Made by a program: the position numbers and the translations under genes. A model generated the notes under the pieces. The model did no database searches. It worked only from the letters and a program-made list of their open reading frames with translations, and was not told where the DNA came from. Below are positions 1 through 64,000 of a DNA stretch of 64,000 nt, piece after piece. Source of the stretch: a bacterium (GTDB lineage: Bacteria > Armatimonadota > Fimbriimonadia > Fimbriimonadales > Fimbriimonadaceae); assembly GCA_027483535.1 (NCBI GenBank), contig JAIXUN010000001.1, positions 289,432 through 353,431 of the forward strand, read 5' to 3'. How positions within the stretch are numbered: position 1 is the first letter of the stretch; each line of letters starts with the position of its first letter.

Positions 1-2
1 AG

Positions 3-245
3 AACCCCTCCCAAATGATGCTGCTAGCAGAGGAAACTCTCGGTGACGGAAGCGGCGGGGGTACGAACGATGGATTCTTCCACCCGCTAGTCGACGTTCT
101 GGCCGAGAATCACGCGGGCAAAACCGCGATGGTCTTTGTGGACGGTCACGCGGGGACGGTTTTTGTCGAAGGCAATTATCCGAAATACGTCGACGCCTCA
201 GAGACGCCGTGTTGGCCCTCCGATCCGTTTCTCACCGGAAACTAG
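3..245 (+). CDS. Prepilin-like H-X9-DG protein, C-terminal fragment
   Basis: The frame is open to the left window edge, so this is the 3' end of a longer gene. The visible 81 residues contain a His, nine residues, then Asp-Gly (H-AGKTAMVFV-DG), followed by HAG. This is the H-X9-DG tail found on many secreted type-IV-prepilin-like proteins of Armatimonadota, Planctomycetes and Verrucomicrobia, whose role is not settled. The N-terminal prepilin leader would lie outside the window. It resembles in type the complete prepilin at 8636. The following gene begins after a 116-base gap that contains a hairpin. Confidence 0.6.
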   Translation, partial: NPSQMMLLAEETLGDGSGGGTNDGFFHPLVDVLAENHAGKTAMVFVDGHAGTVFVEGNYPKYVDASETPCWPSDPFLTGN

Positions 246-271
246 ACCGGTCAGTGATCTGGGCGCGTTTT

Positions 272-300
272 GAGACCGGCTTTCAGCGATATCCGGTCTC
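272..300 (+). terminator. Candidate terminator hairpin after the prepilin fragment
   Basis: Perfect 8-base arms GAGACCGG (272-279) and CCGGTCTC (293-300) are separated by 13 bases and followed by a weak T-rich stretch (TTTGCAGTTCTTG). It lies between the stop at 245 and the next start at 362. The T-tract is poor, so intrinsic termination is only likely. Confidence 0.4.
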
Positions 301-361
301 TTTGCAGTTCTTGTCGACGTCGGCTTTTGTAGTCGAGGCCTATTCTTTGTAGACTAGGAGA

Positions 362-2545
362 GTGATCGCCACCCTCTCTGGACTCGTTACGCTCACCTTG
401 TCGATTCAAGGAGGAGCGGATCTTGAACGACTGAAAAAGGCGGTCGGCGAAGATCCCACTCCGTTTCAAGTTTCCGGAGCGATTCCGGGCGTGGTGATGG
501 CGTTCGGCGAGCGGTCGGATGTCCTGGCGGCGGCGAAAGACGGCAACACCACCCGCCCGATGATTGCGGCAGGCGTGTACGGAAAGGGTCGAGCGGCTTG
601 TTTTGGTCACGGGGCGCTCCTTGACCAAAACCAGGCACACCCTTCGGTGACGAGGCTTTTTCTTTGGCTCGGAGCAGGCGCGTCGTCCGACAAACGGTCG
701 AAGGTTGCCGTGTTCGGGAACGTTCCTGAGGCACTCGCCGCAAAGAGCGGTCTACAGTTTCAGAAATACGCCCCGAATGCCCTGTCCCAGGCGATCTCGG
801 AGTGCGGAACTTTGGTGCTTGGCAACGGGGTGCTGGGGAATGGTGTCCTGGGTGACGGGAAACAATCCATCTCGACAGTTCAACGCTTTGTGGAATCCGG
901 GGGAGGCGTCCTGTACATCGACACCCCCTGGGGTTGGAAGCAGCTCAACCCGAACAAGGAAATCCGAAAAGACCACCCGGGACAAGCTCTTTTGGAGCCG
1001 ATGGGCATTGGGTTTGCCGATGGAATCCTAGACACCGATAGTGGCGTCGTGAAACCCCTCCCGGCTCAAACCGAGCATCATGCCCTCGCCGCGACCATGG
1101 CTTTTCTTTCGAAGAGGGACTACGAAGCCCCAACCGCGAGGATCTTGAGCGGCACGCTGATGAACCTGCTCAGCGACGGTCGAGAGGGATCCCCGGCCGC
1201 TGAACGGCTCCGCACCCTCGTTGGCATTGCAGGTGCGAACACATTTCCCACCAAGGAGAGCCCACTCAAAGCAACCGACTTTCGGGCACGACTAGCAGTG
1301 ACTCTCTTCGACCAGGAATGGCGCGCCAAGAAGGCGTCCGACGTTACGGCTCACCCCGCCGCTGCCGACTTCCCGGGTGCGGTCACCGCTCCTGTCGAAG
1401 CCTGGGTGAAGGTGAAGGTTGGCGGCGGGGAGAGACGCTGGTGGTCGACCGGCCGCTACGCTGCTCCTGGCAAGAAAGTCGTGCTCCGGGTTGCGGGGAC
1501 GAAAGGTCGTGTAGCGCTTCGAATTGGTGGGCATCGCGACGAACTTTGGCACCTAGACCGGTGGCAGCGAATGCCCTCGATCTCGCTTGAAGTCCCGATC
1601 AAGGACGGAGTTATCGAGGCAACCAACCCCTTCGGTGGGCTCATCTACGTGGTCGCTAACCAGCCCCTTGCGGAGGTAGAGGTCGAGTTGGAGAATACGG
1701 CACCGGCACCCACCTATTTCCTCGGGAAGACCTCGGACGCAGATTGGAAGCGAATTCGGACTTCCGGCGCCCCGTGGGGGGAGGTCGTGGGACAACAGTG
1801 CGCGATCTCGGTTCCCAGCGAGGTGCTCCGAACCTTGGACAACCCGAAAGCGCTCGCCGAGTACTGGGATGAAGTTGTCCGAGAGTGCGAGAAGTTCTAT
1901 GCCGTGCCCGTTGGCACCACCGAGCAACGCTACCAGGTCGATCGACAGATTTCGGCGGGATACATGCACGCGGGCTATCCGATCATGACGGGCGACGACG
2001 TGAGCGCACGGTTTGTCGATCTCTCCGTGCTGAGAGGTCGCTCTGGATCGGGACTCTGGGGCTTCTACCACGAGGTCGGCCACAACTATCAGATCAATAC
2101 TTGGACCATCGACGGGTGGGGAGAGACGACCAACAACCTTTTCTCCCTTTACGCCTGCAAGCACTTCAACGGTGACGACTCCACCGGTCACGGCGCAATG
2201 AACGCGGGAGAAGTAGCCAAGCGAACGGCAACGGTGCGCAACGCACCGGGAGCGGAGCCTTACTACAAGAAGGACCCTTGGTTCGGGCTAACGTTCTGGA
2301 CTCCGATTCGGGATGAGTTCGGTTACGACAAACTCACTTCGTTGTTTGCGACGTACGCAGCTATGCCCGCCTCCCAACGTCCGAGGAGTGACCAAGAACG
2401 GCACGACGTGCTCCTGGTTCAGATGTCGAAGACGCTCAACAAGAACCTCAGTCGATACTTCGCGGCGTGGGGACTCAAACCGTCGAAGAGCGCGATTTCG
2501 CAGGTGGAATCGCTGCCCGAGTGGCTCCCTACTTGGCTCAAATAG
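362..2545 (+). CDS. Secreted M60-family (enhancin-type) zinc metallopeptidase
   Basis: 727 residues starting at GTG, preceded by AGGAG four bases upstream. The first 18 residues are hydrophobic and look like a short signal peptide. The zinc motif HEVGH is at residues 570-574, with a second glutamate at 588 in GWGET, which fits the M60 pattern HExxH(8-28)E. The roughly 350 residues before it hold a likely glutamine-amidotransferase-like segment and a beta-rich region around residues 340-450, as often precedes M60 domains. M60 enzymes cleave glycoproteins such as mucins, and here plant glycoproteins would be a plausible substrate (inference). A TATTCT box at 340-345 may be its -10. It is separate from the arabinose unit that follows by 198 bases. 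Confidence 0.8.
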   Translation: MIATLSGLVTLTLSIQGGADLERLKKAVGEDPTPFQVSGAIPGVVMAFGERSDVLAAAKDGNTTRPMIAAGVYGKGRAACFGHGALLDQNQAHPSVTRLFLWLGAGASSDKRSKVAVFGNVPEALAAKSGLQFQKYAPNALSQAISECGTLVLGNGVLGNGVLGDGKQSISTVQRFVESGGGVLYIDTPWGWKQLNPNKEIRKDHPGQALLEPMGIGFADGILDTDSGVVKPLPAQTEHHALAATMAFLSKRDYEAPTARILSGTLMNLLSDGREGSPAAERLRTLVGIAGANTFPTKESPLKATDFRARLAVTLFDQEWRAKKASDVTAHPAAADFPGAVTAPVEAWVKVKVGGGERRWWSTGRYAAPGKKVVLRVAGTKGRVALRIGGHRDELWHLDRWQRMPSISLEVPIKDGVIEATNPFGGLIYVVANQPLAEVEVELENTAPAPTYFLGKTSDADWKRIRTSGAPWGEVVGQQCAISVPSEVLRTLDNPKALAEYWDEVVRECEKFYAVPVGTTEQRYQVDRQISAGYMHAGYPIMTGDDVSARFVDLSVLRGRSGSGLWGFYHEVGHNYQINTWTIDGWGETTNNLFSLYACKHFNGDDSTGHGAMNAGEVAKRTATVRNAPGAEPYYKKDPWFGLTFWTPIRDEFGYDKLTSLFATYAAMPASQRPRSDQERHDVLLVQMSKTLNKNLSRYFAAWGLKPSKSAISQVESLPEWLPTWLK

Positions 2546-2618
2546 CTAAAATCCGGGGTTTCTGAGTAGTCGTTGCAGTATCTGCACCGACTTAACCGAA
2601 CCCGTATTCTAGGTTCAT

Positions 2619-2630
2619 TATATTTATAGT
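2619..2630 (+). promoter_or_regulatory. Possible promoter of the GH51-araA-araD unit
   Basis: The 197-base gap before the arabinofuranosidase contains an AT-rich patch with TATATT (2619-2624) and TATAGT (2625-2630) as -10 candidates, and no clear -35. A small palindrome, TGCAG-TAT-CTGCA (2574-2586), lies about 40 bases upstream and could be an operator. Both readings are weak. Confidence 0.3.
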
Positions 2631-2675
2631 AAAGTCTTGATACATAGGCCGTTTGAGGCTCTTTGAAGGTGAACC

Positions 2676-2747
2676 ATGCCAAACCTAACCCCCGCTTCGC
2701 TCGCCGTTGAGCTTTCCGCACCTCTCTCTTTGGAGGGTGCGCGATGA
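2676..2747 (+). CDS. Possible 23-residue leader peptide overlapping GH51 start
   Basis: ATG at 2676 is preceded by a good Shine-Dalgarno (GAAGGTGA), and the 23-codon frame runs to a TGA that shares ATGA with the start of the arabinofuranosidase at 2744. The peptide reads MPNLTPASLAVELSAPLSLE plus GAR. The downstream gene's own Shine-Dalgarno (GGAGG) lies inside this frame. The layout suits translational coupling or a leader peptide. No homology is recognised and chance is possible. Confidence 0.35.
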   Translation: MPNLTPASLAVELSAPLSLEGAR

Positions 2748-5143
2748 GCTTCCTAGCCTCCCTCATTTTGTTATCGTCGGGTTCCGCCGGTGCGGGCTCT
2801 CTTGCCCCGAAGGTGGTCCCGATGCAGGCCACGGATACCGAGATCACGGTTCAGACCAAAACGCCCACGGTCAAGGTGAATCCGGACATGTACGGCATCT
2901 TCTTCGAAGAGATCAACCAAGCCGGAGAAGGCGGAGTCTACGCGGAATTGATTCGCGCTCGGGGGATGGAGGATGGCGACTCCAAGCGACTCCCAACGGG
3001 CTGGAGTGCGGATGTCTCTGGCGAAGGTAGCAGCGTCACCCTCGACTTCACCGACACTCCCGACCCGGCTCGCCCGGCATCTTTGAAGATCGTCCAGGGG
3101 GCTTCTGGTAAAGCGAGAGCGATCAACGACGGGTTCTGGGGCGTCCCGATCGAGAAAGGCAAGGATTATCGAATTGTCCTTTGGGCAAAGTCTCAGGGCA
3201 CTATGCAGCTTGCTCTTGAGTCCGCCTCCGGCCAAGCGATCAAGCCGGTGAAGGTAAAAGGCACGGGCGTCTGGCAGCGGTATGAAATTTCATGGGCGTC
3301 CACGGTTACGGATCCTAAGGCAAAATTCGTTCTCTCTCTCACCGAGCCGGGCACCGCAAACGTCGCATTCGCATCGATGATGCCGAAGGACACGTGGAAG
3401 GGCCGAAAGAACGGTCTTCGAAAGGACCTTGCCGGACTCATTGAAGGGTTCAAGCCCGGTTTTGTCCGATTCCCCGGCGGATGCTTCATCGAAGGGAACG
3501 ACTTGCCTCAAGCGTTCGATTGGAAGAAGACAATCGGTCCCGTCGAGACTCGGAAGCCGCACACCCGAAGCTTCTGGGGATATCCGGCGAGCAACGGCCT
3601 CGGTTTCCATGAGTACCTGCAGTGGTGTGAAGACCTCGGCGCGAAGGCGTTGTTCGTTGCCAACTGCGGAATGTCGCACACGCAAGTCGCGCCGATGAGC
3701 GAGATGAAGCGTTACGTGCAAGACACGTTGGACGCAATCGAGTATGCGAACGGTCCCATCAATTCCAAGTGGGGCGAAATAAGGGCTCAAAACGGACACC
3801 CCGAGCCGTTCGATCTGAAGTACATCCAGATAGGCAACGAGAACGGTGGTCCGGCTTACGACGAGCGGTATGCGCTGATCGGCAAAGCGATCAAAGATCG
3901 TTATCCCAATGTTGAGATCATCGCCAACGTGTGGGGCGGCGTTCCGAAATCTTACAAGCTCGAGATCATCGACGAGCACTACTACAGCAACCCGCCGTTC
4001 TTCTGGCGCAACGCCAACCGCTACGACAAGTACGATCGCAGCGGGCCGAAGATTTACGTCGGCGAGTATGCAGTTACTCGAGGATCGGGCACGGGCAACC
4101 TAGCCGCAGCGCTTTCGGAAGCGGCGTTCATGACGGGCATGGAGCGCAACGCAGACGTCGTTCATATGGCGTCTTATGCTCCGCTCTTTGTCAACGTAAA
4201 CAACCGACAGTGGAATCCGAACGCGATCGTGTTCGACAACCACCGGGTTTATGGGACGCCTTCTTTCTGGGTGCAATCCCTCTTTGCCAACCATCGACCG
4301 GATAAGGTTCTGAGCTATTCGGTGGTTTCTCCGAAAGCGGAGGTTCAGCCGCTTTCCGGAACCTTCGGAATTCAAACGTGGCGCACCGCTGCCGAGTTCA
4401 AAGACATTCAGATGGAGGCCGATGGGAAGGTCATCTTCAAGGCGGACGAACTGAAGAGCGATCGGCTGGATCTTCGCCGAGGGGCTTGGTCTCTGAACGA
4501 TGGAGTGCTTCGACAAACTTCCGAAGAGGAGAATCGACGCGCCATCGTGGAGAAGTTCTCCATTCCGCAAGCCAACAAGGTCACCCTCTCGCTGAAGGCG
4601 AAAAAGATCAAGGGCTACGAGGGCTTCATCATCATGATGGCCGTTGGCGAAGATCGCGAGCTTCAATGGAACCTCGGAGGCTGGGGGAACACCGTCCACG
4701 CCTTCCAGGTGGATGGTGAGCGCACTGGAAAGGGCGTCGAGGGTCGCATCGAAACCGACCGCTGGTACGACATCAAACTGGTTCGCGAAGGCAAAACGCT
4801 CAGTGCCTACCTAGACGGAAAGCTTATCGAGCAGATGGATGACGTCGCGGTTCCAAACTTCGCCGCTGTCGCCGGTCTCGACGAGAAGAAGAGCGAGATC
4901 ATCCTGAAGGTAGTGAACGGAAGCTCACAAGAGCGAGCCGTAAAGCTGAACTTTGAAGGGATGAAAGCCAACTCTAAGGCGTCCGGTTTTGTTCTTGGAG
5001 GGGGAGGCTTGATCGAGGAAAACTCGTTTGATCAACCCGCCAAGTTCGCTCCTCGTAAGTTCGATCTGCCTCAGATTCAGCCGAATTCGGTGGTGAAGTT
5101 CGCCCCGAACTCTCTGACCATTCTCCGTATCCCACGCAAGTAA
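2744..5143 (+). CDS. Secreted GH51 alpha-L-arabinofuranosidase with CBM-like domain
   Basis: 799 residues. Removes terminal alpha-L-arabinofuranose from arabinan, arabinoxylan or arabinogalactan side chains. A signal peptide covers about residues 1-20. A GH51 start ([16 protein letters not shown]) is followed by a beta-rich insertion at about 85-215 resembling CBM4/9. The catalytic barrel carries acid/base Glu366 in IGNEN and nucleophile Glu441 in YVGEY. A LamG-like insertion sits at about 545-710 before the C-terminal beta-sandwich. The gene is first of a unit with araA two bases downstream and araD overlapping that. The ATG at 2744 has GGAGG upstream. Its size and secretion distinguish it from the shorter GH51 enzymes at 14158 and 18020. 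Confidence 0.92.
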
Positions 5144-5145
5144 CC

Positions 5146-6627
5146 ATGCAAATCGCTCCTTCAGAAATCTGGTTCGTCACGGGTTCTCAGCACCTTTATG
5201 GTCCTGAGACCCTTCAGCAAGTGGCCGAGAACTCGCAAGCAATCGCGAAGGCTCTCAACGACTCCCTTCCGATTCCGGTCGTGTTCAAGCCCGTGCTGAC
5301 CGACCCCGCGGCGATCCGGACTCTCTGTCAGGAGGCGAATGCCGACCCCAAATGTGCGGGTTTGATCCTTTGGATGCACACCTTCTCGCCCGCGAAGATG
5401 TGGATCGGAGGACTTTCGAATCTGCGAAAGCCGTTCTGCCACCTGCACACCCAGTTCAATCGAGACCTGCCTTGGGACTCGATCGATATGGACTTCATGA
5501 ACCTGAATCAAGCGGCTCATGGAGACAGAGAGGCGGGATTCCTTCACTCTCGATTGCGCTTAGGTCGGAAGATTGTGGTCGGTCACTGGTCGGACCCCGA
5601 GGTCATTGCCCGCCTAGACGCTTGGGCCCGGGTCGCTCGGGGTTGGCTGGACCTTCAAGGGGCGAAGATCGCCCGGTTCGGTGACAACATGCGCGAGGTT
5701 GCCGTTACCGAGGGCGATAAAGTTGCGGCGGAGTCTCGGTTCGGGTTCTCGGTGAACGGATTTGGGATCGGCGACGTTCGGGCGGTGATCGATTCGGTGA
5801 GCGATCAAGAGGTCGCTTCCTTGGTGGATGAGTATCGCAGCCTGTACGCAGTGTCGGGCGATGAGGCTCAGATTCAAGCCGCTGCAAGACAGGAGATTGG
5901 GATTCGCCGCTTCCTCACCGAAGGTGGCTTCGTTGGATTCACCACCACTTTCGAGGACCTTCACGGGCTCAATCAGCTTCCTGGACTCGCCTCGCAAAGA
6001 CTCATGGCCGACGGGTTTGGGTTCGGCGCGGAAGGAGACTGGAAGACCTCCGCACTTCTTCGATTCTCGAAGGTGGTCACTCACGGTCTAGATGGCGGAA
6101 CGTCTTTCATGGAGGATTACACCTACCATCTCGATCCGGCGGATTCGTTGGTTCTGGGGGCCCACATGCTCGAGATTTGTCCCTCGATTGCCTCCGGGAA
6201 GCCTCGGCTCGAGGTGCATCCGCTCGGCATCGGTGGCAAAGCCGATCCGGCCCGACTTGTTTTCGATGCCCCTGCGGGCAACGCGCTCAATGCAACCCTT
6301 GTCGACCTGGGCGATCGCTTCCGACTTCTGGTTCACGAGGTTGAGGCCATCGAGCCAAAAGCGATGCCGAATCTTCCGGTTGCTCGAGCCCTCTGGCGAA
6401 GCAAGCCCGATTTCAAGACCGGTATCGGCGCTTGGATTCGCGCAGGCGGAGCGCACCATACGGTTTACAGCTACTCGCTCACGACGGAGCATCTGGAGGA
6501 CTTTGCCGAGATCGCCGGGATTGAAATTGCGGTGATCGATGAAGAGACTTCCCTTCGCGAGTTCCAAAATGAGCTTCGGCAGAACGATCTCTACTATCAT
6601 TTAGCGCAGGGAGTGAAAGGACACTAA
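5146..6627 (+). CDS. araA: L-arabinose isomerase
   Basis: 493 residues, full length for AraA. Converts L-arabinose to L-ribulose in the cytoplasm, using Mn2+. The N-terminus ([17 protein letters not shown]) is the typical AraA opening. Metal ligands matching the E. coli enzyme are Glu296 (FGAEGDWK), Glu323 (FMEDYTYH), His340 ([10 protein letters not shown]) and His438 in GGAHHTVYS. It begins two bases after the GH51 stop and its TAA overlaps the araD ATG by one base, so the three genes are probably cotranscribed. No araB kinase lies between araA and araD. Confidence 0.97.
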
Positions 6628-7295
6628 TGAGCGAATCTGCCGCGATGAAAGCCCTCCGAGAAGAGGTTTGCTATGCCAACAAGATGTTGCCCGTCGCTGG
6701 GCTGGTCACGATGCACTCGGGCAACGCGAGTGGATACGACCCAGATTCCGACCTGCTGGTGATCAAACCGAGCGGGATGGATTACGAAGCGATCACGCCC
6801 GAAAACCTTGTGGCGGTACGTGTTTCGACGGGCGAAGTGCTCACCGAAGGGATTCGACCGAGCGTCGATCTTCCTCACCACCTGTTCCTTTATCGGAATA
6901 TGCCTGACGTGCGGGGAGTGATTCATACGCACTCCAACTATGCAACCGCGTTTGCGGCGGTAGGCAGACCCGTTCCGCTTGTGCTCACTGCGATTGCGGA
7001 TGAGTTCGGCGCGGAGATTCCTTGCATGCCGTACACGGATAACGAGGGCGAGCACATCGGGGAAACGATCCTGAAGTTCAAGAATCGCGCTCCTTCGATA
7101 CTCCTTGGAAACCACGGTGTCTTCGCTTGGGGCAAGTCGCCGAAGTCGGCGCTGAAAGCAGCGGTGATGACCGAAGACGTTGCGAAGACGGTTTGGCTTG
7201 CCATGCAGATCGGAACTCCGAAGGAAATTCCGGCCGAGGAAGCGGAAAAGTGGTACGACCGTTATCACAATCGATACGGTCAGCCGGGTTGCTAA
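6627..7295 (+). CDS. araD: L-ribulose-5-phosphate 4-epimerase
   Basis: 222 residues, class II aldolase fold. Interconverts L-ribulose-5-phosphate and D-xylulose-5-phosphate, linking arabinose to the pentose phosphate pathway. Zinc ligands are visible in VIHTHSNYAT (two His) and GNHGVFAWG (third His). The phosphate-site motifs SGNASG near the N-terminus and KPSGMDY are present. The ATG shares a base with the araA stop (TAATG), a strong sign of coupling. A fuculose-phosphate aldolase is the main alternative in this fold, but the araA neighbour and the sequence favour AraD. Confidence 0.95.
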   Translation: MSESAAMKALREEVCYANKMLPVAGLVTMHSGNASGYDPDSDLLVIKPSGMDYEAITPENLVAVRVSTGEVLTEGIRPSVDLPHHLFLYRNMPDVRGVIHTHSNYATAFAAVGRPVPLVLTAIADEFGAEIPCMPYTDNEGEHIGETILKFKNRAPSILLGNHGVFAWGKSPKSALKAAVMTEDVAKTVWLAMQIGTPKEIPAEEAEKWYDRYHNRYGQPGC

Positions 7296-7315
7296 ACGTA
7301 GCAATATAACCACTT

Positions 7316-7342
7316 TTGAAATAGGTAGACCCGGTCTATAAT
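7316..7342 (+). promoter_or_regulatory. Promoter and palindromic operator of the ArsR-type regulator
   Basis: A perfect -10, TATAAT (7337-7342), has TTGAAA at 7316-7321 as -35 with a short 15-base spacer. The palindrome TAGACC-C-GGTCTA (7326-7338) occupies the spacer and overlaps the -10, an ideal place for a repressor to block RNA polymerase. A further half-site GGTCTA (7369-7374) touches the start codon of the regulator. Autoregulation is inferred. Confidence 0.6.
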
Positions 7343-7373
7343 CAATCTGGAATTCACGTTTCGGATCGGGTCT

Positions 7374-8339
7374 ATGCCTTTTCATATTCAAGAGCTGTCA
7401 GCAACCGAAAGCGTCGCCGTTTTCCGGGCTCTTGCAAGCGAACCGCGCGCCCGCATCATTGAACTGCTCGCCGATCGCGACATGAACATCAACGAGTTGA
7501 GCCAAGCTCTTGGGCTCACTCAGCCGAGCGTAACGAAGCACGTCCAGATTCTTGAAGAGGCAGGGCTTGTCCATAGCGACTACGTCGCGGGTCCGCAGGG
7601 CATGCAGAAGCGCTGCCGACGAACCCACGACCGGATTGTCGTCGAGATGGGGGCAAGCGGTCCCAAGCAGGATCTCGTTGCCGAAATTGAAGTGCCAATC
7701 GGCATGTACAACGACGCTCAGGCGGTGGCGACTTGCGGACTTGCGAGTAGAGAGCGGTTCATCGGTCACCTCGACAACCCCGTTTCGTTCTTCCTCCCCG
7801 AGCGCGCTCACGCCGAAATCCTTTGGTCCTCGGGAGGGTACATCGAATACGTTTTCACGAACTCGCTTCCCCTTCAAGCAAAGATCACCTCGGTGGATCT
7901 CGCACTGGAAATCTCATCTGAAGCCCCCGGCTACGATAACGATTACCCCTCTGACATCACGTTCTGGATCAACGGGATCGAGGTAGGAACATGGTGCTCC
8001 CCCGGCGATCCCGGTGGGACACGAGGTCGTCTCAACCCGCTTTGGTGGCACGACAACCTGAACCAAAATGGCTTCCTCAAGGTGTTCACCATCGACCACG
8101 AGGGCACCAGTATCGACGGGAACAAGATCTCAAACAAAACCATTGAGGACCTCGACTTCCGGCCTTGGGCAACGACCCGGGTTCGCATCGGGATCAAGCC
8201 CGATGCACCGCACCAAGGAGGGTTCACGCTCTTCGGAAAGGGCTTCGGAAACTACGAGCAGGATTTGGTGATGCGCTTCCGATATGTGATGCTCACCGAT
8301 ACCGGAATCGAGCTATCGTACGGCGCAGGTCGAACTTAG
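7374..8339 (+). CDS. ArsR-family regulator with large beta-rich C-terminal domain
   Basis: 321 residues. Residues about 8-75 form an ArsR-type winged helix (FRALASEPRARIIELLA, then LSQALGLTQPSVTKHVQILE as recognition region). Unlike the usual 100-residue metal-sensing ArsR proteins it has no obvious Cys/His metal site and carries about 230 extra residues, rich in beta strands and aromatic residues (ITFWINGIEVGTW, LNPLWWHDN, FTLFGKGFGNYEQD), likely a ligand-binding or oligomerisation domain. Similar proteins occur in Firmicutes near sugar genes, as far as I recall. Its place behind araD and before the arabinan operon suggests it senses arabinose or an oligosaccharide and controls this locus (inference). 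It has its own promoter with a palindrome over the -10. Confidence 0.75.
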   Translation: MPFHIQELSATESVAVFRALASEPRARIIELLADRDMNINELSQALGLTQPSVTKHVQILEEAGLVHSDYVAGPQGMQKRCRRTHDRIVVEMGASGPKQDLVAEIEVPIGMYNDAQAVATCGLASRERFIGHLDNPVSFFLPERAHAEILWSSGGYIEYVFTNSLPLQAKITSVDLALEISSEAPGYDNDYPSDITFWINGIEVGTWCSPGDPGGTRGRLNPLWWHDNLNQNGFLKVFTIDHEGTSIDGNKISNKTIEDLDFRPWATTRVRIGIKPDAPHQGGFTLFGKGFGNYEQDLVMRFRYVMLTDTGIELSYGAGRT

Positions 8340-8635
8340 GCCTGGGCTATTCCCAAGAAGGCATACTCACCCCGAAACGCCTTCGCGAGTCCAAACCCGC
8401 CCAACCTTTCCGATAAGAGGGTCTTCCGGCAGCCCATCGTAGAGATTTTTTACAATTTTTCCGATGAGTATTCACATTTCCCTATAACCTGTCATATAGT
8501 GTTATATGGAACGATCAGGAAATTAGGTGAACTCGTTCACACGTCCTGAAAGCAATCATTTCGACCACCGCGATTTATCGCCACGACCGGGCCACCAGAC
8601 CCGAAATGTTTGAATCCTCAAAGCAGAGGCTACTT
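8340..8635 (+). promoter_or_regulatory. Intergenic region with two inverted repeats before the prepilin gene
   Basis: This 296-base gap holds no gene that I can support. It has a T-rich stretch (about 8449-8461), possible -10 sequences (TATAAC at 8482), and two perfect inverted repeats: CATATA-GTGT-TATATG (8493-8508) and GTGAAC-TC-GTTCAC (8527-8540). The repeats look like operators for dimeric regulators, but the regulators are unknown. Confidence 0.4.
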
Positions 8636-9466
8636 ATGAACAACCGAAGAGCATTCACGCTCATTGAACTTCTCGTCGTTATCGCAATCATCGCGATACT
8701 TGCCGCAATCCTCTTCCCAGTTTTCGCTCAGGCGAAGATGGCGGCCAAGAAAGCTTCCGACCTTTCCAGCGTCAAGCAGATCACGCTCTCCGCAATCATG
8801 TATAGCGGCGACAACGACGACATGATCGCAGGTCAGAACAACGACCAAAACAACTTCCCCATTCCGTGGAATGCTGGGTCCGACGATCACTGGCCGCCGG
8901 TAGTACCCGGTGGAACGCCTTTGGGATACATGGACGTTCGCTACCCGCAGGTTTGGGCTCGCGACATTCAGCCGTACATGAAGAACCTGAAGCTCATGGA
9001 GAGCGCGGCGGCTCCTAAGGATCCGAATGCACGGTACGGATACACCAACCTCCAAGGCGGCGGAAACAACACCTGGATCATGAACGGTACGGTTCAACGA
9101 AAGTCGTTCACCGCCATCTCCGTTCCCGCTGAGATCGTCCTCTTCCAAAGTGCGCTCACCACAACCCGAGAATCGCTGACGCAGCCGACAAACTTCGATG
9201 GCGTAACCACCGCTTGCAACGGTATCGATCTCTCGTTCGCGGGCAACACGTTTGGTAAAGGCGGCAACTACGGCTGGGTCGATGGTCATGCGGGTTACAA
9301 GCCTCGAAACGGAGTCACCTTCCGCAACATGGGCGTCAGCGGAGTCGTTAACTCTCACGCACGTGGCGATGGACTTCCGAACACCACGTCTCTTACCGAT
9401 CCGGCGATCAACCCCAACTACTGGTACACGTGGGGCTCTGCGTGTAACGTCTCCAACATTCTGTAA
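8636..9466 (+). CDS. Type IV prepilin-like protein (H-X9-DG family)
   Basis: 276 residues from ATG 8636, which has AGAGG nine bases upstream; an in-frame ATG at 8606 lacks one. The N-terminus is a class III leader (MNNRRA then FTLIELLVVIAIIAILAAI), cleaved and methylated at the Phe by prepilin peptidase and used as the membrane helix. The SSVKQITLSAIMYSGDNDD region and a C-terminal NYGWVDGHAGYKP resemble the secreted prepilin-like proteins abundant in Armatimonadota; the His of the H-X9-DG motif is not in the usual place. The function is unknown, perhaps a surface or pseudopilus component. It sits between the arabinose regulator and the arabinan operon, so co-expression with polysaccharide use is possible. 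Confidence 0.85.
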   Translation: MNNRRAFTLIELLVVIAIIAILAAILFPVFAQAKMAAKKASDLSSVKQITLSAIMYSGDNDDMIAGQNNDQNNFPIPWNAGSDDHWPPVVPGGTPLGYMDVRYPQVWARDIQPYMKNLKLMESAAAPKDPNARYGYTNLQGGGNNTWIMNGTVQRKSFTAISVPAEIVLFQSALTTTRESLTQPTNFDGVTTACNGIDLSFAGNTFGKGGNYGWVDGHAGYKPRNGVTFRNMGVSGVVNSHARGDGLPNTTSLTDPAINPNYWYTWGSACNVSNIL

Positions 9467-9489
9467 GGGCTAAAGCCGAATCAGCCGTT

Positions 9490-9522
9490 CGTTGGCCTGG
9501 GTCCCCAGGGCCTAGGCCAACG
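9490..9522 (+). terminator. Hairpin after the prepilin gene
   Basis: Perfect 9-base arms CGTTGGCCT (9490-9498) and AGGCCAACG (9514-9522). The loop can itself pair (CCTGGG/CCCAGG), giving alternative folds. It lies 23 bases past the prepilin stop, with no strong T-tract. It may be a terminator or mRNA 3' stabiliser. Confidence 0.45.
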
Positions 9523-9566
9523 TCGCGTTTCTGACCTCCTCTCTTGACCAAAACCGCACAGTTACC

Positions 9567-9797
9567 ATGCAAAAGCTTTCCATTCTCTCCCTTCTTCTTC
9601 TCAGCCTCGGTTTCTTACTCGTTGGATGTTCCGGCGGAGACGACGGCCCTGTCTTGAGCGACGATGAGAAGATCAAAAAGGCCAGCCAAGGTCGAGACGA
9701 TTTTGCCAAGGGCATGCAAGGTCAGCAACCTGGATCTGCTCCCGCGGCGGGTGGTCAAAACCCTGCTCCTCAAGGACAGGCTCCTCAGGGACAGTAG
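9567..9797 (+). CDS. Small lipoprotein with Gln/Pro/Gly-rich tail
   Basis: 76 residues. The signal peptide ends in a lipobox (LVGC, Cys at residue 21), so the mature protein is a lipid-anchored peptide of about 56 residues. The second half is low-complexity (repeats of APQGQ and similar). The family is not recognised. Small lipoproteins of this kind often sit beside prepilin genes in related bacteria, as far as I recall. It is 12 bases upstream of the GH43 gene and may be the first gene of that operon. Confidence 0.6.
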   Translation: MQKLSILSLLLLSLGFLLVGCSGGDDGPVLSDDEKIKKASQGRDDFAKGMQGQQPGSAPAAGGQNPAPQGQAPQGQ

Positions 9798-9809
9798 GCA
9801 GGATCGATC

Positions 9810-11180
9810 GTGCTCACGTCAACGTTGACGATCGCCATGGCTACTCTCCTTTCAACTCCCGTTTCATCTGCCTCACTAGATTCCGCCGTTCGGAACAGCG
9901 AGTCGGATGGTTGGTCGGTTTTTCCGGGAGATGGAGCGGCATCAACCGAGAGCGGCCATGTCCACGATCCAACGATTGTGGAGATAGGCGGGAAGCGCTT
10001 TTGCTTCAGCACAAGCGGTGATGGGTTCACCGTTGTTCGAGAGAGCATTGATTGGGCACGCTGGAAGACCTTAGGGCCGATTTTCAAGATCGAGCCAAAA
10101 TGGTTGTCTGACCGATACGACCACCAGTCCATCTGGGCGCCAGATGTGCTGGTGCTCGGAAAGAAGGTTCGCGTTTACTACAGCAAGAGCAACTTCGGCA
10201 CCAACAAGTCGGTGATTGGGCTTGCGGAGAATGCGTCGTTCGATCCGAACAATCCGCTCGTGGGTTGGGTCGACAAAGGACTTGTCTACGAAACGAAACC
10301 CGGCGACGATCGGAACGCAATCGATGCAGAAACCGTCGTCGATGAGAACGGCCGTCATTGGATGTTCTTTGGGTCGTACTGGTCGGGCATCCATGTCGCA
10401 GAACTCGATCCCGTTTCAGGCTTACTGAAAAACCCAGCTAAGCCGCAAATCACCTGCGTTGCCAAAAACACGGGTGAGCGAGGCAATCCTCTCGAGGGCG
10501 CGGCAGTGCTTAAGAGAGGCGACTACTACTACCTGTTCGTTTCCTATGGACTCGCCGCGCAGGGGGTTCGAAGCACCTACCGAATCATGGTCGGGCGATC
10601 GAAAACCGCCGAGGGACCATTTTTGGATGCATCGGGTAAATCCATGGCAGATGGCGGATTTGTCAACGTGCTAAAAACTTCCCCGCCAATGATGTCGCCA
10701 GGGCACTGCGATGTTCTCACGCTAAACGATGGTCGCACGGTGATGCCGTACCACTTTTACGATGCTCGTAAAGCGTGGAACGGAGACAACTGGGGCCTCC
10801 CAACCCTGCAGGTCCGAGAGCTGATCTGGAACAAAGACGGTTGGCCGATTCCCGGACTGCCGTTGGAAGCGAGTCGACCCACGCGTGGCAGTTCGCTCGT
10901 TGGTCGGTGGATGCACCAGGTGGACTTTGGTCAACCCGAGACCATCGAGCTCACCGAAGATGGAGCGATTGTCGCCGGCGAGGAAGGCAAGAAACTCGCT
11001 CTTGGGACCTGGAAATCGGAAGGTTCGGAAGTTGTTTTGCGGTGGACAACCGATCGGCGGGGCCGGGCAATTGGTCCGTTCCAAGACCGGATTCAATCTG
11101 CCTATCAGAACGGCTACTACGCGGGTCGTACCGGGACGGGAGCGGTTGTTCGCGGTTACCGAGTCTCGGTGACGGAGTAG
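9810..11180 (+). CDS. GH43 endo-arabinanase-type glycoside hydrolase, secreted
   Basis: 456 residues starting at GTG, with a signal peptide (to about residue 22). Five-bladed propeller GH43 features: general base Asp53 (HVHDPTI), pKa-modulating Asp172 (AIDAET) and acid Glu229 (PLEGAAV). The motifs HQSIWAPDV and YYYLFVSYG match arabinan endo-1,5-alpha-L-arabinosidases. A C-terminal beta domain (about 360-450) matches that of GH43 subfamilies 4 and 5. It would cut the arabinan backbone to oligosaccharides for the transporter encoded directly downstream (four-base gap). Exo-acting arabinosidase cannot be excluded. Confidence 0.88.
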   Translation: MLTSTLTIAMATLLSTPVSSASLDSAVRNSESDGWSVFPGDGAASTESGHVHDPTIVEIGGKRFCFSTSGDGFTVVRESIDWARWKTLGPIFKIEPKWLSDRYDHQSIWAPDVLVLGKKVRVYYSKSNFGTNKSVIGLAENASFDPNNPLVGWVDKGLVYETKPGDDRNAIDAETVVDENGRHWMFFGSYWSGIHVAELDPVSGLLKNPAKPQITCVAKNTGERGNPLEGAAVLKRGDYYYLFVSYGLAAQGVRSTYRIMVGRSKTAEGPFLDASGKSMADGGFVNVLKTSPPMMSPGHCDVLTLNDGRTVMPYHFYDARKAWNGDNWGLPTLQVRELIWNKDGWPIPGLPLEASRPTRGSSLVGRWMHQVDFGQPETIELTEDGAIVAGEEGKKLALGTWKSEGSEVVLRWTTDRRGRAIGPFQDRIQSAYQNGYYAGRTGTGAVVRGYRVSVTE

Positions 11181-11184
11181 AACC

Positions 11185-12459
11185 TTGAACCCTCGTCTCT
11201 CGCTTGGACTCCTGATTGGCCTCTGTGTGGGGCTCGGGGTCGTTCGCGGAGACTTTCAGTGTCTCGGTCCAAGTAAGGCTCGCAAAGTCGAGATCAGCTT
11301 CTGGAACGGGTTCACCGGACCAGACGGCCGGACCATGCTCGGCATGATTCGAAGGTTCAATCAGGCGAACCCAGGGGTGCTCATTTCCATGCAGCGCATG
11401 GATTGGGCGACCTACTACAACAAGCTGATGGTCGCGGCGGTGGATGGTCGCGGACCGGAGATTTTCGTCATTCACGCCAGCACACTGCCTCGGATGCAGA
11501 AAGCGGGATTCGTGGCGGATGTATCCAATCTGTTTGGGCCAAGCACCCTTCCAAGAGAGGACTTCGACCCCTACGTTCTGGATCAGGTGACTTACGGGGA
11601 TCGGATTGTTGGGGTCCCGCTGGATATTCACCCTCAGGGGCTTTACGCCAACAAAGATGCCCTCAAGAAGGCAGGCTTCGACCGGTTGCCTGTGAACCGA
11701 GAAGAGTTTGTTCGTCTTGCCTCACTCCTTAGGAAGGATGTGGATGGCGACAAACGTCCCGACGAATGGGGTTTTGCCCTCACCCTTTGGCGAAACAATT
11801 TTCAGAGTTTGATGCCCCAGTTCGGCGGTCGATTCTTGGACGAAAACGGCAATGCCGACCTCGATCATCCCGGGAACATTCGCGCATTGGAGTTCCTAGG
11901 GAGCTTGGGCAAAGATAAGTTGGTGCCGCCACCAGAGAACGGTCTGGGCTGGGTCGGCTATCGACAAAAGAAGGTCGCGATGGTGTTCGACGGCGTCTAC
12001 ATGCTGGGCGACCTGAAGCGGTTGAACGATCTGAACTATCTTGGCGGACCGCTACCTCAGCTCGGTGATCGGCCCGGCACCTTGGCGGATTCGCACGTGC
12101 TTTGCGTGCGAGAGGGTCTGCCGAACGAGAAGCGAGAAGCGGTCGAGAAGTTCATTCAGTTTCTCTCCGAGAACAGCATCGAATGGGCAGACGCCGGGCA
12201 GGTCCCAGCGAGGAGGTCGGTGCGGGCCACTCCCGAGTTTCAGGCGATGCCCGTGCAGTACGGGTTCTCCAAGCAGATTCCGTACATGATCTATCCGCCT
12301 CGAATCAACGTGCTCTTCGAGTTCACCCTTGAAATCGACCTGGCGGTAGAGAAGGTGATGCGCGGACGATCGACCGCGGCAGAGGCGCTGAAGATCGCCG
12401 ATCAAAACGCTCAAAAGTTCATTGACCGCGACCGAGCCGAACGGGTGGTGAAACCGTGA
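11185..12459 (+). CDS. ABC sugar transporter substrate-binding protein (CUT1 type)
   Basis: 424 residues starting at TTG, with GGAG eight bases upstream in the end of the GH43 gene. An N-terminal hydrophobic signal (SLGLLIGLCVGLGVV) is followed by the family 1 binding-protein start (VEISFWNGFTGPDGRTMLGMI). It resembles MalE/UgpB-type proteins for oligosaccharides. Operon position behind GH43 and ahead of two permeases indicates uptake of arabino-oligosaccharides (inference). Its stop overlaps the next start (GTGA), so translation is coupled. Confidence 0.9.
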   Translation: MNPRLSLGLLIGLCVGLGVVRGDFQCLGPSKARKVEISFWNGFTGPDGRTMLGMIRRFNQANPGVLISMQRMDWATYYNKLMVAAVDGRGPEIFVIHASTLPRMQKAGFVADVSNLFGPSTLPREDFDPYVLDQVTYGDRIVGVPLDIHPQGLYANKDALKKAGFDRLPVNREEFVRLASLLRKDVDGDKRPDEWGFALTLWRNNFQSLMPQFGGRFLDENGNADLDHPGNIRALEFLGSLGKDKLVPPPENGLGWVGYRQKKVAMVFDGVYMLGDLKRLNDLNYLGGPLPQLGDRPGTLADSHVLCVREGLPNEKREAVEKFIQFLSENSIEWADAGQVPARRSVRATPEFQAMPVQYGFSKQIPYMIYPPRINVLFEFTLEIDLAVEKVMRGRSTAAEALKIADQNAQKFIDRDRAERVVKP

Positions 12460-13331
12460 CCTACCTGCAGGAGCGAAAGCTCACGGGATGGCTCTACTTG
12501 GCTCCGTTTGTGGTTGCCTTCACCACATTCGTGATCGTGCCGATCGGGGTCTCACTATGGCTCTCCGTCATGCGTTTCGACCTGACCTCGCGCGAGTCGG
12601 TCTCGTTCGTCGGGCTTCAAAACTTCCAAGATGCTCTGAAAGACGACTATTTCTGGCAGGCCATGAAAGCGACGCTCTGGTTCGCGGTTCTGATGATCCC
12701 GAGCATGCTGATACTGGCGCTCTCCCTGGCCCTTGGCATGCACGCCATGAACCGGGGTCGGAACGTGGTTCGGGCAATGCTGTTCCTTCCGGGCATGTTC
12801 AACGTGGCTGTCGCGGGCATTTTGTGGCAGTGGTTCTACAACGGCGAGTTCGGTCTTTTCAACTTTTGGCTCAAGGGAGCGGGCCTTGCACCGCAGCCGT
12901 GGCTTTCCGATCGCGGATTTGCGATGCCCAGCATCGTGCTCATGAGCCTCTGGTGGAGCGTCGGCGGAACTTCGGTGGTGATCCTCGCCGCTCTGCAGCA
13001 GATTCCCAAACAGATTTTCGAAGCGGCGACACTCGACGGAGCCGCCTACTTCCCTCTTCTTTCGAAGATCACCCTTCCACTGCTTCGGCCCGTGCTGATG
13101 TTCGTGGTCGTCACAAATACCATCGGGGCGTTCCAGGTCTTTGGTCAGCCGTTCTTGCTCACCCGGGGCGGACCGGAACTTTCCACTCGCGGCGTAGTGC
13201 AGTACATCTACGAAACTGCATTCAACAACTATCGAATGGGCTACGGAGCGGCGATGAGCTGGCTTCTGTTCTTGGTGATCGCCTTGTTTGCCCTGGTTCA
13301 GTACCGATTCCTTAGGCGAGGTCACCAATGA
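12456..13331 (+). CDS. ABC sugar transporter permease (MalF/UgpA type)
   Basis: 291 residues from GTG, overlapping the binding-protein stop by four bases. Six membrane segments are visible, starting at WLYLAPFVVAFTTFVIVPIGV. The EAA loop (EAATLDGAAYFPLLSKITLP), which contacts the ATPase, is near residue 195. Its stop overlaps the start of the partner permease by ATGA. With the MalG-type partner it forms the channel of a CUT1 importer for oligosaccharides, probably arabinan fragments. Confidence 0.92.
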   Translation: MTYLQERKLTGWLYLAPFVVAFTTFVIVPIGVSLWLSVMRFDLTSRESVSFVGLQNFQDALKDDYFWQAMKATLWFAVLMIPSMLILALSLALGMHAMNRGRNVVRAMLFLPGMFNVAVAGILWQWFYNGEFGLFNFWLKGAGLAPQPWLSDRGFAMPSIVLMSLWWSVGGTSVVILAALQQIPKQIFEAATLDGAAYFPLLSKITLPLLRPVLMFVVVTNTIGAFQVFGQPFLLTRGGPELSTRGVVQYIYETAFNNYRMGYGAAMSWLLFLVIALFALVQYRFLRRGHQ

Positions 13332-14152
13332 GAAGAGCGGGGCGCATTTTCCTGGTCGCGTTCATGTTCGCGATTGCGGCGATCTTCCTTGCGCCTGTGG
13401 CGTTAATGGCGTTCACGTCTTTCAAGCCGGAGTCTGAGGTCTTGAATCCAGCCTCGGCGATCCCGAAAGTTTGGACGCTCTCCAACTATCTCCACATTCT
13501 AGGATGGGTGGAAGAGGCGCCGTTTGGCAGGTGGCTTCTGAACAGCTTCTTCGTCTCGACCTCGGTCACGGTTCTGGTCGTGGGCATAAGTTCGATGGCG
13601 GCTTACGGAATCACCCGGTTAAAGGCTCCCGGTGGGAACGCCTTCCTTGGTGTGGTTGTGGCTTCGATGATGATTCCAGCCCAGCTATTTCTGGTTCCTT
13701 TGTATCTGATGCTGAGCAAGTTTCACTGGCTAGATACGCCGCTTGCGCTCATTGTCCCCGCGACCGCTGGGGGTTGGGGCGTTTTCATGCTCAGCCAGTT
13801 CATGCGGGCCGTTCCAGAGGCAATCGAGGAGGCGGCCATTATCGACGGATGCTCGACGGGGGAGGTTTTCTTCAACGTCACGCTGCCCCTCTGCGCCCCG
13901 AGCATGGCGACCCTGGGCGTCTTCACGTTTATCGGGTCGTGGAACGACTTTCTTGGACCGCTTGTCTTTATGGACTCGGTCCGCAACTACACTCTCCCGG
14001 TGGGCATCGCGCTCTACCAGACCTCGTATTACACGGAATATGGCCTCACTCTTGCGACAAGCGTGATGGCGACCCTTCCGTTGATTCTCGTTTTCTTGGC
14101 GTTCCAGCGCCAAATCGTTGAAAGCATGGCCTCAACCGGCCTTAAGGACTAA
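13328..14152 (+). CDS. ABC sugar transporter permease (MalG/UgpE type)
   Basis: 274 residues, ATG overlapping the previous stop by four bases. Six membrane helices; EAA motif EEAAIIDGCSTGEVFFNVTL near residue 170. C-terminal hydrophobic segment followed by a short tail typical of MalG. It pairs with the 12456 permease. No ATP-binding subunit gene follows; the next gene, five bases on, is an intracellular arabinofuranosidase. The importer must borrow an ATPase encoded elsewhere, as is common for MsmK-type systems. Confidence 0.92.
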   Translation: MRRAGRIFLVAFMFAIAAIFLAPVALMAFTSFKPESEVLNPASAIPKVWTLSNYLHILGWVEEAPFGRWLLNSFFVSTSVTVLVVGISSMAAYGITRLKAPGGNAFLGVVVASMMIPAQLFLVPLYLMLSKFHWLDTPLALIVPATAGGWGVFMLSQFMRAVPEAIEEAAIIDGCSTGEVFFNVTLPLCAPSMATLGVFTFIGSWNDFLGPLVFMDSVRNYTLPVGIALYQTSYYTEYGLTLATSVMATLPLILVFLAFQRQIVESMASTGLKD

Positions 14153-14157
14153 CCCAC

Positions 14158-15657
14158 ATGCACAAAACCACCCTTCATTTGCACACCGCGTTTACCGTTG
14201 ATCGAGTTGACCCCAGAATCTTTGGCGGGTTCCTTGAGCATATGGGTCGAGCCGTTAACGACGGTGTTTACCGACCCCAGAGCGCCCATGCAGACGACCT
14301 CGGGTTCCGAAAGGACGTTCAAGCGGCGCTCAAGCGATTGGACTTCACGGCGATGCGCTACCCCGGTGGAAACTTCGTCTCGGGTTATCACTGGCTGGAC
14401 GGTGTGGGTCCCCGCGAAAACCGACCCAAGGTGCGCGATCTGGCATGGCAGAGCATCGAGACCAACGAAGTGGGCACCAACGAGTTCATGCAGCTTTCCA
14501 ATCGGATGGGGTGGACACCGATGATGGCGGTGAACTTAGGGACAGGCACCCCGGAAGAGGCTCGGAATTGGCTGGAGTACACCAATATCGAAGGAGGATC
14601 GAAGTGGGCTGATCTTCGCCGCGAGCATGGATTCGAGAAGCCGTGGGACATCAAGCTCTGGTGCCTCGGAAACGAAATGGATGGTCACTGGCAAATCGGT
14701 CACGTTCCGGCGGAGAACTATGCGATCAGCGCCCAGCAGACCGCTCGGATGATGCGCATGTGCGATCCGGACATCGAGTTGGTCGTGTGCGGTTCCTGCA
14801 CAACAGGCCTTCCGACGTACCTGGAGTGGGATCGCAAGGTGTTGGAGCACTGTCGAGACGAGGTCGATTATTTGAGCCTTCACCGATACGTTGGCAATCA
14901 CAATGACGACACGGTGGACTATCTGGCGGTCGGCAACTCGATCGACGATCAGATCGAGGCGACCGACGCCGTCTGCCACAGCGTTTGGAAGACCAAGAAG
15001 ACGCGCAAGAAAGTGAAGCTGAGCTTCGACGAGTGGAACGTCTGGTACCGAGCAAACAAGGCCGAGCACGTAGACGGTAAGGGCAAGTTCGCTCCGCCTC
15101 TGCTCGAGGAGGTTTACAACCTCGAAGATGCGCTCGTTGCGGCTGGATTCCTCAACTCGTTCATCCGACACGCGGATTCGGTGAAGATCGCCAACCTCGC
15201 ACAGATCGTCAACGTGATCGCCCCCATCTTCACCCGAGGCGACGAGATGATTCTTCAGACCATCTTCTATCCGATCGAGATGATGTCCAAGCGGCGAGAG
15301 GGCATCTCTCTGCAGGTGCAGGTCGAGGGTCCGTCCTACACGTCTGCGTCTTACGGCGAAGTGAGTTTCTTGGATACCAGCGCCATCTTGAACGGAGACC
15401 GGCTGAGCGTATTCTTCGTCAACCGCGACCTCGAGAAGCCCATGGAGGTTCAGGTGAAGATCGGCGATGCTTCGGTTACGGAGTTGGTTGACGCTGAATT
15501 TTTGGCGGGAACCGATCCGAAGGCTCACAACACCTTCGATGCCCCTCACCGGGTTTACAGTTGTGTCCACGAGGACGTGACGATTAGCAACGGAGTTGCA
15601 ACAATCTCACTTCCTCCGATGTGTGTGTATGCGGGAACGTTTAAGATAGAACGATAA
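14158..15657 (+). CDS. Intracellular GH51 alpha-L-arabinofuranosidase
   Basis: 499 residues, no signal peptide, the usual length of cytoplasmic GH51 enzymes such as Geobacillus AbfA. Acid/base Glu173 is in CLGNEMDG and nucleophile Glu292 in SFDEWNVW, close to positions 175 and 294 of AbfA. Other family signatures are MRYPGGNFVSGYHWLDGVGP and SLHRYVGN. It follows the MalG-type permease by five bases, so it likely splits imported arabino-oligosaccharides to free L-arabinose for AraA. The GH127 gene begins five bases downstream. Confidence 0.95.
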   Translation: MHKTTLHLHTAFTVDRVDPRIFGGFLEHMGRAVNDGVYRPQSAHADDLGFRKDVQAALKRLDFTAMRYPGGNFVSGYHWLDGVGPRENRPKVRDLAWQSIETNEVGTNEFMQLSNRMGWTPMMAVNLGTGTPEEARNWLEYTNIEGGSKWADLRREHGFEKPWDIKLWCLGNEMDGHWQIGHVPAENYAISAQQTARMMRMCDPDIELVVCGSCTTGLPTYLEWDRKVLEHCRDEVDYLSLHRYVGNHNDDTVDYLAVGNSIDDQIEATDAVCHSVWKTKKTRKKVKLSFDEWNVWYRANKAEHVDGKGKFAPPLLEEVYNLEDALVAAGFLNSFIRHADSVKIANLAQIVNVIAPIFTRGDEMILQTIFYPIEMMSKRREGISLQVQVEGPSYTSASYGEVSFLDTSAILNGDRLSVFFVNRDLEKPMEVQVKIGDASVTELVDAEFLAGTDPKAHNTFDAPHRVYSCVHEDVTISNGVATISLPPMCVYAGTFKIER

Positions 15658-15662
15658 ACCCC

Positions 15663-18011
15663 ATGTCTATTCCTTTCGCCGGAACGCTCTCTCTGGTCCT
15701 GTCGATCTGTTCGATCGGCGGGACCTTTTCATTTTCAGATCCCGATCCCATGAAAAGCGTTGAATTCAAGTCAAAGCCCGTTCCGCTGAGTTCGGTGCGG
15801 CTCCTCCCGAGTCGATTCAAAGAAGCACAGGAAGCGAACGGTAAGTATCTGTTGATGCTCGACCCCTACCGACTCCTTCACGGCTTCTACAAAAACGCGG
15901 GACTTCCCACGAAGGGCGAGAACTACGGTGGTTGGGAAACAATGGGGATCGCCGGGCACTCGCTTGGGCACTATCTCTCGGGTCTCGCGCTTCACTATGC
16001 CGCTACCGGGGATGTGCGGTTCAAAGAGAAGGCCGAAATCATTGTCAAAGAGTTGACCCTTTGTCAGGCGAATCGCTCGGACGGATACATTGGCGCGATC
16101 CCCGATGGAGATCGAGTTTGGAACGAAATACGGAAGGGTGAGATTCGCAGCAAGGGCTTCGACCTAAACGGTCTTTGGGTGCCCTGGTACACGCAGCATA
16201 AGGTCTACGCCGGACTCGTCGACGCCTACAAACTTGCGGGGATCGAAAGCGCCCTGCCCGTGGCAACCAAACTTGGCGATTGGGCCATTGAGGTCACTTC
16301 TAACCTAGACGCTCAGAAGTGGCAAACCATGCTTGCTTGCGAGCATGGCGGCATGAACGAGGTCCTAGCCGATCTTTACGAGATCACAGGCGAAAAGAAA
16401 TACCTAGACCTCGCGAGGAAGTTCCACCACGATGCGGTTCTCAAGCCGCTCGAAGAAGGCGTGGACAAGTTGGCGGGGCTGCACTCGAACACCCAGATTC
16501 CGAAGCTCATCGGTCTTGCCAAGCTTTACGAACTCCAGGGCGAATCCTCCGACCGAAAGGGGAGCGAGTTCTTCTGGGACAGGATTGTCAACCACCGCAC
16601 GTTTTCGATGGGAGGCAATAGCAACGGAGAGCACCTCACGACGGCGGGTCGCCTTTCCGACCAACTTTCAGCAAGCTCGGCCGAGACGTGCAACACGTAC
16701 AACATGCTCAAGCTCACCAAGCACCTGCACACTTGGGACGGCGACGCTGAGCGGTACGACTTTTACGAGCGGGCTCTTTACAACCACATCCTGGCGTCTC
16801 AGCGACCTACGGATGCGATGAAGACCTACTTCGTTCCGTTGCAGCCGCTTGCGAAGCGAAAGTTCAGCAATCCGTACAACGACTTCACCTGCTGCCATGG
16901 AACCGGAATGGAGAACCACGCCAAGTACGGCGAGGCGATCTACACCGAACGGGAGAACGAACTGCAAGTGAACCTGTACATCCCTTCGCAGATCGTGGAC
17001 CCGAAAGAAGAGTTTGCCATTACGCAGACGGGCGATTACGAGCGAGACCAGAAAGTGACGATCAACGTGGATCGTGCCCCGAGCGAGGCTAGGTCACTCG
17101 CGTTGCGAGTCCCGTTCTGGACCGTCGGCGAGCCCAAGGCGACCCTCAACGGCAAGGCGGTATCTCTGAAGAAGGAAAAGGACGGCTACGCTCGGATCTC
17201 GCGAACGTTCAAAGCGAGCGATGAACTGAAGGTTCAGTTCCCGGCCGAGATCCGTTTCGAGCCAACCCCGGACAACCCCAAAAAGACGTCGGTTCTTTAT
17301 GGCCCAGTCGTGTTGGTGGGTGTTCAAGCAGAGGAGGGCGAGGTTCCGGCTCCGGTATTCGTTCCCAAGGAAGGCGCCGATCTCAAGAAGGCGTTCCAGA
17401 GAGTAAAAGGCGAAGGACTCCGTTTTGTTTCCAAGAGCCTCATCAAGCCAAAGGACCTGACTCTTGTACCCTTCTATGAGGCCTACGACAAGGTCTACAC
17501 CACCTACTTCGACGTCTTCACTGACGACGAGTGGAAGGTGAAGGAAGCGGAATATCGAAAGGTGATCGCAGCCAGGGAAGCTTTGGAGAAAGCAACCACC
17601 GACCTGTTCCGCGTAGGCGAAATGCAGCCGGAACGCGATCATGACCTGGAAGGCGAGCGAACGGAAGCGGGCGAACACTCGGGTCGCAAGTGGCGGCACG
17701 CGATGGATGGTTGGTTCTCGTTCCGAATGAAAGTGGACTCAAAACTCGAGCACACGTTCATCTGCGACTACTGGTCCGGCGACTTTGGTCGCGAGTTTGA
17801 AATCCTTGTCGACGGCGTGCTTCTCTCTGATGAGAAGAGACAGCGACCGCAAAATCCCGGATTCGTTCAAATCAACTATCCGCTCCCCCTTTCGATGACT
17901 CAAGGCAAGCAAAGCGTGGTCATCATGTTTCGTGCGAAGAACCGATCCATCGCCGGGGGCCTATTCGGCGCCCGAATGGTGCGGAACGATCTCCTTCCGA
18001 AGAATCCCTGA
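15663..18011 (+). CDS. Secreted GH127 beta-L-arabinofuranosidase
   Basis: 782 residues with a signal peptide, longer than the 658-residue HypBA1 of Bifidobacterium longum because of a C-terminal beta domain (about 640-780) akin to those called DUF4986/DUF6805. GH127 enzymes use a Zn-bound cysteine nucleophile; the ligands are visible as Glu341-Thr-Cys343 (AETCN) and Cys410-Cys411 ([13 protein letters not shown]), with HypBA1 equivalents E338, C340, C417, C418. The N-terminal part matches DUF1680 ([18 protein letters not shown]). It releases beta-L-arabinofuranose, for example from hydroxyproline-linked arabinosides of plant extensins or from pectin side chains. Flanked five and eight bases away by GH51 genes, so in the same operon. 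Confidence 0.9.
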
Positions 18012-18019
18012 ACAAACTC

Positions 18020-19486
18020 ATGAGCACACTATCCGTTAAGTTCAACCCGAAATCCGACGCACCAACCGTCAATCCAAACGTTTACGGTCACTTTGCCGAA
18101 CACCTTGGGCGGTGCATTTACGAAGGCTTTTGGGTGGGTGAGGATTCTGAAATCCCGAATACCCGTGGCATTCGCAACGACGTGGTCGCTGCTCTTCGTG
18201 AGCTCGACATTCCGGTCCTTCGGTGGCCGGGCGGGTGCTTTGCGGACGAGTATCACTGGAAAGATGGCGTGGGCCCGAGAGAGAATCGACCGTCCATTCT
18301 GAACACTCACTGGGGCCGAGTGGTGGAGAACAACCACTTTGGAACGCATGAGTTCTTCGACCTCTGCGAGTTGCTCGACACCGCCCCTTATGTCTGCGGA
18401 AACGTAGGCAGCGGCACCGTACAAGAGATGATGGAGTGGGTGGAGTACATCTCCTCCGACTCGCAATCGCCCATGGCGAACTGGCGGCGTGCCAACGGTC
18501 GAGAAGAGCCGTGGAAGCTTCCCTTCTTTGGCGTAGGGAACGAGAGCTGGGGATGCGGTGGCAACATGCGCCCGGAGTACTACGCCGACGAGTATCGACG
18601 CTACAACTGCTTCGTCAAGAACTACTCTGGCAACAAGGCTTATCGGATTGCCTGCGGCGCGAACTCGGGCGACCTTCACTGGACCGAGGTGATGATGGAG
18701 CGAGCCAAGGACCACATGGACGGTCTTTCGCTGCACTATTACGCGGTGCCGAACGGCTGGCCGCCCAACGGTTCGGCGATCGACTTCAACACCAAGCAAT
18801 GGGCAGAAGTGATGAAGGCGGCTCTGCACATGGGCACCCTTCTGGAGCAGCACACCGCCATCATGGACAAGTACGACCCGGAGAAGAAGGTCGGCCTGAT
18901 CGTTGATGAGTGGGGCACTTGGTTCGAGAGCGAGCCCGGATCGACTCCCGGCTTCTTGTACCAACAGAACTCGATGCGAGATGCGGTTCTGGCGGCGATT
19001 CACTTCCACCTTTTCCACGGATACGCAGATCGGATCCACATGGCAAACATCGCGCAGACGGTGAACGTTCTGCAGGCGATGATCCTTACCGACGGTGCGA
19101 GGATGATCAAGACCCCCACCTTCTGGGTGTTCGAGATGTTCAAGCATCACCAAGGTGGGCAGGTGGTTGAACTTGAGGTTGAGATTCCGAAGATCACCGT
19201 CGAGGGAATCGAATTGCCTGCGATCTCCATTTCGGCGACGCAGAAAGATGGGGTTCTGACCACTTCCATCGCGAACCTTGATCCGGAGAACGACCGCGTT
19301 CTCGAGCTGCCTATCGGCGAAGTTTCCGAGGTGCGAGTCCTCACCGGAGCGACCATGACGGCGCACAACACCTTCGAAGAACCGGAGAACGTGAAGCCTA
19401 TCGCGGGTAGCTATGAATCGGTGAACGGCGTTGTGCAAGTCACGTTGCCGAAATACTCGATCGTTACGGTGAGTTCAAAGCATTAA
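18020..19486 (+). CDS. GH51 alpha-L-arabinofuranosidase, second intracellular copy
   Basis: 488 residues without signal peptide. Acid/base Glu175 in GVGNESWGC and nucleophile Glu297 in LIVDEWGTW. It belongs to a different GH51 branch from the 14158 enzyme: it has [20 protein letters not shown] and LHYYAVP in place of the MRYPGGN and LHRYVGN forms. The two may split tasks by linkage or substrate (arabinan versus arabinoxylan). Last gene of the operon, eight bases after GH127; the next gene, 41 bases away, has its own -10-like box. Confidence 0.95.
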
Positions 19487-19527
19487 GCTCTGCCGATTCT
19501 TAACACGATTTGCGATAATGGGACTCC

Positions 19528-20073
19528 TTGCTCCATCGAATTCGCAAACTTCATAAGTGGATCGGACTGATCAACTCCTTGTTCCTGCTTCTCATCGCAG
19601 GGACAGGGTTCCTCCTTGCCATCAAGAGCCGAGTCTCTTGGGTGCGCCCGGAAGAAAAGGCGGGATCCCCTCGCTCGGAAAGCACGACCCGGATTTCTGC
19701 CGACGAGGCCATGGCGGCGGCTTTTTCGGTGGGGGAATCAACGTTGAAGGACCCTTCTGACGTTGACCGGGTGGACTATCGGCCCAAGCGTAACGTTTAC
19801 AAAGTGGTTTCAAAGGAGGGCTATACCGAAGTGCAGGTAGATGGCAATTCTGGGAAGGTGCTTCAGGTTGCGACACGCACCGACCAGTTCATCGAGGACC
19901 TTCACGACCTTTCGTTTTTCAACGATACGATGAAAGACTTTGTGCTGCCCGTGGTTGCGGTAGGGCTCGGCGCCCTTAGCCTTACGGGCGTTTACATTTA
20001 CGCCAACCCGGTCCTGCGTCGGCGCAAATTTGAAGCCGAGAAGCGGCAATCTACTCCGCCTTCGAATCCGTAA
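19528..20073 (+). CDS. PepSY-domain membrane protein, two transmembrane segments
   Basis: 181 residues from TTG. An N-terminal helix (HKWIGLINSLFLLLIAGTGFLLAI, starting HRIRKLHKW) and a C-terminal helix (VLPVVAVGLGALSLTGVYIY) frame an outer PepSY-like domain (about 55-125). The opening H..R..HKW..L resembles PepSY-TM proteins associated with iron reductases or respiratory proteins. GATAAT (19514-19519) ends eight bases before the TTG, so a nearly leaderless mRNA is possible. Its 3' end overlaps the convergent channel gene by 23 bases. Role unknown. Confidence 0.7.
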   Translation: MLHRIRKLHKWIGLINSLFLLLIAGTGFLLAIKSRVSWVRPEEKAGSPRSESTTRISADEAMAAAFSVGESTLKDPSDVDRVDYRPKRNVYKVVSKEGYTEVQVDGNSGKVLQVATRTDQFIEDLHDLSFFNDTMKDFVLPVVAVGLGALSLTGVYIYANPVLRRRKFEAEKRQSTPPSNP

Positions 20074-20863
20074 CGGGCTCCCACGCGTGCCTGTAAACGA
20101 AGTGGTAAACCAGCGCCACCATTCCGGCTCCGCCAACGATGTTTCCGAGGGTTACTGACGCGAGATTCAAGCCAATTCCTTGCCAATTCAACTGATAGTT
20201 GCGGAGCGGGGCAGCCACCGAGAACAGGTACAGGTTTGCAATGCTGTGCTCGAACCCGAGCGCAACGAAAGCCGTGACGGGTAGGACAATCGCGAGAATC
20301 TTGTCGGTGACGGTTCGACCTGCCATGGCCAGCCAAACCGCTAGACAGACAAACACGTTGCAGAGGATTCCTCGCGAAAACCCTTCGGTAAAAGTGAGTG
20401 AGGATTTGCTTTCGGCGATTCGAACGGCGGCGGCGGCAAAGTCAGCTTTAAGGCTTCCCGCAAGCGTGACAAGCACGGCTAACCCCAAGGCACCGAAAAG
20501 GTTGGAGACAAAAACCAGTAGCCAGTTTCGAATGAGCTCGAGAGTGGAGATTCTCTTCCCTGCCCACGCCATGACCAGTAAATTGTTGCCCGTGAAGAGT
20601 TCGGCTCCGGCGACAACCACTAAAATGAGTCCCACCGAGAATCCGAACCCGCCTAAGAATCTCGTGGGGGGACTGTGACCTGCATGAGGTTCAGAAACGA
20701 GAAACGTGTAGAGAAGCGCTCCTAGCCCAATGAATCCTCCGCCAAGAACGCCGAGAGCGAGCGTGGTGCGAGGGTGAAGTCGGGCCTTTTTGACCCCTAC
20801 GGTTTCAACGCGTTCCGCAATTTGGTCTGGCGAGTAGGCGTCCACACCGAAGACATCTGCCAT
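20051..20863 (-). CDS. Formate/nitrite transporter (FNT) family channel
   Basis: 270 residues, six membrane helices. FNT signatures are visible: GAELFTGNNLL (second signature region), GILCNVFVCLAVW, and GFEHSIANLYLF. Members conduct formate (FocA), nitrite (NirC) or hydrosulfide (HSC); nothing here settles which. No formate or nitrite enzymes lie nearby. Start ATG at 20863 with TAGGCT (20870-20875) ending six bases upstream and no Shine-Dalgarno, a leaderless layout. Convergent with the PepSY gene, overlapping it by 23 bases. Confidence 0.88.
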   Translation of the reverse strand: MADVFGVDAYSPDQIAERVETVGVKKARLHPRTTLALGVLGGGFIGLGALLYTFLVSEPHAGHSPPTRFLGGFGFSVGLILVVVAGAELFTGNNLLVMAWAGKRISTLELIRNWLLVFVSNLFGALGLAVLVTLAGSLKADFAAAAVRIAESKSSLTFTEGFSRGILCNVFVCLAVWLAMAGRTVTDKILAIVLPVTAFVALGFEHSIANLYLFSVAAPLRNYQLNWQGIGLNLASVTLGNIVGGAGMVALVYHFVYRHAWEPVTDSKAE

Positions 20864-20957
20864 GAACTAAGCCTAACCCCGTGAACTCCGCCGCGAGTGT
20901 CCCTCGTTTTTTGCCTATTCTGAACGTAGGCGGCCCCATTTCGGCCCCAGTTCGGAC

Positions 20958-21665
20958 TCATCTGGGTGAGAACGTATCCAATCGGAACCTGTAGTTTTTA
21001 TTCACTTTCGCGAGCTCTTTGGAATCGCAGAACTCGTTCATCGCCGCGGTCATGGCTTTCGGATCGTTCCAATACCGAATACTTGCGCAAGCGGCAATCG
21101 AGATCACGCCCCGCTCGCCTTTTCCGGGAAACGAATGAGACGCGATCTGGCAGCGTGGATCGGTCGGTGGTCTATCCCAAAGGATGGCCGAATATCCGGG
21201 CGTAAGGAAGGGCGTGATCATGTTGTTGTGACAGAGATCGGCAATCAAGGTTCCCTTCCAACCGGGTCGAAGCGCGAGAACGCTCAGTACCTCTGACCAC
21301 AAGAACGGCTTGAACTGAGACTCGTTCTGGGGAGAAACCTTTTCATCAGGCTCGAGGCGAATCGCAGGGGCGCCGTCGGCGACGATTCCGTGACCGCTGA
21401 CACAAACCCAAAGATGGCCCGAATTCCCGCTCATTTTGTTGCGGGCGAGGGTGAGCGCCTCGGTGATGCTTGATCGTCGATGCAGTTCCGGCGCGTAAAC
21501 CACGTTCGCCGGGGCGACGCCGAGTTTGAACCACTCTTCTCTCCACTCGGCGCAGTCTTTCTCGATCACCGCCCCATCCCTCCCATCCGGAATGCCAAGG
21601 ATAACGACCACGTCGGGATGGGTGGCGTTAATGACAGCGAACAGCAATAAGGACGATGCGACCAT
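20958..21665 (-). CDS. Secreted caspase-like (C14-type) protein
   Basis: 235 residues; N-terminal hydrophobic stretch is a probable signal peptide (to about residue 14). Caspase-fold hallmarks: a beta strand leading to the catalytic His in WVCVSGHGIVADG (His92), and a second strand leading to Cys145 in LIADLCHNN, matching the D-x-C of caspases and metacaspases. A third strand, GVISIAACAS, fits the fold. Short for the family, with no added domain. It may be a processing protease or a non-enzymatic relative. TAGTAT (21675-21680) ends nine bases before the ATG. Assignment is by motif and strand pattern only. Confidence 0.55.
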   Translation of the reverse strand: MVASSLLLFAVINATHPDVVVILGIPDGRDGAVIEKDCAEWREEWFKLGVAPANVVYAPELHRRSSITEALTLARNKMSGNSGHLWVCVSGHGIVADGAPAIRLEPDEKVSPQNESQFKPFLWSEVLSVLALRPGWKGTLIADLCHNNMITPFLTPGYSAILWDRPPTDPRCQIASHSFPGKGERGVISIAACASIRYWNDPKAMTAAMNEFCDSKELAKVNKNYRFRLDTFSPR

Positions 21666-21798
21666 GGTTGACCAATACTAACACTCTTGAGGATGAGCCG
21701 ATCTCGTAACGGTATTAGGGACCGTCTTCAGGCTCGACAACCTGCCCATCCGATTTACGATTCGTGGCCAAATAGAAACCCGGTAACCTTTGCCGCAG

Positions 21799-22974
21799 AT
21801 GGAACCCACGAAGCAGGCGCAAAGGGCCAGAGTCGCGGTTTCTGCCTACTTTCTCATTTTTGGATTGCTGGTCGGCAGCTGGCTTCCCCACATCCCCACC
21901 GTCCGAGCTCAGATCGGATGTTCGGAAGACGCTCTTGGACAGGCTTTGCTCTGTTCCGGACTGGGCGCCGTTGCCAGCATGCAAACCATGGGAGCGGCGA
22001 TTCACCGTTTTGGCACCGCGAAGGTTTGCCTTGCTTCCGCGCTGATGGCCTGTCTCTGCGTTCCCTGGCTGGTGCTCCACCAAAACATTTACACCCTAGG
22101 CTTTCATTTATTGGTCGTTGGGATTGCTTACGGTGCTCTGGACGTTGCGATGAATGCCCACGCGATCGAGGTGCAGAACCTCTATCCGAAGAGCATTCTA
22201 GCAACGACCCACGGGTTCTTCAGCGCGGGTGGAATCGTTGGCGGATTCGCCGCTTCGGCAACAACCAAGGCTCAGATTCTTCCCGTGACTCACCTTGTGA
22301 TAACGACGGTGGTGTTGCTGATCGCATCCATCGTTGCCTACCCCGCGCTTCTGCCCAAGACGTTTGATCGAAACGAAGAGGGACCTCACTTTGTGGTTCC
22401 CAAAGGTGCTTTGTTGGTCTTGGCTCTCTTGTGTGGGGCGGCCTTTTTTGCCGAAGAGGGCGTCATGACATGGAGCGCACTCTATGTTCGAGACTATCTC
22501 AAAGCCCAACCCGAGTTTGCTGGGATCGTGACGGGTTGCAGCGCGCTCGCAATGACGGTCGGACGCTTCTCGGGCGACTTCGTGCTTCAACGATTCACCA
22601 ACCGACAGGTAATCGCGTTTGGCGGAGCGATCTGCTTTCTAGGAGTTTTTCTCGCTTCTCAAGTCCGAGAACCCTGGCAGGCGATCTCCGCTTTCGCCCT
22701 GGCTTGCTTGGGGCTGGCGAACATTGTCCCCGCTGTCTTTCGTGAGGCGGGAAATCGCTCCGAAGTCTCCACCGGCGTGGGTCTTGCAGCGGTCACAACC
22801 GGGGGCTATGCCGGGTTCTTGCTTGGTCCGCCCTTGATTGGGCTGATTTCGGCTAGAACGAGCCTAGCGATAGGAATGGTTGTGATCTCGTTTTTGGGCA
22901 TCTGTTTGGCCGCTGGGGCTTTTGGTCGCACCTTTTCCGTAACTCGTAACGGTGAGACTGGGGGCGAGTCCTAG
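21799..22974 (+). CDS. Major facilitator superfamily transporter
   Basis: About 391 residues with 12 predicted membrane helices (first: VSAYFLIFGLLVGSWLPHIP). Conserved acidic residues and the GALDVAMNAHAIEVQ helix recall the YbjJ/FucP-like MFS branch, in which substrates are poorly known. ATG 21799 is preferred over the in-frame TTG 21790, since TAACCT (21784-21789) would be a -10 whose transcript begins close to the ATG and past the TTG. It stands alone between unlike genes. Substrate unknown; sugar or drug export are both possible. Confidence 0.8.
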   Translation: MEPTKQAQRARVAVSAYFLIFGLLVGSWLPHIPTVRAQIGCSEDALGQALLCSGLGAVASMQTMGAAIHRFGTAKVCLASALMACLCVPWLVLHQNIYTLGFHLLVVGIAYGALDVAMNAHAIEVQNLYPKSILATTHGFFSAGGIVGGFAASATTKAQILPVTHLVITTVVLLIASIVAYPALLPKTFDRNEEGPHFVVPKGALLVLALLCGAAFFAEEGVMTWSALYVRDYLKAQPEFAGIVTGCSALAMTVGRFSGDFVLQRFTNRQVIAFGGAICFLGVFLASQVREPWQAISAFALACLGLANIVPAVFREAGNRSEVSTGVGLAAVTTGGYAGFLLGPPLIGLISARTSLAIGMVVISFLGICLAAGAFGRTFSVTRNGETGGES

Positions 22975-23050
22975 ATTTCAACGATGGCTAAGTGAGGCGA
23001 ACAATTGAAAGAGATTCGTTCAAGCAGGTAACTATCAAATGGGGGAAAGA

Positions 23051-24397
23051 ATGGAGAACACTTCGGAACGGGAATTGGTCGCCGCTCGTCGTGCCAAGCG
23101 GGCACGAGCCGTTCGTCTTTCTCCTGAAGGCATTGCCGTTCTAGATGATCATCTTGAGACGCGGTGGAGAGCCGAGTTTCCGGATGAACGCCTCACTCGC
23201 CCCTTGCGTGCGGAATTGCTCGGCGTCAGCGTACGAACCGCCGACCGGTTGCTATCCGGAAGCCCGGTTGATCGGTCTTCCGTTGCCACCGCGTTCGCTC
23301 GCACAGCCTGCGAGTTGTTGCCCGAATATCTCATCGAACAGGATCCGACCGCTGCTGGGAATTCCGAGCTAGGGATGGACGATGATCTCGACACTACCGA
23401 CGAAGACCGAATCTATGAGTCTGTAGAGGTCGCGGACAGTCCAGTAACGGTGATCGCAACTTCTGAATCGAGCAAATTTTCGAGCACGACAGAATCCGTT
23501 CGAAGGGAGTCGAGAAGCGATTCGCCCCCGCGTGCTTTTTACTGGGCCCTTTTGCTTGTTCCGGTGATCTCGGTGATGATCATCGCAGGGGCGACGACCG
23601 GTCGTGGCAATGATGCGATGGCGAACCAGCAGTATCGAGAGTCGATTCAGATTTTGCTGACTAAAGGCCACGACGCCTACCAAAAAGGGGAATACGACAA
23701 GTCGGAGCGGCTCTTTTATGAGGTCCTCGAAAAGAACCAAGTCGCTCGCGACACCACCTATTTTGCCGATGCTAAGCGAGGGTTAGCCAATCTTGCCATC
23801 TATCGTGGCGACTATTCCAAGGCGTTGAAACTGGTCGACGAATCGTTGGCCCTGCACCAAGAATTCGACGCAGATAACCCGTACGGACCGCTCAATGAAA
23901 CGAAAGGCGATATCTACATGAAGCTTGGGAGTATCGCTGAGGCAGAAAAGTCTTACCGAACCTCTATCATCTACTACGGACGATCGAACGAACCTCTGGG
24001 CGTTGCAATGGTGCAAGGAGAGCTCGGCTCGATTTACACCAAGACAAACCGACTGGCCGAGGCAGAAACAGAACTCACAAGCGCACTCAAGTGGCTGAAA
24101 TTCAACAAACGCCCTCGTGAGATCGCCGCGATCCAGTTGTTACGAGCAGAGCTGAGGATCAAGCAGAATCGAATCGCCGAAGCTATCCAAATTGCTCGAG
24201 ACGCGCTCGCCTATTTCACCAAAGAAGACCACAAGCGCTGGAAGGCGAAGTCCAACTTAGTGCTCGGCAGGGCTTTACTTGCTGCAAAAAGCACTTCTCA
24301 AGCAGAGAGTTGCTTCAAGGAAGCCGAAAGTTTGTATCGAGAGATCAAGGATCGCGAAGGGCTGAAATCGGTCTTAAAGGCAAAACAAAAGCAATAA
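23051..24397 (+). CDS. Single-pass protein: cytoplasmic HTH-like region, TM, outer TPRs
   Basis: 448 residues from ATG 23051, which has a strong GGGGGAAAG Shine-Dalgarno; the upstream in-frame ATG 23039 overlaps that sequence and lacks one. Residues about 25-95 are basic and helical, and LTRPLRAELLGVSVRTADRLL has a helix-turn-helix feel (L/A-x3-LGVS-x3-A-x-RLL). An acidic, Ser-rich linker follows, then a membrane helix (FYWALLLVPVISVMIIAGA, about 163-181), then at least five TPR-like helical pairs to the end (for example AYQKGEYDKSERLFYEVLEK). The layout suggests an outer TPR sensor coupled to an inner nucleic-acid-binding part. Function unknown. Confidence 0.65.
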   Translation: MENTSERELVAARRAKRARAVRLSPEGIAVLDDHLETRWRAEFPDERLTRPLRAELLGVSVRTADRLLSGSPVDRSSVATAFARTACELLPEYLIEQDPTAAGNSELGMDDDLDTTDEDRIYESVEVADSPVTVIATSESSKFSSTTESVRRESRSDSPPRAFYWALLLVPVISVMIIAGATTGRGNDAMANQQYRESIQILLTKGHDAYQKGEYDKSERLFYEVLEKNQVARDTTYFADAKRGLANLAIYRGDYSKALKLVDESLALHQEFDADNPYGPLNETKGDIYMKLGSIAEAEKSYRTSIIYYGRSNEPLGVAMVQGELGSIYTKTNRLAEAETELTSALKWLKFNKRPREIAAIQLLRAELRIKQNRIAEAIQIARDALAYFTKEDHKRWKAKSNLVLGRALLAAKSTSQAESCFKEAESLYREIKDREGLKSVLKAKQKQ

Positions 24398-24609
24398 GCA
24401 CGCTGGAATCGTGCAAGATCGTGCAAGTTAAGCCACAGAGGCTATCTTTCCCGAAGTTTCAAGGCGTTTTCCAAGGGTCTCGTGTAACGTTGAATCCGTT
24501 GCCCAGAACCCACACTAAACGGCGGGCGACAAGCGAGCAGGGCCGGCTTTTGGGGAAAGGAGGACCGGTCCCTCGCCACTTTACGAGGGACGACCTGTAG
24601 GGTAAATGC
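24398..24609. terminator. Convergent intergenic region with hairpin and short direct repeat
   Basis: Between two convergent genes. It holds a tandem 10-base repeat ATCGTGCAAG (24408-24417 and 24418-24427) and a perfect hairpin GTCCCTCG-8-CGAGGGAC (24568-24591) next to the palindrome GGACCGGTCC. The hairpin may end transcription from either side, though T-tracts are lacking. No gene is seen. Confidence 0.4.
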
Positions 24610-26286
24610 CTACGGAATCCCTGGATAGAATCGCCAAGTTGACTTGAAGTCCTTCGGCACCTTCTGCTCAAGAACGCTCGCTCGCAGGAGTTCGATGGGG
24701 ATGCTGCCCTCAAGGAAGACCCGGTCGTGGAACTCCTTCTCTTTTAGCTTTCCTTTCTCGACCGTTTCGCGTCTCAGTTGCCAAATCTGCAGCGCGCCGA
24801 TCATGTAAGAGAGTTGGTAAAGCGGCGAGTACGCGCCGCTGAATGATCGCCGTACTTCGCCCTCGGCGGTGTTGCGTTCATGCCCGACCTTGTCCACCAG
24901 ATAGTCGATGCACTCTTGAACGGACATCTTCTTCAAGTGAAAATTAAGCGAAAAGACGATGCGCGCACATCGGTGCATTCTCCAAAAGAGCATGCCGACT
25001 CTATTCTCTGGCGACTTCTGGAAGCCCATGTTCCAGAACAGGAACTCGTAGTACAGGGCGTTCCCTTCGATCCAAAACGGCGTGCTGAACGGTCTGCGCT
25101 GGAGGTTGTAACGAGACGAGTAAACCTGCTGCAGGTGGTGCCCGGGTATGAGTTCGTGGTGAACGGTCGCCCGCGCGAAGTGGATGTTGTTGGCTCTTAG
25201 GCTCCCCAGCTTTTCGTTGTGCTCCATCTCCGAAGTCGGGAAGCTGACCATGATTTGCTCACCGCCCAGGAAGAACGGACTGGTCTTCTGCGCCTCTCGC
25301 GACATCATGGTCATTCGCCAAGTTTCTTTCGCGATCGGAGGGACCGTGACCAGATCGTGCCTCTCCACGTAGTCGATGGCCTCCAGAGCCAGGTCTCGAA
25401 TGAGGTTGGGCTGATCGCCCGGCGCGACGTAATCGTTTTTGACCTTCTCGAGCGCCTTCTTCCAATCGGAACCGAAGCCCATTTCCTGAGCCGCCTTCTT
25501 CATCTCGGCCTCGCACCAGGCGTATTCCTTTTCGGCGATCTGGACCAGTTCCTCCGGCGTGTAAGGGATGAACTCGTACTGCAGTTCGTTGAGCAGCGCT
25601 TCTCTTCCGATCGGATCACCGACGATGGGGTTCGGATCGTTCGGTCGAAGCCCGCAGACGGTTTGCCTAAGGAACGCGCTGTAATCTTCAAGCGACTTTT
25701 GCAGACGCTCGAACGGCTCTTTCACCCACCATGAGAAAGACGGATCGTACGAGTTGTAAAAGCGATACCAGCTCGCGAGATTGCGATTGAGGCTGTCGTT
25801 GAACCTCGCTGCTCGGTAAGCGGCGAACTTGTTCGCGCTTTTGTCGGCTTCCCATTTGGTTTTCAGCTTGCCGATCGCTTGGTTGATTGCGGTGAGTTCC
25901 TCGGCAATTTTCGGTGACGGAATGGGATTGGAACGCCGCTGGTCTTGACACAGGTCGATGAGATCTTCCGCAAAGGTGAGGAACGGCTTCGACTCTTCCA
26001 CTTGAGTCCGGAAAGCCTTTAGGAGCGCCTCTTGCCTTTTGAGGTGGTTGGAAAAGAGCACCCAGTCGATCTGTTCCGAGCGCTCGAGTTTGTCGAATGG
26101 GACGGCTTGGAGGGCTTTCGCGTAGTCGCCGTATAGCTTTTGCAGGCGATCAATCCTCGGGGTCGCCATTTCGACGGGATAGAAGCGATCGAGGGCGGCG
26201 GAGTCGGCCTGAAACTGTTCGATCGAGGGTCGGACGGAGGGCTGAATCATGGCTAAGGTGGAGAGGAGGGCAAGTGCAGCCGTCAT
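24610..26286 (-). CDS. DUF885 family protein, putative secreted zinc metallopeptidase
   Basis: 558 residues with a signal peptide (TAALALLSTLAMIQPS). Central zincin-like motif VHHELIPGHHLQQVY with a downstream glutamate in FWIEGNALYYEF, the pattern of the DUF885 family, which is distantly related to gluzincin carboxypeptidases. Helical throughout, length usual for DUF885. Probably acts on peptides outside the cytoplasm. TATGCT (26296-26301) ends nine bases before the ATG with no Shine-Dalgarno. No operon partner. Confidence 0.85.
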   Translation of the reverse strand: MTAALALLSTLAMIQPSVRPSIEQFQADSAALDRFYPVEMATPRIDRLQKLYGDYAKALQAVPFDKLERSEQIDWVLFSNHLKRQEALLKAFRTQVEESKPFLTFAEDLIDLCQDQRRSNPIPSPKIAEELTAINQAIGKLKTKWEADKSANKFAAYRAARFNDSLNRNLASWYRFYNSYDPSFSWWVKEPFERLQKSLEDYSAFLRQTVCGLRPNDPNPIVGDPIGREALLNELQYEFIPYTPEELVQIAEKEYAWCEAEMKKAAQEMGFGSDWKKALEKVKNDYVAPGDQPNLIRDLALEAIDYVERHDLVTVPPIAKETWRMTMMSREAQKTSPFFLGGEQIMVSFPTSEMEHNEKLGSLRANNIHFARATVHHELIPGHHLQQVYSSRYNLQRRPFSTPFWIEGNALYYEFLFWNMGFQKSPENRVGMLFWRMHRCARIVFSLNFHLKKMSVQECIDYLVDKVGHERNTAEGEVRRSFSGAYSPLYQLSYMIGALQIWQLRRETVEKGKLKEKEFHDRVFLEGSIPIELLRASVLEQKVPKDFKSTWRFYPGIP

Positions 26287-26499
26287 CGTTTCATTAGCAT
26301 ACAGGGGTTAGGCTGGAGTATTGTGCGCCGTCGAACACACCTAGATCACGTGAACGACGGGCAAAACAAAAAACCGAGAACCGCTCAGATCGCTCACCGA
26401 GAGAACTCGCTGGAGAAATTGAGGGAGTGGATGTTAAGAACGCCCTAGTTGAAACTTTTCTTCAACTGAAATACGCATCTCTTTGATAACATTGTTCTC
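26287..26499. promoter_or_regulatory. Divergent promoter region with inverted repeat
   Basis: 212 bases between divergent genes; no gene seen. TAACAT (26487-26492) lies seven bases before the GTG of the ankyrin gene, and TATGCT (26296-26301, reverse) before the peptidase. A perfect inverted repeat AGTTGAA-7-TTCAACT (26447-26467) about 20 bases upstream of TAACAT may be an operator. Confidence 0.4.
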
Positions 26500-28296
26500 G
26501 TGAGTCGAGCGGCGTTTGCGCGATATTGGTGGTTTCCGATTGGGTTCCTCATTCTCAGTTGCGGACGTCCGGAAGTACCTGCGGATTGGTCGGCAGAGAA
26601 AATTGGTGAAGAACTGAATTCGGCTCTCGACAAGGGAGACATGGCTCGCGCCGAACTATTGATCGACGCAGGTTTGCGCCTCAAACTGGCTGAGAAACCC
26701 ACCGAAAAGGAGCTCAAACTCGACTTTCAAGAAGCAATCAAGAAGAATCGATTTGCGCGCGTTCAGCAACTCCTAAAAGCGGGGGCCGATCCTAACAAGC
26801 CGTTCGTCAAACGTCTTCCGGGGATCGAGCTAAGCACGACACCCCTTGGAGTTGCGGTGGTTTCCGTACCGATGACCGAGCTATTGCTGAGAAATGGTGC
26901 GAATCTAGAACAGATTATCAACGCCGAACTAGGGACGCCACTAAGCTGTGCCTCATCATTTGGTAACAGCCGAACCGCCCTCTGGCTTCTTCACCGAAAG
27001 GCAAACGTGAAGGCGGCAGGTCCGCGGGGCAAAACCATACTCCACGGGGCCGTGGCCAATCCCAGGACCAACGTGGTCGAAATCCTTTTGGACAAGGGTT
27101 TGGATATCGAGGCACGAACACCCAAGCGTCCAGAGGTTCCTGAAGGGAACGAAAGCCAGGAACCTACCCAACTGATCGCTTGGCGTGAGGAAGGCGCGAC
27201 GCCACTGTTGCTCGCTGCTGGAAACCCACGGGTGGCTGAGCTCCTTCTGAAGCGAGGGGCAAACCGGAATGTGGTCGACGAGGATGGCGCGGGGCTACTT
27301 CACTACGCGGTTGCAAGAGGTTTTCCCGAATCGCTCTCGAGCATGCTAAAGCTAGGGTTGGATGTCAACAGACCGACAAAAATCGGCGCGACACCCCTTC
27401 ACGTCGCGGCTGCAAATGCAGGATGGTATGACACGAAAGATATTGAACTTCTGCTAGCAGCGGGCGCCAATCGGGAAGCGCGCGATGCGAGGGGCAGAAC
27501 ACCGGCGGACCTCTTCCGTCGCCTGTTCATGGACCGCCTAAAGGACCTCGCACTCACGAGGACTGGCGTTGAAATAGCGATGGGCGAAGAGATTGCGCGC
27601 GCCAACAATTTGCTCAAACTGCTTGATCCAAAAGCCAAACCGATTTCTGTCCCCCTACTCAAAGGGAAAGACGGTTGGCAGATCTACGACCCAATAAAGC
27701 TTTGGGATGAGGCGGAAGTCGGGCCGAGCCCAGTGATTCGTCGCAAGGTTACGGGCAGAGACAACAGGGCGGTCCTGAAACTATCTCTCGACGGTGGTTG
27801 GACAGGAGCACCGGTTGAGATTAGGAATTTATGGCTTTTGGGAAACGGAACGAAAGAAGGGCCCTTCAAACTCGGCGCCGGGGAATCTCGCGAGATAACT
27901 TTCCCGATGAATGTATTCGCTTACGGCGGTGCAGTCAGTTTTGAATGGCGCGTGGGCCGGAACAGCGGCAGATACCAAAGGGAACGCTACGCATGGCCGC
28001 CTCGGGTGTCTGAAGTCCTTCGCGGGACGCAGGTTTATGCGGTATCGAACGATCCGTTTGGCCGCCCAGTGCACTTCCGAGTCATCAAGCTGATTAGGAA
28101 CGACAAGGAAGTTGCCCCCGAACGAAAGGAGGGAGTGTTCGGCGATTCTGGACTTTCCGTACACAGCCTTGACGAGACCGGGACCGTCGAGCTTGAGGTG
28201 TGGCTTGAAGAAGAGCGTCAGGCTCGTAAGAGGAAGGGGAAGACAGGGGATATCGTGCGATGGTCTTCTGGAAACCACTTCCTACCTGCCAGATGA
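26500..28296 (+). CDS. Ankyrin-repeat lipoprotein with C-terminal beta domain (family copy 1)
   Basis: 598 residues from GTG. Signal peptide with lipobox (LILSC, Cys at about 23), so outer-facing and lipid anchored. A helical opener (AEKIGEELNSALDKGDMARAELLIDAGL) leads into about seven ankyrin repeats (to about residue 345: TPLLLAAGNPRVAELLLKRGAN, ATPLHVAAANAG). From about 385 the protein matches copies 33275 and 39529: DGWQIYDP, RRKVTG, a GESREITFP turn and DPFGRPVHFRVIKL. No known domain is recognised in that part. TAACAT ends seven bases before the GTG. Confidence 0.75.
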   Translation: MSRAAFARYWWFPIGFLILSCGRPEVPADWSAEKIGEELNSALDKGDMARAELLIDAGLRLKLAEKPTEKELKLDFQEAIKKNRFARVQQLLKAGADPNKPFVKRLPGIELSTTPLGVAVVSVPMTELLLRNGANLEQIINAELGTPLSCASSFGNSRTALWLLHRKANVKAAGPRGKTILHGAVANPRTNVVEILLDKGLDIEARTPKRPEVPEGNESQEPTQLIAWREEGATPLLLAAGNPRVAELLLKRGANRNVVDEDGAGLLHYAVARGFPESLSSMLKLGLDVNRPTKIGATPLHVAAANAGWYDTKDIELLLAAGANREARDARGRTPADLFRRLFMDRLKDLALTRTGVEIAMGEEIARANNLLKLLDPKAKPISVPLLKGKDGWQIYDPIKLWDEAEVGPSPVIRRKVTGRDNRAVLKLSLDGGWTGAPVEIRNLWLLGNGTKEGPFKLGAGESREITFPMNVFAYGGAVSFEWRVGRNSGRYQRERYAWPPRVSEVLRGTQVYAVSNDPFGRPVHFRVIKLIRNDKEVAPERKEGVFGDSGLSVHSLDETGTVELEVWLEEERQARKRKGKTGDIVRWSSGNHFLPAR

Positions 28297-28316
28297 CACG
28301 GCTCGGGAGTGGGAGT

Positions 28317-29075
28317 TCAGTCGCGCTTATCTTTCGCCCATCGATACGTGGTCGCACCCAAGTAGCGGCGAATCAGGTTGTACAAGTCAGGATCGTATTC
28401 AAGTAGCTCTTCGGGAGTGTTCACGTGGTTGTGTACGCCGTTGCTGGGGATCGACTGGCGGTTGGCGTCGAAGTACGACTGCACGCCTTCGGCCCAATAC
28501 TCGTGCTTGTTCTCACCTGCGTAGAGTCCCTTCCAAAGCCCCTTCTTCTTGGCGCTTTGGTAAGCCTTTTCGACGTTGCCAGGAAACTCCTCGTCGAACG
28601 CGGGAATGCCGTAATCCATAATCGCGTGGGCGAATTCGTGGATGAAGATGGACTCCCCTTTGTAGCGATCCGTCTTGTATCGAAGGAGATTCTCTTCTGC
28701 GGCGGACGTGATCAGGCTGGCCGGGCCTGGGCCAAGCCCTCGTGCCCGCTTGTTCCAGTCGGTTTCCGGAAACATCTCGTTCATCTTGCTGTGCTCCGGC
28801 ACGTCCGTGGTCTGCTCAGACTCGGCCATGATGGCGGTGTGAATCCGCTTCCGACCCAGTTCTTCGGCAATGAAGGGGCGCTTGGCGAGCATTTTCTCGG
28901 TGAGATACGCCGCCTCAAGAAGTGCTTCCGGCTTGAGTTTCTTCGACCCGGCGATTCGCATTCCAAGCACTTCCACTCCCTGCGTGTACCAGGGATCCAG
29001 CTTCCAAGATTTAGGAACCGGAATCACTTGGTGTTGAGTTTGAGCAAGCAGTAGAAGGCAGGCGATTGCAGACAT
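28317..29075 (-). CDS. Secreted HExxH zinc metallopeptidase-like protein
   Basis: 252 residues with a signal peptide (ACLLLLAQTQ). Zinc-binding HEFAH at residues 146-150 and a glutamate at 196 in HEYWAEGVQSYFD, giving a gluzincin-like set of two His and one Glu. The last part (ELLEYDPDLYNLIRRYLGATTYRW) is reminiscent of secreted Zn proteases of the lethal-factor-like clan, though the family is not identified. Starts three bases after the stop of the lipoprotein gene at 29079, so the two form an operon and may act together at the cell surface. Confidence 0.65.
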   Translation of the reverse strand: MSAIACLLLLAQTQHQVIPVPKSWKLDPWYTQGVEVLGMRIAGSKKLKPEALLEAAYLTEKMLAKRPFIAEELGRKRIHTAIMAESEQTTDVPEHSKMNEMFPETDWNKRARGLGPGPASLITSAAEENLLRYKTDRYKGESIFIHEFAHAIMDYGIPAFDEEFPGNVEKAYQSAKKKGLWKGLYAGENKHEYWAEGVQSYFDANRQSIPSNGVHNHVNTPEELLEYDPDLYNLIRRYLGATTYRWAKDKRD

Positions 29076-29078
29076 CCG

Positions 29079-29963
29079 TTATTCCCCGAGAGCACGAACT
29101 AGTTCGCTATCCGACATTCTAGCCGCTCCTGATGCCAACTGAGCACTCGGTCGAGAGTAGCGAATGTAGTCGAACGTCGCGATCAGATCGGCCCCTTGGG
29201 TGCTGCCGAATCGCGAGTTGTGCGTCGCCACGTCCATGCCCTGCGTTCCAAAGTAGTTGGTGTAAACGGTCACTCCGGCTTGGACCTTTTTGGGCATGTC
29301 GGATCGGTCGTATCGTTTGTGAACGATCCACCCGGAAGAGGTCTTTCTCAGCATGACCATGTGGTTGCCCAATCGTGCGATACGAATCTGCGCCTCGGGA
29401 CCATCGGCAGGCGAAGTTTGCAGTTGGCTATCGCTGTTGATGGTGGTTTTCACTTCGAACTGGAATCGACCAGGCTGGTCTGCCGCACCGAGGGAGAGGA
29501 AGACATAGTTCTCCCGCCCGGGTCGCCAGTTTCGACCCGTGTCGGTCCTAGGAGTCCGGACCATCAACCCGCCGAGAGAGTATGCGGTTCGGGGTGCTCC
29601 CGATCCGGATCGGGAAGTGCATCGTGCCGAGGTCGTTAGGATGAAATCGCCTTCGACTTCTTTGAAAACCATCTCCGCTCGGTAGTCCTTGTACCAAGTG
29701 CAGGTGACCGGGACGAGTTGGAGCTTTCCGCCGTCGATCCGGTAGGTCTGAAGCGGTGAACCCTGTGCTCCCTCTACTTGGGTCACTCGCTTCCAATTTG
29801 AAAGGCTGGCTCCGTTCTCAAACTCGTCGGAGAGGGTCGCTAAGTCGTTTGTAGCGAGCGACTGATTCCCACTCGCAGGAACTCCTTGCTGGGAGGCTGG
29901 GTCTGCCGGGTTTTGCTGGCAACCGAACGTCGAAGCGAGGCCAAAAATCAAAAAGAGTCTCAT
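29079..29963 (-). CDS. Lipoprotein with concanavalin-like (DUF1349-type) domain
   Basis: 294 residues. Lipobox ASTFGC places the lipid-modified Cys at residue 15, followed by a Gln/Ser/Pro-rich linker. Residues about 45-270 look like a beta-jelly-roll of the LamG/DUF1349 type (DEFENGASLSNWKRV, DFILTTSARC, YSLGGLMVRT, NYVFLSLGA, HMVMLRKTSSGWIV, GVTVYTNYFG, FDYIRYSRP). Such domains bind or hydrolyse carbohydrate, or only help surface binding. It is cotranscribed with the HEFAH peptidase gene three bases downstream. Confidence 0.6.
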   Translation of the reverse strand: MRLFLIFGLASTFGCQQNPADPASQQGVPASGNQSLATNDLATLSDEFENGASLSNWKRVTQVEGAQGSPLQTYRIDGGKLQLVPVTCTWYKDYRAEMVFKEVEGDFILTTSARCTSRSGSGAPRTAYSLGGLMVRTPRTDTGRNWRPGRENYVFLSLGAADQPGRFQFEVKTTINSDSQLQTSPADGPEAQIRIARLGNHMVMLRKTSSGWIVHKRYDRSDMPKKVQAGVTVYTNYFGTQGMDVATHNSRFGSTQGADLIATFDYIRYSRPSAQLASGAARMSDSELVRALGE

Positions 29964-30016
29964 CGTTGTGTCTCTTACTTCCCAAGCCTAAACCCTATCG
30001 GTTCTACTGCAAAGAT

Positions 30017-31033
30017 CTAATTCCAGGGGTCTAGAAGCACTTTTCCGCAATTCCCAGTGAGCTGAAGTTGCCAGGCTTGTTCTACTTGAGACATGGGGAA
30101 TCGGTGAGTGATCATCTTTGCGACTGCTTCCGAACGCTCCTCGATCAATCGATACACGAGCGGCACGTCAGCAAGGTTGTAGTACCAAGAGCCGTGAAGG
30201 GTCAGCCCTTTTCGAATGAGATCGTTACTCACGTGAAGAGATAACTCTCCCGCCTCGCCAACAAAGGCGAGAGATCCAAGGCGGCGAAGAGCATCAACCG
30301 CTAAACGCTGGGCAATCGGCGAGCCAGAGCACTCCAAAGCCTTGTCTGCACCATGGCCCCGGCTGAGATCCTTGATCTTTCTTGCCAGGTCAGGCTCCGC
30401 CGCATCTAGAACAATGTCTGCTCCCAGTTCCGCTGCAAGCGACTTTCGAAACTCATTCGTATCGACGGCAATTACTCGAGCCCCAAACCACTTGGAGACA
30501 ATCACGGCACCGAGTCCAACGGGTCCAAGACCGGTGATCAGCACGGTGTCTTCGCCAGAAAGCCCGATCCGACGGGCGCCTCCAAAACTCGGCCCGATGC
30601 CGCAGTTCGCCATTGAAGCTAGGTCCATCGAGAGACCCTCGGGAACTTTCGCAAGCAAACGGTCTTGCTTGATCATGTACTGGGCGTAAGTTGCAGATCC
30701 GCAGGAGTTTCCAGTCGCCAAATGAGGATCAAGAGAGCTTTCGCAGTAGACGTACTCACCGCTCAAACAGAGTCTGCATCGACCACACGGGTACTGAGGC
30801 ATGACCACGACGCGATCTCCGACGGCGACTTCCCTTAAACCATCGACTTCAACGACCGTCCCAGCGGCTTCGTGGCCCAGACAATCTGTTTGCCAACCTT
30901 CCTTATAGCCCTTGAACTCCGTACACATCGGCACCACTTCTAGCCGAACAACGGCGAAAGCGCCTTTTGCGAATGGCATAGTTCGCTCGACCAAGTTGCA
31001 GCGGCGAGCCCCTTGGAGTTCCACAACCTTCAT
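30017..31033 (-). CDS. Zinc-dependent alcohol dehydrogenase (MDR family)
   Basis: About 338 residues. Medium-chain dehydrogenase/reductase: GHEAAGTVVEV holds the catalytic-zinc His and Glu, and four cysteines in CGRCRLCLSGEYVYC bind structural zinc. The nucleotide-binding turn is GLGPVGLGAV followed by AVDTNE, whose Asp favours NAD. ATG 31033 (MKVVELQGARR) is preferred over TTG 31078 because it matches the family start and has GGTGAG upstream. Resembles sorbitol or threonine dehydrogenase-type enzymes; the substrate, perhaps a polyol or sugar alcohol, is unknown. Confidence 0.85.
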   Translation of the reverse strand: MKVVELQGARRCNLVERTMPFAKGAFAVVRLEVVPMCTEFKGYKEGWQTDCLGHEAAGTVVEVDGLREVAVGDRVVVMPQYPCGRCRLCLSGEYVYCESSLDPHLATGNSCGSATYAQYMIKQDRLLAKVPEGLSMDLASMANCGIGPSFGGARRIGLSGEDTVLITGLGPVGLGAVIVSKWFGARVIAVDTNEFRKSLAAELGADIVLDAAEPDLARKIKDLSRGHGADKALECSGSPIAQRLAVDALRRLGSLAFVGEAGELSLHVSNDLIRKGLTLHGSWYYNLADVPLVYRLIEERSEAVAKMITHRFPMSQVEQAWQLQLTGNCGKVLLDPWN

Positions 31034-31134
31034 GCTCTCACCGTACCATTCTGCAACCAACCCAACTGCATCGTTCAACCAACTCCAGCCGTCTAGAGGG
31101 TGTGCCCCGCTGATGGGCTAGAGAGAAGAAACCA

Positions 31135-32013
31135 ATGTTCGGAGCGGTGAAGAAGTGGTTCTCGGAAAGGAAGGAAGCGAAGGAAATTGTCGCGATCGTG
31201 TTTCTTCTAGAAACCCCACGATTACTGGTTTCGGGGATGGTGGAGCAACTCCTTCGACAAGCGGGAGTCCTCTCCGAGGATTCTGCGGGCCAACCGGTCT
31301 TGAAGGAAGAGCAAACCAGCTACTTTCGCTGCATGATCGATGGCTTTGAACTCACCATCGCCAGTTCGCCACAAAGATATGCGGGCCTTTCTAGGCCTCG
31401 GGCGGGTCTAGAAGCCCGACTCTCCGATGGAATGACACGCCACCAGGGGTTCGTCACCATCGACTGCTGGAAGGCTCCCGAGGGCACGTCCAGACGAGAA
31501 GCACGGCCGTTGATGGCGAAAATCGCGGCGGCCCTTACCGACGATTCGACGTTGCTCTACTACGATTGGACCACTCGCCGAATGTGCCTGAACGATCCCG
31601 AGATTCTTGACCTCTTAACGGCTGGCAACCTCGACGAAGCGGTTCAGAGCATCGGCGACATTGTCGTGAACGTGGATTACAACTCTGGAAGGACGGTTCA
31701 GGCGGTAGAAGAAGCCCGACGACGATGGCCCGAGTTCGTATCTGCCTTCGCAACAAAGGGCAAAGATGAGCCATTCATTGCCAAAGTTCGGTTTGAACAC
31801 GGAGAGAACGTGGAGCACATGTGGGTAGAGGTCACCGCCTGTGATGAGAATTCGCTGACGGGTACTGTCGCAAATCGACCTTTCAAGATTCCCAAACCAA
31901 GAGAAGGCGACGTGATCACAGCGTCGATTGAGGAACTTAGCGACTGGCTGATGATTCGGGATGGCGAGCCCGTGGGGGGCTTTGTAGAAGCCATTCTTCG
32001 AGGCGGCAAGTAA
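31135..32013 (+). CDS. DUF2314 C-terminal domain protein
   Basis: 292 residues, no signal peptide. Residues about 205-285 match DUF2314 (FIAKVRFEHGENVEHMWVEV, GTVANRPFKIPKPREGD, DWLMIRDGEPVGGF). The N-terminal 190 residues form a separate alpha/beta domain that I do not recognise. DUF2314 proteins are of unknown function and often sit in stress or secretion-linked clusters. First gene of a likely unit with the membrane protein, hydrolase and ankyrin genes that follow; a GAGAGAAG Shine-Dalgarno lies eight bases before the ATG. Confidence 0.7.
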   Translation: MFGAVKKWFSERKEAKEIVAIVFLLETPRLLVSGMVEQLLRQAGVLSEDSAGQPVLKEEQTSYFRCMIDGFELTIASSPQRYAGLSRPRAGLEARLSDGMTRHQGFVTIDCWKAPEGTSRREARPLMAKIAAALTDDSTLLYYDWTTRRMCLNDPEILDLLTAGNLDEAVQSIGDIVVNVDYNSGRTVQAVEEARRRWPEFVSAFATKGKDEPFIAKVRFEHGENVEHMWVEVTACDENSLTGTVANRPFKIPKPREGDVITASIEELSDWLMIRDGEPVGGFVEAILRGGK

Positions 32014-32067
32014 CTTTCCTTCCGTTTCACCCTCGCAGAACGGTGACTTTTGTGATCTAATAAACAA

Positions 32068-32502
32068 GTGAGCGAAAGGGCACCAGAGACAGAGGAAGAT
32101 CTAGGTCAAAGCCTTAACCGGCAAGAGACAAAGCCGGTCGAGTTCGATGCCTATGTCGGCGCTACCACGCTTCTCGTGGTTCTCTACTCGGCGATCGTGC
32201 AACTGCCGCATCTTCAGAAGTTGCCCGTTCTCTTCAACTTCGGTGCCTACTTGCTTCTCGAGGTCATAACTTGCGTGGGGATCATGAAGGGCTCACGATT
32301 GGCCTTTAGTTCAGCGATTCTCTTGTACGTTTATTCATACAGTCAAGTCACTGAAGGCTCGTACCAGTTCGCTGAGGCGTTCGCAAACTTCAGCGACGTG
32401 CAGAAAACGATTTACTACTTCGCGGGTTTTGCGCTTCTGCTCAGTGCGATCTACTGCGCAGGGAGACTTGCAAACGCCTTTCGGGAGAACCCCAAGGCGT
32501 GA
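32068..32502 (+). CDS. Small four-helix membrane protein
   Basis: 144 residues from GTG. A charged, cytoplasmic 27-residue start, then four hydrophobic segments (TLLVVLYSAIVQL, VLFNFGAYLLLEVITCVGI, LAFSSAILLYVYSY, TIYYFAGFALLLSAIYCAG). No family recognised. TCTAAT (32056-32061) ends six bases before the GTG, which may be a leaderless start although its second base is not A. Its TGA overlaps the start of the next gene (GTGATG), implying coupled translation. Confidence 0.6.
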   Translation: MSERAPETEEDLGQSLNRQETKPVEFDAYVGATTLLVVLYSAIVQLPHLQKLPVLFNFGAYLLLEVITCVGIMKGSRLAFSSAILLYVYSYSQVTEGSYQFAEAFANFSDVQKTIYYFAGFALLLSAIYCAGRLANAFRENPKA

Positions 32503-33248
32503 TGGTACTAGCCGTTATGGCACTCGGCAGTTCTGTAGCGTTCTGCCGGCCCCAAGCCGCACCGATTGTTTCAAACCTCTCCGCCCCAGCAGGGTCTCCG
32601 GTGCACGTCAGTAAGGAAGGTCCGACCGTTCAGCTGGAGACCAAGAGCGGCTACAAATACGGCTGGGTCTCTGAAGTTTTGGCTCCGACAGAAAAGAAAC
32701 ATGGAGCGGTGAAGTTCAAGTTGGGACTCCCACCCGGGAAGAAACTGGAGGACCTTTCCACCGTTTTGTTCACCATCCCACCAGGAGGCTCGGCTCCATT
32801 GGTCGCACCCAAAACGTGTGTGGCGCTTGGTGTCGGGCTCGTCTCGCTTTCGGGTGTTTCCGGTGGTCGCGACTGGGTTTTACTCGCCTCTCAAGGCATT
32901 GCGGTTGTCGAGCATTTGCTCAAAAAGAATCCGAACTTGAACTTCGTTTTCGCCGGATTTTCGATGGGAGGATTCAGCGCTCAGCACCTTGGGAGTCGAT
33001 ATCTCGACCGATGCCGGGGGCTGTTGCTCCTTGGGAATTACTACCTTCAGCCCCCGTTACCGAAGGATCGCCCGGTGATCATGCTGGTTGGCGAACTTGA
33101 TATGGTTTTAGGTTATGCGGAGAAGTCTTTGAAGGAGCAGTCGGACATTGGGGCGAACATCCGGCTGATGACCATGCCCGGTGGTCACGGCTATGGTCGC
33201 GCCGAGGACCAGGGCAAGGCGCTCAAAGCCATCTTGGCTACCAAATAA
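32502..33248 (+). CDS. Secreted alpha/beta-hydrolase-like protein
   Basis: 248 residues; ATG 32502 shares a base with the previous TGA, and GTG 32499 is an equal alternative. Hydrophobic signal peptide (VLAVMALGSSVAFC). Nucleophile elbow FAGFSMGGFSA gives the Ser, GELDMVLG the Asp and PGGHGYG the His, so the catalytic triad is complete. Substrate unknown; probably an esterase or peptidase. Ankyrin copy 2 starts 26 bases on. Confidence 0.75.
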   Translation: MVLAVMALGSSVAFCRPQAAPIVSNLSAPAGSPVHVSKEGPTVQLETKSGYKYGWVSEVLAPTEKKHGAVKFKLGLPPGKKLEDLSTVLFTIPPGGSAPLVAPKTCVALGVGLVSLSGVSGGRDWVLLASQGIAVVEHLLKKNPNLNFVFAGFSMGGFSAQHLGSRYLDRCRGLLLLGNYYLQPPLPKDRPVIMLVGELDMVLGYAEKSLKEQSDIGANIRLMTMPGGHGYGRAEDQGKALKAILATK

Positions 33249-33274
33249 CCCCCTTTGAGACTAAGCGAAAAAGG

Positions 33275-35089
33275 ATGAGCAAGAAGCTTTCTTGGGTGGT
33301 TCCGGTGGTTGTTCTCGCGCTCGGGGCAATCGGGTGGGGTGGGTTCCAGTACTGGAAGGCTTCTTCTGGCACCGCCTCTCAAGACGACCTTCAGGCTCTC
33401 TCTTCTGAAGAAATCGAGCGACGGATCGAGGATGCCCTCGCGCGACAAGATTCTTCGGCAGCCCAAAAGCTGATGGATCTTGCGAAAGAGCGGGAAATGT
33501 CAAAGCCCGTTGCCGGAAATCAGCAGCGAGAAGCCGTCCTCAAGTGTCTTCGAGACAGAGATCTTAAGGGCCTCCAGAAGCTGATAGCCGATGGATTGGA
33601 CCCAAACGTACGGGTTCAGCCGGGGTGGCCCCTCATTCTGGAAGTTGCCGCAATGGGCTTGGAGTGGGTGAAACCTGTCGTGGAGGCAGGAGGGAATGCG
33701 AACGCGCAAGGGTCGTACTTCTCTTGGACTCCGCTGCTTTTGGCAAGCGCGGCGGGCGACGTCGAGACCGTTTCCTATCTCATTGCTCGAGGGGCGGATG
33801 TCGACGATTCCAACATCGAGGGAAAGACCGCGTTGCATCTCGCCGCCGAATTTGGGCACGTTGGCGTTCTGAAGGTGATTTTTCCGAAGTGTCGAAACAA
33901 GGTTCCCACCACCAACTTTAAGATCACTCCGCTCGACCTAGCGCTGAAATCGGAGAAGACATTTCGGGCTTTGACTGCTCTCTACGGGTCGCAGCGAATG
34001 GACTGGCGTCACGGATTGACTCAGACCGATTCCCTTCTTCATTCGGCGGTTGGAGCGGGAGACGTAGGCGTGGTGAAGTTTCTTCTGCGGGAAGGCTTCA
34101 ACCCTAACGCCACCGACGAACAAGGGCGGACTCCAATCTTCAGCGCGATTAATCCATACATCGGGATTGATCCGGTGATGGTTCAGCTGCTGGTAGATGC
34201 GGGTGCTAAGTTGGACCAGGTGGACCGCGACGGTAAGTCAGCCCTTGAAAACTACCGCGAGGGGCTACTGCAACAGCGCGAACTCCAAGACCTAACTCCC
34301 CTAGGTGTGAGACGTTACGAGAAGGGGCGTTATGACCCGACGAAGTTGGAGAAACTCCTCGTGGGCAAGTCCATCAAGGTCCAAAGCCTTTACCCTCCGG
34401 CTCCGCCGGTTCAGGATGGTTGGCAAATCTACAACCCTCTGCTGCTCGAGAAAACCTCCTACCGTGGGTCAGACGTCAGGCAGGCAATTAGTCGAAAAGG
34501 TCGCATCGCCCGGCGCGTCAAGATTGTCGGTTCTAAAGCCATCTTGTCGCTCACTCATTCGGCCGACTCTGGAATTGAAGAGGGGATCACCCTTACCCGG
34601 CTGAGGCTGATGGGATTTTCATGCAAAGAGGCGCTGCCTTGCCTCATCCGACCTGGGGAGGAAAAGACGTTCACCTTTCCCAAGGAGGCAGGCGAACTCG
34701 GCGGGGCTCTTTGGATCACTCACGACGAGGCGGGACCCTCGATTACCGGACTCCAATCGTTCGCCGATCCGGTTGCGATCGAGTCGCCCGTAAACGGTGC
34801 TCATCGAGAGATGACGGTAGAGCCAGACCGTTTTGGACGGGCGGTGGAGATCAAGCTCGACCCTCCCAATTTTCGAGCGGTCCCAGGTCTTCCGCTTCAA
34901 CCGTTCATCGTTCGGAACTGGGAGCCAAAGGTGTTGGTGAAGGCAGGTATTTATCCCTTCCCCGCACCGCCATTCTCCTGGCGAATGATGGGAGAAAACG
35001 AATGGAAGCGGTCTTACCAGCTAAGTCAAAATGTGGGAGCAACCACCCCGCCGACTTCCGCCTCCATCGGGCTTCCAGGCTCTAGGTAA
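33275..35089 (+). CDS. Membrane-anchored ankyrin protein with C-terminal beta domain (family copy 2)
   Basis: 604 residues. One N-terminal helix (LSWVVPVVVLALGAIGWGGF) anchors it, with the rest likely outside. Opener SSEEIERRIEDALARQDSSA matches the opener of the copies at 26500 and 39529. About seven ankyrin repeats follow (TPLLLASAAGDVETVSYLIA, TALHLAAEFGHVGVLKVIFP). From about residue 385: DGWQIYNP, RRVKIVGSKAILSL, RPGEEKTFTFPKEAGELGGA, DRFGRAVEIKL, then PFSWRMMGENEW. Copies 1 and 3 share these. Weak AAGG before the ATG; probably cotranscribed with the hydrolase. Confidence 0.8.
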   Translation: MSKKLSWVVPVVVLALGAIGWGGFQYWKASSGTASQDDLQALSSEEIERRIEDALARQDSSAAQKLMDLAKEREMSKPVAGNQQREAVLKCLRDRDLKGLQKLIADGLDPNVRVQPGWPLILEVAAMGLEWVKPVVEAGGNANAQGSYFSWTPLLLASAAGDVETVSYLIARGADVDDSNIEGKTALHLAAEFGHVGVLKVIFPKCRNKVPTTNFKITPLDLALKSEKTFRALTALYGSQRMDWRHGLTQTDSLLHSAVGAGDVGVVKFLLREGFNPNATDEQGRTPIFSAINPYIGIDPVMVQLLVDAGAKLDQVDRDGKSALENYREGLLQQRELQDLTPLGVRRYEKGRYDPTKLEKLLVGKSIKVQSLYPPAPPVQDGWQIYNPLLLEKTSYRGSDVRQAISRKGRIARRVKIVGSKAILSLTHSADSGIEEGITLTRLRLMGFSCKEALPCLIRPGEEKTFTFPKEAGELGGALWITHDEAGPSITGLQSFADPVAIESPVNGAHREMTVEPDRFGRAVEIKLDPPNFRAVPGLPLQPFIVRNWEPKVLVKAGIYPFPAPPFSWRMMGENEWKRSYQLSQNVGATTPPTSASIGLPGSR

Positions 35090-35169
35090 TTCCACAAGAG
35101 GGTCAGCGTCACTCTTGGGGATGCGACCCTTGATAAAACGGGGTGTTAAGGTTTGCCCCGACTACGACC

Positions 35170-35186
35170 GGAAGGACCGTCCTTCC
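35170..35186. repeat. 17-base perfect palindrome upstream of phosphoesterase gene
   Basis: GGAAGGAC-C-GTCCTTCC, 8-base arms with a one-base centre, 45 bases before the phosphoesterase start. The 141-base gap also has a CGGGG/CCCCG stem (about 35138-35160) and an AGGGTC/GACCCT pair. Too short a loop for a terminator; an operator for a dimeric repressor is more likely. Confidence 0.4.
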
Positions 35187-35230
35187 CTGCCAGAGGTCGA
35201 CCCGGTTGTTAAGCTGAACTGGGGGCTTCC

Positions 35231-37753
35231 ATGATGAACAAGAGACTTTTATTCGGCGTAATCGCCGCAACCGTCGGGATGAGCGGGGTGGCGACGGTGG
35301 TATTCCAAGTTGCGGGTCGGACGCCGCTTATCACGGGCAGATACCTTTCCACGGAAGCCCCGTTCGCCGAAGTCGGGAGCCAGCCGATCAATCTCCTTTG
35401 CTCTCCAGACGGCAGATATGTCATCTCGACGACAGTCGGATTTCGACAACAGCTTTCTGTTTTAGATGCAAAGACTGGGGCGCTCTCGAGCAAACATGAG
35501 GTCAACGAACCCGGATCGCGCGGGGTTCGTCCTGGTCTCTACTACGGTCTCGCATTTTCCAAGTCAAAGCTCTTTGCGAGTCGCGGCGCCATGGATGAGG
35601 TCGCCGAGTTCCGTTTGGAGGCGGATGGCAGCCTATCTCTGATCCGGACGTTTTCGAACCCAGGTCCTAAGAATCAGGACGGTCTCCCTCACCACATCGC
35701 AGGCATCGCTTTGAGTTCGAATGAATCGTTGCTGTACACGGTCAACAATCAAAGCCACCGCGACAACGACTTCACCGGATCCGTCAGTGCGATCGATTTG
35801 TCCACGGGCAAAGAGGTTTGGAAAACAACCGTTCCGGCCTTTCCTCTCGGAATCGTCGCCGGAAGTAACGCGGTTTACACGGTGAGCGAACGAGACGGGA
35901 TCGTTTCGGAACTCGACCCGCAATCTGGGAAGTTGCAACGGAGCATCAAGGTAGGGGCTCAGCCCACTTCCCTTGCACTTTCTAAAGACGGTGGCCTGTT
36001 GGCGGTGACTAACTCGGGTAGCGACACCCTTTCTCTGATAGAAACGACAAGCGGAAAAGTGACGGATACGATTCTCCTTCGCCCGGCCTCGCTAGCCAAC
36101 ATCCCGGGCTCGACCCCGCTCGGCGTTACGTTTTCGCCCGATGAAAAGCGGCTCTACATAGCCATGGCGGACCTGAACGCCGTTGCCGTCGTCGATCTTG
36201 CTTCACGCCGATTGAGTGGCTTCCTCGAGGCGGGATGGTATCCCACCGCGGTGACGGTCACGCCGGACGGCTCGAACTTGTTTGTATCGAATCTTCGCGG
36301 AAACAAGATTCGAAATCCCAACTCTACCGACGTGAGGGGCTGGGGACAGTACACGCCGACCATCACCGAGGGAACGGTTTCACGGATCGCCCTATCGCAG
36401 GCGCTGGGCGACCTTAAAGCGTCCACGAATCGCGTACTCGATAATAGCGATGCAACCTCTTCCCGTTTAACCTCGACCAAGAAAGAGTTTGTCAAACCTC
36501 CCATTGAACACGTCATCTACGTGATCAAAGAAAATCGCACCTACGACCAGGTACTTGGAGACTTACCGAGGGGAAACAACGACCCGAAGCTCACTCTATT
36601 TCCTCGAGAGGTGACGCCGAATCAGCACGCTCTGGCGGAGCGCTTTGTGCAACTGGATAACTTTTACGTTTGCGGAGATGTGAGTTACGACGGCTGGATT
36701 TGGAGCACTCAAGGGATGCTCAACGCTTACGCAAATCGAAACACCTCTTACAACTATAGTGGACGAGGTCGTAACTATGATTCTGAGGGCATGAACAACA
36801 AGGTCGCGGTGGACCTACGCGGAATTCCCGATATTTCTCGAAGTGAGGGAGGCTATCTTTGGGAGCCGATGCTCGCAAAGAAGCTGAAGATTCGCAACTA
36901 TGGCATCTTCCCTAATCGCGAGCAGGGTGAAGAAGATCCCTCGCCGAATCGTAGGGAGTTAGTCGATGTTACTTCTCTCGACTTCAAGCTGTACGACGTC
37001 GACTACGCCGACAGTGATGCGTGGGTGAAGCATTCGCTCAAGCCTGGTCCCCGTCAGAACACGAAGTTCGGCAAGTTCAACGCGCCTTCTCGAATGTCGG
37101 CCTGGCTTAGGGAATTTGAAGAGTTTGAGAAAACCAAAACATTGCCCCATTTTTCGATGATTATGCTGGGGAACAACCACACCGCCGGAAGTTCGCCCGG
37201 GCGTCCCACCCCAAGAGCGTATGTCGCCGACAACGACTATGCGGTTGGCCAGTTGGTAGAAGCGGTGAGCAAATCATCTTACTGGATGAAAACGGCGATC
37301 TTTATCTTGGAAGACGATCCCCAGAACGGATTCGACCACGTCGACGCGCACCGATCGCCCGCCTTTGTGATCACTCCTTACATCGAGAAGAACACGCTCG
37401 ACAGTCGCTTTTACAACACCGTGAGCCTGATTCGAACGATGGGCCTTCTGCTTGGGATGGAGCCACACAATCAATATGTCGCCACCACTCGGCCATTTTT
37501 GTTCTTTAAGAAGAACCCGGTAAATGCCGATCCCTATCAGGCGATTCTTCCGAGTCGATCCATAATCGAGGAGACTAACAAGGCAACCGCTTACCGATCT
37601 GCCGACTCTGAGCGCCTCGTGAACCCAAAGAAAGAAGAGCCTCATGCCGATATCGAGCTCAACGATATCTTGTGGGGAATGTACAAGGGCCCGAAATCGA
37701 AGCGACCTGCTTTTCGGGGTGTTCAGTGGAATTCTCAACAATTAAAGAAATAG
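35231..37753 (+). CDS. Secreted YVTN beta-propeller/phosphoesterase fusion
   Basis: 840 residues with an N-terminal hydrophobic segment. Residues about 40-385 form a YVTN-type propeller (SPDGRYVIST, LSSNESLLYTVNN, LSKDGGLLAVTNSGSDTLSL, VTPDGSNLFVSN). From about 420 there is a phosphoesterase domain (PF04185, related to phospholipase C and acid phosphatase): HVIYVIKENRTYDQVLGD holds the metal-binding ENRTYD, and GNDH-like residues follow in MLGNNHT and LEDDPQNGFDHVDAHRS. Typical of bacterial proteins of unknown phosphoester substrate. GGGGG before the ATG pair at 35231/35234. Confidence 0.85.
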   Translation: MMNKRLLFGVIAATVGMSGVATVVFQVAGRTPLITGRYLSTEAPFAEVGSQPINLLCSPDGRYVISTTVGFRQQLSVLDAKTGALSSKHEVNEPGSRGVRPGLYYGLAFSKSKLFASRGAMDEVAEFRLEADGSLSLIRTFSNPGPKNQDGLPHHIAGIALSSNESLLYTVNNQSHRDNDFTGSVSAIDLSTGKEVWKTTVPAFPLGIVAGSNAVYTVSERDGIVSELDPQSGKLQRSIKVGAQPTSLALSKDGGLLAVTNSGSDTLSLIETTSGKVTDTILLRPASLANIPGSTPLGVTFSPDEKRLYIAMADLNAVAVVDLASRRLSGFLEAGWYPTAVTVTPDGSNLFVSNLRGNKIRNPNSTDVRGWGQYTPTITEGTVSRIALSQALGDLKASTNRVLDNSDATSSRLTSTKKEFVKPPIEHVIYVIKENRTYDQVLGDLPRGNNDPKLTLFPREVTPNQHALAERFVQLDNFYVCGDVSYDGWIWSTQGMLNAYANRNTSYNYSGRGRNYDSEGMNNKVAVDLRGIPDISRSEGGYLWEPMLAKKLKIRNYGIFPNREQGEEDPSPNRRELVDVTSLDFKLYDVDYADSDAWVKHSLKPGPRQNTKFGKFNAPSRMSAWLREFEEFEKTKTLPHFSMIMLGNNHTAGSSPGRPTPRAYVADNDYAVGQLVEAVSKSSYWMKTAIFILEDDPQNGFDHVDAHRSPAFVITPYIEKNTLDSRFYNTVSLIRTMGLLLGMEPHNQYVATTRPFLFFKKNPVNADPYQAILPSRSIIEETNKATAYRSADSERLVNPKKEEPHADIELNDILWGMYKGPKSKRPAFRGVQWNSQQLKK

Positions 37754-37850
37754 CTAAAAAAGACTCTGGTGAACTATTTGCGAGCCGGTCGCCTGTGGCG
37801 AGTACAGACTACCTCCCATAACCCCGGAGAACGTATAGAATGTGGGTTAA

Positions 37851-39410
37851 ATGCTCTCCCTAATCGCCGCGTCGCTTTGCTTGATATCTCCCCCACCAGA
37901 GAAGGTAAATGTGATCGTGTTCCTTGTGGATGATTTAGGCTGGCAAGATACTTCCCTTTCCTTTGGCCTCCCGGAAAAGGTGACCGGACGACATTTCCGC
38001 ACGCCGAACCTCGAAAAACTCGCATCGAGAGGGCTCACCGTTAACCAAGCCTACTCAGCAAGTCCGGTTTGCACTCCCACGCGGGCATCCCTTATCAGTG
38101 GATTTTCACCGGCCAGAACTCGGATTACAAACTGGGTATCCACTGGCGGCGATACCGACCCCAACCACCCGTCTCACGGGAAGTTCGCCTGGGCATCGGA
38201 AGGGCTTCAGGCCGGAAAATGGGACCTCCTCCCGGGACTGCTCCAAAGAGGACTCTGCCACACCGCCTACTTTGGCAAGGCACATTTTGGTGCAGGGGGA
38301 ACCTACGGCGCCTATCCAAACACTCTTGGATTCTCGACTACGATCGGTGGTGGAGCCCTCGGGCATCCCAACAGTTATTACGGCCTGCAGAACTTCGCCG
38401 CGAAGAAGAAGTCTCCGTCCGATCCACCCGCTTTCAATGATGTCCCGGGGCTCGAAAAGTACCACGGCAAAGATATCTTTCTGGACGAGGCGCTTGCTCT
38501 GGAGGCGGCCGATTTCATTCGCACCTGGGCATCCTCCAAGGGGAGGTTTTTCATGGTCTTCGCACCTTATGCAGTCCATACCCCCATCCAGCCGAACAAA
38601 CGATATCTCAAGAAGTACCTCGACAAGGGCCTGGACCCAACCGAGGCGGCCTATGCGACGATGGTCGAGACGGTAGACGCTGCGTTAGGAACGATAGTCC
38701 AGACCCTGCGGCAAGCCGAGCAATTGGACAACACCATCATCATTTTCACCAGCGACAACGGCGGACTATCGGAATCGTCAAGAGGAGGGATTCGCAACCA
38801 ACACAATCTTCCCCTTCGATCTGGGAAAGGGAGTGCCTACGAGGGCGGTATTCGAGTTCCGTTCGTCATTGCTGGACCGGGTATTCCAAGAGGCAAATCG
38901 TTAAAAAAGACACCGATTATCACAACCGATCTGACTGCGACCCTCTGGGCCCTCCAGGGCCGCCCTGCTAATCCAGATACGGATCCGCCCAAAGATATCC
39001 CTGCACTCGAAGGGGAGATTCCAACTTTTGGGGATTTCTTCAAAGACAGTGCCAACCTTGCCGAGTGCTTCCGCAACGTGCAAGAGGCGCCCCAGAGATC
39101 GCTCTACTGGCACTATCCGCACTATCGTGGTCTACGAGGACCAGGGTTAGAGCCCTTTTCGGCAGTTCGCAAAGGTGACTTTAAATTGATCTACTTCTAT
39201 CTCGACCGACGCTGGGAACTTTACAATCTCGCCAACGATATTGGCGAGACGGTGAACCTGGCCCGGATCCCTAGCCCAAAGAATAGAGAGATTGGGCAAG
39301 ATCTCGCCGAACGACTCATTGGGTACCTGAAAGAGTGCGAAGCCCAGTTTCCAGTTGAGGCAAAAACAGGGAAACCGATCGAACCTAACTTTGAAACGTT
39401 TGGTTCTTAG
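37851..39410 (+). CDS. Secreted sulfatase (arylsulfatase A family)
   Basis: 519 residues; a short signal peptide (LSLIAASLCLISPPP). Metal residues are in FLVDDLGW (Asp27-Asp28); the formylglycine site is Cys74 in SPVCTPTRAS, the Cys-type C-x-P-x-R motif. Further sulfatase parts are HTPIQPN and TSDNGGLSES, with GKGSAYEGGIRVP. It should cleave sulfate esters from polysaccharides once matured by a formylglycine-generating enzyme, which is not encoded here. TAGAAT (37836-37841) ends nine bases before ATG. It stands between the phosphoesterase and an ankyrin gene. Confidence 0.92.
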   Translation: MLSLIAASLCLISPPPEKVNVIVFLVDDLGWQDTSLSFGLPEKVTGRHFRTPNLEKLASRGLTVNQAYSASPVCTPTRASLISGFSPARTRITNWVSTGGDTDPNHPSHGKFAWASEGLQAGKWDLLPGLLQRGLCHTAYFGKAHFGAGGTYGAYPNTLGFSTTIGGGALGHPNSYYGLQNFAAKKKSPSDPPAFNDVPGLEKYHGKDIFLDEALALEAADFIRTWASSKGRFFMVFAPYAVHTPIQPNKRYLKKYLDKGLDPTEAAYATMVETVDAALGTIVQTLRQAEQLDNTIIIFTSDNGGLSESSRGGIRNQHNLPLRSGKGSAYEGGIRVPFVIAGPGIPRGKSLKKTPIITTDLTATLWALQGRPANPDTDPPKDIPALEGEIPTFGDFFKDSANLAECFRNVQEAPQRSLYWHYPHYRGLRGPGLEPFSAVRKGDFKLIYFYLDRRWELYNLANDIGETVNLARIPSPKNREIGQDLAERLIGYLKECEAQFPVEAKTGKPIEPNFETFGS

Positions 39411-39528
39411 TAGCACATGGACCGGAATCATCGGCCGGCTTAAGACCCTTTGCAATTGAGTGACATTAGTGTTACTTCGTTAACAATAGACTATTCCGTT
39501 TGGACCGTCTGGGCTATTCTGACCCTAG

Positions 39529-41367
39529 ATGTCGAAGAGGCTCTACGTTCCTATCCCGATTGCCCTCTTCGTAGTTGGGATTTTTGTTTTTCTCTCGCGC
39601 GCGCAAGGGCCAATCAAAAACGTCACAATCGAGAGTCTTTCGCCGGAGCAACTCCAAAATCGACTCACCGCGGCGCTCGATTCCGAGAACGAGACCGAGG
39701 CGCAGCGAATCATCGACTTCATCAACGCGCGAGAGTCTCACAGGCTCCATCCAGCGCCTGCCGACGTAAAGGAGGCGTTCTGGCTTCTAGCGAGATACGG
39801 CAGCGACAATCTATTTTCGCTGGTCCGTTCGCGACTTCATCCAAACGTCAGGGACGAAACCGGCTGGCCCCTTTTCTTCGATTCATTCAATGCTGGAATT
39901 CTCGTGTTTCCGTTCTTCATGGAGGAGGGGGTGGACCGCAAGATTCAAGGTGGGCCAGGAGGATGGACGCCGCTTACGCTGGCAACTGCGATGGAAGCCG
40001 ATAGGGTCTTAGGCGAATTGACCCGGCTCCATACCGATGACGACGTTCCTCTGGAGGATGGCTCTAGCGCCCTCCATTTGGCGTTAAGGGCAAACCGCTT
40101 TCAGCCCAGTCACGACTTGCTCATGTGCCACCCGAGCACGATGCTCAGGGACCGCTATGGTCGGTCCCCGCTCTTTTATGCGGTGCAGTCTGAACAAGCG
40201 TTTGAGCTTTTCATCAAGTTTCAGGGCAAGAAACCGTATACGAACGTTCGAGAAAAACTGGCCGACGGCACAACTCTTTTGCATGCTGCGGCCGAGTATG
40301 GGCACTTTGGCGTTGCAGAACTACTGCTCAAGGAGCATCGATTCGATCCTAACGAGACCGACGCGAACGGCGAAACTGCTCTGCACAAGGCTTGGCTCCG
40401 AAGAGATGGTCCCGATGTGAACAGCATTCCTAATCTCGCGGAGCACGGTGCGCTCCACTCGAAACGCGACAACCAGGGTCGCACACCCATCGATGCTTTC
40501 TTGGAGAAATTGCGTGCCGAAAACGAGTCCCTGCGACTTAGTCCAGAAGGCGCAAAACTGCTCGATGGTCGTTCGGAGTGGTACAAAAACGCGGCTGAAT
40601 TGCTAACCGAGTGGGATCCTGCCAAGCGAAAGCTGCCCGTGCCCAAGTGGCCCACCAGCGGCGATTGGACGGTGTATCCCGATTTAGAAGTGCGGAAGGG
40701 TAACGCCGTCGTGGGAACCATCTCCCGAAAAGTGAAAATCCAGGGACGTGAGTCGCTGGTGTCGCTCGGTTATTCCCCGCGAGGCTCTTCGCCGGCTCCT
40801 CAGAAGATCGAGTTGGAAGCGGCCCTGCTAATGGGCCACCTGGCAACGCTTTCGCCGCAACCTGTTCTCTTGCCCGGACGGGAGATGGTTCTGCGATTTC
40901 CGAAAGACGCGGGTCGGCTAGGGGGCGCGATGGCACTTCGGTTTCGACAGAAGGAACTCGCACCCATCGAGGAACCCTTGGGTTCGGGGTCGTTCACTCT
41001 TCAAGAAGGAATCTTCGGGATAAGCCGATCTTTGATCGCCTCTCCCGATCGCCTTGGGCGAAAGGTCTTGGTGTCCTACCAAAGGAAGACCCATCTTCTA
41101 GAAGGCAACGGGTCGACGCAGCGAAATGCTGAAGTGACAGGCTGGAAGGCGGTACCCGTCGTCAGTGCCCCAATGCGATTCCCATTGGACATGTCTTATC
41201 GTTGGAAATTGGCCGGGGAGTTGGACTGGAATCCTATTGACGTGTTTGAGCGAACCGATCGGTTGCCCATCATTCTGAAATCCGAAAAGGAATTCGACCT
41301 TTTGAAGCACATTCCCGCAACCGTGCCCAATACGGTCAAGTCCCGCGTCGAACACGTCGCATATTGA
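39529..41367 (+). CDS. Membrane-anchored ankyrin protein with C-terminal beta domain (family copy 3)
   Basis: 612 residues. N-terminal anchor helix (VPIPIALFVVGIFVFLSRA). The opener LSPEQLQNRLTAALDSENET parallels the 26500 and 33275 copies. Degenerate ankyrin repeats to about residue 350 (DGTTLLHAAAEYGHFGVAEL is the clearest). Shared C-terminal features: SGDWTVYP, SRKVKIQGRESLVSLG, LLPGREMVLRFPKDAGRLGG, DRLGRKVLVSYQ, and a YRWKLAGELDW near the end. TATTCT (39515-39520) ends eight bases before the ATG. Ends four bases from the convergent GNAT gene. Confidence 0.78.
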   Translation: MSKRLYVPIPIALFVVGIFVFLSRAQGPIKNVTIESLSPEQLQNRLTAALDSENETEAQRIIDFINARESHRLHPAPADVKEAFWLLARYGSDNLFSLVRSRLHPNVRDETGWPLFFDSFNAGILVFPFFMEEGVDRKIQGGPGGWTPLTLATAMEADRVLGELTRLHTDDDVPLEDGSSALHLALRANRFQPSHDLLMCHPSTMLRDRYGRSPLFYAVQSEQAFELFIKFQGKKPYTNVREKLADGTTLLHAAAEYGHFGVAELLLKEHRFDPNETDANGETALHKAWLRRDGPDVNSIPNLAEHGALHSKRDNQGRTPIDAFLEKLRAENESLRLSPEGAKLLDGRSEWYKNAAELLTEWDPAKRKLPVPKWPTSGDWTVYPDLEVRKGNAVVGTISRKVKIQGRESLVSLGYSPRGSSPAPQKIELEAALLMGHLATLSPQPVLLPGREMVLRFPKDAGRLGGAMALRFRQKELAPIEEPLGSGSFTLQEGIFGISRSLIASPDRLGRKVLVSYQRKTHLLEGNGSTQRNAEVTGWKAVPVVSAPMRFPLDMSYRWKLAGELDWNPIDVFERTDRLPIILKSEKEFDLLKHIPATVPNTVKSRVEHVAY

Positions 41368-41371
41368 CAGT

Positions 41372-42127
41372 CTAAGCTGGCTCGGCGTTAGGCGGCATAG
41401 GAGAAGCCAGGTAAAGCGTCCCGATTCGTTTATATCCCAGGTGAGGGTACAAGCGAGCCCCTGCGTAGGAAGCCAGCAAAACGCTGTGCCGATAGCCAAG
41501 TTCTCGGTCGTCGGCGAGCATCTTCGCCATGAGAGAGAACCCGTATCCTTTTCCACGATGCTCCGGGTTCACCCATAGCGCCGAAACCCAGGTGCACTCC
41601 TCAACCGTATCGACGCTGCTCACCCACCCAACGGGTAGCTCATCGTGATCAATGGCGAAGCGTCTTAACTTGGGTTTCTCACCAAGGACCCATTCTTTCG
41701 GAAGCGGCTTGATCCCATTCGCCTTTGCCAGGATCTTATGCTCTTCTTCAGAAATCACTCGCCGGACAGAATCGGTTGTTGGAGTCGGGAGGGGATCGCT
41801 ATGGTCGAAGGTGAAGAACCCTTCCCTTGCAATGAGACGATAACCCAGGGCCTTCACCTGAGCGCACGCGTCTTCGTCGGGCACTTCCGGAGGCACGATC
41901 CAGCACAACTTGTGCTTGGGTGCCGCGTATTCGGCCAAGATTCGAGAGGCATTTTCAACCGACTCGTTCCCGAAAATCAGTTCCTGATTTCGCGCATCGG
42001 GACGTTCGTGGCGGACATCGCGCATGATCGTCATCGACTCGAAGTGAGCCACCTCAGCGGGCTTGGTCCTGGAGCGCGTGAAGCTAAACCCACGCGCGAA
42101 AACTTGAATAGCCGTCTCTATCGTCAC
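41372..42127 (-). CDS. GNAT-family N-acetyltransferase
   Basis: 251 residues from GTG, with GAGGGG about 11 bases upstream. The acetyl-CoA site is VNPEHRGKGYGFSLM (Q/R-x-x-G-x-G/A type) near residue 195, followed by VLLASYAGARLYPHLGY, the usual beta5 and helix 4. The N-terminal half is a degenerate second GNAT-like region. Acceptor unknown. Convergent with ankyrin copy 3. Confidence 0.85.
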   Translation of the reverse strand: MTIETAIQVFARGFSFTRSRTKPAEVAHFESMTIMRDVRHERPDARNQELIFGNESVENASRILAEYAAPKHKLCWIVPPEVPDEDACAQVKALGYRLIAREGFFTFDHSDPLPTPTTDSVRRVISEEEHKILAKANGIKPLPKEWVLGEKPKLRRFAIDHDELPVGWVSSVDTVEECTWVSALWVNPEHRGKGYGFSLMAKMLADDRELGYRHSVLLASYAGARLYPHLGYKRIGTLYLASPMPPNAEPA

Positions 42128-42208
42128 AAAACTTGTCCCCTCAGAGTAATACCGCCCCTGTTCAAATCAGTGTGACGATTGCTCAAACCGCTTCGTAACA
42201 TCCCTTAC

Positions 42209-43192
42209 ATGGTTGCTGCAATCGCGGGCCTTTTGGTCCTTTCTCAGCCTGAGTTTGTCACGGGTGTGGTGCGAAACGCGAAGGGGAAAGGAGTCTCTGG
42301 AGCGTTTGTGGGTAACAGCTTTGTCCTGTCCGACAAAAACCCCAAAGTGCAAATTGGCTACGGCGAACCACCGCTCAAAACAGCCATCGATGGCACATTC
42401 CGAATTGACCGGGCTGCCCTCTACAACCGATCGCTCGTTGCCATAAGGGGTAGCCAAGCGGCAATTGCTTCCATTTCAACATCCAACAAAGTAGTCTTGA
42501 CCCTACTCCCGCTCAAGAAGACAGCGATCGTTTTCAATCGAGAAGCTGAATCCATCCGCTCAACCTCGGCGGTTCTGACGCTTCGTGGAAATGTGATCGG
42601 CTACCTCACGCCCAATTGGGGCAAGAACACGCTTCTCCTTCCTAGCGGGACACTTGGCATGAGTGTGTTCGGCGATGGCGCTCAAGCGTCTTCCCGTATG
42701 CTGGACAAAGACATCCTCACCTTCCGGCTCAAGGCGACGCGGTGGTCGGATCTCGTTGGAAAGGAGGCTCCCGAGGTAACCCCCACGAGCGCTCCGAAAG
42801 GATTCGACTGGTCGCGGCTACGTGGAAAGTGGGTCGTGCTCGATTTCTGGGCCACCTGGTGCAAACCTTGCGTGAAGGAAATGCCGAGATGGTTCGACAT
42901 CTACAAGTCGATGCCCGACCAGCGGGACCAATTCGAGATTCTCGCGATCCATAGCCCGGATGGTCAGAGCCGAGAGAAGATTGCCGACCGCCTCATGGGT
43001 TTGACTCGCGACCAGTGGAACGGAGTAGAACCACCCTTTCCGCTGATCTTTGACACAACCGGAAGGACGCACCGAGCCTATGGCGTAGAAGCCTATCCGA
43101 CAACACTTCTGATCAACCCAGAAGGCAAGTTGGTTGGCCGCATCACCCCTGAGGAGTTCCGCGACCGCCTCCAAACCTCTGGCAACCGTTGA
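42209..43192 (+). CDS. TlpA-like extracytoplasmic thioredoxin-fold protein
   Basis: 327 residues from ATG 42209, chosen because TAACAT (42196-42201) ends seven bases upstream; an in-frame TTG at 42179 would add ten residues. A signal peptide (AAIAGLLVLSQ) leads to a beta-rich domain (about 15-170, carboxypeptidase-regulatory-like: VTGVVRNAKGKGVSGAFVG) and a TlpA/ResA thioredoxin domain with FWATWCKPCVKEM and cis-Pro in AYPTTLLINPEG. Likely reduces or isomerises disulfides outside the cell; the TlpA subfamily also serves cytochrome c maturation. Confidence 0.85.
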   Translation: MVAAIAGLLVLSQPEFVTGVVRNAKGKGVSGAFVGNSFVLSDKNPKVQIGYGEPPLKTAIDGTFRIDRAALYNRSLVAIRGSQAAIASISTSNKVVLTLLPLKKTAIVFNREAESIRSTSAVLTLRGNVIGYLTPNWGKNTLLLPSGTLGMSVFGDGAQASSRMLDKDILTFRLKATRWSDLVGKEAPEVTPTSAPKGFDWSRLRGKWVVLDFWATWCKPCVKEMPRWFDIYKSMPDQRDQFEILAIHSPDGQSREKIADRLMGLTRDQWNGVEPPFPLIFDTTGRTHRAYGVEAYPTTLLINPEGKLVGRITPEEFRDRLQTSGNR

Positions 43193-43203
43193 CCTGCGCA
43201 GGA

Positions 43204-44634
43204 TTAGGCCAGAATGTCGTCGACAATCTCGCCGTGAACGTCGGTTAGCCGATAGTTTCGACCACCGTGGAAGTAGGTGAGCTTGGTGTGGTCGATTCCG
43301 AGTAGGTGCAACATGGTGGCGTGCAGGTCGTGCACGTGAACCTTATCCTTCACCGCGAAGAAGCCGTAATCGTCGGTTGCGCCGTACTTGATTCCCGCCT
43401 TGACTCCGCCACCCGCAAGAATGGTAGTGAATCCGTGGGGGTTGTGGTCTCGACCGTCGTCGCCCTGAGCAACGGGGGTTCGACCGAATTCGCCGCTGAT
43501 GATTACTAGCGTGTCTTTGAGCATTCCGCGCGACTTGAGGTCTTTGATGAGACCTGCGATCGGCTTATCGACCTCGGCAGCGTTGCTGGCGTGGTCCCTT
43601 CGAAGATCGCTGTGCTGATCCCACTTGTACGAGTGGGTGACTTGAACAAAGCGAACGCCTTTCTCGCTGAATCGACGGGCGAGCAGGCATTGGTGGCCGA
43701 AGTTTTGAGTCTTGGGGTCGTCCAGGCCGTACAGCTTCTTGGTTGCGTCCGTCTCCTGGGTGATCTCCTGAAGTTCGGGCGCGGCAAGTTGCATGCGGAA
43801 AGCGAGCTCGAAGGAGTTGATTCGACCTTCTAGCGCGGGATCCACTCCGAGATGCGCGAGTTGTTCCTGGCTCATCCCTCTCAGGAATTCCAGTTCCAAC
43901 TGCTGGACCTCGGTTGGGGTCTCCGAGTTTTGGATAAACGGAATCTTCGCGTTTCCGGCTTGGATGCTGCTGTTGCCGATCGGCGTTCCTTGAGTGAACG
44001 CGGGCAAGAACGCCGAACTCCAATTGTTGACGCCACCGTGACTGAGCGTTGGGCAGATGGTGATGAACCCCGGCAGGTTCTGGTTTTCCGTACCCAAACC
44101 GTACGTGACCCACGAGCCCATCGCCGGACGAACAAACGTGTCCGAACCGGTATGGAGTTCCAAAAGGGCCGCGCCGTGGCGAGAGTTAGAACCGTGCATC
44201 GAGTTGATGAAGCACAGATCGTCCACACAGGAACCGACGTGCGGGAAGAGGTCGCTTACCTCGATTCCGCTCTCACCGTAGTGCTTGAACTCCCACGGAC
44301 TCTTGAGCAGGTTTCCGGTGGGGCTAGAGACGATTCGAGGCATTTCACCCGTGAACGGCTTGCCGTGATCCCGAGTAAGCAGCGGCTTTGGGTCGAAGGT
44401 GTCGACTTGGCTCGGCCCGCCGTGAAGGAACACAAAAATCACTCGTTTGGCGGTTGCCGGATACTGCGGGGGCCTCGGCTTCAGCGGGTTCTTCGGGTCG
44501 ATGTGGAACTCATCGCGCAACGTTCCGTTGGCAATCGCCTGCTCTGCCATCAGGCCGAGAAACGCAAGATTGCCAAACCCGAGCGCACTCGCTCTTAGAA
44601 GTTCGCGACGGGAAAGAAAGTTGCTATTCGACAT
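43204..44634 (-). CDS. DUF1501 protein with Tat-like signal
   Basis: 476 residues from ATG 44634, overlapping the end of the upstream PSD1 gene by 11 bases; a TTG 21 bases further upstream is possible. The Tat-type start has SRRELLRASALGF. DUF1501 belongs to the alkaline phosphatase/sulfatase superfamily: VIFVFLHGGPSQVDTFDPKP near the N-terminus, ISGEFGRTPVAQGDDGRDHN and the final HATMLHLLGIDH are its usual metal-site parts. Always paired with DUF1549/DUF1553 cytochrome genes, as here. Function unknown. Confidence 0.92.
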   Translation of the reverse strand: MSNSNFLSRRELLRASALGFGNLAFLGLMAEQAIANGTLRDEFHIDPKNPLKPRPPQYPATAKRVIFVFLHGGPSQVDTFDPKPLLTRDHGKPFTGEMPRIVSSPTGNLLKSPWEFKHYGESGIEVSDLFPHVGSCVDDLCFINSMHGSNSRHGAALLELHTGSDTFVRPAMGSWVTYGLGTENQNLPGFITICPTLSHGGVNNWSSAFLPAFTQGTPIGNSSIQAGNAKIPFIQNSETPTEVQQLELEFLRGMSQEQLAHLGVDPALEGRINSFELAFRMQLAAPELQEITQETDATKKLYGLDDPKTQNFGHQCLLARRFSEKGVRFVQVTHSYKWDQHSDLRRDHASNAAEVDKPIAGLIKDLKSRGMLKDTLVIISGEFGRTPVAQGDDGRDHNPHGFTTILAGGGVKAGIKYGATDDYGFFAVKDKVHVHDLHATMLHLLGIDHTKLTYFHGGRNYRLTDVHGEIVDDILA

Positions 44635-47596
44635 AAATGAACTCGTTGGAAGCAATCACGGACTTGCACAAACTTTGCCAAGCGTGAAGGTCGGGTGTTT
44701 TAGAGTTGGCTCGCTCATAGGCGGCCTTGAACTTTTGAAGATACTGTCGCGAGCGGGTGATCTCCGAAGCGTTGGGCTTTCGACCGTAGCAGGTTCGGAA
44801 CAAAGTGACAATTCGGTCCAGATCGGTCTTCTTGGTGTCCTTCAGAAGCGTCTCCGCTTTTGCCTTGGTAGCGCTCAAAACGATGGGTGCGTTCAGCATG
44901 AAGAGTGCCTGAGGGGCGACGGTGGTGCTCGGACGATCTCCGTTCATCACGGTCGGATCACCGAAGTCGAACGCGGTGTAAACGTCGTAAACCGCCGCTC
45001 GAACAACCGGAAGGTAGACGGCTCGCCGAGGAGCATCGTAGTTCACGGTTTGTCCGCTTTCCGTGGTGGTGACATAGTCTCGATCTCGTAGATTGAGCAT
45101 CGAGCCACCCTTGGTTCGATCCAACTGACCACTGACGAAAAATATGCTGTCTCGAATAGCTTCTGCCTCAAGTCGGCGACGATTAAAGCGCCAAAGGAGC
45201 TGGTTGTCCGGGTCCAAACTCGCCGCCTTCGCATCGTACTTGGTGCTCATCTGGTACGTGCTGGTGAGCATCATCCGCTTGTGCAGACTCTTGAGGCTCC
45301 ACTTGTCTTGAGAGACAAAGGTGAGCGAGAGCCAATCGAGAAGGCCCGGGTTCGTGGGCAGATCGCCCAAGACGCCGAAGTTGTCGACCGTGCCGACAAT
45401 TCCTCGGCCAAATCGCCATCGCCAAACTCGGTTCACAAAGACTCGTGAGGTGAGCGGGTTCTTTGCGCTCGTGATCCACTTTGCGAGTTCCAATCGACCG
45501 CTTTTTTCGGGTGGAACGTTCAGCGGAAGACTTGCGGCCAAAGCGGCTGGGGCTCCCCGTTTGGTGTCTTCGCCAAGGGTCAGGTAGTTACCTCGCAGGT
45601 GAACCTTGAGCGTCTTTGCGGGAGCGTCGGACACGGCCATGGCGTGCGGGATCACCGGCTTGGAGGCATCTAGTTTTTTGATCTCGGCATCCAGTTGCTG
45701 AACCTCCATTCCCTTCTCTTTGGGGAACAGGTGATCCGCATGATCGGGCAGTTCGATCTTTGCCTCGGCGCCGTTTCGCAGTTGATCGGCAACTCTCGAG
45801 ACGACTTCCGGAATCAGTTTTCCATCGCCTGTGGAGAGAGTCAACTTCATGCCCGGTTTCGGCACAAGCGCCACCCGATCGATGTGGGGGAAGTAGCTGT
45901 CGCGGTCAAACTTGATGCGATTCTTGCCCGACTGCAGCGGAATAATGCCTTCTGGAACCCACTTTTGGTGCTGAGGGTAGAAACCTCCGGTGTTTTCCCG
46001 AGCCGCAGCGTTCAGCGCGAGTCGACCATTTACGTACACCCTCACCGAGCGGTTTTCACCAGAGGCGTATCGAAGGTCGAGTTGATAGGGGCCAGCCTGA
46101 TCCACGGTGACGTCGTATTCGACAACGTTCGGATAGGTGCCACCGTTTTGAATGATGCCGATTCCGTTGCCGTAGCCACCTTTGTCTTTCCCGACGTTTC
46201 CAGCCGCGAAATCTTCCGCTTCGAAGATCACCGACCCGGTGGGCAACGTGCCGTCACGGGCCGTCAGGGACGGCTTGAGAGCGGCGAGTTCTTTTTCAGC
46301 CTCTAGCTGGACCTTTGCCGCTGCGAGGTACTCATCTTTTTGAGGTTGGAGCTTTGCTTGCAGGGCCTTTCGCTCTTCAGACCTAATCTTGTCTCGCGCG
46401 GCGCTCTTCGTCTTAATGGTCGCCTGAATCTGCTTCAGTTTCTCTTGGGGCTCTTTCGGACCGATCGGGCGCTCGTGCCACTCTGCGACGACTGTGAACT
46501 TGTCCATCGTCTTGGTGGACTTGAAGATGCCCGCCATGGAGTAGTAGTCCTTGGCAGAGATCGGGTCGTACTTGTGGTCGTGACACCTTGCGCAACCCAC
46601 CGTTAAGCCGAGCATTCCCTTACTCAGCGTGTCGACCTGCTCATCGATGATGTCGAGTTCCTGCTTCTGCGGATCGTCTTCGGCGAGCATTTTCCCGCCA
46701 AGGGCCAGATAACCCGTCGCGATGACCTGGTCATCGCCCGCACCGGGTAGAAGGTCTCCCGCAACCTGCTCTTGGAAGAACCGATCGATCGGGACGTCTT
46801 TGTTGATCGCGTCGATCACGTAATCCCGATATCGCCAAGCGTTCTTGTAAACAAGGTTTTCGTCCAGACCGTTTGAGTCTGCGTAACGCGCAACGTCTAA
46901 CCAGTGACGACCCCATCGCTCACCGTAAGCATCGGAGGCGAGGAGGCGATCGATGACTTTCTCGAAAGCTTTCGGGGATTTGTCAGCCAGGAAAGCGTCC
47001 ACCTCTTGCGGGGTGGGTGGCAGACCGGTGAGGTCGAAAGTGGCCCGTCGAATAAGGGTTTGCTTGTCGGCGGCGGGCGCGGGTTTAAGCCCTTTCGCCT
47101 CTAGATTCGCCAAGACAAACAGATCGAGGGGCGATTTCGCCCATGCCGCGTTCTTTACCTTCGGCAGGGCTGGCATCTTAGGTGGAACGAACGACCAAAG
47201 TTGCTTCTTGGTGGCTACCGCAGATTTGGACGGCCAGGGTCCACCGGCGCGTCCCCAACTGGAAAGCGCGGCAAGTTCATCGGCAGGGAGCTTTCCGCTC
47301 GGTGGCATCTTGATGACGCCCTTGTACTCCACCGCTTCCGCGACCCGTTTTGCGAGCGACGACGAGACGGGCTGATCGAGCCGGATTCCGCCCTGTTGCT
47401 GCTTTTCTCCATGACAAGCAAGGCACTTGTCAACGAAAACGGGTCGAACCTTAGCTTCAAAGTGAGCGACCTGCTTCGGGTTGGCGGTAAGGAACTTCTC
47501 TTCGCCCGCCATTGCCAACGAGCCATAAAGCACGGGAATACCGGCGGCGAGGACACCTCCTAGTCGCAAGAATCCAGAGCCACGATGCGCTGACAT
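44624..47596 (-). CDS. PSD1/DUF1549/DUF1553 cytochrome c-domain protein
   Basis: 990 residues. A signal peptide is followed by a planctomycete-type cytochrome c domain with haem motif CLACH (Cys58, Cys61, His62), and PPSGKLPADELAALSSW. DUF1549 follows at about 130-330 (RRATFDLTGLPPTPQEVDAF, YGERWGRHWLDVARYADSNG), then a beta-sandwich insertion at about 455-570 like a carbohydrate-binding module (IFEAEDFAAG, GPYQLDLRYASGENRSVRVY), and DUF1553 at about 690-985. Unknown role, widely held to act in polymer use. TATAAT (47603-47608) ends six bases before ATG. Operon with DUF1501. Confidence 0.92.
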   Translation of the reverse strand: MSAHRGSGFLRLGGVLAAGIPVLYGSLAMAGEEKFLTANPKQVAHFEAKVRPVFVDKCLACHGEKQQQGGIRLDQPVSSSLAKRVAEAVEYKGVIKMPPSGKLPADELAALSSWGRAGGPWPSKSAVATKKQLWSFVPPKMPALPKVKNAAWAKSPLDLFVLANLEAKGLKPAPAADKQTLIRRATFDLTGLPPTPQEVDAFLADKSPKAFEKVIDRLLASDAYGERWGRHWLDVARYADSNGLDENLVYKNAWRYRDYVIDAINKDVPIDRFFQEQVAGDLLPGAGDDQVIATGYLALGGKMLAEDDPQKQELDIIDEQVDTLSKGMLGLTVGCARCHDHKYDPISAKDYYSMAGIFKSTKTMDKFTVVAEWHERPIGPKEPQEKLKQIQATIKTKSAARDKIRSEERKALQAKLQPQKDEYLAAAKVQLEAEKELAALKPSLTARDGTLPTGSVIFEAEDFAAGNVGKDKGGYGNGIGIIQNGGTYPNVVEYDVTVDQAGPYQLDLRYASGENRSVRVYVNGRLALNAAARENTGGFYPQHQKWVPEGIIPLQSGKNRIKFDRDSYFPHIDRVALVPKPGMKLTLSTGDGKLIPEVVSRVADQLRNGAEAKIELPDHADHLFPKEKGMEVQQLDAEIKKLDASKPVIPHAMAVSDAPAKTLKVHLRGNYLTLGEDTKRGAPAALAASLPLNVPPEKSGRLELAKWITSAKNPLTSRVFVNRVWRWRFGRGIVGTVDNFGVLGDLPTNPGLLDWLSLTFVSQDKWSLKSLHKRMMLTSTYQMSTKYDAKAASLDPDNQLLWRFNRRRLEAEAIRDSIFFVSGQLDRTKGGSMLNLRDRDYVTTTESGQTVNYDAPRRAVYLPVVRAAVYDVYTAFDFGDPTVMNGDRPSTTVAPQALFMLNAPIVLSATKAKAETLLKDTKKTDLDRIVTLFRTCYGRKPNASEITRSRQYLQKFKAAYERANSKTPDLHAWQSLCKSVIASNEFIYVE

Positions 47597-47709
47597 AGGG
47601 GCATTATATGGCGTTTAGCCCGTTTAGCCCATACCGGAATCTCACTTCGGAGACCAAACAAGCGAGAAAGGGTTCATCGTCAAATCAAGTTCTGAGTTAT
47701 CGTTGAATT

Positions 47710-47913
47710 GTGAGGCAGTTTCGAGCATCCGTCTGGAAGGAAGGAGATTGGGTCATTGCCCAGTGTCTTGACGTGGATGTCGCCAGTCAGGGCTTGACCG
47801 AGGCGGAAGCGCTTGCATCGCTCATGGATGCCCTAGAACTGCATTTCACCGACCCAATGCCAACAGAAACACCGCACTTAGTGACTCTTGAGGTTGCTAT
47901 TGGCACCGTTTAG
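47710..47913 (+). CDS. hicB: HicB-type antitoxin
   Basis: 67 residues from GTG, with TATCGT (47698-47703) ending six bases upstream. The beta-beta-beta-alpha HicB fold is clear: FRASVWKEGDWVIAQCLDVD, then ASQGLTEAEALASLMDALEL. It lacks the extra DNA-binding domain of long HicB forms. Normally HicB blocks the HicA ribonuclease. A broken hicA frame overlaps its 3' end at 47900. Confidence 0.85.
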   Translation: MRQFRASVWKEGDWVIAQCLDVDVASQGLTEAEALASLMDALELHFTDPMPTETPHLVTLEVAIGTV

Positions 47914-48123
47914 TCCGACTCACTACTCCGCGGAAAACGGAAACTGAACGACCTTGGATTTGACGAGGTTCGCCAATCTGGCAGCCCTGTCAAGTTTGTT
48001 CGAGTCACAGAATCCGAAACTCGAACTGTGATCGTTCCCCGCCATTCCGAAATCGCGGTTGGGACCCTACGATCCATCCTGCGGCAAGGCGGCATATCGA
48101 CTGACGACTGGGCGAGCGCATAG
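47900..48123 (+). pseudogene. hicA: Broken HicA-type toxin gene
   Basis: A TTG at 47900, overlapping hicB by 14 bases, opens the frame MAPFSPTHYSA before running into TGA at 47945. The rest of a HicA protein continues in the -1 frame: KLNDLGFDEVRQSGSPVKFV, then TVIVPRHSEIAVGTLRSILR and QGGISTDDWASA to TAG 48123. A one-base deletion near 47930-47940 explains this. In addition the catalytic His expected in the G-S-H motif is Pro (GSP), so even the joined product should lack ribonuclease activity. Programmed frameshifting is possible but no classical slippery heptamer is present. Confidence 0.7.
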
Positions 48124-48366
48124 ACCGCTACGCGTGGCTGATCGCGATTTCGAACATTGAGCCGACCGTGTTGGCAGAGCGCGAATCGCTATGGGGAACG
48201 GGAGGATCAACTCTCGACCACAACCCAACGGGCGATTTTCTTGGGTGTTCTGAATGTGACTTCCAAGGTCGCCACTGTTAGACATACCCCAACCGGGTAG
48301 ATGGTTTAGTTTATAGGGTTAATCTCTAATCTCAACAATGTACTGCGGATTCTCTAAAAGTTTCCG
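48124..48366. other. Non-coding gap before the metal efflux operon
   Basis: About 240 bases. A start-less plus-strand frame (48108-48287) ends with a Cys/Gly-rich run (DFLGCSECDFQGRHC), too weak to call a gene. The right half is AT-rich and leads into the promoter at 48367. Confidence 0.4.
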
Positions 48367-48372
48367 TATAAT
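48367..48372 (+). promoter_or_regulatory. TATAAT -10 box of the metal efflux operon
   Basis: Perfect TATAAT, with no clear -35. Transcription would begin near 48379, where an in-frame CTG opens the Cys-rich gene. Confidence 0.6.
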
Positions 48373-48378
48373 TTAGAT

Positions 48379-48807
48379 CTGCTCAGACTTGCTCGTTTTC
48401 TGGCTTTGCTTTCACTTATCATCGGACAACTAGTGTCCGTTGTTGGGGTGTTTCGCTGCCAGACGGGTGACATCTGCGATCGCTGCCCGCAATTGGAATC
48501 CCCACTTGCTCGATCGGTAGTTTCAGCTTCAGAGATCGCGACGGCCACCACGCCGGACGACTGCTGCGAAGTTGAGAGTTCTGCGTCTTGCTCGGATTGC
48601 TGCTACTTCTCTGGAAAAGTCGACGTTGACCAAGCTCACTTTGCGCTGAGCCTCACGGACGTTTTGAATCTTCCCGTGACCCTGGACGTTTTTGTTCCGA
48701 TCACGAATGGGTCCCAAAACCCGACTTCCCAGCCGGTGAGCGTTGTTTCTGGACGCGCTCCGCCAAGCATTCACGGACTTCGCGCACCTCCCGCACCGCT
48801 CGCTTAA
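48379..48807 (+). CDS. Cys-rich secreted protein heading a metal efflux operon
   Basis: The frame from CTG 48379 gives 142 residues; from TTG 48406, 133. The CTG start lies six bases after TATAAT and yields a good signal peptide with two arginines (LLRLARFLALLSLIIGQLV), whereas the TTG start loses the basic region, so I favour CTG with an apparently leaderless mRNA. The mature part has Cys pairs suited to metal binding (GDICDRCPQ, DDCCEVESSASCSDCC) and ends with GRAPPS and LRAPPA motifs. Small Cys-rich proteins before CusCBA/CzcCBA genes occur elsewhere. It likely binds copper, zinc or cadmium in the periplasm. Confidence 0.55.
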   Translation: MLRLARFLALLSLIIGQLVSVVGVFRCQTGDICDRCPQLESPLARSVVSASEIATATTPDDCCEVESSASCSDCCYFSGKVDVDQAHFALSLTDVLNLPVTLDVFVPITNGSQNPTSQPVSVVSGRAPPSIHGLRAPPAPLA

Positions 48808-48842
48808 TCACGAATTTGTAGTCGACGACTCCAGTCGTCCGC

Positions 48843-50156
48843 GTGATGGTAGGTGCCCCGTTGTTCCTGATATCTCTAACTCCTTTTCAACCCATTTTCG
48901 AATTAGTCCAACCACTTAAGCAACAATCGGCGCAAGTTAGCCGGGCTGCGATGAGCATGGATCAAGTGATCCGTCGCTATCTGGACTCTAGCCCCGAGGT
49001 CGAAGCGATGGACCGGCAGGTCCTTGCTGAGAGAGCCTCGGCGAAGGGAGGAGCAGCGCTGACGAATCCATCCTTCTTCTTTGTCCCCGCCGTACAGGTT
49101 GGGGGCTCGGATGAAGAGTTTTTGTTTGCTCAGCCTCTGGAACTCAACGGTACGAGACGCGCCCGCACGCGACTCACCTCAACCGAAAGCGCGCGCAAAA
49201 TTCTTGAATCAAAATTTGAGCTCATCGAACGCGTTCGAGCCTTGCAGGGCATCTATCTCCAGGTCGTTCGGTCGCAAGAAAAGCTCAACTTACACGTAAG
49301 TCTCCGATCAACCGCGAGTGAACTCAAGAACATCGCTCGGCGACAGGTGGAGGTCGGTACCCGACCAGGAATCGACCTCACCCTTGCTGAAGTCGAGGAA
49401 ATTCGCGCGTCTCAGCAAGAGACTTTGGCGAAAGCCGAACTGCAACAAGCCGTTCTCAAGCTCTCCGCCGCCATTGGAACAGCGTCTCCCGGAGAAAGTC
49501 GGCCTTTGACTGAACTGGAATGTCGAGACGAAGACCCAGGCCTGCCCCCGGAACCTTCTCTTTCAAGCTCTATAGATCAAGCAAAAAAGCATCGACCGGA
49601 GATGATGCTCAGCGACCTCCAAACCGCCCGAATTGAGGCTGAAGTCGAGTGGGTTCGAGCGCAAGGTCGGCCCGATCTGGCACCTCAGCTCAGGTTCGAA
49701 AGCGTTTTGCGAGAACCACGCTTTGGAGGACTCGGTTTGGGGATCTCCTTACCCATCTTCGATCACGGATCGCGGAGGAGCAAACTCACCGAGCTGACTT
49801 CTCTTCTGGAAGCAACAAAGAAACGACGCGAGAGTGACCTTCAAAAAATCGAAGGCGATGTCGCCTCGGCGATCGTGAAGGTGCAAGCGCTCCAAACGGT
49901 GATCACTGCCTACAACGAGCAACTCCTTGGAAAGACCCAGAAACTTCTTGAAGCAACGACCAAGGGTTTTCAGCTCGGCGAATCCAGCCTGTCCGCCGTT
50001 TTGGAGGCGAGAAGGACCTACCAACTGGTCCGCAACGATTACATCGGCACGGTCTTGGACTTCAGAAACGCCCAACTGGATTTCCTGCGGGCCGTCGGTG
50101 CCGCTCATCCGCTCATCGAAGAACGAGTTGCGAAGTGGTTTGAGGTGAAGAAATGA
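48843..50156 (+). CDS. TolC-family outer membrane efflux protein (CzcC-like)
   Basis: 437 residues from GTG (ATG 48846 is an alternative). Long coiled-coil hairpins, for example SLRSTASELKNIARRQVEVG and the KLLEATTKGFQLGESSLSAV repeat typical of TolC-type proteins, with a beta segment (RFGGLGLGISLPIFDHGSRR). It provides the outer membrane exit of the tripartite metal pump. The short 35-base gap from the Cys-rich gene and an ATGA overlap with the adaptor gene show a single operon. Confidence 0.88.
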   Translation: MMVGAPLFLISLTPFQPIFELVQPLKQQSAQVSRAAMSMDQVIRRYLDSSPEVEAMDRQVLAERASAKGGAALTNPSFFFVPAVQVGGSDEEFLFAQPLELNGTRRARTRLTSTESARKILESKFELIERVRALQGIYLQVVRSQEKLNLHVSLRSTASELKNIARRQVEVGTRPGIDLTLAEVEEIRASQQETLAKAELQQAVLKLSAAIGTASPGESRPLTELECRDEDPGLPPEPSLSSSIDQAKKHRPEMMLSDLQTARIEAEVEWVRAQGRPDLAPQLRFESVLREPRFGGLGLGISLPIFDHGSRRSKLTELTSLLEATKKRRESDLQKIEGDVASAIVKVQALQTVITAYNEQLLGKTQKLLEATTKGFQLGESSLSAVLEARRTYQLVRNDYIGTVLDFRNAQLDFLRAVGAAHPLIEERVAKWFEVKK

Positions 50157-51790
50157 ACTCGAAACTCAAAATGGGACTCGGTCTTGGAGCCATTGTCATC
50201 GCCTGTGGGGTCATTGGCACTCAAGCGCTGAAAAAGCCCACCCCTTCCCTGCCCGAAAAGAAGTTGTTTGAAGTTGCCGATGGGAAAGCGGGCAAGGCGG
50301 GCGAAGTAACCGTTACCGAGGAAGCCATGGGACTCGCCGAGATAAAAGTGACGACGACGTCGGCGCAGCGGGTCGCGGAAGAGATCAAAGTGACGGGTAC
50401 GACGCTTCCCACAACAACGGGGTTGGTTCGAGTCACCGCTAGCACCCCGGGCAAGGTCATTGGTATCCGAGTGCGTCTTGGGCAGAAGGTTCAGGCGGGC
50501 GAGGCTCTCGCAGTGATCGAAAGCCCCGAGCTTGCCAGAGCTCAGGCCGACCTACGCATTGCGCGCGGAAGGTTGTCTTTGGCCCAAGATCGGCTGGAGC
50601 GGGCGAAACGCCTTGTTCGGCTGGGAAGCCTTGCCAACCCGCCGCTCGAAGAGTCGAAAGCGAAAGCGATCGAAGCCGAAAAGGAAGTTCACGAGGCTGA
50701 ACACCACCTTTCTGAGGAACAAACAAAGCTGGCCGAAGCCGAGAGTGCCTTAGCCGGGCTCGGAAGCGAACTCCGACAAAGTAAATCGGACGTCGAAGTG
50801 GCCAAGAAGCGACTCGATCGTGCTTCCACGCTCCTTGCCGAAGAGCTGATTTCAAAGCAAGAGTTCGAACGAATCGAATCTGAGTATCGACGAGCCACGA
50901 CCGGTGTGGAGGTCTCCCAATCGGACCTTGCTCAAGGAAATGCCCGAGTCCTCGGGGCCAAATCTCGCGTGGAGGCGGCGGAAGGAGAACTCAAACTTGC
51001 GAAGAAAAGGTTGGCCGTGCTGGCAACCGGTCTCGGAAGAGAGGAGCGGACCCTTCGCTCGAATGTTCTCAACGAGCGTGAGCTTTCCGGCCTAACGGCT
51101 CAGATCGCCGAGGCCAGACTCGAGGTGCAAGCCGGCCAAGAAAGAGTCCAACTCCTTGGCGGCAACTCCTCCGAAGCATCGAACGGGGGCGTCATTACGC
51201 TATCCGCCCCGATTGCCGGAACGATTCAAACCATCGATCTTTCTCTGGGCGAAGTGATCGATCCCGAGCATGGAGCGATGACGATTCTCGATCCTTCGAG
51301 TCTTGTGATCCAGTGCTTCGTCCTGTCAGAGGTCGCAAGCCGCATCGCCCCACAAGATCGATTCGTTTCCACTCTGGAGTCGAACGAGCTTTCCGGCGCG
51401 GAGGGGGTGGTGACTTCAGTGGGCGTTTCCACCGAAGATCGGACGCGGAAGGTGCCCATCTTGGGTCGCATATCCAGCCAGAAAAGGACCCTTCGAGCGG
51501 GAGCGGCATTTACGGGAATCATTCGCACCAAGAATTTGAACTCGCGACTGATGGTTCCAATCGAAGCGGTTCAGGACCATCAGGGCAAGCCCACCGTGTA
51601 TGTTTCCACGGCGGTCAAGGGCACCTTTGAAGTCCGCCACGTTGTGCTGGGACTCCAGCAAGACGGCAAGGTGGAGATTGTAGAAGGTCTCAAGGCGGGT
51701 GAGTCCATCGCGATCAAGGGCACGTTCTACTTGAAATCGGAAGCGTTGAAAGACAGCCTTTCGGACGGTTGCTGCGCGGTGGGAGGCTAA
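50153..51790 (+). CDS. RND periplasmic adaptor (CzcB/CusB-like)
   Basis: 545 residues, start overlapping the TolC stop by four bases. N-terminal membrane anchor (LGAIVIACGVIGT), a split lipoyl/barrel-sandwich domain (ASTPGKVIGIRVRLGQKVQAG and later LSAPIAGTIQTIDLSLGEVI), a very long helical hairpin between (about 130-340, Glu/Ala/Lys-rich coiled coil) and beta-barrel parts. Ends with DGCCAVGG: a vicinal Cys pair that may bind the metal for delivery to the pump. Links inner and outer membrane parts. Confidence 0.9.
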   Translation: MNSKLKMGLGLGAIVIACGVIGTQALKKPTPSLPEKKLFEVADGKAGKAGEVTVTEEAMGLAEIKVTTTSAQRVAEEIKVTGTTLPTTTGLVRVTASTPGKVIGIRVRLGQKVQAGEALAVIESPELARAQADLRIARGRLSLAQDRLERAKRLVRLGSLANPPLEESKAKAIEAEKEVHEAEHHLSEEQTKLAEAESALAGLGSELRQSKSDVEVAKKRLDRASTLLAEELISKQEFERIESEYRRATTGVEVSQSDLAQGNARVLGAKSRVEAAEGELKLAKKRLAVLATGLGREERTLRSNVLNERELSGLTAQIAEARLEVQAGQERVQLLGGNSSEASNGGVITLSAPIAGTIQTIDLSLGEVIDPEHGAMTILDPSSLVIQCFVLSEVASRIAPQDRFVSTLESNELSGAEGVVTSVGVSTEDRTRKVPILGRISSQKRTLRAGAAFTGIIRTKNLNSRLMVPIEAVQDHQGKPTVYVSTAVKGTFEVRHVVLGLQQDGKVEIVEGLKAGESIAIKGTFYLKSEALKDSLSDGCCAVGG

Positions 51791-51795
51791 AGCCG

Positions 51796-54700
51796 ATGCT
51801 GAACCGAATCATTGAAGGTTCGATTCGCAACCGGGCATTTGTGATTGCAGCCTGGGTGGTAGTAGTCATTGCGGGACTGTTCGCCGCAATCGATCTCCCC
51901 ATCGATGCTGTGCCCGATATCTCGGGGAAGCAAGTCGTGGTCAACACCTCCGCTTCTTCTTGGGGACCCGCCGAGATGGAGCTTCAGGTCACCCAGCCGT
52001 TAGAGGTCGCACTCTCCGGTATTCCGAAGTCGACGGGCATTCGATCCATATCGCAGTTTGGACTGTCTCAGATCACGGTTCTTTTCAGCGATGACGTCGA
52101 CCTGTACTGGGCAAGGCAACAGGTGTCGGAGCGCCTTTCAGAAGCAAGAGAATCGCTTGCCGAAGGAGTAGACCCTCCCTCGTTGGCACCCATTGCCACA
52201 GGCCTCGGGGAGATCTTCTACGTCTTTGTGGAAGGCAAGGATTACTCGCTTACCGAGCGACGAACGCTTCTGGACTGGGTGATCAAACCCAGACTGCGCA
52301 CCGTTCCTGGGGTGGTGGAGGTGAACACCTACGGCGGGCAAATCAAGGAGTACGAGGTTGCCCTCGATCCAGAGAAGCTTTATCGGGCGGGGGTTGGCGT
52401 GGACGACGTTGCGCTGGCAATTCGGGCGAACAACCAAAACGTGGGAGGCTCGTTTGTGCGGAAGCAAAACGAGCAACAGGTCCTTCAAGGACTCGGTCAA
52501 ATTGCCGATCCCCAGGACATTGCTAGAGTGCCTGTTCGAACCGAGCGGGGCACGGTTCTGACCGTTGGGGAACTCGGGGAGGTCAAGATCGGCTCGGCAC
52601 CCAAGCAGGGTTCGATCACAAAAGACGGACAAGGCGAAGCTGTCGCGGGAATTGCAGTCATGCTCATGGGCGAGAACTCCCGAACCGTTACTCAGAAGGT
52701 AAAGGAGCGCCTTAAGCAGATAGAAGCAGAGCTTCCGCCGGGGGTTTCGCTGGTCCCTTTCCTGGATCGCACCGATCTCGTTTCCGACACCCTCAAGACG
52801 GCAGGGACCAACCTAGTCGAGGGCGGAATTCTTGTTGTCCTCATCCTCTTTCTCTTCCTGTTGCAGTTTCGAGCGGGCCTTCTGGTTAGCGCGGCGATCC
52901 CACTCGCGATGCTGGTGGCGATCATCGGAATGCGGTTCTTTCACGTCTCCGCGAACTTGATGAGCCTCGGCGCAATCGACTTTGGACTCATTGTCGATGC
53001 GGCAGTGATCATTGTTGAGAACTGCGTTCGAAGACTTTCCATCGAGCGAAAGAGACTGGGTCGCGAATTGACCGAAGACGAACGCGTGGAAGTGATCCGG
53101 TCGGGCAGCCTAGAGGTGCGGCAGGCTAGCCAGTTCGGCGAGATCATCATAATCGCCGCCTACTTGCCGATTTTGGCTCTGGTGGGGGTCGAAGGGAAGA
53201 TGTTTCGCCCGATGGCGATCACAGTCATATTCGCGCTGGTTGGAGCGCTTGTGCTGTCCGCAACGCTGATTCCCGCACTCGCGGCATACAGCCTTCGAGC
53301 GGTTCCGGAGCGGGAGAACCCCGTTTTGAACGCACTGAGCGAGTTCTATTCGCGAGTTCTGCGCAAGTCTCTCGAGCATCGCCGAGTGGTCGTCGCCGGA
53401 GCCGTGGCGATCTTTGCGGTGGGCATCCTGCTGAGCTCAAGACTCGGCAGCGAGTTCATTCCCAAGCTGGATGAGGGCGCCCTTTCAATCAATCCGGGGT
53501 ACTTGCCTGGCATCTCGTTGGAAACGGGCATCGAGCGAGCAACGCTTCTAGAGAAGCGACTCAAGGAGCGATTCCCCGACGAGATCAAGTCGATCGCCAC
53601 GCGGATTGGTCGACCCGATATTGCCACCGACCCGATGCTGCTTTCCCAGCACGATGTCTTTGTTGAGCTTCAGCCCAAGAGCCAATGGCGAAAGGCTCGG
53701 ACCAAGGAAGAGCTCATTGCCGCCATTGAACTGGCCCTTGCCGATATTCCCGGCATGAAGCTCGCCTTCACTCAGCCTATCGAAATGCGGATGGCGGAAA
53801 TGTCTGAAGGGGTCGGCATCCGCTCTGAGGTGGGCGTTAAAGTGTTCGGAGCCGAAATCCCCACCCTGCAGGCGAAGGCAATGGAGATTGCCGAAATCAT
53901 GCGGGAACTGAAAGGAGGAGAGGATGTGACCGTTGAAACCACCGCCGGCCTTCCGATGCTTCAAGTAAACATCGACCGCGACGCACTCATTCGATACGGC
54001 TTGAATGTTTCGGATGTGAACGGATTGATCGAAACCGCCATTGGTGGCAAGCGCGTGGGAGTGGTTTACGAGAAAGGGGCCCGGTTCTCTATTCGCGTCC
54101 GGCTTGACGACCGATTCCGCCGCACCGCAGAAGAGGTCCGCAACCTTTCGGTAGAAGCCCCCGATGGTCGACTGGTGCCGCTTGCTTACGTCGCGCAGAT
54201 TGTTGATTCGGAGGGTCCGGTCCAGATCAGTCGAGAAGAGGGACAGCGGAGGATCGTGATTCAAGGCAACGTGCGGGGGCGAGACTTAGGGACTTACGTC
54301 AACGAATTGGAGCGACGGGTTCGTTCAAAGGTCAGTCTTCCTCCGGGGTATCGGGTGGAGTTCGGCGGTCAGTACGAACATTTCAGCGAGGCGAGAGATC
54401 GACTCATGGTGGTCGTTCCCGTCACTTTTGCCGTCGTGTTCGGACTCCTCGTTGTGACTTACCGTCGATTCCAGGACGCGGCTCGGGTGTTTACCGGAAT
54501 CCCGTTGGCGATCAGTGGCGGAGTCTTCGCGCTGCTGATTCGAGGAATGCCGTTCTCGATCTCCGCCGCTATTGGGTTCATTGCCCTCTCCGGCATTGCC
54601 GTATTGGCAGACATGGTGATGGTGCAAACGATTCGGCAGAACCTAGACGCGGGTATTCCCCTTCGAGAATCGGTGGAAACCGCCGCTCGATCCCGGTTGC

Positions 54701-54933
54701 GTCCCGTGTTGATGACCGCTTTAGTCGCCGCCATTGGGTTTGTTCCGATGGCGCTCTCCACCGGGCGTGGCGCCGAAGTTCAACGCCCCATTGCAACCGT
54801 CGTGATAGGCGGGTTGATCACTTCGACCCTCCTCACTCTCTTCGTTCTCCCGGCCCTCTATTTGTTGGTCTCCAGCAAGAACGGCCCAAAGATTTCCCCA
54901 TCGATGACACCCGATGATCTCATTCGCAACTGA
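51796..54933 (+). CDS. Heavy-metal RND efflux pump (CzcA-like)
   Basis: 1045 residues from ATG 51796, with GGGAGG nine bases upstream (TTG 51769 would overlap the adaptor gene). HME-RND protein: 12 membrane helices, two large periplasmic loops, first loop start DLPIDAVPDISGKQVVV. Helix 4 reads DFGLIVDAAVIIVEN, giving Asp395, Asp401 and Glu408, which match D402, D408 and E415 of CzcA. This pattern belongs to divalent-cation exporters (zinc, cobalt, cadmium, nickel) and not to the Cu/Ag CusA pattern. Proton-driven export of metal from periplasm or cytoplasm through the partners at 48843 and 50153. Confidence 0.92.
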   Translation: MLNRIIEGSIRNRAFVIAAWVVVVIAGLFAAIDLPIDAVPDISGKQVVVNTSASSWGPAEMELQVTQPLEVALSGIPKSTGIRSISQFGLSQITVLFSDDVDLYWARQQVSERLSEARESLAEGVDPPSLAPIATGLGEIFYVFVEGKDYSLTERRTLLDWVIKPRLRTVPGVVEVNTYGGQIKEYEVALDPEKLYRAGVGVDDVALAIRANNQNVGGSFVRKQNEQQVLQGLGQIADPQDIARVPVRTERGTVLTVGELGEVKIGSAPKQGSITKDGQGEAVAGIAVMLMGENSRTVTQKVKERLKQIEAELPPGVSLVPFLDRTDLVSDTLKTAGTNLVEGGILVVLILFLFLLQFRAGLLVSAAIPLAMLVAIIGMRFFHVSANLMSLGAIDFGLIVDAAVIIVENCVRRLSIERKRLGRELTEDERVEVIRSGSLEVRQASQFGEIIIIAAYLPILALVGVEGKMFRPMAITVIFALVGALVLSATLIPALAAYSLRAVPERENPVLNALSEFYSRVLRKSLEHRRVVVAGAVAIFAVGILLSSRLGSEFIPKLDEGALSINPGYLPGISLETGIERATLLEKRLKERFPDEIKSIATRIGRPDIATDPMLLSQHDVFVELQPKSQWRKARTKEELIAAIELALADIPGMKLAFTQPIEMRMAEMSEGVGIRSEVGVKVFGAEIPTLQAKAMEIAEIMRELKGGEDVTVETTAGLPMLQVNIDRDALIRYGLNVSDVNGLIETAIGGKRVGVVYEKGARFSIRVRLDDRFRRTAEEVRNLSVEAPDGRLVPLAYVAQIVDSEGPVQISREEGQRRIVIQGNVRGRDLGTYVNELERRVRSKVSLPPGYRVEFGGQYEHFSEARDRLMVVVPVTFAVVFGLLVVTYRRFQDAARVFTGIPLAISGGVFALLIRGMPFSISAAIGFIALSGIAVLADMVMVQTIRQNLDAGIPLRESVETAARSRLRPVLMTALVAAIGFVPMALSTGRGAEVQRPIATVVIGGLITSTLLTLFVLPALYLLVSSKNGPKISPSMTPDDLIRN

Positions 54934-54943
54934 GAGCTAAATC

Positions 54944-55291
54944 ATGAATCAAATCACTTCAAAACTAACCATCCTTGCTGCCGGTCTGGCGATCTTTGTC
55001 GGAGCGGGCTGCGCACCATCGCAAGAGGCTACGACGGCAACCAATGAAGCGCCAAAGACCTCTGAAACCGCCCCGGCTTCGACGCCCGGAGTCGTAACCG
55101 CTTACGAGGTCGGATCCAAGAAGAAAGGCGACATGGCGATCTGTGTGATGTGCAACAAGAAAGAAGGCACCACCGCCGAGGAAGAGGTGAAAGAGACCCT
55201 CGATTACAAGGGCAAGACGTACGCCTTTTGCAACGAAGCGGAAAAAGCGGAGTTCATCTCTTCGCCGGAGAAGTACGCCGCCAAAAACTAG
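54944..55291 (+). CDS. Lipoprotein with YHS/TRASH-like metal-binding domain
   Basis: 115 residues. Lipobox VGAGC (Cys at about 23), a Thr/Glu/Ala-rich linker, then a domain with AICVMCNKKEGT, TLDYKGKTYAFCNEAEKAEF and SSPEKYAAKN. The C-x2-C pair and the later FC resemble YHS and TRASH domains common in metal operons (usual form: Y-F-C-S/N-x2-C-x3-F). It lies 10 bases after the pump gene. It may buffer or pass metal at the outer membrane. Confidence 0.7.
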   Translation: MNQITSKLTILAAGLAIFVGAGCAPSQEATTATNEAPKTSETAPASTPGVVTAYEVGSKKKGDMAICVMCNKKEGTTAEEEVKETLDYKGKTYAFCNEAEKAEFISSPEKYAAKN

Positions 55292-55381
55292 GGGCGCAAA
55301 TTAGGGCACCCGGTAAAGGTTAATTCGGGCATTCGATAGGGAAAGAGTGAGCCCGCCATGTTAAGGTCGGTTCCCTTCCCT

Positions 55382-55387
55382 TATAAT
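55382..55387 (+). promoter_or_regulatory. TATAAT box six bases before a start codon
   Basis: Perfect TATAAT followed by GCCCGC and ATG 55394. The expected transcription start coincides with the start codon, so the mRNA is predicted to be leaderless. An identical layout occurs in reverse before 47596 (TATAAT, GCCCCT, ATG). Confidence 0.7.
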
Positions 55388-55393
55388 GCCCGC

Positions 55394-57277
55394 ATGCCTT
55401 TTCACCCGCCCGTCCCAAACCGACTCCTGGTTGGGGCGCTGATTCTTTGTTGCGCCGGATCCGTTCTCGCGCAGGCTCCCGCTAAACCGGTTTTTGCGGA
55501 CGGTCAGGCGCAGCCCGTTCCTGCATTTTCAAACAGCAGCGAGTGGATCAAAGATCAGCTTTGGGTAGAGACCGAGTTCGACTCTGACAAGGACGGCAAG
55601 CGAGACCGCGTCCATGTTTGCGTGACTCGGCAAAAGCAAACTGAAACCGAGGGGCTGAAGGTTCCTGTTGTTTACGAGTCATCCCCTTACTTCGCGGGAA
55701 CGTCTCGGGGCGATATCCTTTGGGACGTCAAGCACGAGCTCGGCCAGGTTCCGCCACCCCGAAAGCCGAGCGCACCTGTTGAGTTCAACCCCAACCGAAA
55801 AACCATTTCCAATGGTCTGCTCCGGGAGTGGCTACCCAGAGGCTTTGCAGTGGTTCATTCTGAAGCCCCTGGGACCGGACTCTCTGGAGGCAGCGTCACC
55901 GTGGGCGGAGCCCCGGAAAGGCTCGCCCCGAAAGCGGTGATCGACTGGCTGAACGGTCGAGCCAAAGGGTTCACAACCTTCGACGGCACCACCGAGATCA
56001 AGGCGACCTGGTGCACGGGCAAGGTCGGCATGATCGGCACGTCTTACAACGGCACCATTCCGGTTGCGGCGGCGACGACAGGCGTCAAGGGTCTGGAAGC
56101 CATCATCCCGGTTGCCCCGAACACCTCTTACTATCACTACTACCGATCGAACGGATTGGTGAGGCACCCCGGCGGCTGGCTGGGCGAGGACATCGATTCG
56201 TTGTACGACTTCATCAATTCCGGCGATCCGGCGCGTCGGGCTCGTGGTGACGAGCTTTATCGCAACGGCGAGTTCGTAAGCGGGATGGACCGGGTGACGG
56301 GCGACCTCAACGAGTTCTGGGCATCGCGAGACCTGCTGCGATTTGCCAAGGGAATCAAGTGCGCGGTGCTCATGGCGCACGCCTTTAACGACTGGAACGT
56401 GGTGCCCGATCACAGCGTTCGGATCTCCGAAGCCGTTCGCGGAAAAGTGCCTTTGGTGCAGTACTTCCACCAAGACGGCCACGGCGGAGATCCTCCCTTC
56501 TGGCTCCAAAACAAGTGGTTCTCTCGGTTCTTGTACGGAGTGGAGAACGGGGTGGAGAAGGGTCCGCTGGCGTACATTGTTCGCGAGCGAGCGCCGGGAG
56601 CGAATCGACGCGAGCGGGCCGAACCGACTCCGTATCCCAACTTTCCGAACCCTGATTCGGCAGCAGTGACCTTCTACCCGCAGGCAGGGGGCGCCTCGTT
56701 GGGCGCGCTTTCTCCCTCCGGCCCAGTGAGGTTGAGCGTGCTGGAATCTTTAATCGACAACGTCGGACTTTCCGCACCCGATCTGGCTCAGGCGGATAGC
56801 TCGCCGAGTCGGTTGCTCTACGCCACACCGACCCTTCAAAAGCCGCTGCACCTTTCGGGCACGGCTCGGGTTACTCTGCGACTTGCCGCCAACGCCTCCG
56901 CCGCGAACCTATCGGTCTATCTGGTTCAGATTCCTTGGACGAAGGGTCCGATCGGCACCGATAACCTGATCACGCGCGGCTGGGCCGACCCTCAGAACGC
57001 GAAGTCGTTGGTGAAGGGCGGCGACTATCAGTCGATGCTCCCCGGCGAGCCTCTGCAAGGCGGGAAGTTTGTGACCCTCACCTTCGATCTGCAACCGGAT
57101 GATCAGATCATCCCGGCGGGCAAGAAGATCGCGTTTATGTTGCTCTCGAGCGACAAGGACTTCACCCTCTGGCCCAAGCCGGGGACGAAGCTGACGTTCG
57201 ATCTGACCTCGGCGAAGATCACGCTACCGATTGTCGGCGGCGCGAAGGGGTATCAGGCGGCACTTCAGGGCCCATAG
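55394..57277 (+). CDS. X-Pro dipeptidyl-peptidase-like (CocE/NonD) hydrolase, secreted
   Basis: 627 residues from ATG 55394; an in-frame ATG at 55358 precedes the TATAAT and is therefore unlikely. A signal peptide (RLLVGALILCCAGSVLAQA). The S15 peptidase fold has Ser217 in MIGTSYNG, Asp in HAFNDWNVVP and His in QDGHGG, giving a full triad, then a C-terminal jelly-roll (about 455-620, SPSGPVRLS onward). It may remove X-Pro dipeptides or hydrolyse esters such as cocaine-esterase-like acyl esters. Located alone after the metal operon. Confidence 0.88.
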   Translation: MPFHPPVPNRLLVGALILCCAGSVLAQAPAKPVFADGQAQPVPAFSNSSEWIKDQLWVETEFDSDKDGKRDRVHVCVTRQKQTETEGLKVPVVYESSPYFAGTSRGDILWDVKHELGQVPPPRKPSAPVEFNPNRKTISNGLLREWLPRGFAVVHSEAPGTGLSGGSVTVGGAPERLAPKAVIDWLNGRAKGFTTFDGTTEIKATWCTGKVGMIGTSYNGTIPVAAATTGVKGLEAIIPVAPNTSYYHYYRSNGLVRHPGGWLGEDIDSLYDFINSGDPARRARGDELYRNGEFVSGMDRVTGDLNEFWASRDLLRFAKGIKCAVLMAHAFNDWNVVPDHSVRISEAVRGKVPLVQYFHQDGHGGDPPFWLQNKWFSRFLYGVENGVEKGPLAYIVRERAPGANRRERAEPTPYPNFPNPDSAAVTFYPQAGGASLGALSPSGPVRLSVLESLIDNVGLSAPDLAQADSSPSRLLYATPTLQKPLHLSGTARVTLRLAANASAANLSVYLVQIPWTKGPIGTDNLITRGWADPQNAKSLVKGGDYQSMLPGEPLQGGKFVTLTFDLQPDDQIIPAGKKIAFMLLSSDKDFTLWPKPGTKLTFDLTSAKITLPIVGGAKGYQAALQGP

Positions 57278-57333
57278 TGGTCTGAATTCAAGAGATTCCT
57301 TTGTATGTTGGATTGAGGCAGGTACCGCTAGTA

Positions 57334-58398
57334 ATGAATACCTTTCTAGCTGCATTCACTACGCTTATTGCACCTTGTTCCGCTACGTTGGAATCTCCAA
57401 CTGAATTCGGATTATTCCAAGACAACTACTCGGCTACATCAAGCTCAATTGCCTCCGTTCAAGGTGGGAAGTCGACCAATACGGGTAAAGCCATAGATGG
57501 TGCGAATATTAAGGTGGACTCAGATGGCAATCTGAAGTTCAACTCAGTCGTGAACTGCGTTCAACTGTCACCAACTGGCTCCCTACTTGCGGTGGGATGG
57601 GGGGCGAGTTCGGCTGCGATCTGGGATCTCAGCAGTAGAAAACTACTCTGGAACCTGGTGGGTCATACCCTACAGGTCAATGATGTCTGCTTCTCGCCGG
57701 ATGGAACTGCGCTTGCAACGGCAAGTTTTGACGATACCGTTCGAATCTGGGATTGTCGATCCGGCTCCTTACTTCGGACCCTTCGCGGTCATGATGGAGC
57801 AGCCTCTTCGGTGGAATTCTCTCCCAACGGAGAGCTACTCGCTAGTTCTAGCCTAGACAAGACGATCAAACTTTGGACCGTTCAAACCGGGAAATGCATT
57901 GCAACCCTTCGCGGACATAGCGACCTTGTCTGGTCAGCGTCCTTCTCTCCGAAAGGCGACCAAATAGCAAGCGCAAGTGTGGACGGCACAGTTAGGCTAT
58001 GGGACACTTCAACCGGTAGCAATACAAAGACGCTAAGCGGACACACAAAAGCGGTTCGAACGGTCTGCTACTCACCGGACGGAAAGCGTCTCGCTAGCGG
58101 AAGTGTCGACGGGATGGTAAAGATTTGGGACAGTGGAACCGGAGATTTACTTCGCACGATCTTCGGCCACAAGACCGGCGTTTCGCAGTTGGCATTTTCT
58201 TCCGATGAAAGAACGCTAGCGAGTGCGAGTTGGGATCATTCCGTAAAGATGTGGGATCCTGAAACGGGCAAACTTGTTCGAACTCTATCCGGCCATACGC
58301 AGGCAATCCAATCCTTGAGTTTTTCGCCTGATGATTCAACACTGGTTAGCGGTGGCTGGGACAGTTCCGTTCGTTTCTGGAAAGTCCACGATCGATAA
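57334..58398 (+). CDS. Secreted WD40-repeat protein
   Basis: 354 residues from ATG 57334 (TTG 57301 would add 11). A signal peptide ([16 protein letters not shown]) and a 50-residue linker lead to seven WD40 repeats, a complete propeller, with regular GH...WD spacing ([39 protein letters not shown]). No enzymatic domain. Probably a binding scaffold. The 5' part has visibly lower GC than neighbours (two 60-base stretches at 43% and 50% against 63% just upstream), suggesting transfer or different constraints. Confidence 0.85.
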
Positions 58399-58454
58399 GA
58401 GCCACCGAAGTGTCGGACTCGCCAAACTTGCCGAGTTCTGGCAAGATACGACCC

Positions 58455-59558
58455 ATGGGCATCAAAGCCATTCGGGCGTATCAGGTGGATCTCCCGCTCC
58501 ACGAAGGCAACTACAACTGGTCGGGCGGGAAGTCCGTTTCGGTGTTCGACAGCACCGTCATCGAGGTGGAGACCACCGAAGGTGTGACGGGTTGGGGTGA
58601 GGTTTGCCCGCTGGGACCGTTCTACCTGCCCGCCTACGCCGACGGCGTTCGGGCGGGGATCAAGGAACTCGGTCCGCTGCTGCTTGGGTACGACGCATGC
58701 GCGATCGACGTGCTGAACCACCGAATGGACGCCGCGCTTCAGGGTCATGCCTACGTCAAATCCGGCATCGATATGGCGTGCTGGGACATCTTGGGCAAGA
58801 CCGCCGGACTTCCTGTCTGCACCCTGCTCGGGGGTCGATCCGGCGAGGAAGTGGTGCTGTACCGAGCGATCTCGCAAGAATCTCCTGAGGCGATGGCGAG
58901 CAAAGTCGCCAAGTACCGCGCCGAGGGGTATCGAAGGTTTCAGTTGAAGGTGGGTGGCGATCCGGATGTGGACATTCAGCGCATTCGAGCAGTGAGCGCC
59001 GAGCTTCAACCCGGTGACCGATTGGTTGCCGACGCCAACACGGGCTGGTCTCAGCACGAGGCGATGCGGGTGGTGCGAGCGGTGCGCGACATGGACGTGT
59101 ACATTGAGCAGCCCTGCCGAACCTATGAGGAGTGCGTGAGCATTCGCAACCATACCGACCATCCGTTTGTGCTCGACGAGAACATCGACTCTTTGGGCAT
59201 GCTCATTCGAGCGCTGAACGAAGGCGCGATGGACGTGGTGAACCTGAAGATCAGCAAACTCGGCGGCATCACCAAGCTGCGGCAAGCTCGCGATCTTTGC
59301 GTTTCGCGGGGCGTTGCCATGACCCTTGAAGACAGTTGGGGCGGCGACATTGTGACCGCCGCGATCGCTCACGTGGCGCACAGCACGCCGGAATCGAGTC
59401 GATTCACCTCCACCGACTTCAACAGTTACGTCACGGTGAGCATCGCCGAAGGCGCTCCTCAGCGGGTGAACGGAAAGATGAGCGCCTCCTCCGAACCCGG
59501 GCTGGGCATCACCCCGCGAATGGAAATCCTCGGCGATCCGGTGCTGGAAGTTCGGTAG
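58455..59558 (+). CDS. Mandelate racemase/muconate lactonizing family enzyme, likely cis-3-hydroxy-L-proline dehydratase
   Basis: 367 residues from ATG 58455 (GTG 58410 is a less likely upstream start). Enolase superfamily barrel: base Lys in RRFQLKVGG, metal ligands Asp in VADANTGW, Glu in IEQPC and Glu in LDENID, and Lys in NLKISKLGG. The N-terminal [20 protein letters not shown] and [17 protein letters not shown] match, as I recall, the cis-3-hydroxy-L-proline dehydratase group, though other MLE activities are possible. No proline-use genes are adjacent. Confidence 0.7.
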
Positions 59559-59598
59559 CGGCAACCAGCGACGGGAGTCGGCTGGCTAAACTCAGCGC

Positions 59599-61716
59599 GT
59601 GAAACGACTCCCGTTGGTTCAGCTTCTGCAAGGCACCGATTCTCATCACGGCTTCTCCACCGGCAACACCTTGCCCTTGGCGGCGAGGCCGTTTGGGATG
59701 AACCACTGGAGTTTTCAAACCGCGGAAGGCGGGTGGTTTTTCAGTCCGCGCGACCGGAAGCTGATGGGGATTCGGTGCACCCACCAGCCCAGCCCATGGA
59801 TCGGCGACTACGCCAGCTTCTTGTTGATGGTACAAGCCGGACCGGAAGGGAGCGCGCAGTTCAATCGGAAGACTCCGTTCCAATGGTCTAGCGCGTACCG
59901 CTTGGACCAGTCCACTTTGCAACCGAACCACCTTGCGGCGCGGCTTTTGGCGGATGGAATCGCAATGGAGATGACCCCTACCGAGCGCGGGGCGATCTTC
60001 CGATTCGACTTTGCGGGGCACGAAGACGGTCGGGTGATTTTTCAACCGACCAAGGGGGTGTCGGAGGTTGAGTTTCACCCGGAGAACGGTTCGTTTTGGG
60101 CTCGGGTGACGGGCTACTCGGGCGGCGTGCCGCAAGGGTTCGGCATGTTTGTTTACGGCGAGTTTGACCTACCCTATTCCAGTGTTGAGCCTTTGCCCCT
60201 CGACCCCCAGTCCTACAATCCCGACCAAAGAGAAGGGGATCGGCTGGGGTTTCGAGCCGCGTGGAATCGGCCGGGTCAGCCTGTTTTGCTGAGACTCGCG
60301 ACCTCGTTCATCTCTTTGGAACAGGCGAAGCGTAACTTTGCGCTCGAGGTCGAGGGTCGATCTTTTGAGGATGTCGTAGCGGAAGGCGAGGCGATTTGGG
60401 AGGCTAACCTCAGCCGGATCGTCCCTGAAGGTGGCACGCTGGATCAGCAGAAGACCTTTACTTCCTGCCTTTATCGAACCCAGCTTTTCCCCAGAATCTG
60501 GCACGAATCGGCTCCGGAGGGTGGCTGGCATCACCGAAGTCCCTACGACGGCGGGGTTCACCCCGGTGTGCTCTACACCGATAACGGTTTCTGGGACACC
60601 TATCGCACCGAGTACCCGCTGCTTGCCCTGCTCGATCCGGATCGAGCGTCGGAGATTGCTCAGGGGTGGGTGAACGCTTATAAAGAAGGCGGCTGGTTCC
60701 CGCAATGGGCATCGCCGGGGTACCGAGCATGCATGGTGGGGACCCACATCGACGCGGTCCTAGCCGACCTTGTTTCGCGAGGAGCGACCGGTTTCGACGT
60801 CGCCACTGCCCTGGAAGGGATGCTCAAGCACGCCTCTAAGGTGGGGGCAGAGGACGGGGCGTTTGGAAGGATCGGGGTGGACGAGTATCTGGAGAAGGGG
60901 TACGTGTCCATCGACCATCACGAATCGGTGGCGAGGTCTTTGGACTACGCCTACGACGATTGGTGCATCGCGCAGGTGGCAAAGCATCTAGGGGTGGCTG
61001 ACGAGGGCGCGGAGGCGCGATCCAAGAACTATCGACACCTTTGGCACCCAGAAGTTGGGTTCATGCGGGGTCGAAATGCGGACGGGAGTTGGGACCGGTC
61101 TTGGACCGAGTTTCGCTGGGGCAGCCCCTATGTAGAAGGCGGACCCTGGCAATCGCTGTGGGCGGTTCCTCACGATGTCGACGGGCTGATCGAACTGCTC
61201 GGAGGTCGGGAGAAGTTCTTGGCTAAGTTAGAACAGATGCTATCAATGGAGCCTCGGTTCGAGGTCGGTGCGTACGGGTTTGAGATTCACGAAATGACGG
61301 AGATGGCGGTCGCCGATTTTGGTCAGTACGCTCATTCCAACCAACCCGTCCACCACGTTCTGACGTTGTTTGCTCAGGCGGGCGCACCGGAAAGAACCGA
61401 GCACTTTGTGCATCGAGTCCTGAACGAGCTGTATTCGCCCACTCACCTGCCGGGCGATGAAGACAACGGCGAAATGAGCGCCTGGTACGTGCTGGCGAGC
61501 ATCGGGCTGTTCCCCGCTTGCCCGGGAGATGGAACGTGGATGCCGATTCGACCGCTGTTCGAGAAAGTCACGGTTCGGCTTCCGAACGGAACGTCTTTGG
61601 TGATTGAACAGGGCTCATCGGGGTCGAACGGCGAGAGCGCGCTGACCCACGCCGCGATTGCGCAGGGAGGCAAGTTGCTCCACACCTCGGCAGGGAGAGC
61701 GGTTCTGAATTCCTGA
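59599..61716 (+). CDS. GH92 alpha-mannosidase, no signal peptide
   Basis: 705 residues from GTG, with TAAACT (59587-59592) ending six bases upstream. GH92 features: the N-terminal beta domain (GTDSHHGFSTGNTLPLAARP), DNGFWDTYRTEYPLL, WFPQWASPGYRACMVGTHID, HSNQPVHHVL and the acid region PGDEDNGEMSAWYV. These Ca2+-dependent exo-alpha-mannosidases (mostly 1,2-linked) act on N-glycans and mannans. Most characterised members are secreted; this one starts MKRLPLVQLLQG with no signal, so it probably works on imported oligosaccharides. Confidence 0.9.
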   Translation: MKRLPLVQLLQGTDSHHGFSTGNTLPLAARPFGMNHWSFQTAEGGWFFSPRDRKLMGIRCTHQPSPWIGDYASFLLMVQAGPEGSAQFNRKTPFQWSSAYRLDQSTLQPNHLAARLLADGIAMEMTPTERGAIFRFDFAGHEDGRVIFQPTKGVSEVEFHPENGSFWARVTGYSGGVPQGFGMFVYGEFDLPYSSVEPLPLDPQSYNPDQREGDRLGFRAAWNRPGQPVLLRLATSFISLEQAKRNFALEVEGRSFEDVVAEGEAIWEANLSRIVPEGGTLDQQKTFTSCLYRTQLFPRIWHESAPEGGWHHRSPYDGGVHPGVLYTDNGFWDTYRTEYPLLALLDPDRASEIAQGWVNAYKEGGWFPQWASPGYRACMVGTHIDAVLADLVSRGATGFDVATALEGMLKHASKVGAEDGAFGRIGVDEYLEKGYVSIDHHESVARSLDYAYDDWCIAQVAKHLGVADEGAEARSKNYRHLWHPEVGFMRGRNADGSWDRSWTEFRWGSPYVEGGPWQSLWAVPHDVDGLIELLGGREKFLAKLEQMLSMEPRFEVGAYGFEIHEMTEMAVADFGQYAHSNQPVHHVLTLFAQAGAPERTEHFVHRVLNELYSPTHLPGDEDNGEMSAWYVLASIGLFPACPGDGTWMPIRPLFEKVTVRLPNGTSLVIEQGSSGSNGESALTHAAIAQGGKLLHTSAGRAVLNS

Positions 61717-61781
61717 TCTGAAGAAACGATTCGAACGAAGGTGCTAGAAGTTCGGGAGTCGGGCTGTTATCCTTCAGCAAG

Positions 61782-63404
61782 ATGCTCCTCTCCCCTGCTT
61801 TGGCGCTGATTCTGTCGTTACCTGGCGGCGCGCCGCCACGCGTCGCAGATCCCCAGTTGACCGAGATGGCGGGTTACCTCATCGTGCCCCACTCGCGTGT
61901 TCCGGAGCGATTCAATGCCGGATTCTCCATGTACGTCAGCGCCTGGCCGCTCTTAAAGACGTATCCCGGGCAAGAGTTCCAAAGCGGTCTGTTCGGCACT
62001 TGGATGTTCCCGCAGTTTGAGGGCAAAGAACCCAAAGACCATTACACCGATATTGAAGGGGGTCTGGGTTGGTGGCGCGATACTCGCTTTGCGACCGAAA
62101 CACCAAAGTTCATCATGGGCGGTGTCGCCCTTAACTTCAGCGAGTGGGCAAACGGTCCCGGAGCGGGCAAGGGTCGAGATTGGAGCAACCCAACCGGGCT
62201 CTATGCCGTTGCCCAGCTTTCCCCTTGGGTGCTGTGGCCGCCCGATGGTTTGAACCTAAAACAAGGAACCCGAGGCGAACTTTTCGGCTATGGCTATCTG
62301 CCCCTTCCGCTCACTGATGCCAAGCCAACCACGGCGGGCAAGCCCGTTCCGACCGGGAACCGATGCTGGACCCTGTTCGTAAACTCGGCCAACTTTAAAG
62401 GTCCCATCGCCTTCTTCACGCCCTACTTCTGGTCGAAGGCGTCGGCGATGGACCCCAGTAAGAAGGGGCAATTTCTTGATTCCAGACCCTCTGAGCCGAA
62501 CAAGGCCATCCAGATGGAAACGCAACACATTCCGGCGATGGTGGCAAAGGATTCCGATGGAGTTTGGTACGCGCGAATCGCCCCCACGCGCTTCCCGGGT
62601 CTTGCAGATCGCGATGTCCCCCTGATTCACAAGGTCTCCGCTTACTCGCCCGCGAGTATGTGGGATCGAGTGCAAGGTTGGTTCGGCGGAGGAGCACCCG
62701 TGAGCAAGGCGATCGACGCGCAAACTGCGGCCGTTCACAACTTTAAAGAGAAAGGCTATTCGACTTGGAAGATTTATCTGCCCGGCGAAGATCGAAACAA
62801 GGCGGCCGACGTTGAACAAGCCGACTACGCTTCTCCGACGTCGATCAACGATCTCACCTACGGCATCGCTAAGCCAAAGGCATCCGGTCTCTCCGCCGAA
62901 CAAGGCTTGTTCACGCTCCCTGAGTTCTATCGACTAGAGACTCAACCGGATGGCGGTCGACGGTGGAAGGTGATCGATCGATCCCAAGTACCGGTGGCCA
63001 CCGGGTTGATCGAAGCGAAGTTCCCCACCCCTACCCGCACTAAGGAGCCCTACGTCACTCCCGATCAACCGAACAGTTCTTGGAAAAAACCAGGACCCGC
63101 GGCCGGACCCTTCCGTAAGGTTCTTGGTGACGGTAGCGAGGTGACCTACTATTGGTACAAGTTCTGTGAACAGCCTGCTTTGATGAACGCCGACCTCTCC
63201 GACAAAGAAAGGCTTACGATCCAGAAGCGAGTGGAGCTACTTCACCGGAACTGGAAGAAGGACGGCGAATATCTGCCCAAGAATGAGATTGGCAAATTAG
63301 CCTCGATCGACCCGGCGCTTTTGGTGAATCCTCCTAAAGGGATGGAAGTCGGCTATGTGCCGATCGTCACTCGACAAGGTTGGCCTGCCAACAAGCCTCG
63401 CTAA
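61782..63404 (+). CDS. Secreted protein of unknown family
   Basis: 540 residues with a signal peptide (LLSPALALILSLPGGAPP). Aromatic-rich and soluble (GGLGWWRDTRF, FGTWMFPQFEG, LSPWVLWPPDGL, GSEVTYYWYKF). I do not recognise the family; the length and aromatic-Gly content would suit a carbohydrate-active or carbohydrate-binding protein. TATCCT (61768-61773) ends eight bases before the ATG and no Shine-Dalgarno is seen. Convergent with the GH78 gene; a terminator lies between them. Confidence 0.55.
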   Translation: MLLSPALALILSLPGGAPPRVADPQLTEMAGYLIVPHSRVPERFNAGFSMYVSAWPLLKTYPGQEFQSGLFGTWMFPQFEGKEPKDHYTDIEGGLGWWRDTRFATETPKFIMGGVALNFSEWANGPGAGKGRDWSNPTGLYAVAQLSPWVLWPPDGLNLKQGTRGELFGYGYLPLPLTDAKPTTAGKPVPTGNRCWTLFVNSANFKGPIAFFTPYFWSKASAMDPSKKGQFLDSRPSEPNKAIQMETQHIPAMVAKDSDGVWYARIAPTRFPGLADRDVPLIHKVSAYSPASMWDRVQGWFGGGAPVSKAIDAQTAAVHNFKEKGYSTWKIYLPGEDRNKAADVEQADYASPTSINDLTYGIAKPKASGLSAEQGLFTLPEFYRLETQPDGGRRWKVIDRSQVPVATGLIEAKFPTPTRTKEPYVTPDQPNSSWKKPGPAAGPFRKVLGDGSEVTYYWYKFCEQPALMNADLSDKERLTIQKRVELLHRNWKKDGEYLPKNEIGKLASIDPALLVNPPKGMEVGYVPIVTRQGWPANKPR

Positions 63405-63428
63405 CCGCCTTTGGCTATGCAAAGAAAT

Positions 63429-63459
63429 TTTGAGGCTCGAAACCTTATCGAGCCTCAAA
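63429..63459 (-). terminator. Intrinsic terminator overlapping the GH78 stop codon
   Basis: Perfect 12-base arms TTTGAGGCTCGA (63429-63440) and TCGAGCCTCAAA (63448-63459), loop of 7. On the minus strand the stem is followed by ATTTCTTT. The stop codon of the minus gene (63445-63447) lies in the loop. Confidence 0.75.
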
Positions 63460-64000
63460 CTCATACCGACCCGATCCCACGTCAAATAGAGTCTCCCCGT
63501 TTCCGAACGGCTTGCCCTGCAGTCCTTTGGGGCCCAGTTTCACACTCACAGACCCGGTGGGGAGAACAATCTGCGCCGAGCAGTTGGGCGGGATTTCGAT
63601 TTCGAACCGAATCTTCCCGTTCTCTTGGCTCCAGTTGCTCACCACCGGACCATTGACGCTGTTGTAAGTCGCGCTCGCGTACTGGAGGTCCTTTGGCACC
63701 TGCGGGCGAATCACCAGCTTGTTGAAGCCAACCGCTTGGGGATCGGGCTGAATGCCGCCCAGCCACTGAATGAACCACCGACTGATCGACCCGAACATGG
63801 GGTGGTTGTGCGAGTACGTGTTATCGCTGAAAGCCCAGTGCTCCCACAGCGTTGTCGCCCCATTCTTCAGCATCCATCCCCAGCTTGGGAAGTCCGTTTG
63901 GGTCGCGATCTTGTAGGCAAGTTCGATATTGCCGCTTTCGGAGATGGCATCGAACATCGCGTTCGTGCCAAGGATTCCGGTTGAAAGATGATCGTTTTTC
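63445..64000 (-). CDS. GH78 alpha-L-rhamnosidase, C-terminal part
   Basis: The frame is open to the right window edge; 184 residues are seen. HLSTGILGTNAM, AYKIATQTDFPSWGWMLKNG, ATTLWEHWAFSDNTYSHNHP and MFGSISRWFIQWLGGIQPD are the end of the GH78 (alpha/alpha)6 barrel, followed by the C-terminal beta-sandwich (VIRPQVPKDLQYASATYNS). GH78 enzymes remove L-rhamnose from pectin (rhamnogalacturonan I) or glycosides. The catalytic acid lies outside the window. It fits the pectin/arabinan theme, since arabinan hangs on rhamnogalacturonan. Confidence 0.88.
   Translation of the reverse strand, partial: KNDHLSTGILGTNAMFDAISESGNIELAYKIATQTDFPSWGWMLKNGATTLWEHWAFSDNTYSHNHPMFGSISRWFIQWLGGIQPDPQAVGFNKLVIRPQVPKDLQYASATYNSVNGPVVSNWSQENGKIRFEIEIPPNCSAQIVLPTGSVSVKLGPKGLQGKPFGNGETLFDVGSGRYEFEAR

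Follow-up and report, generated by a model that had tools for sequence, protein, structure and literature searches.

An ArsR-type regulator with a predicted CBM-like sensor domain and a candidate operator at an arabinan locus of the Armatimonadota

Arabinose and arabinan genes are regulated by AraR, of the GntR family, and by AraC, and a predicted ArsR-family regulator of such genes has also been described. Rodionov and colleagues predicted in 2021 that an ArsR-family protein, ArbA, regulates abfA in Caldicellulosiruptor, and the part of their report that deals with ArbA describes it as the first factor from the ArsR family in carbohydrate use (PMC8579813). The protein of Caldicellulosiruptor bescii (ArbA/ArbR) is presented there as a repressor of an arabinoside-degrading gene, encoded divergently from a GH51 gene; in that part of the report ArbA is known solely from regulon prediction, and no mention is made of a C-terminal domain, of its fold or of other phyla (PMC8579813). 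Genes annotated as ArsR-family also occur in the ara cluster of Lactobacillus rossiae (PMC4855831) and, in Geobacillus sp. 56T3, within an arabinan cluster (PMC4428132, Table 7). The gene order in the latter cluster (ArsR, solute-binding protein, two permeases, GH43, GH2) is, at the level of annotation, that of the loci outside the Armatimonadota described below.

The locus analysed here lies in a 64,000-nucleotide stretch of a Fimbriimonadaceae genome (Armatimonadota), the whole of which we call the window. All of its arabinose genes are on the forward strand. The upstream group consists of a GH51-like alpha-L-arabinofuranosidase gene (2744-5143; Pfam ASD1_dom and Alpha-L-AF_C), a probable member of the regulon, followed by araA for L-arabinose isomerase (5146-6627; NCBIfam PRK02929, 781.9 bits) and araD for L-ribulose-5-phosphate 4-epimerase (6627-7295; NCBIfam PRK06557, 257.9 bits against a cut-off of 251). 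The regulator gene follows at 7374-8339, so that it stands, as the earlier note had placed it, between araD and an arabinan operon. That operon runs from a prepilin-like gene (8606-9466; TIGR02532 and PF07963; order conserved) through genes for a GH43 enzyme (9810-11180; PF04616, 5.1e-38), a sugar ABC transporter substrate-binding protein (11185-12459; PF13416), two sugar ABC transporter permeases (12456-14152, as 12456-13331 and 13328-14152; PF00528), a GH51/ArfA-like arabinofuranosidase (14158-15657; NF051901, 594.6 bits, and PF06964) and a GH127 beta-L-arabinofuranosidase (15663-18011; PF07944, 1.8e-122) to a second GH51-type arabinofuranosidase (18020-19486; PF06964, 2.2e-46). The prepilin-like protein that opens the operon carries an N-methylation motif, and most Armatimonadota loci have it at the corresponding position. 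A gene for an M60 (enhancin-like) peptidase of secreted type precedes the arabinose genes, at 362-2545.

The regulator (7374-8339, +) is an open reading frame of 321 amino acids with a Pfam HTH_5 match, about three times the usual size of an ArsR protein, as had been remarked earlier. Its DNA-binding head is indeed an ArsR-like winged helix: HTH_5 (PF01022) matches residues 25-68 with an E-value of 1.5e-10 (41.2 bits, cut-off 22), and in structure comparisons of the AlphaFold model residues 8-89 (7395-7640, +) match CzrA, CadC, SrnR and other ArsR chains at Z 12-13 (for CzrA, Z 12.8 with an rmsd of 2.0 over 78 residues). This fold is common to the regulator and the ArsR/SmtB metalloregulators (CzrA, CadC, SmtB), from which it differs in its extra domain of about 210 amino acids and in having neither the alpha-5 helix nor a canonical metal site. 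Inspection of the regulator alignments by eye found no canonical ArsR metal motif (alpha-3 Cys, alpha-5 His/Asp), no Cys pair was seen in the recognition region in alignments of 64 and 79 sequences, and the AlphaFold model has no alpha-5, which is the customary dimer helix of ArsR proteins. The earlier remark that a visible metal site is lacking is borne out by these observations. Two other cysteines, Cys81 at the end of the wing (7614-7616) and Cys121 in the sensor domain (7734-7736), are invariant in both the 64-row and the 79-row alignments.

The score of the regulator against the NCBIfam model HTH_metalloreg (NF033788) is a near miss, 54.2 bits where the curated cut-off is 55, and all 79 homologues match that model with E-values of up to 0.001. 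Members of this group, which score near the metalloregulator cut-off and have no family name of their own, are therefore easily taken for arsenic or zinc sensors. We regard it as highly improbable that the protein is an ordinary metal or redox ArsR regulator that sits in a sugar operon by chance: the near-miss score and the two invariant cysteines speak for such a protein, but the canonical metal-site motif and the modelled alpha-5 helix are both missing, and the CBM-like domain and the glycan-gene neighbours across many phyla (see below) point elsewhere. The metal-sensor reading was ruled out on these grounds of motif, fold and context.

The C-terminal sensor domain, residues 97-308 (7662-8297, +), is predicted by an AlphaFold model and structure searches to be a beta-sandwich of the CBM6/35/36 type. 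Modelling with 79 natural sequences as input gave a pLDDT of 88 for the whole regulator, and of 96.2 with a pTM of 0.91 for residues 97-308 alone. The domain was modelled and structure-searched by itself; the match list of the whole protein was filled by the helix-turn-helix. The top structural match of the predicted model is a CBM6 module with neoagarohexaose (2cdp, Z 9.8), and it is followed by the CBM35 modules 2w1w (Z 9.5), 2w47 and 4qb2 (Z 9.4-9.5) and the CBM36 module 7ay3 (Z 9.2), in alignments with an rmsd of about 3 A over roughly 120 residues. The beta-sandwich fold is thus common to the domain and these modules, but the domain is some 80 residues longer, shares only 8-13% identity with them and has no Pfam match. 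It also differs from them in being joined to a DNA-binding domain rather than to an enzyme, and no export signal was seen; the CBM fold is otherwise known from secreted enzymes. No Pfam family scored above cut-off on the domain and none of the 79 members has a Pfam CBM match, no NCBIfam or Pfam model covering the C-terminal part or the full-length regulator was found, and sequence relatives in the PDB were likewise not found.

The model supports the assignment of the domain to the CBM-like beta-sandwich class, as a predicted fold, and is consistent with the sugar-sensor role suggested in the earlier note, which had proposed a structure prediction of this domain. A shared CBM fold is no proof of sugar binding, which we infer with more caution than the fold class because the best score, a Z of about 9.8, is moderate, and Cry toxin domain III and BcsB, which are also beta-sandwiches, come within about one Z unit of the CBM matches. 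The invariant positions, 34 among the 64 Armatimonadota sequences and 28 among the 79 sequences from many phyla, are mostly C-terminal. In the cross-phylum alignments those of the sensor core include Asp134, Trp151, Tyr159, Glu179, Glu183, Asp194, Asp212 and Asp248, and such invariant residues (Trp, Tyr, Asp, Glu) would suit a sugar site.

The regulator has matches in 50 of 291 Armatimonadota genomes, several of which hold paralogues; most of the matches are full-length, at 41-77% identity. Among the matches listed, full-length homologues occur in the Armatimonadota, Firmicutes, Chloroflexi, Spirochaetes and Deinococcota, the same architecture being present in Paenibacillus, Cohnella, Clostridium, Halanaerobium, Chloroflexi, Treponema, relatives of Truepera and others; those outside the Armatimonadota, with one genome taken per species, are 41-47% identical over nearly their full length. 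In the clade of the window the regulator gene is usually followed by the prepilin-like gene, GH43, the solute-binding protein gene, two permease genes and GH51, in that order (Pfam identities of the neighbours were checked for representatives), and araA, araB or an arabinofuranosidase gene is often divergent at these orthologous loci. Among 61 loci in other phyla, GH43, GH51 or AraA lies within about 8 kb at 33, and a GH2-type enzyme is near the regulator at 29. A gene for GH43, GH51, AraA or a sugar ABC transporter occurs at 51 of the 61 and GH2 alone at 4 more, as raw counts. Homologues are thus found beside sugar genes at 55 of the 61 loci, GH2 counted, rather than consistently beside non-sugar genes as the earlier note had named as grounds against its idea. 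Synteny, the neighbours in other phyla and the CBM-like domain together argue for a sugar-linked, non-metal ArsR-type regulator of arabinose and arabinan genes, and the neighbours in other phyla widen the original idea of an arabinose switch to arabinosides or plant glycans.

Like ArbA, the regulator combines an ArsR helix-turn-helix with a link to arabinofuranosidase genes. Members of the present family in Caldicoprobacter and in another Clostridia genome (L145 and L132) are divergent from GH51, and since ArbA is likewise so placed, it may, by analogy, be a member of this family. The contrast that the earlier note drew with the usual arabinose regulators stands in part: the regulator is of a sugar-linked ArsR type, and its DNA-binding and sensor domains differ from those of AraR and AraC, but its distinctness is weakened by the ArsR-family precedent of ArbA as reported in the part cited (PMC8579813). 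The open-access literature yielded no description of the C-terminal domain, a search in which a relative from a subscription journal may have been missed; the sensor domain, the breadth of the family and the operator candidate discussed below appear undescribed.

An operator had been proposed in the earlier note immediately before the regulator, at the palindrome TAGACCCGGTCTA (TAGACC-C-GGTCTA, 7326-7338). Its location was correctly given, with the last two bases overlapping the TATAAT at 7337-7342, and so was that of a further GGTCTA half-site at 7369-7374, which ends on the A of the ATG. These perfect 6-bp arms touching the -10, together with the extra half-site at the start codon, would suit an autoregulatory operator in the species of the window only. 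Against this, of dinucleotide-shuffled versions of the 78 bp upstream, 14.7% contain an inverted repeat with perfect 6-bp arms and a spacer no longer than 10, the genome holds one exact copy, and copies with one mismatch number 7, compared with 13 for a reversed-pattern control. The palindrome is absent upstream of all homologues compared, including those that are 74-77% identical, and is unrelated to the conserved motif described next. We therefore consider autoregulation through it quite improbable, and TAGACC-N-GGTCTA was dropped as a regulon motif.

A conserved motif was reached by another route. Dyad counts upstream of the regulators gave ATATTC-N8-GAATAT, which in one subclade lies in the region separating the regulator from divergent ara genes, and a scan with it led to a block between regulator and operon with the consensus TATTCMCATTTGGCTAT. 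The copy in the window, GTATTCACATTTCCCTATAA (8468-8487, +), lies before the arabinan operon. With a matrix built from 14 orthologous sites, the window site being left out, 8468-8487 scores 19.3 bits and ranks first of about 128,000 positions, the runner-up scoring 10.4 bits. A degenerate form of the pattern, allowing up to two mismatches, has a single match in the 3.77-Mb genome, again at 8468-8487, and the site is conserved at the same position in 17 orthologous loci. Against it counts that the right half of the window copy, CCCTAT instead of GGCTAT, is the most atypical. The operon promoter, as read from the sequence (8471-8500, +), would consist of TTCACA at 8471-8476, an 18-bp spacer and TATAGT at 8495-8500, and the candidate operator spans this -35 and most of the spacer. 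A -10-like hexamer (TATNAT) follows the block at a fixed offset, its T/A/T being kept in 14 of 18 loci. On sequence grounds 8468-8487 is a better operator candidate than TAGACC-C-GGTCTA.

Across the 85 family genomes the operator consensus, with at most one mismatch, has 12 matches, compared with 1 for a control. All 12 are in genomes that carry the regulator, which is present in 30 of the 85 (hypergeometric p 7e-7); this co-occurrence is partly confounded because motif and regulator travel in one operon. Eleven of the matches precede arabinan genes. Two of these are unlinked to the regulator, one before a prepilin-SBP-permease-GH51 operon (G090) and one before a lone GH51 gene (G095), and in a further genome (G094) a foreign gene separates the regulator from the operon and the motif remains with the operon. 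The twelfth match, with one mismatch (L194:7169, G084:C11), lies before genes for a LacI-family regulator and a prepilin-like protein.

The 20-bp block might instead be the site of another factor, or a special promoter element, with the ArsR-type protein acting elsewhere. The fixed offset to the -10-like hexamer fits such a reading, as does the LacI-family gene behind one match, and the pairing of protein and site was itself reached by inference. We nevertheless consider it rather unlikely: the regulator is the sole transcription-factor gene found consistently at these loci, the matches are confined to genomes that have it, and symmetric copies of the motif lie in the intergenic region that adjoins its gene.

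Two weaker operator-like sites in the window are offered as suggestions only of further targets. One, GTATTCTAGGTTCATTATAT (2604-2623, +), lies upstream of GH51-araA-araD (shuffle p 0.010 with the directional matrix and 0.05 with the symmetric one). The other, GAATTCCAGATTGATTATAG (7336-7355, minus strand), covers the -10 of the regulator gene itself (directional matrix, shuffle p 0.026); it is not conserved in the closest orthologues, and no convincing site was seen before their regulator. Upstream of homologues outside the Armatimonadota the clade matrix gave 5 sites at 8 bits where 4.2 were expected, and because there is no enrichment in other phyla the operator is claimed for the Fimbriimonadaceae-type clade only. 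Upstream of other Armatimonadota regulators TAT-N4-ATA occurs in 17 of 36 cases, compared with 2 expected, and GCTAT-N4-ATAGC is perhaps their own operator. The longer form lies over the -10, roughly 30-60 bp ahead of the start of the regulator, at L052, L055, L057, L058, L087 and others.

The best-supported model is that the protein is a one-component transcription factor in which a cytoplasmic CBM6/35/36-like beta-sandwich would act as sugar sensor for the ArsR winged helix. It probably represses arabinan uptake and degradation from 8468-8487 and is released by an arabinose-containing sugar bound to the CBM-like domain. Ligand-free regulator would bind the imperfect palindrome TATTC-MCATTTGG-CTAT (8468-8487) and block the -35 and spacer, so that the prepilin-like gene, GH43, the ABC importer, GH51, GH127 and the second GH51 stay off. 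An arabinose-containing sugar on the C-terminal domain would then cause the protein to leave the DNA. Free arabinose would be a less plausible ligand than an arabino-oligosaccharide taken up through the CUT1 importer, and the weaker sites may bring GH51-araA-araD and the regulator itself under the same control.

The main rival to repression is activation from the same site, in which the same regulator would sit at a weak -35 and recruit polymerase when sugar-bound. Most loci have a poor -35 (TTCCCA), and the distance between the site and the -10 is fixed, as would suit an activator, and HlyU, an ArsR-type protein, is named an activator in database match names. Most characterised ArsR-family proteins are repressors, however, and the TTCACA and 18-bp spacing of the window permit an ordinary promoter. 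Activation is thus possible but unlikely. Repression also fits the overlap of the operator with the -35, as proposed for ArbA/ArbR, whose sites overlap promoters and are called repressor sites in the part of the report that treats them (PMC8579813).

A broader proposal, which we put forward more tentatively and at a little under even chances, is that the regulator represents a widespread, unnamed family of one-component factors, with an intracellular CBM-fold sensor on an ArsR winged helix, that recognise arabino-oligosaccharides or related glycans. If so, many loci for plant polysaccharides in Paenibacillus, Clostridia, Chloroflexi, Treponema and Armatimonadota would have a regulator assigned to them whose ligand domain is readable. 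The fold would allow a direct test of how a CBM-like domain might gate DNA binding, and the regulator would be a natural part for an arabinan biosensor.

In one Armatimonadota family (L087, L093, L052 and L054) tandem paralogues of the regulator flank GH43, and the second of the pair is near a gene for an Asp-box (BNR) repeat protein. Elsewhere in the window, at 26500-28296, 33275-35089 and 39529-41367, lie the genes of three paralogues of about 600 amino acids, the first two of which are ankyrin-repeat proteins.
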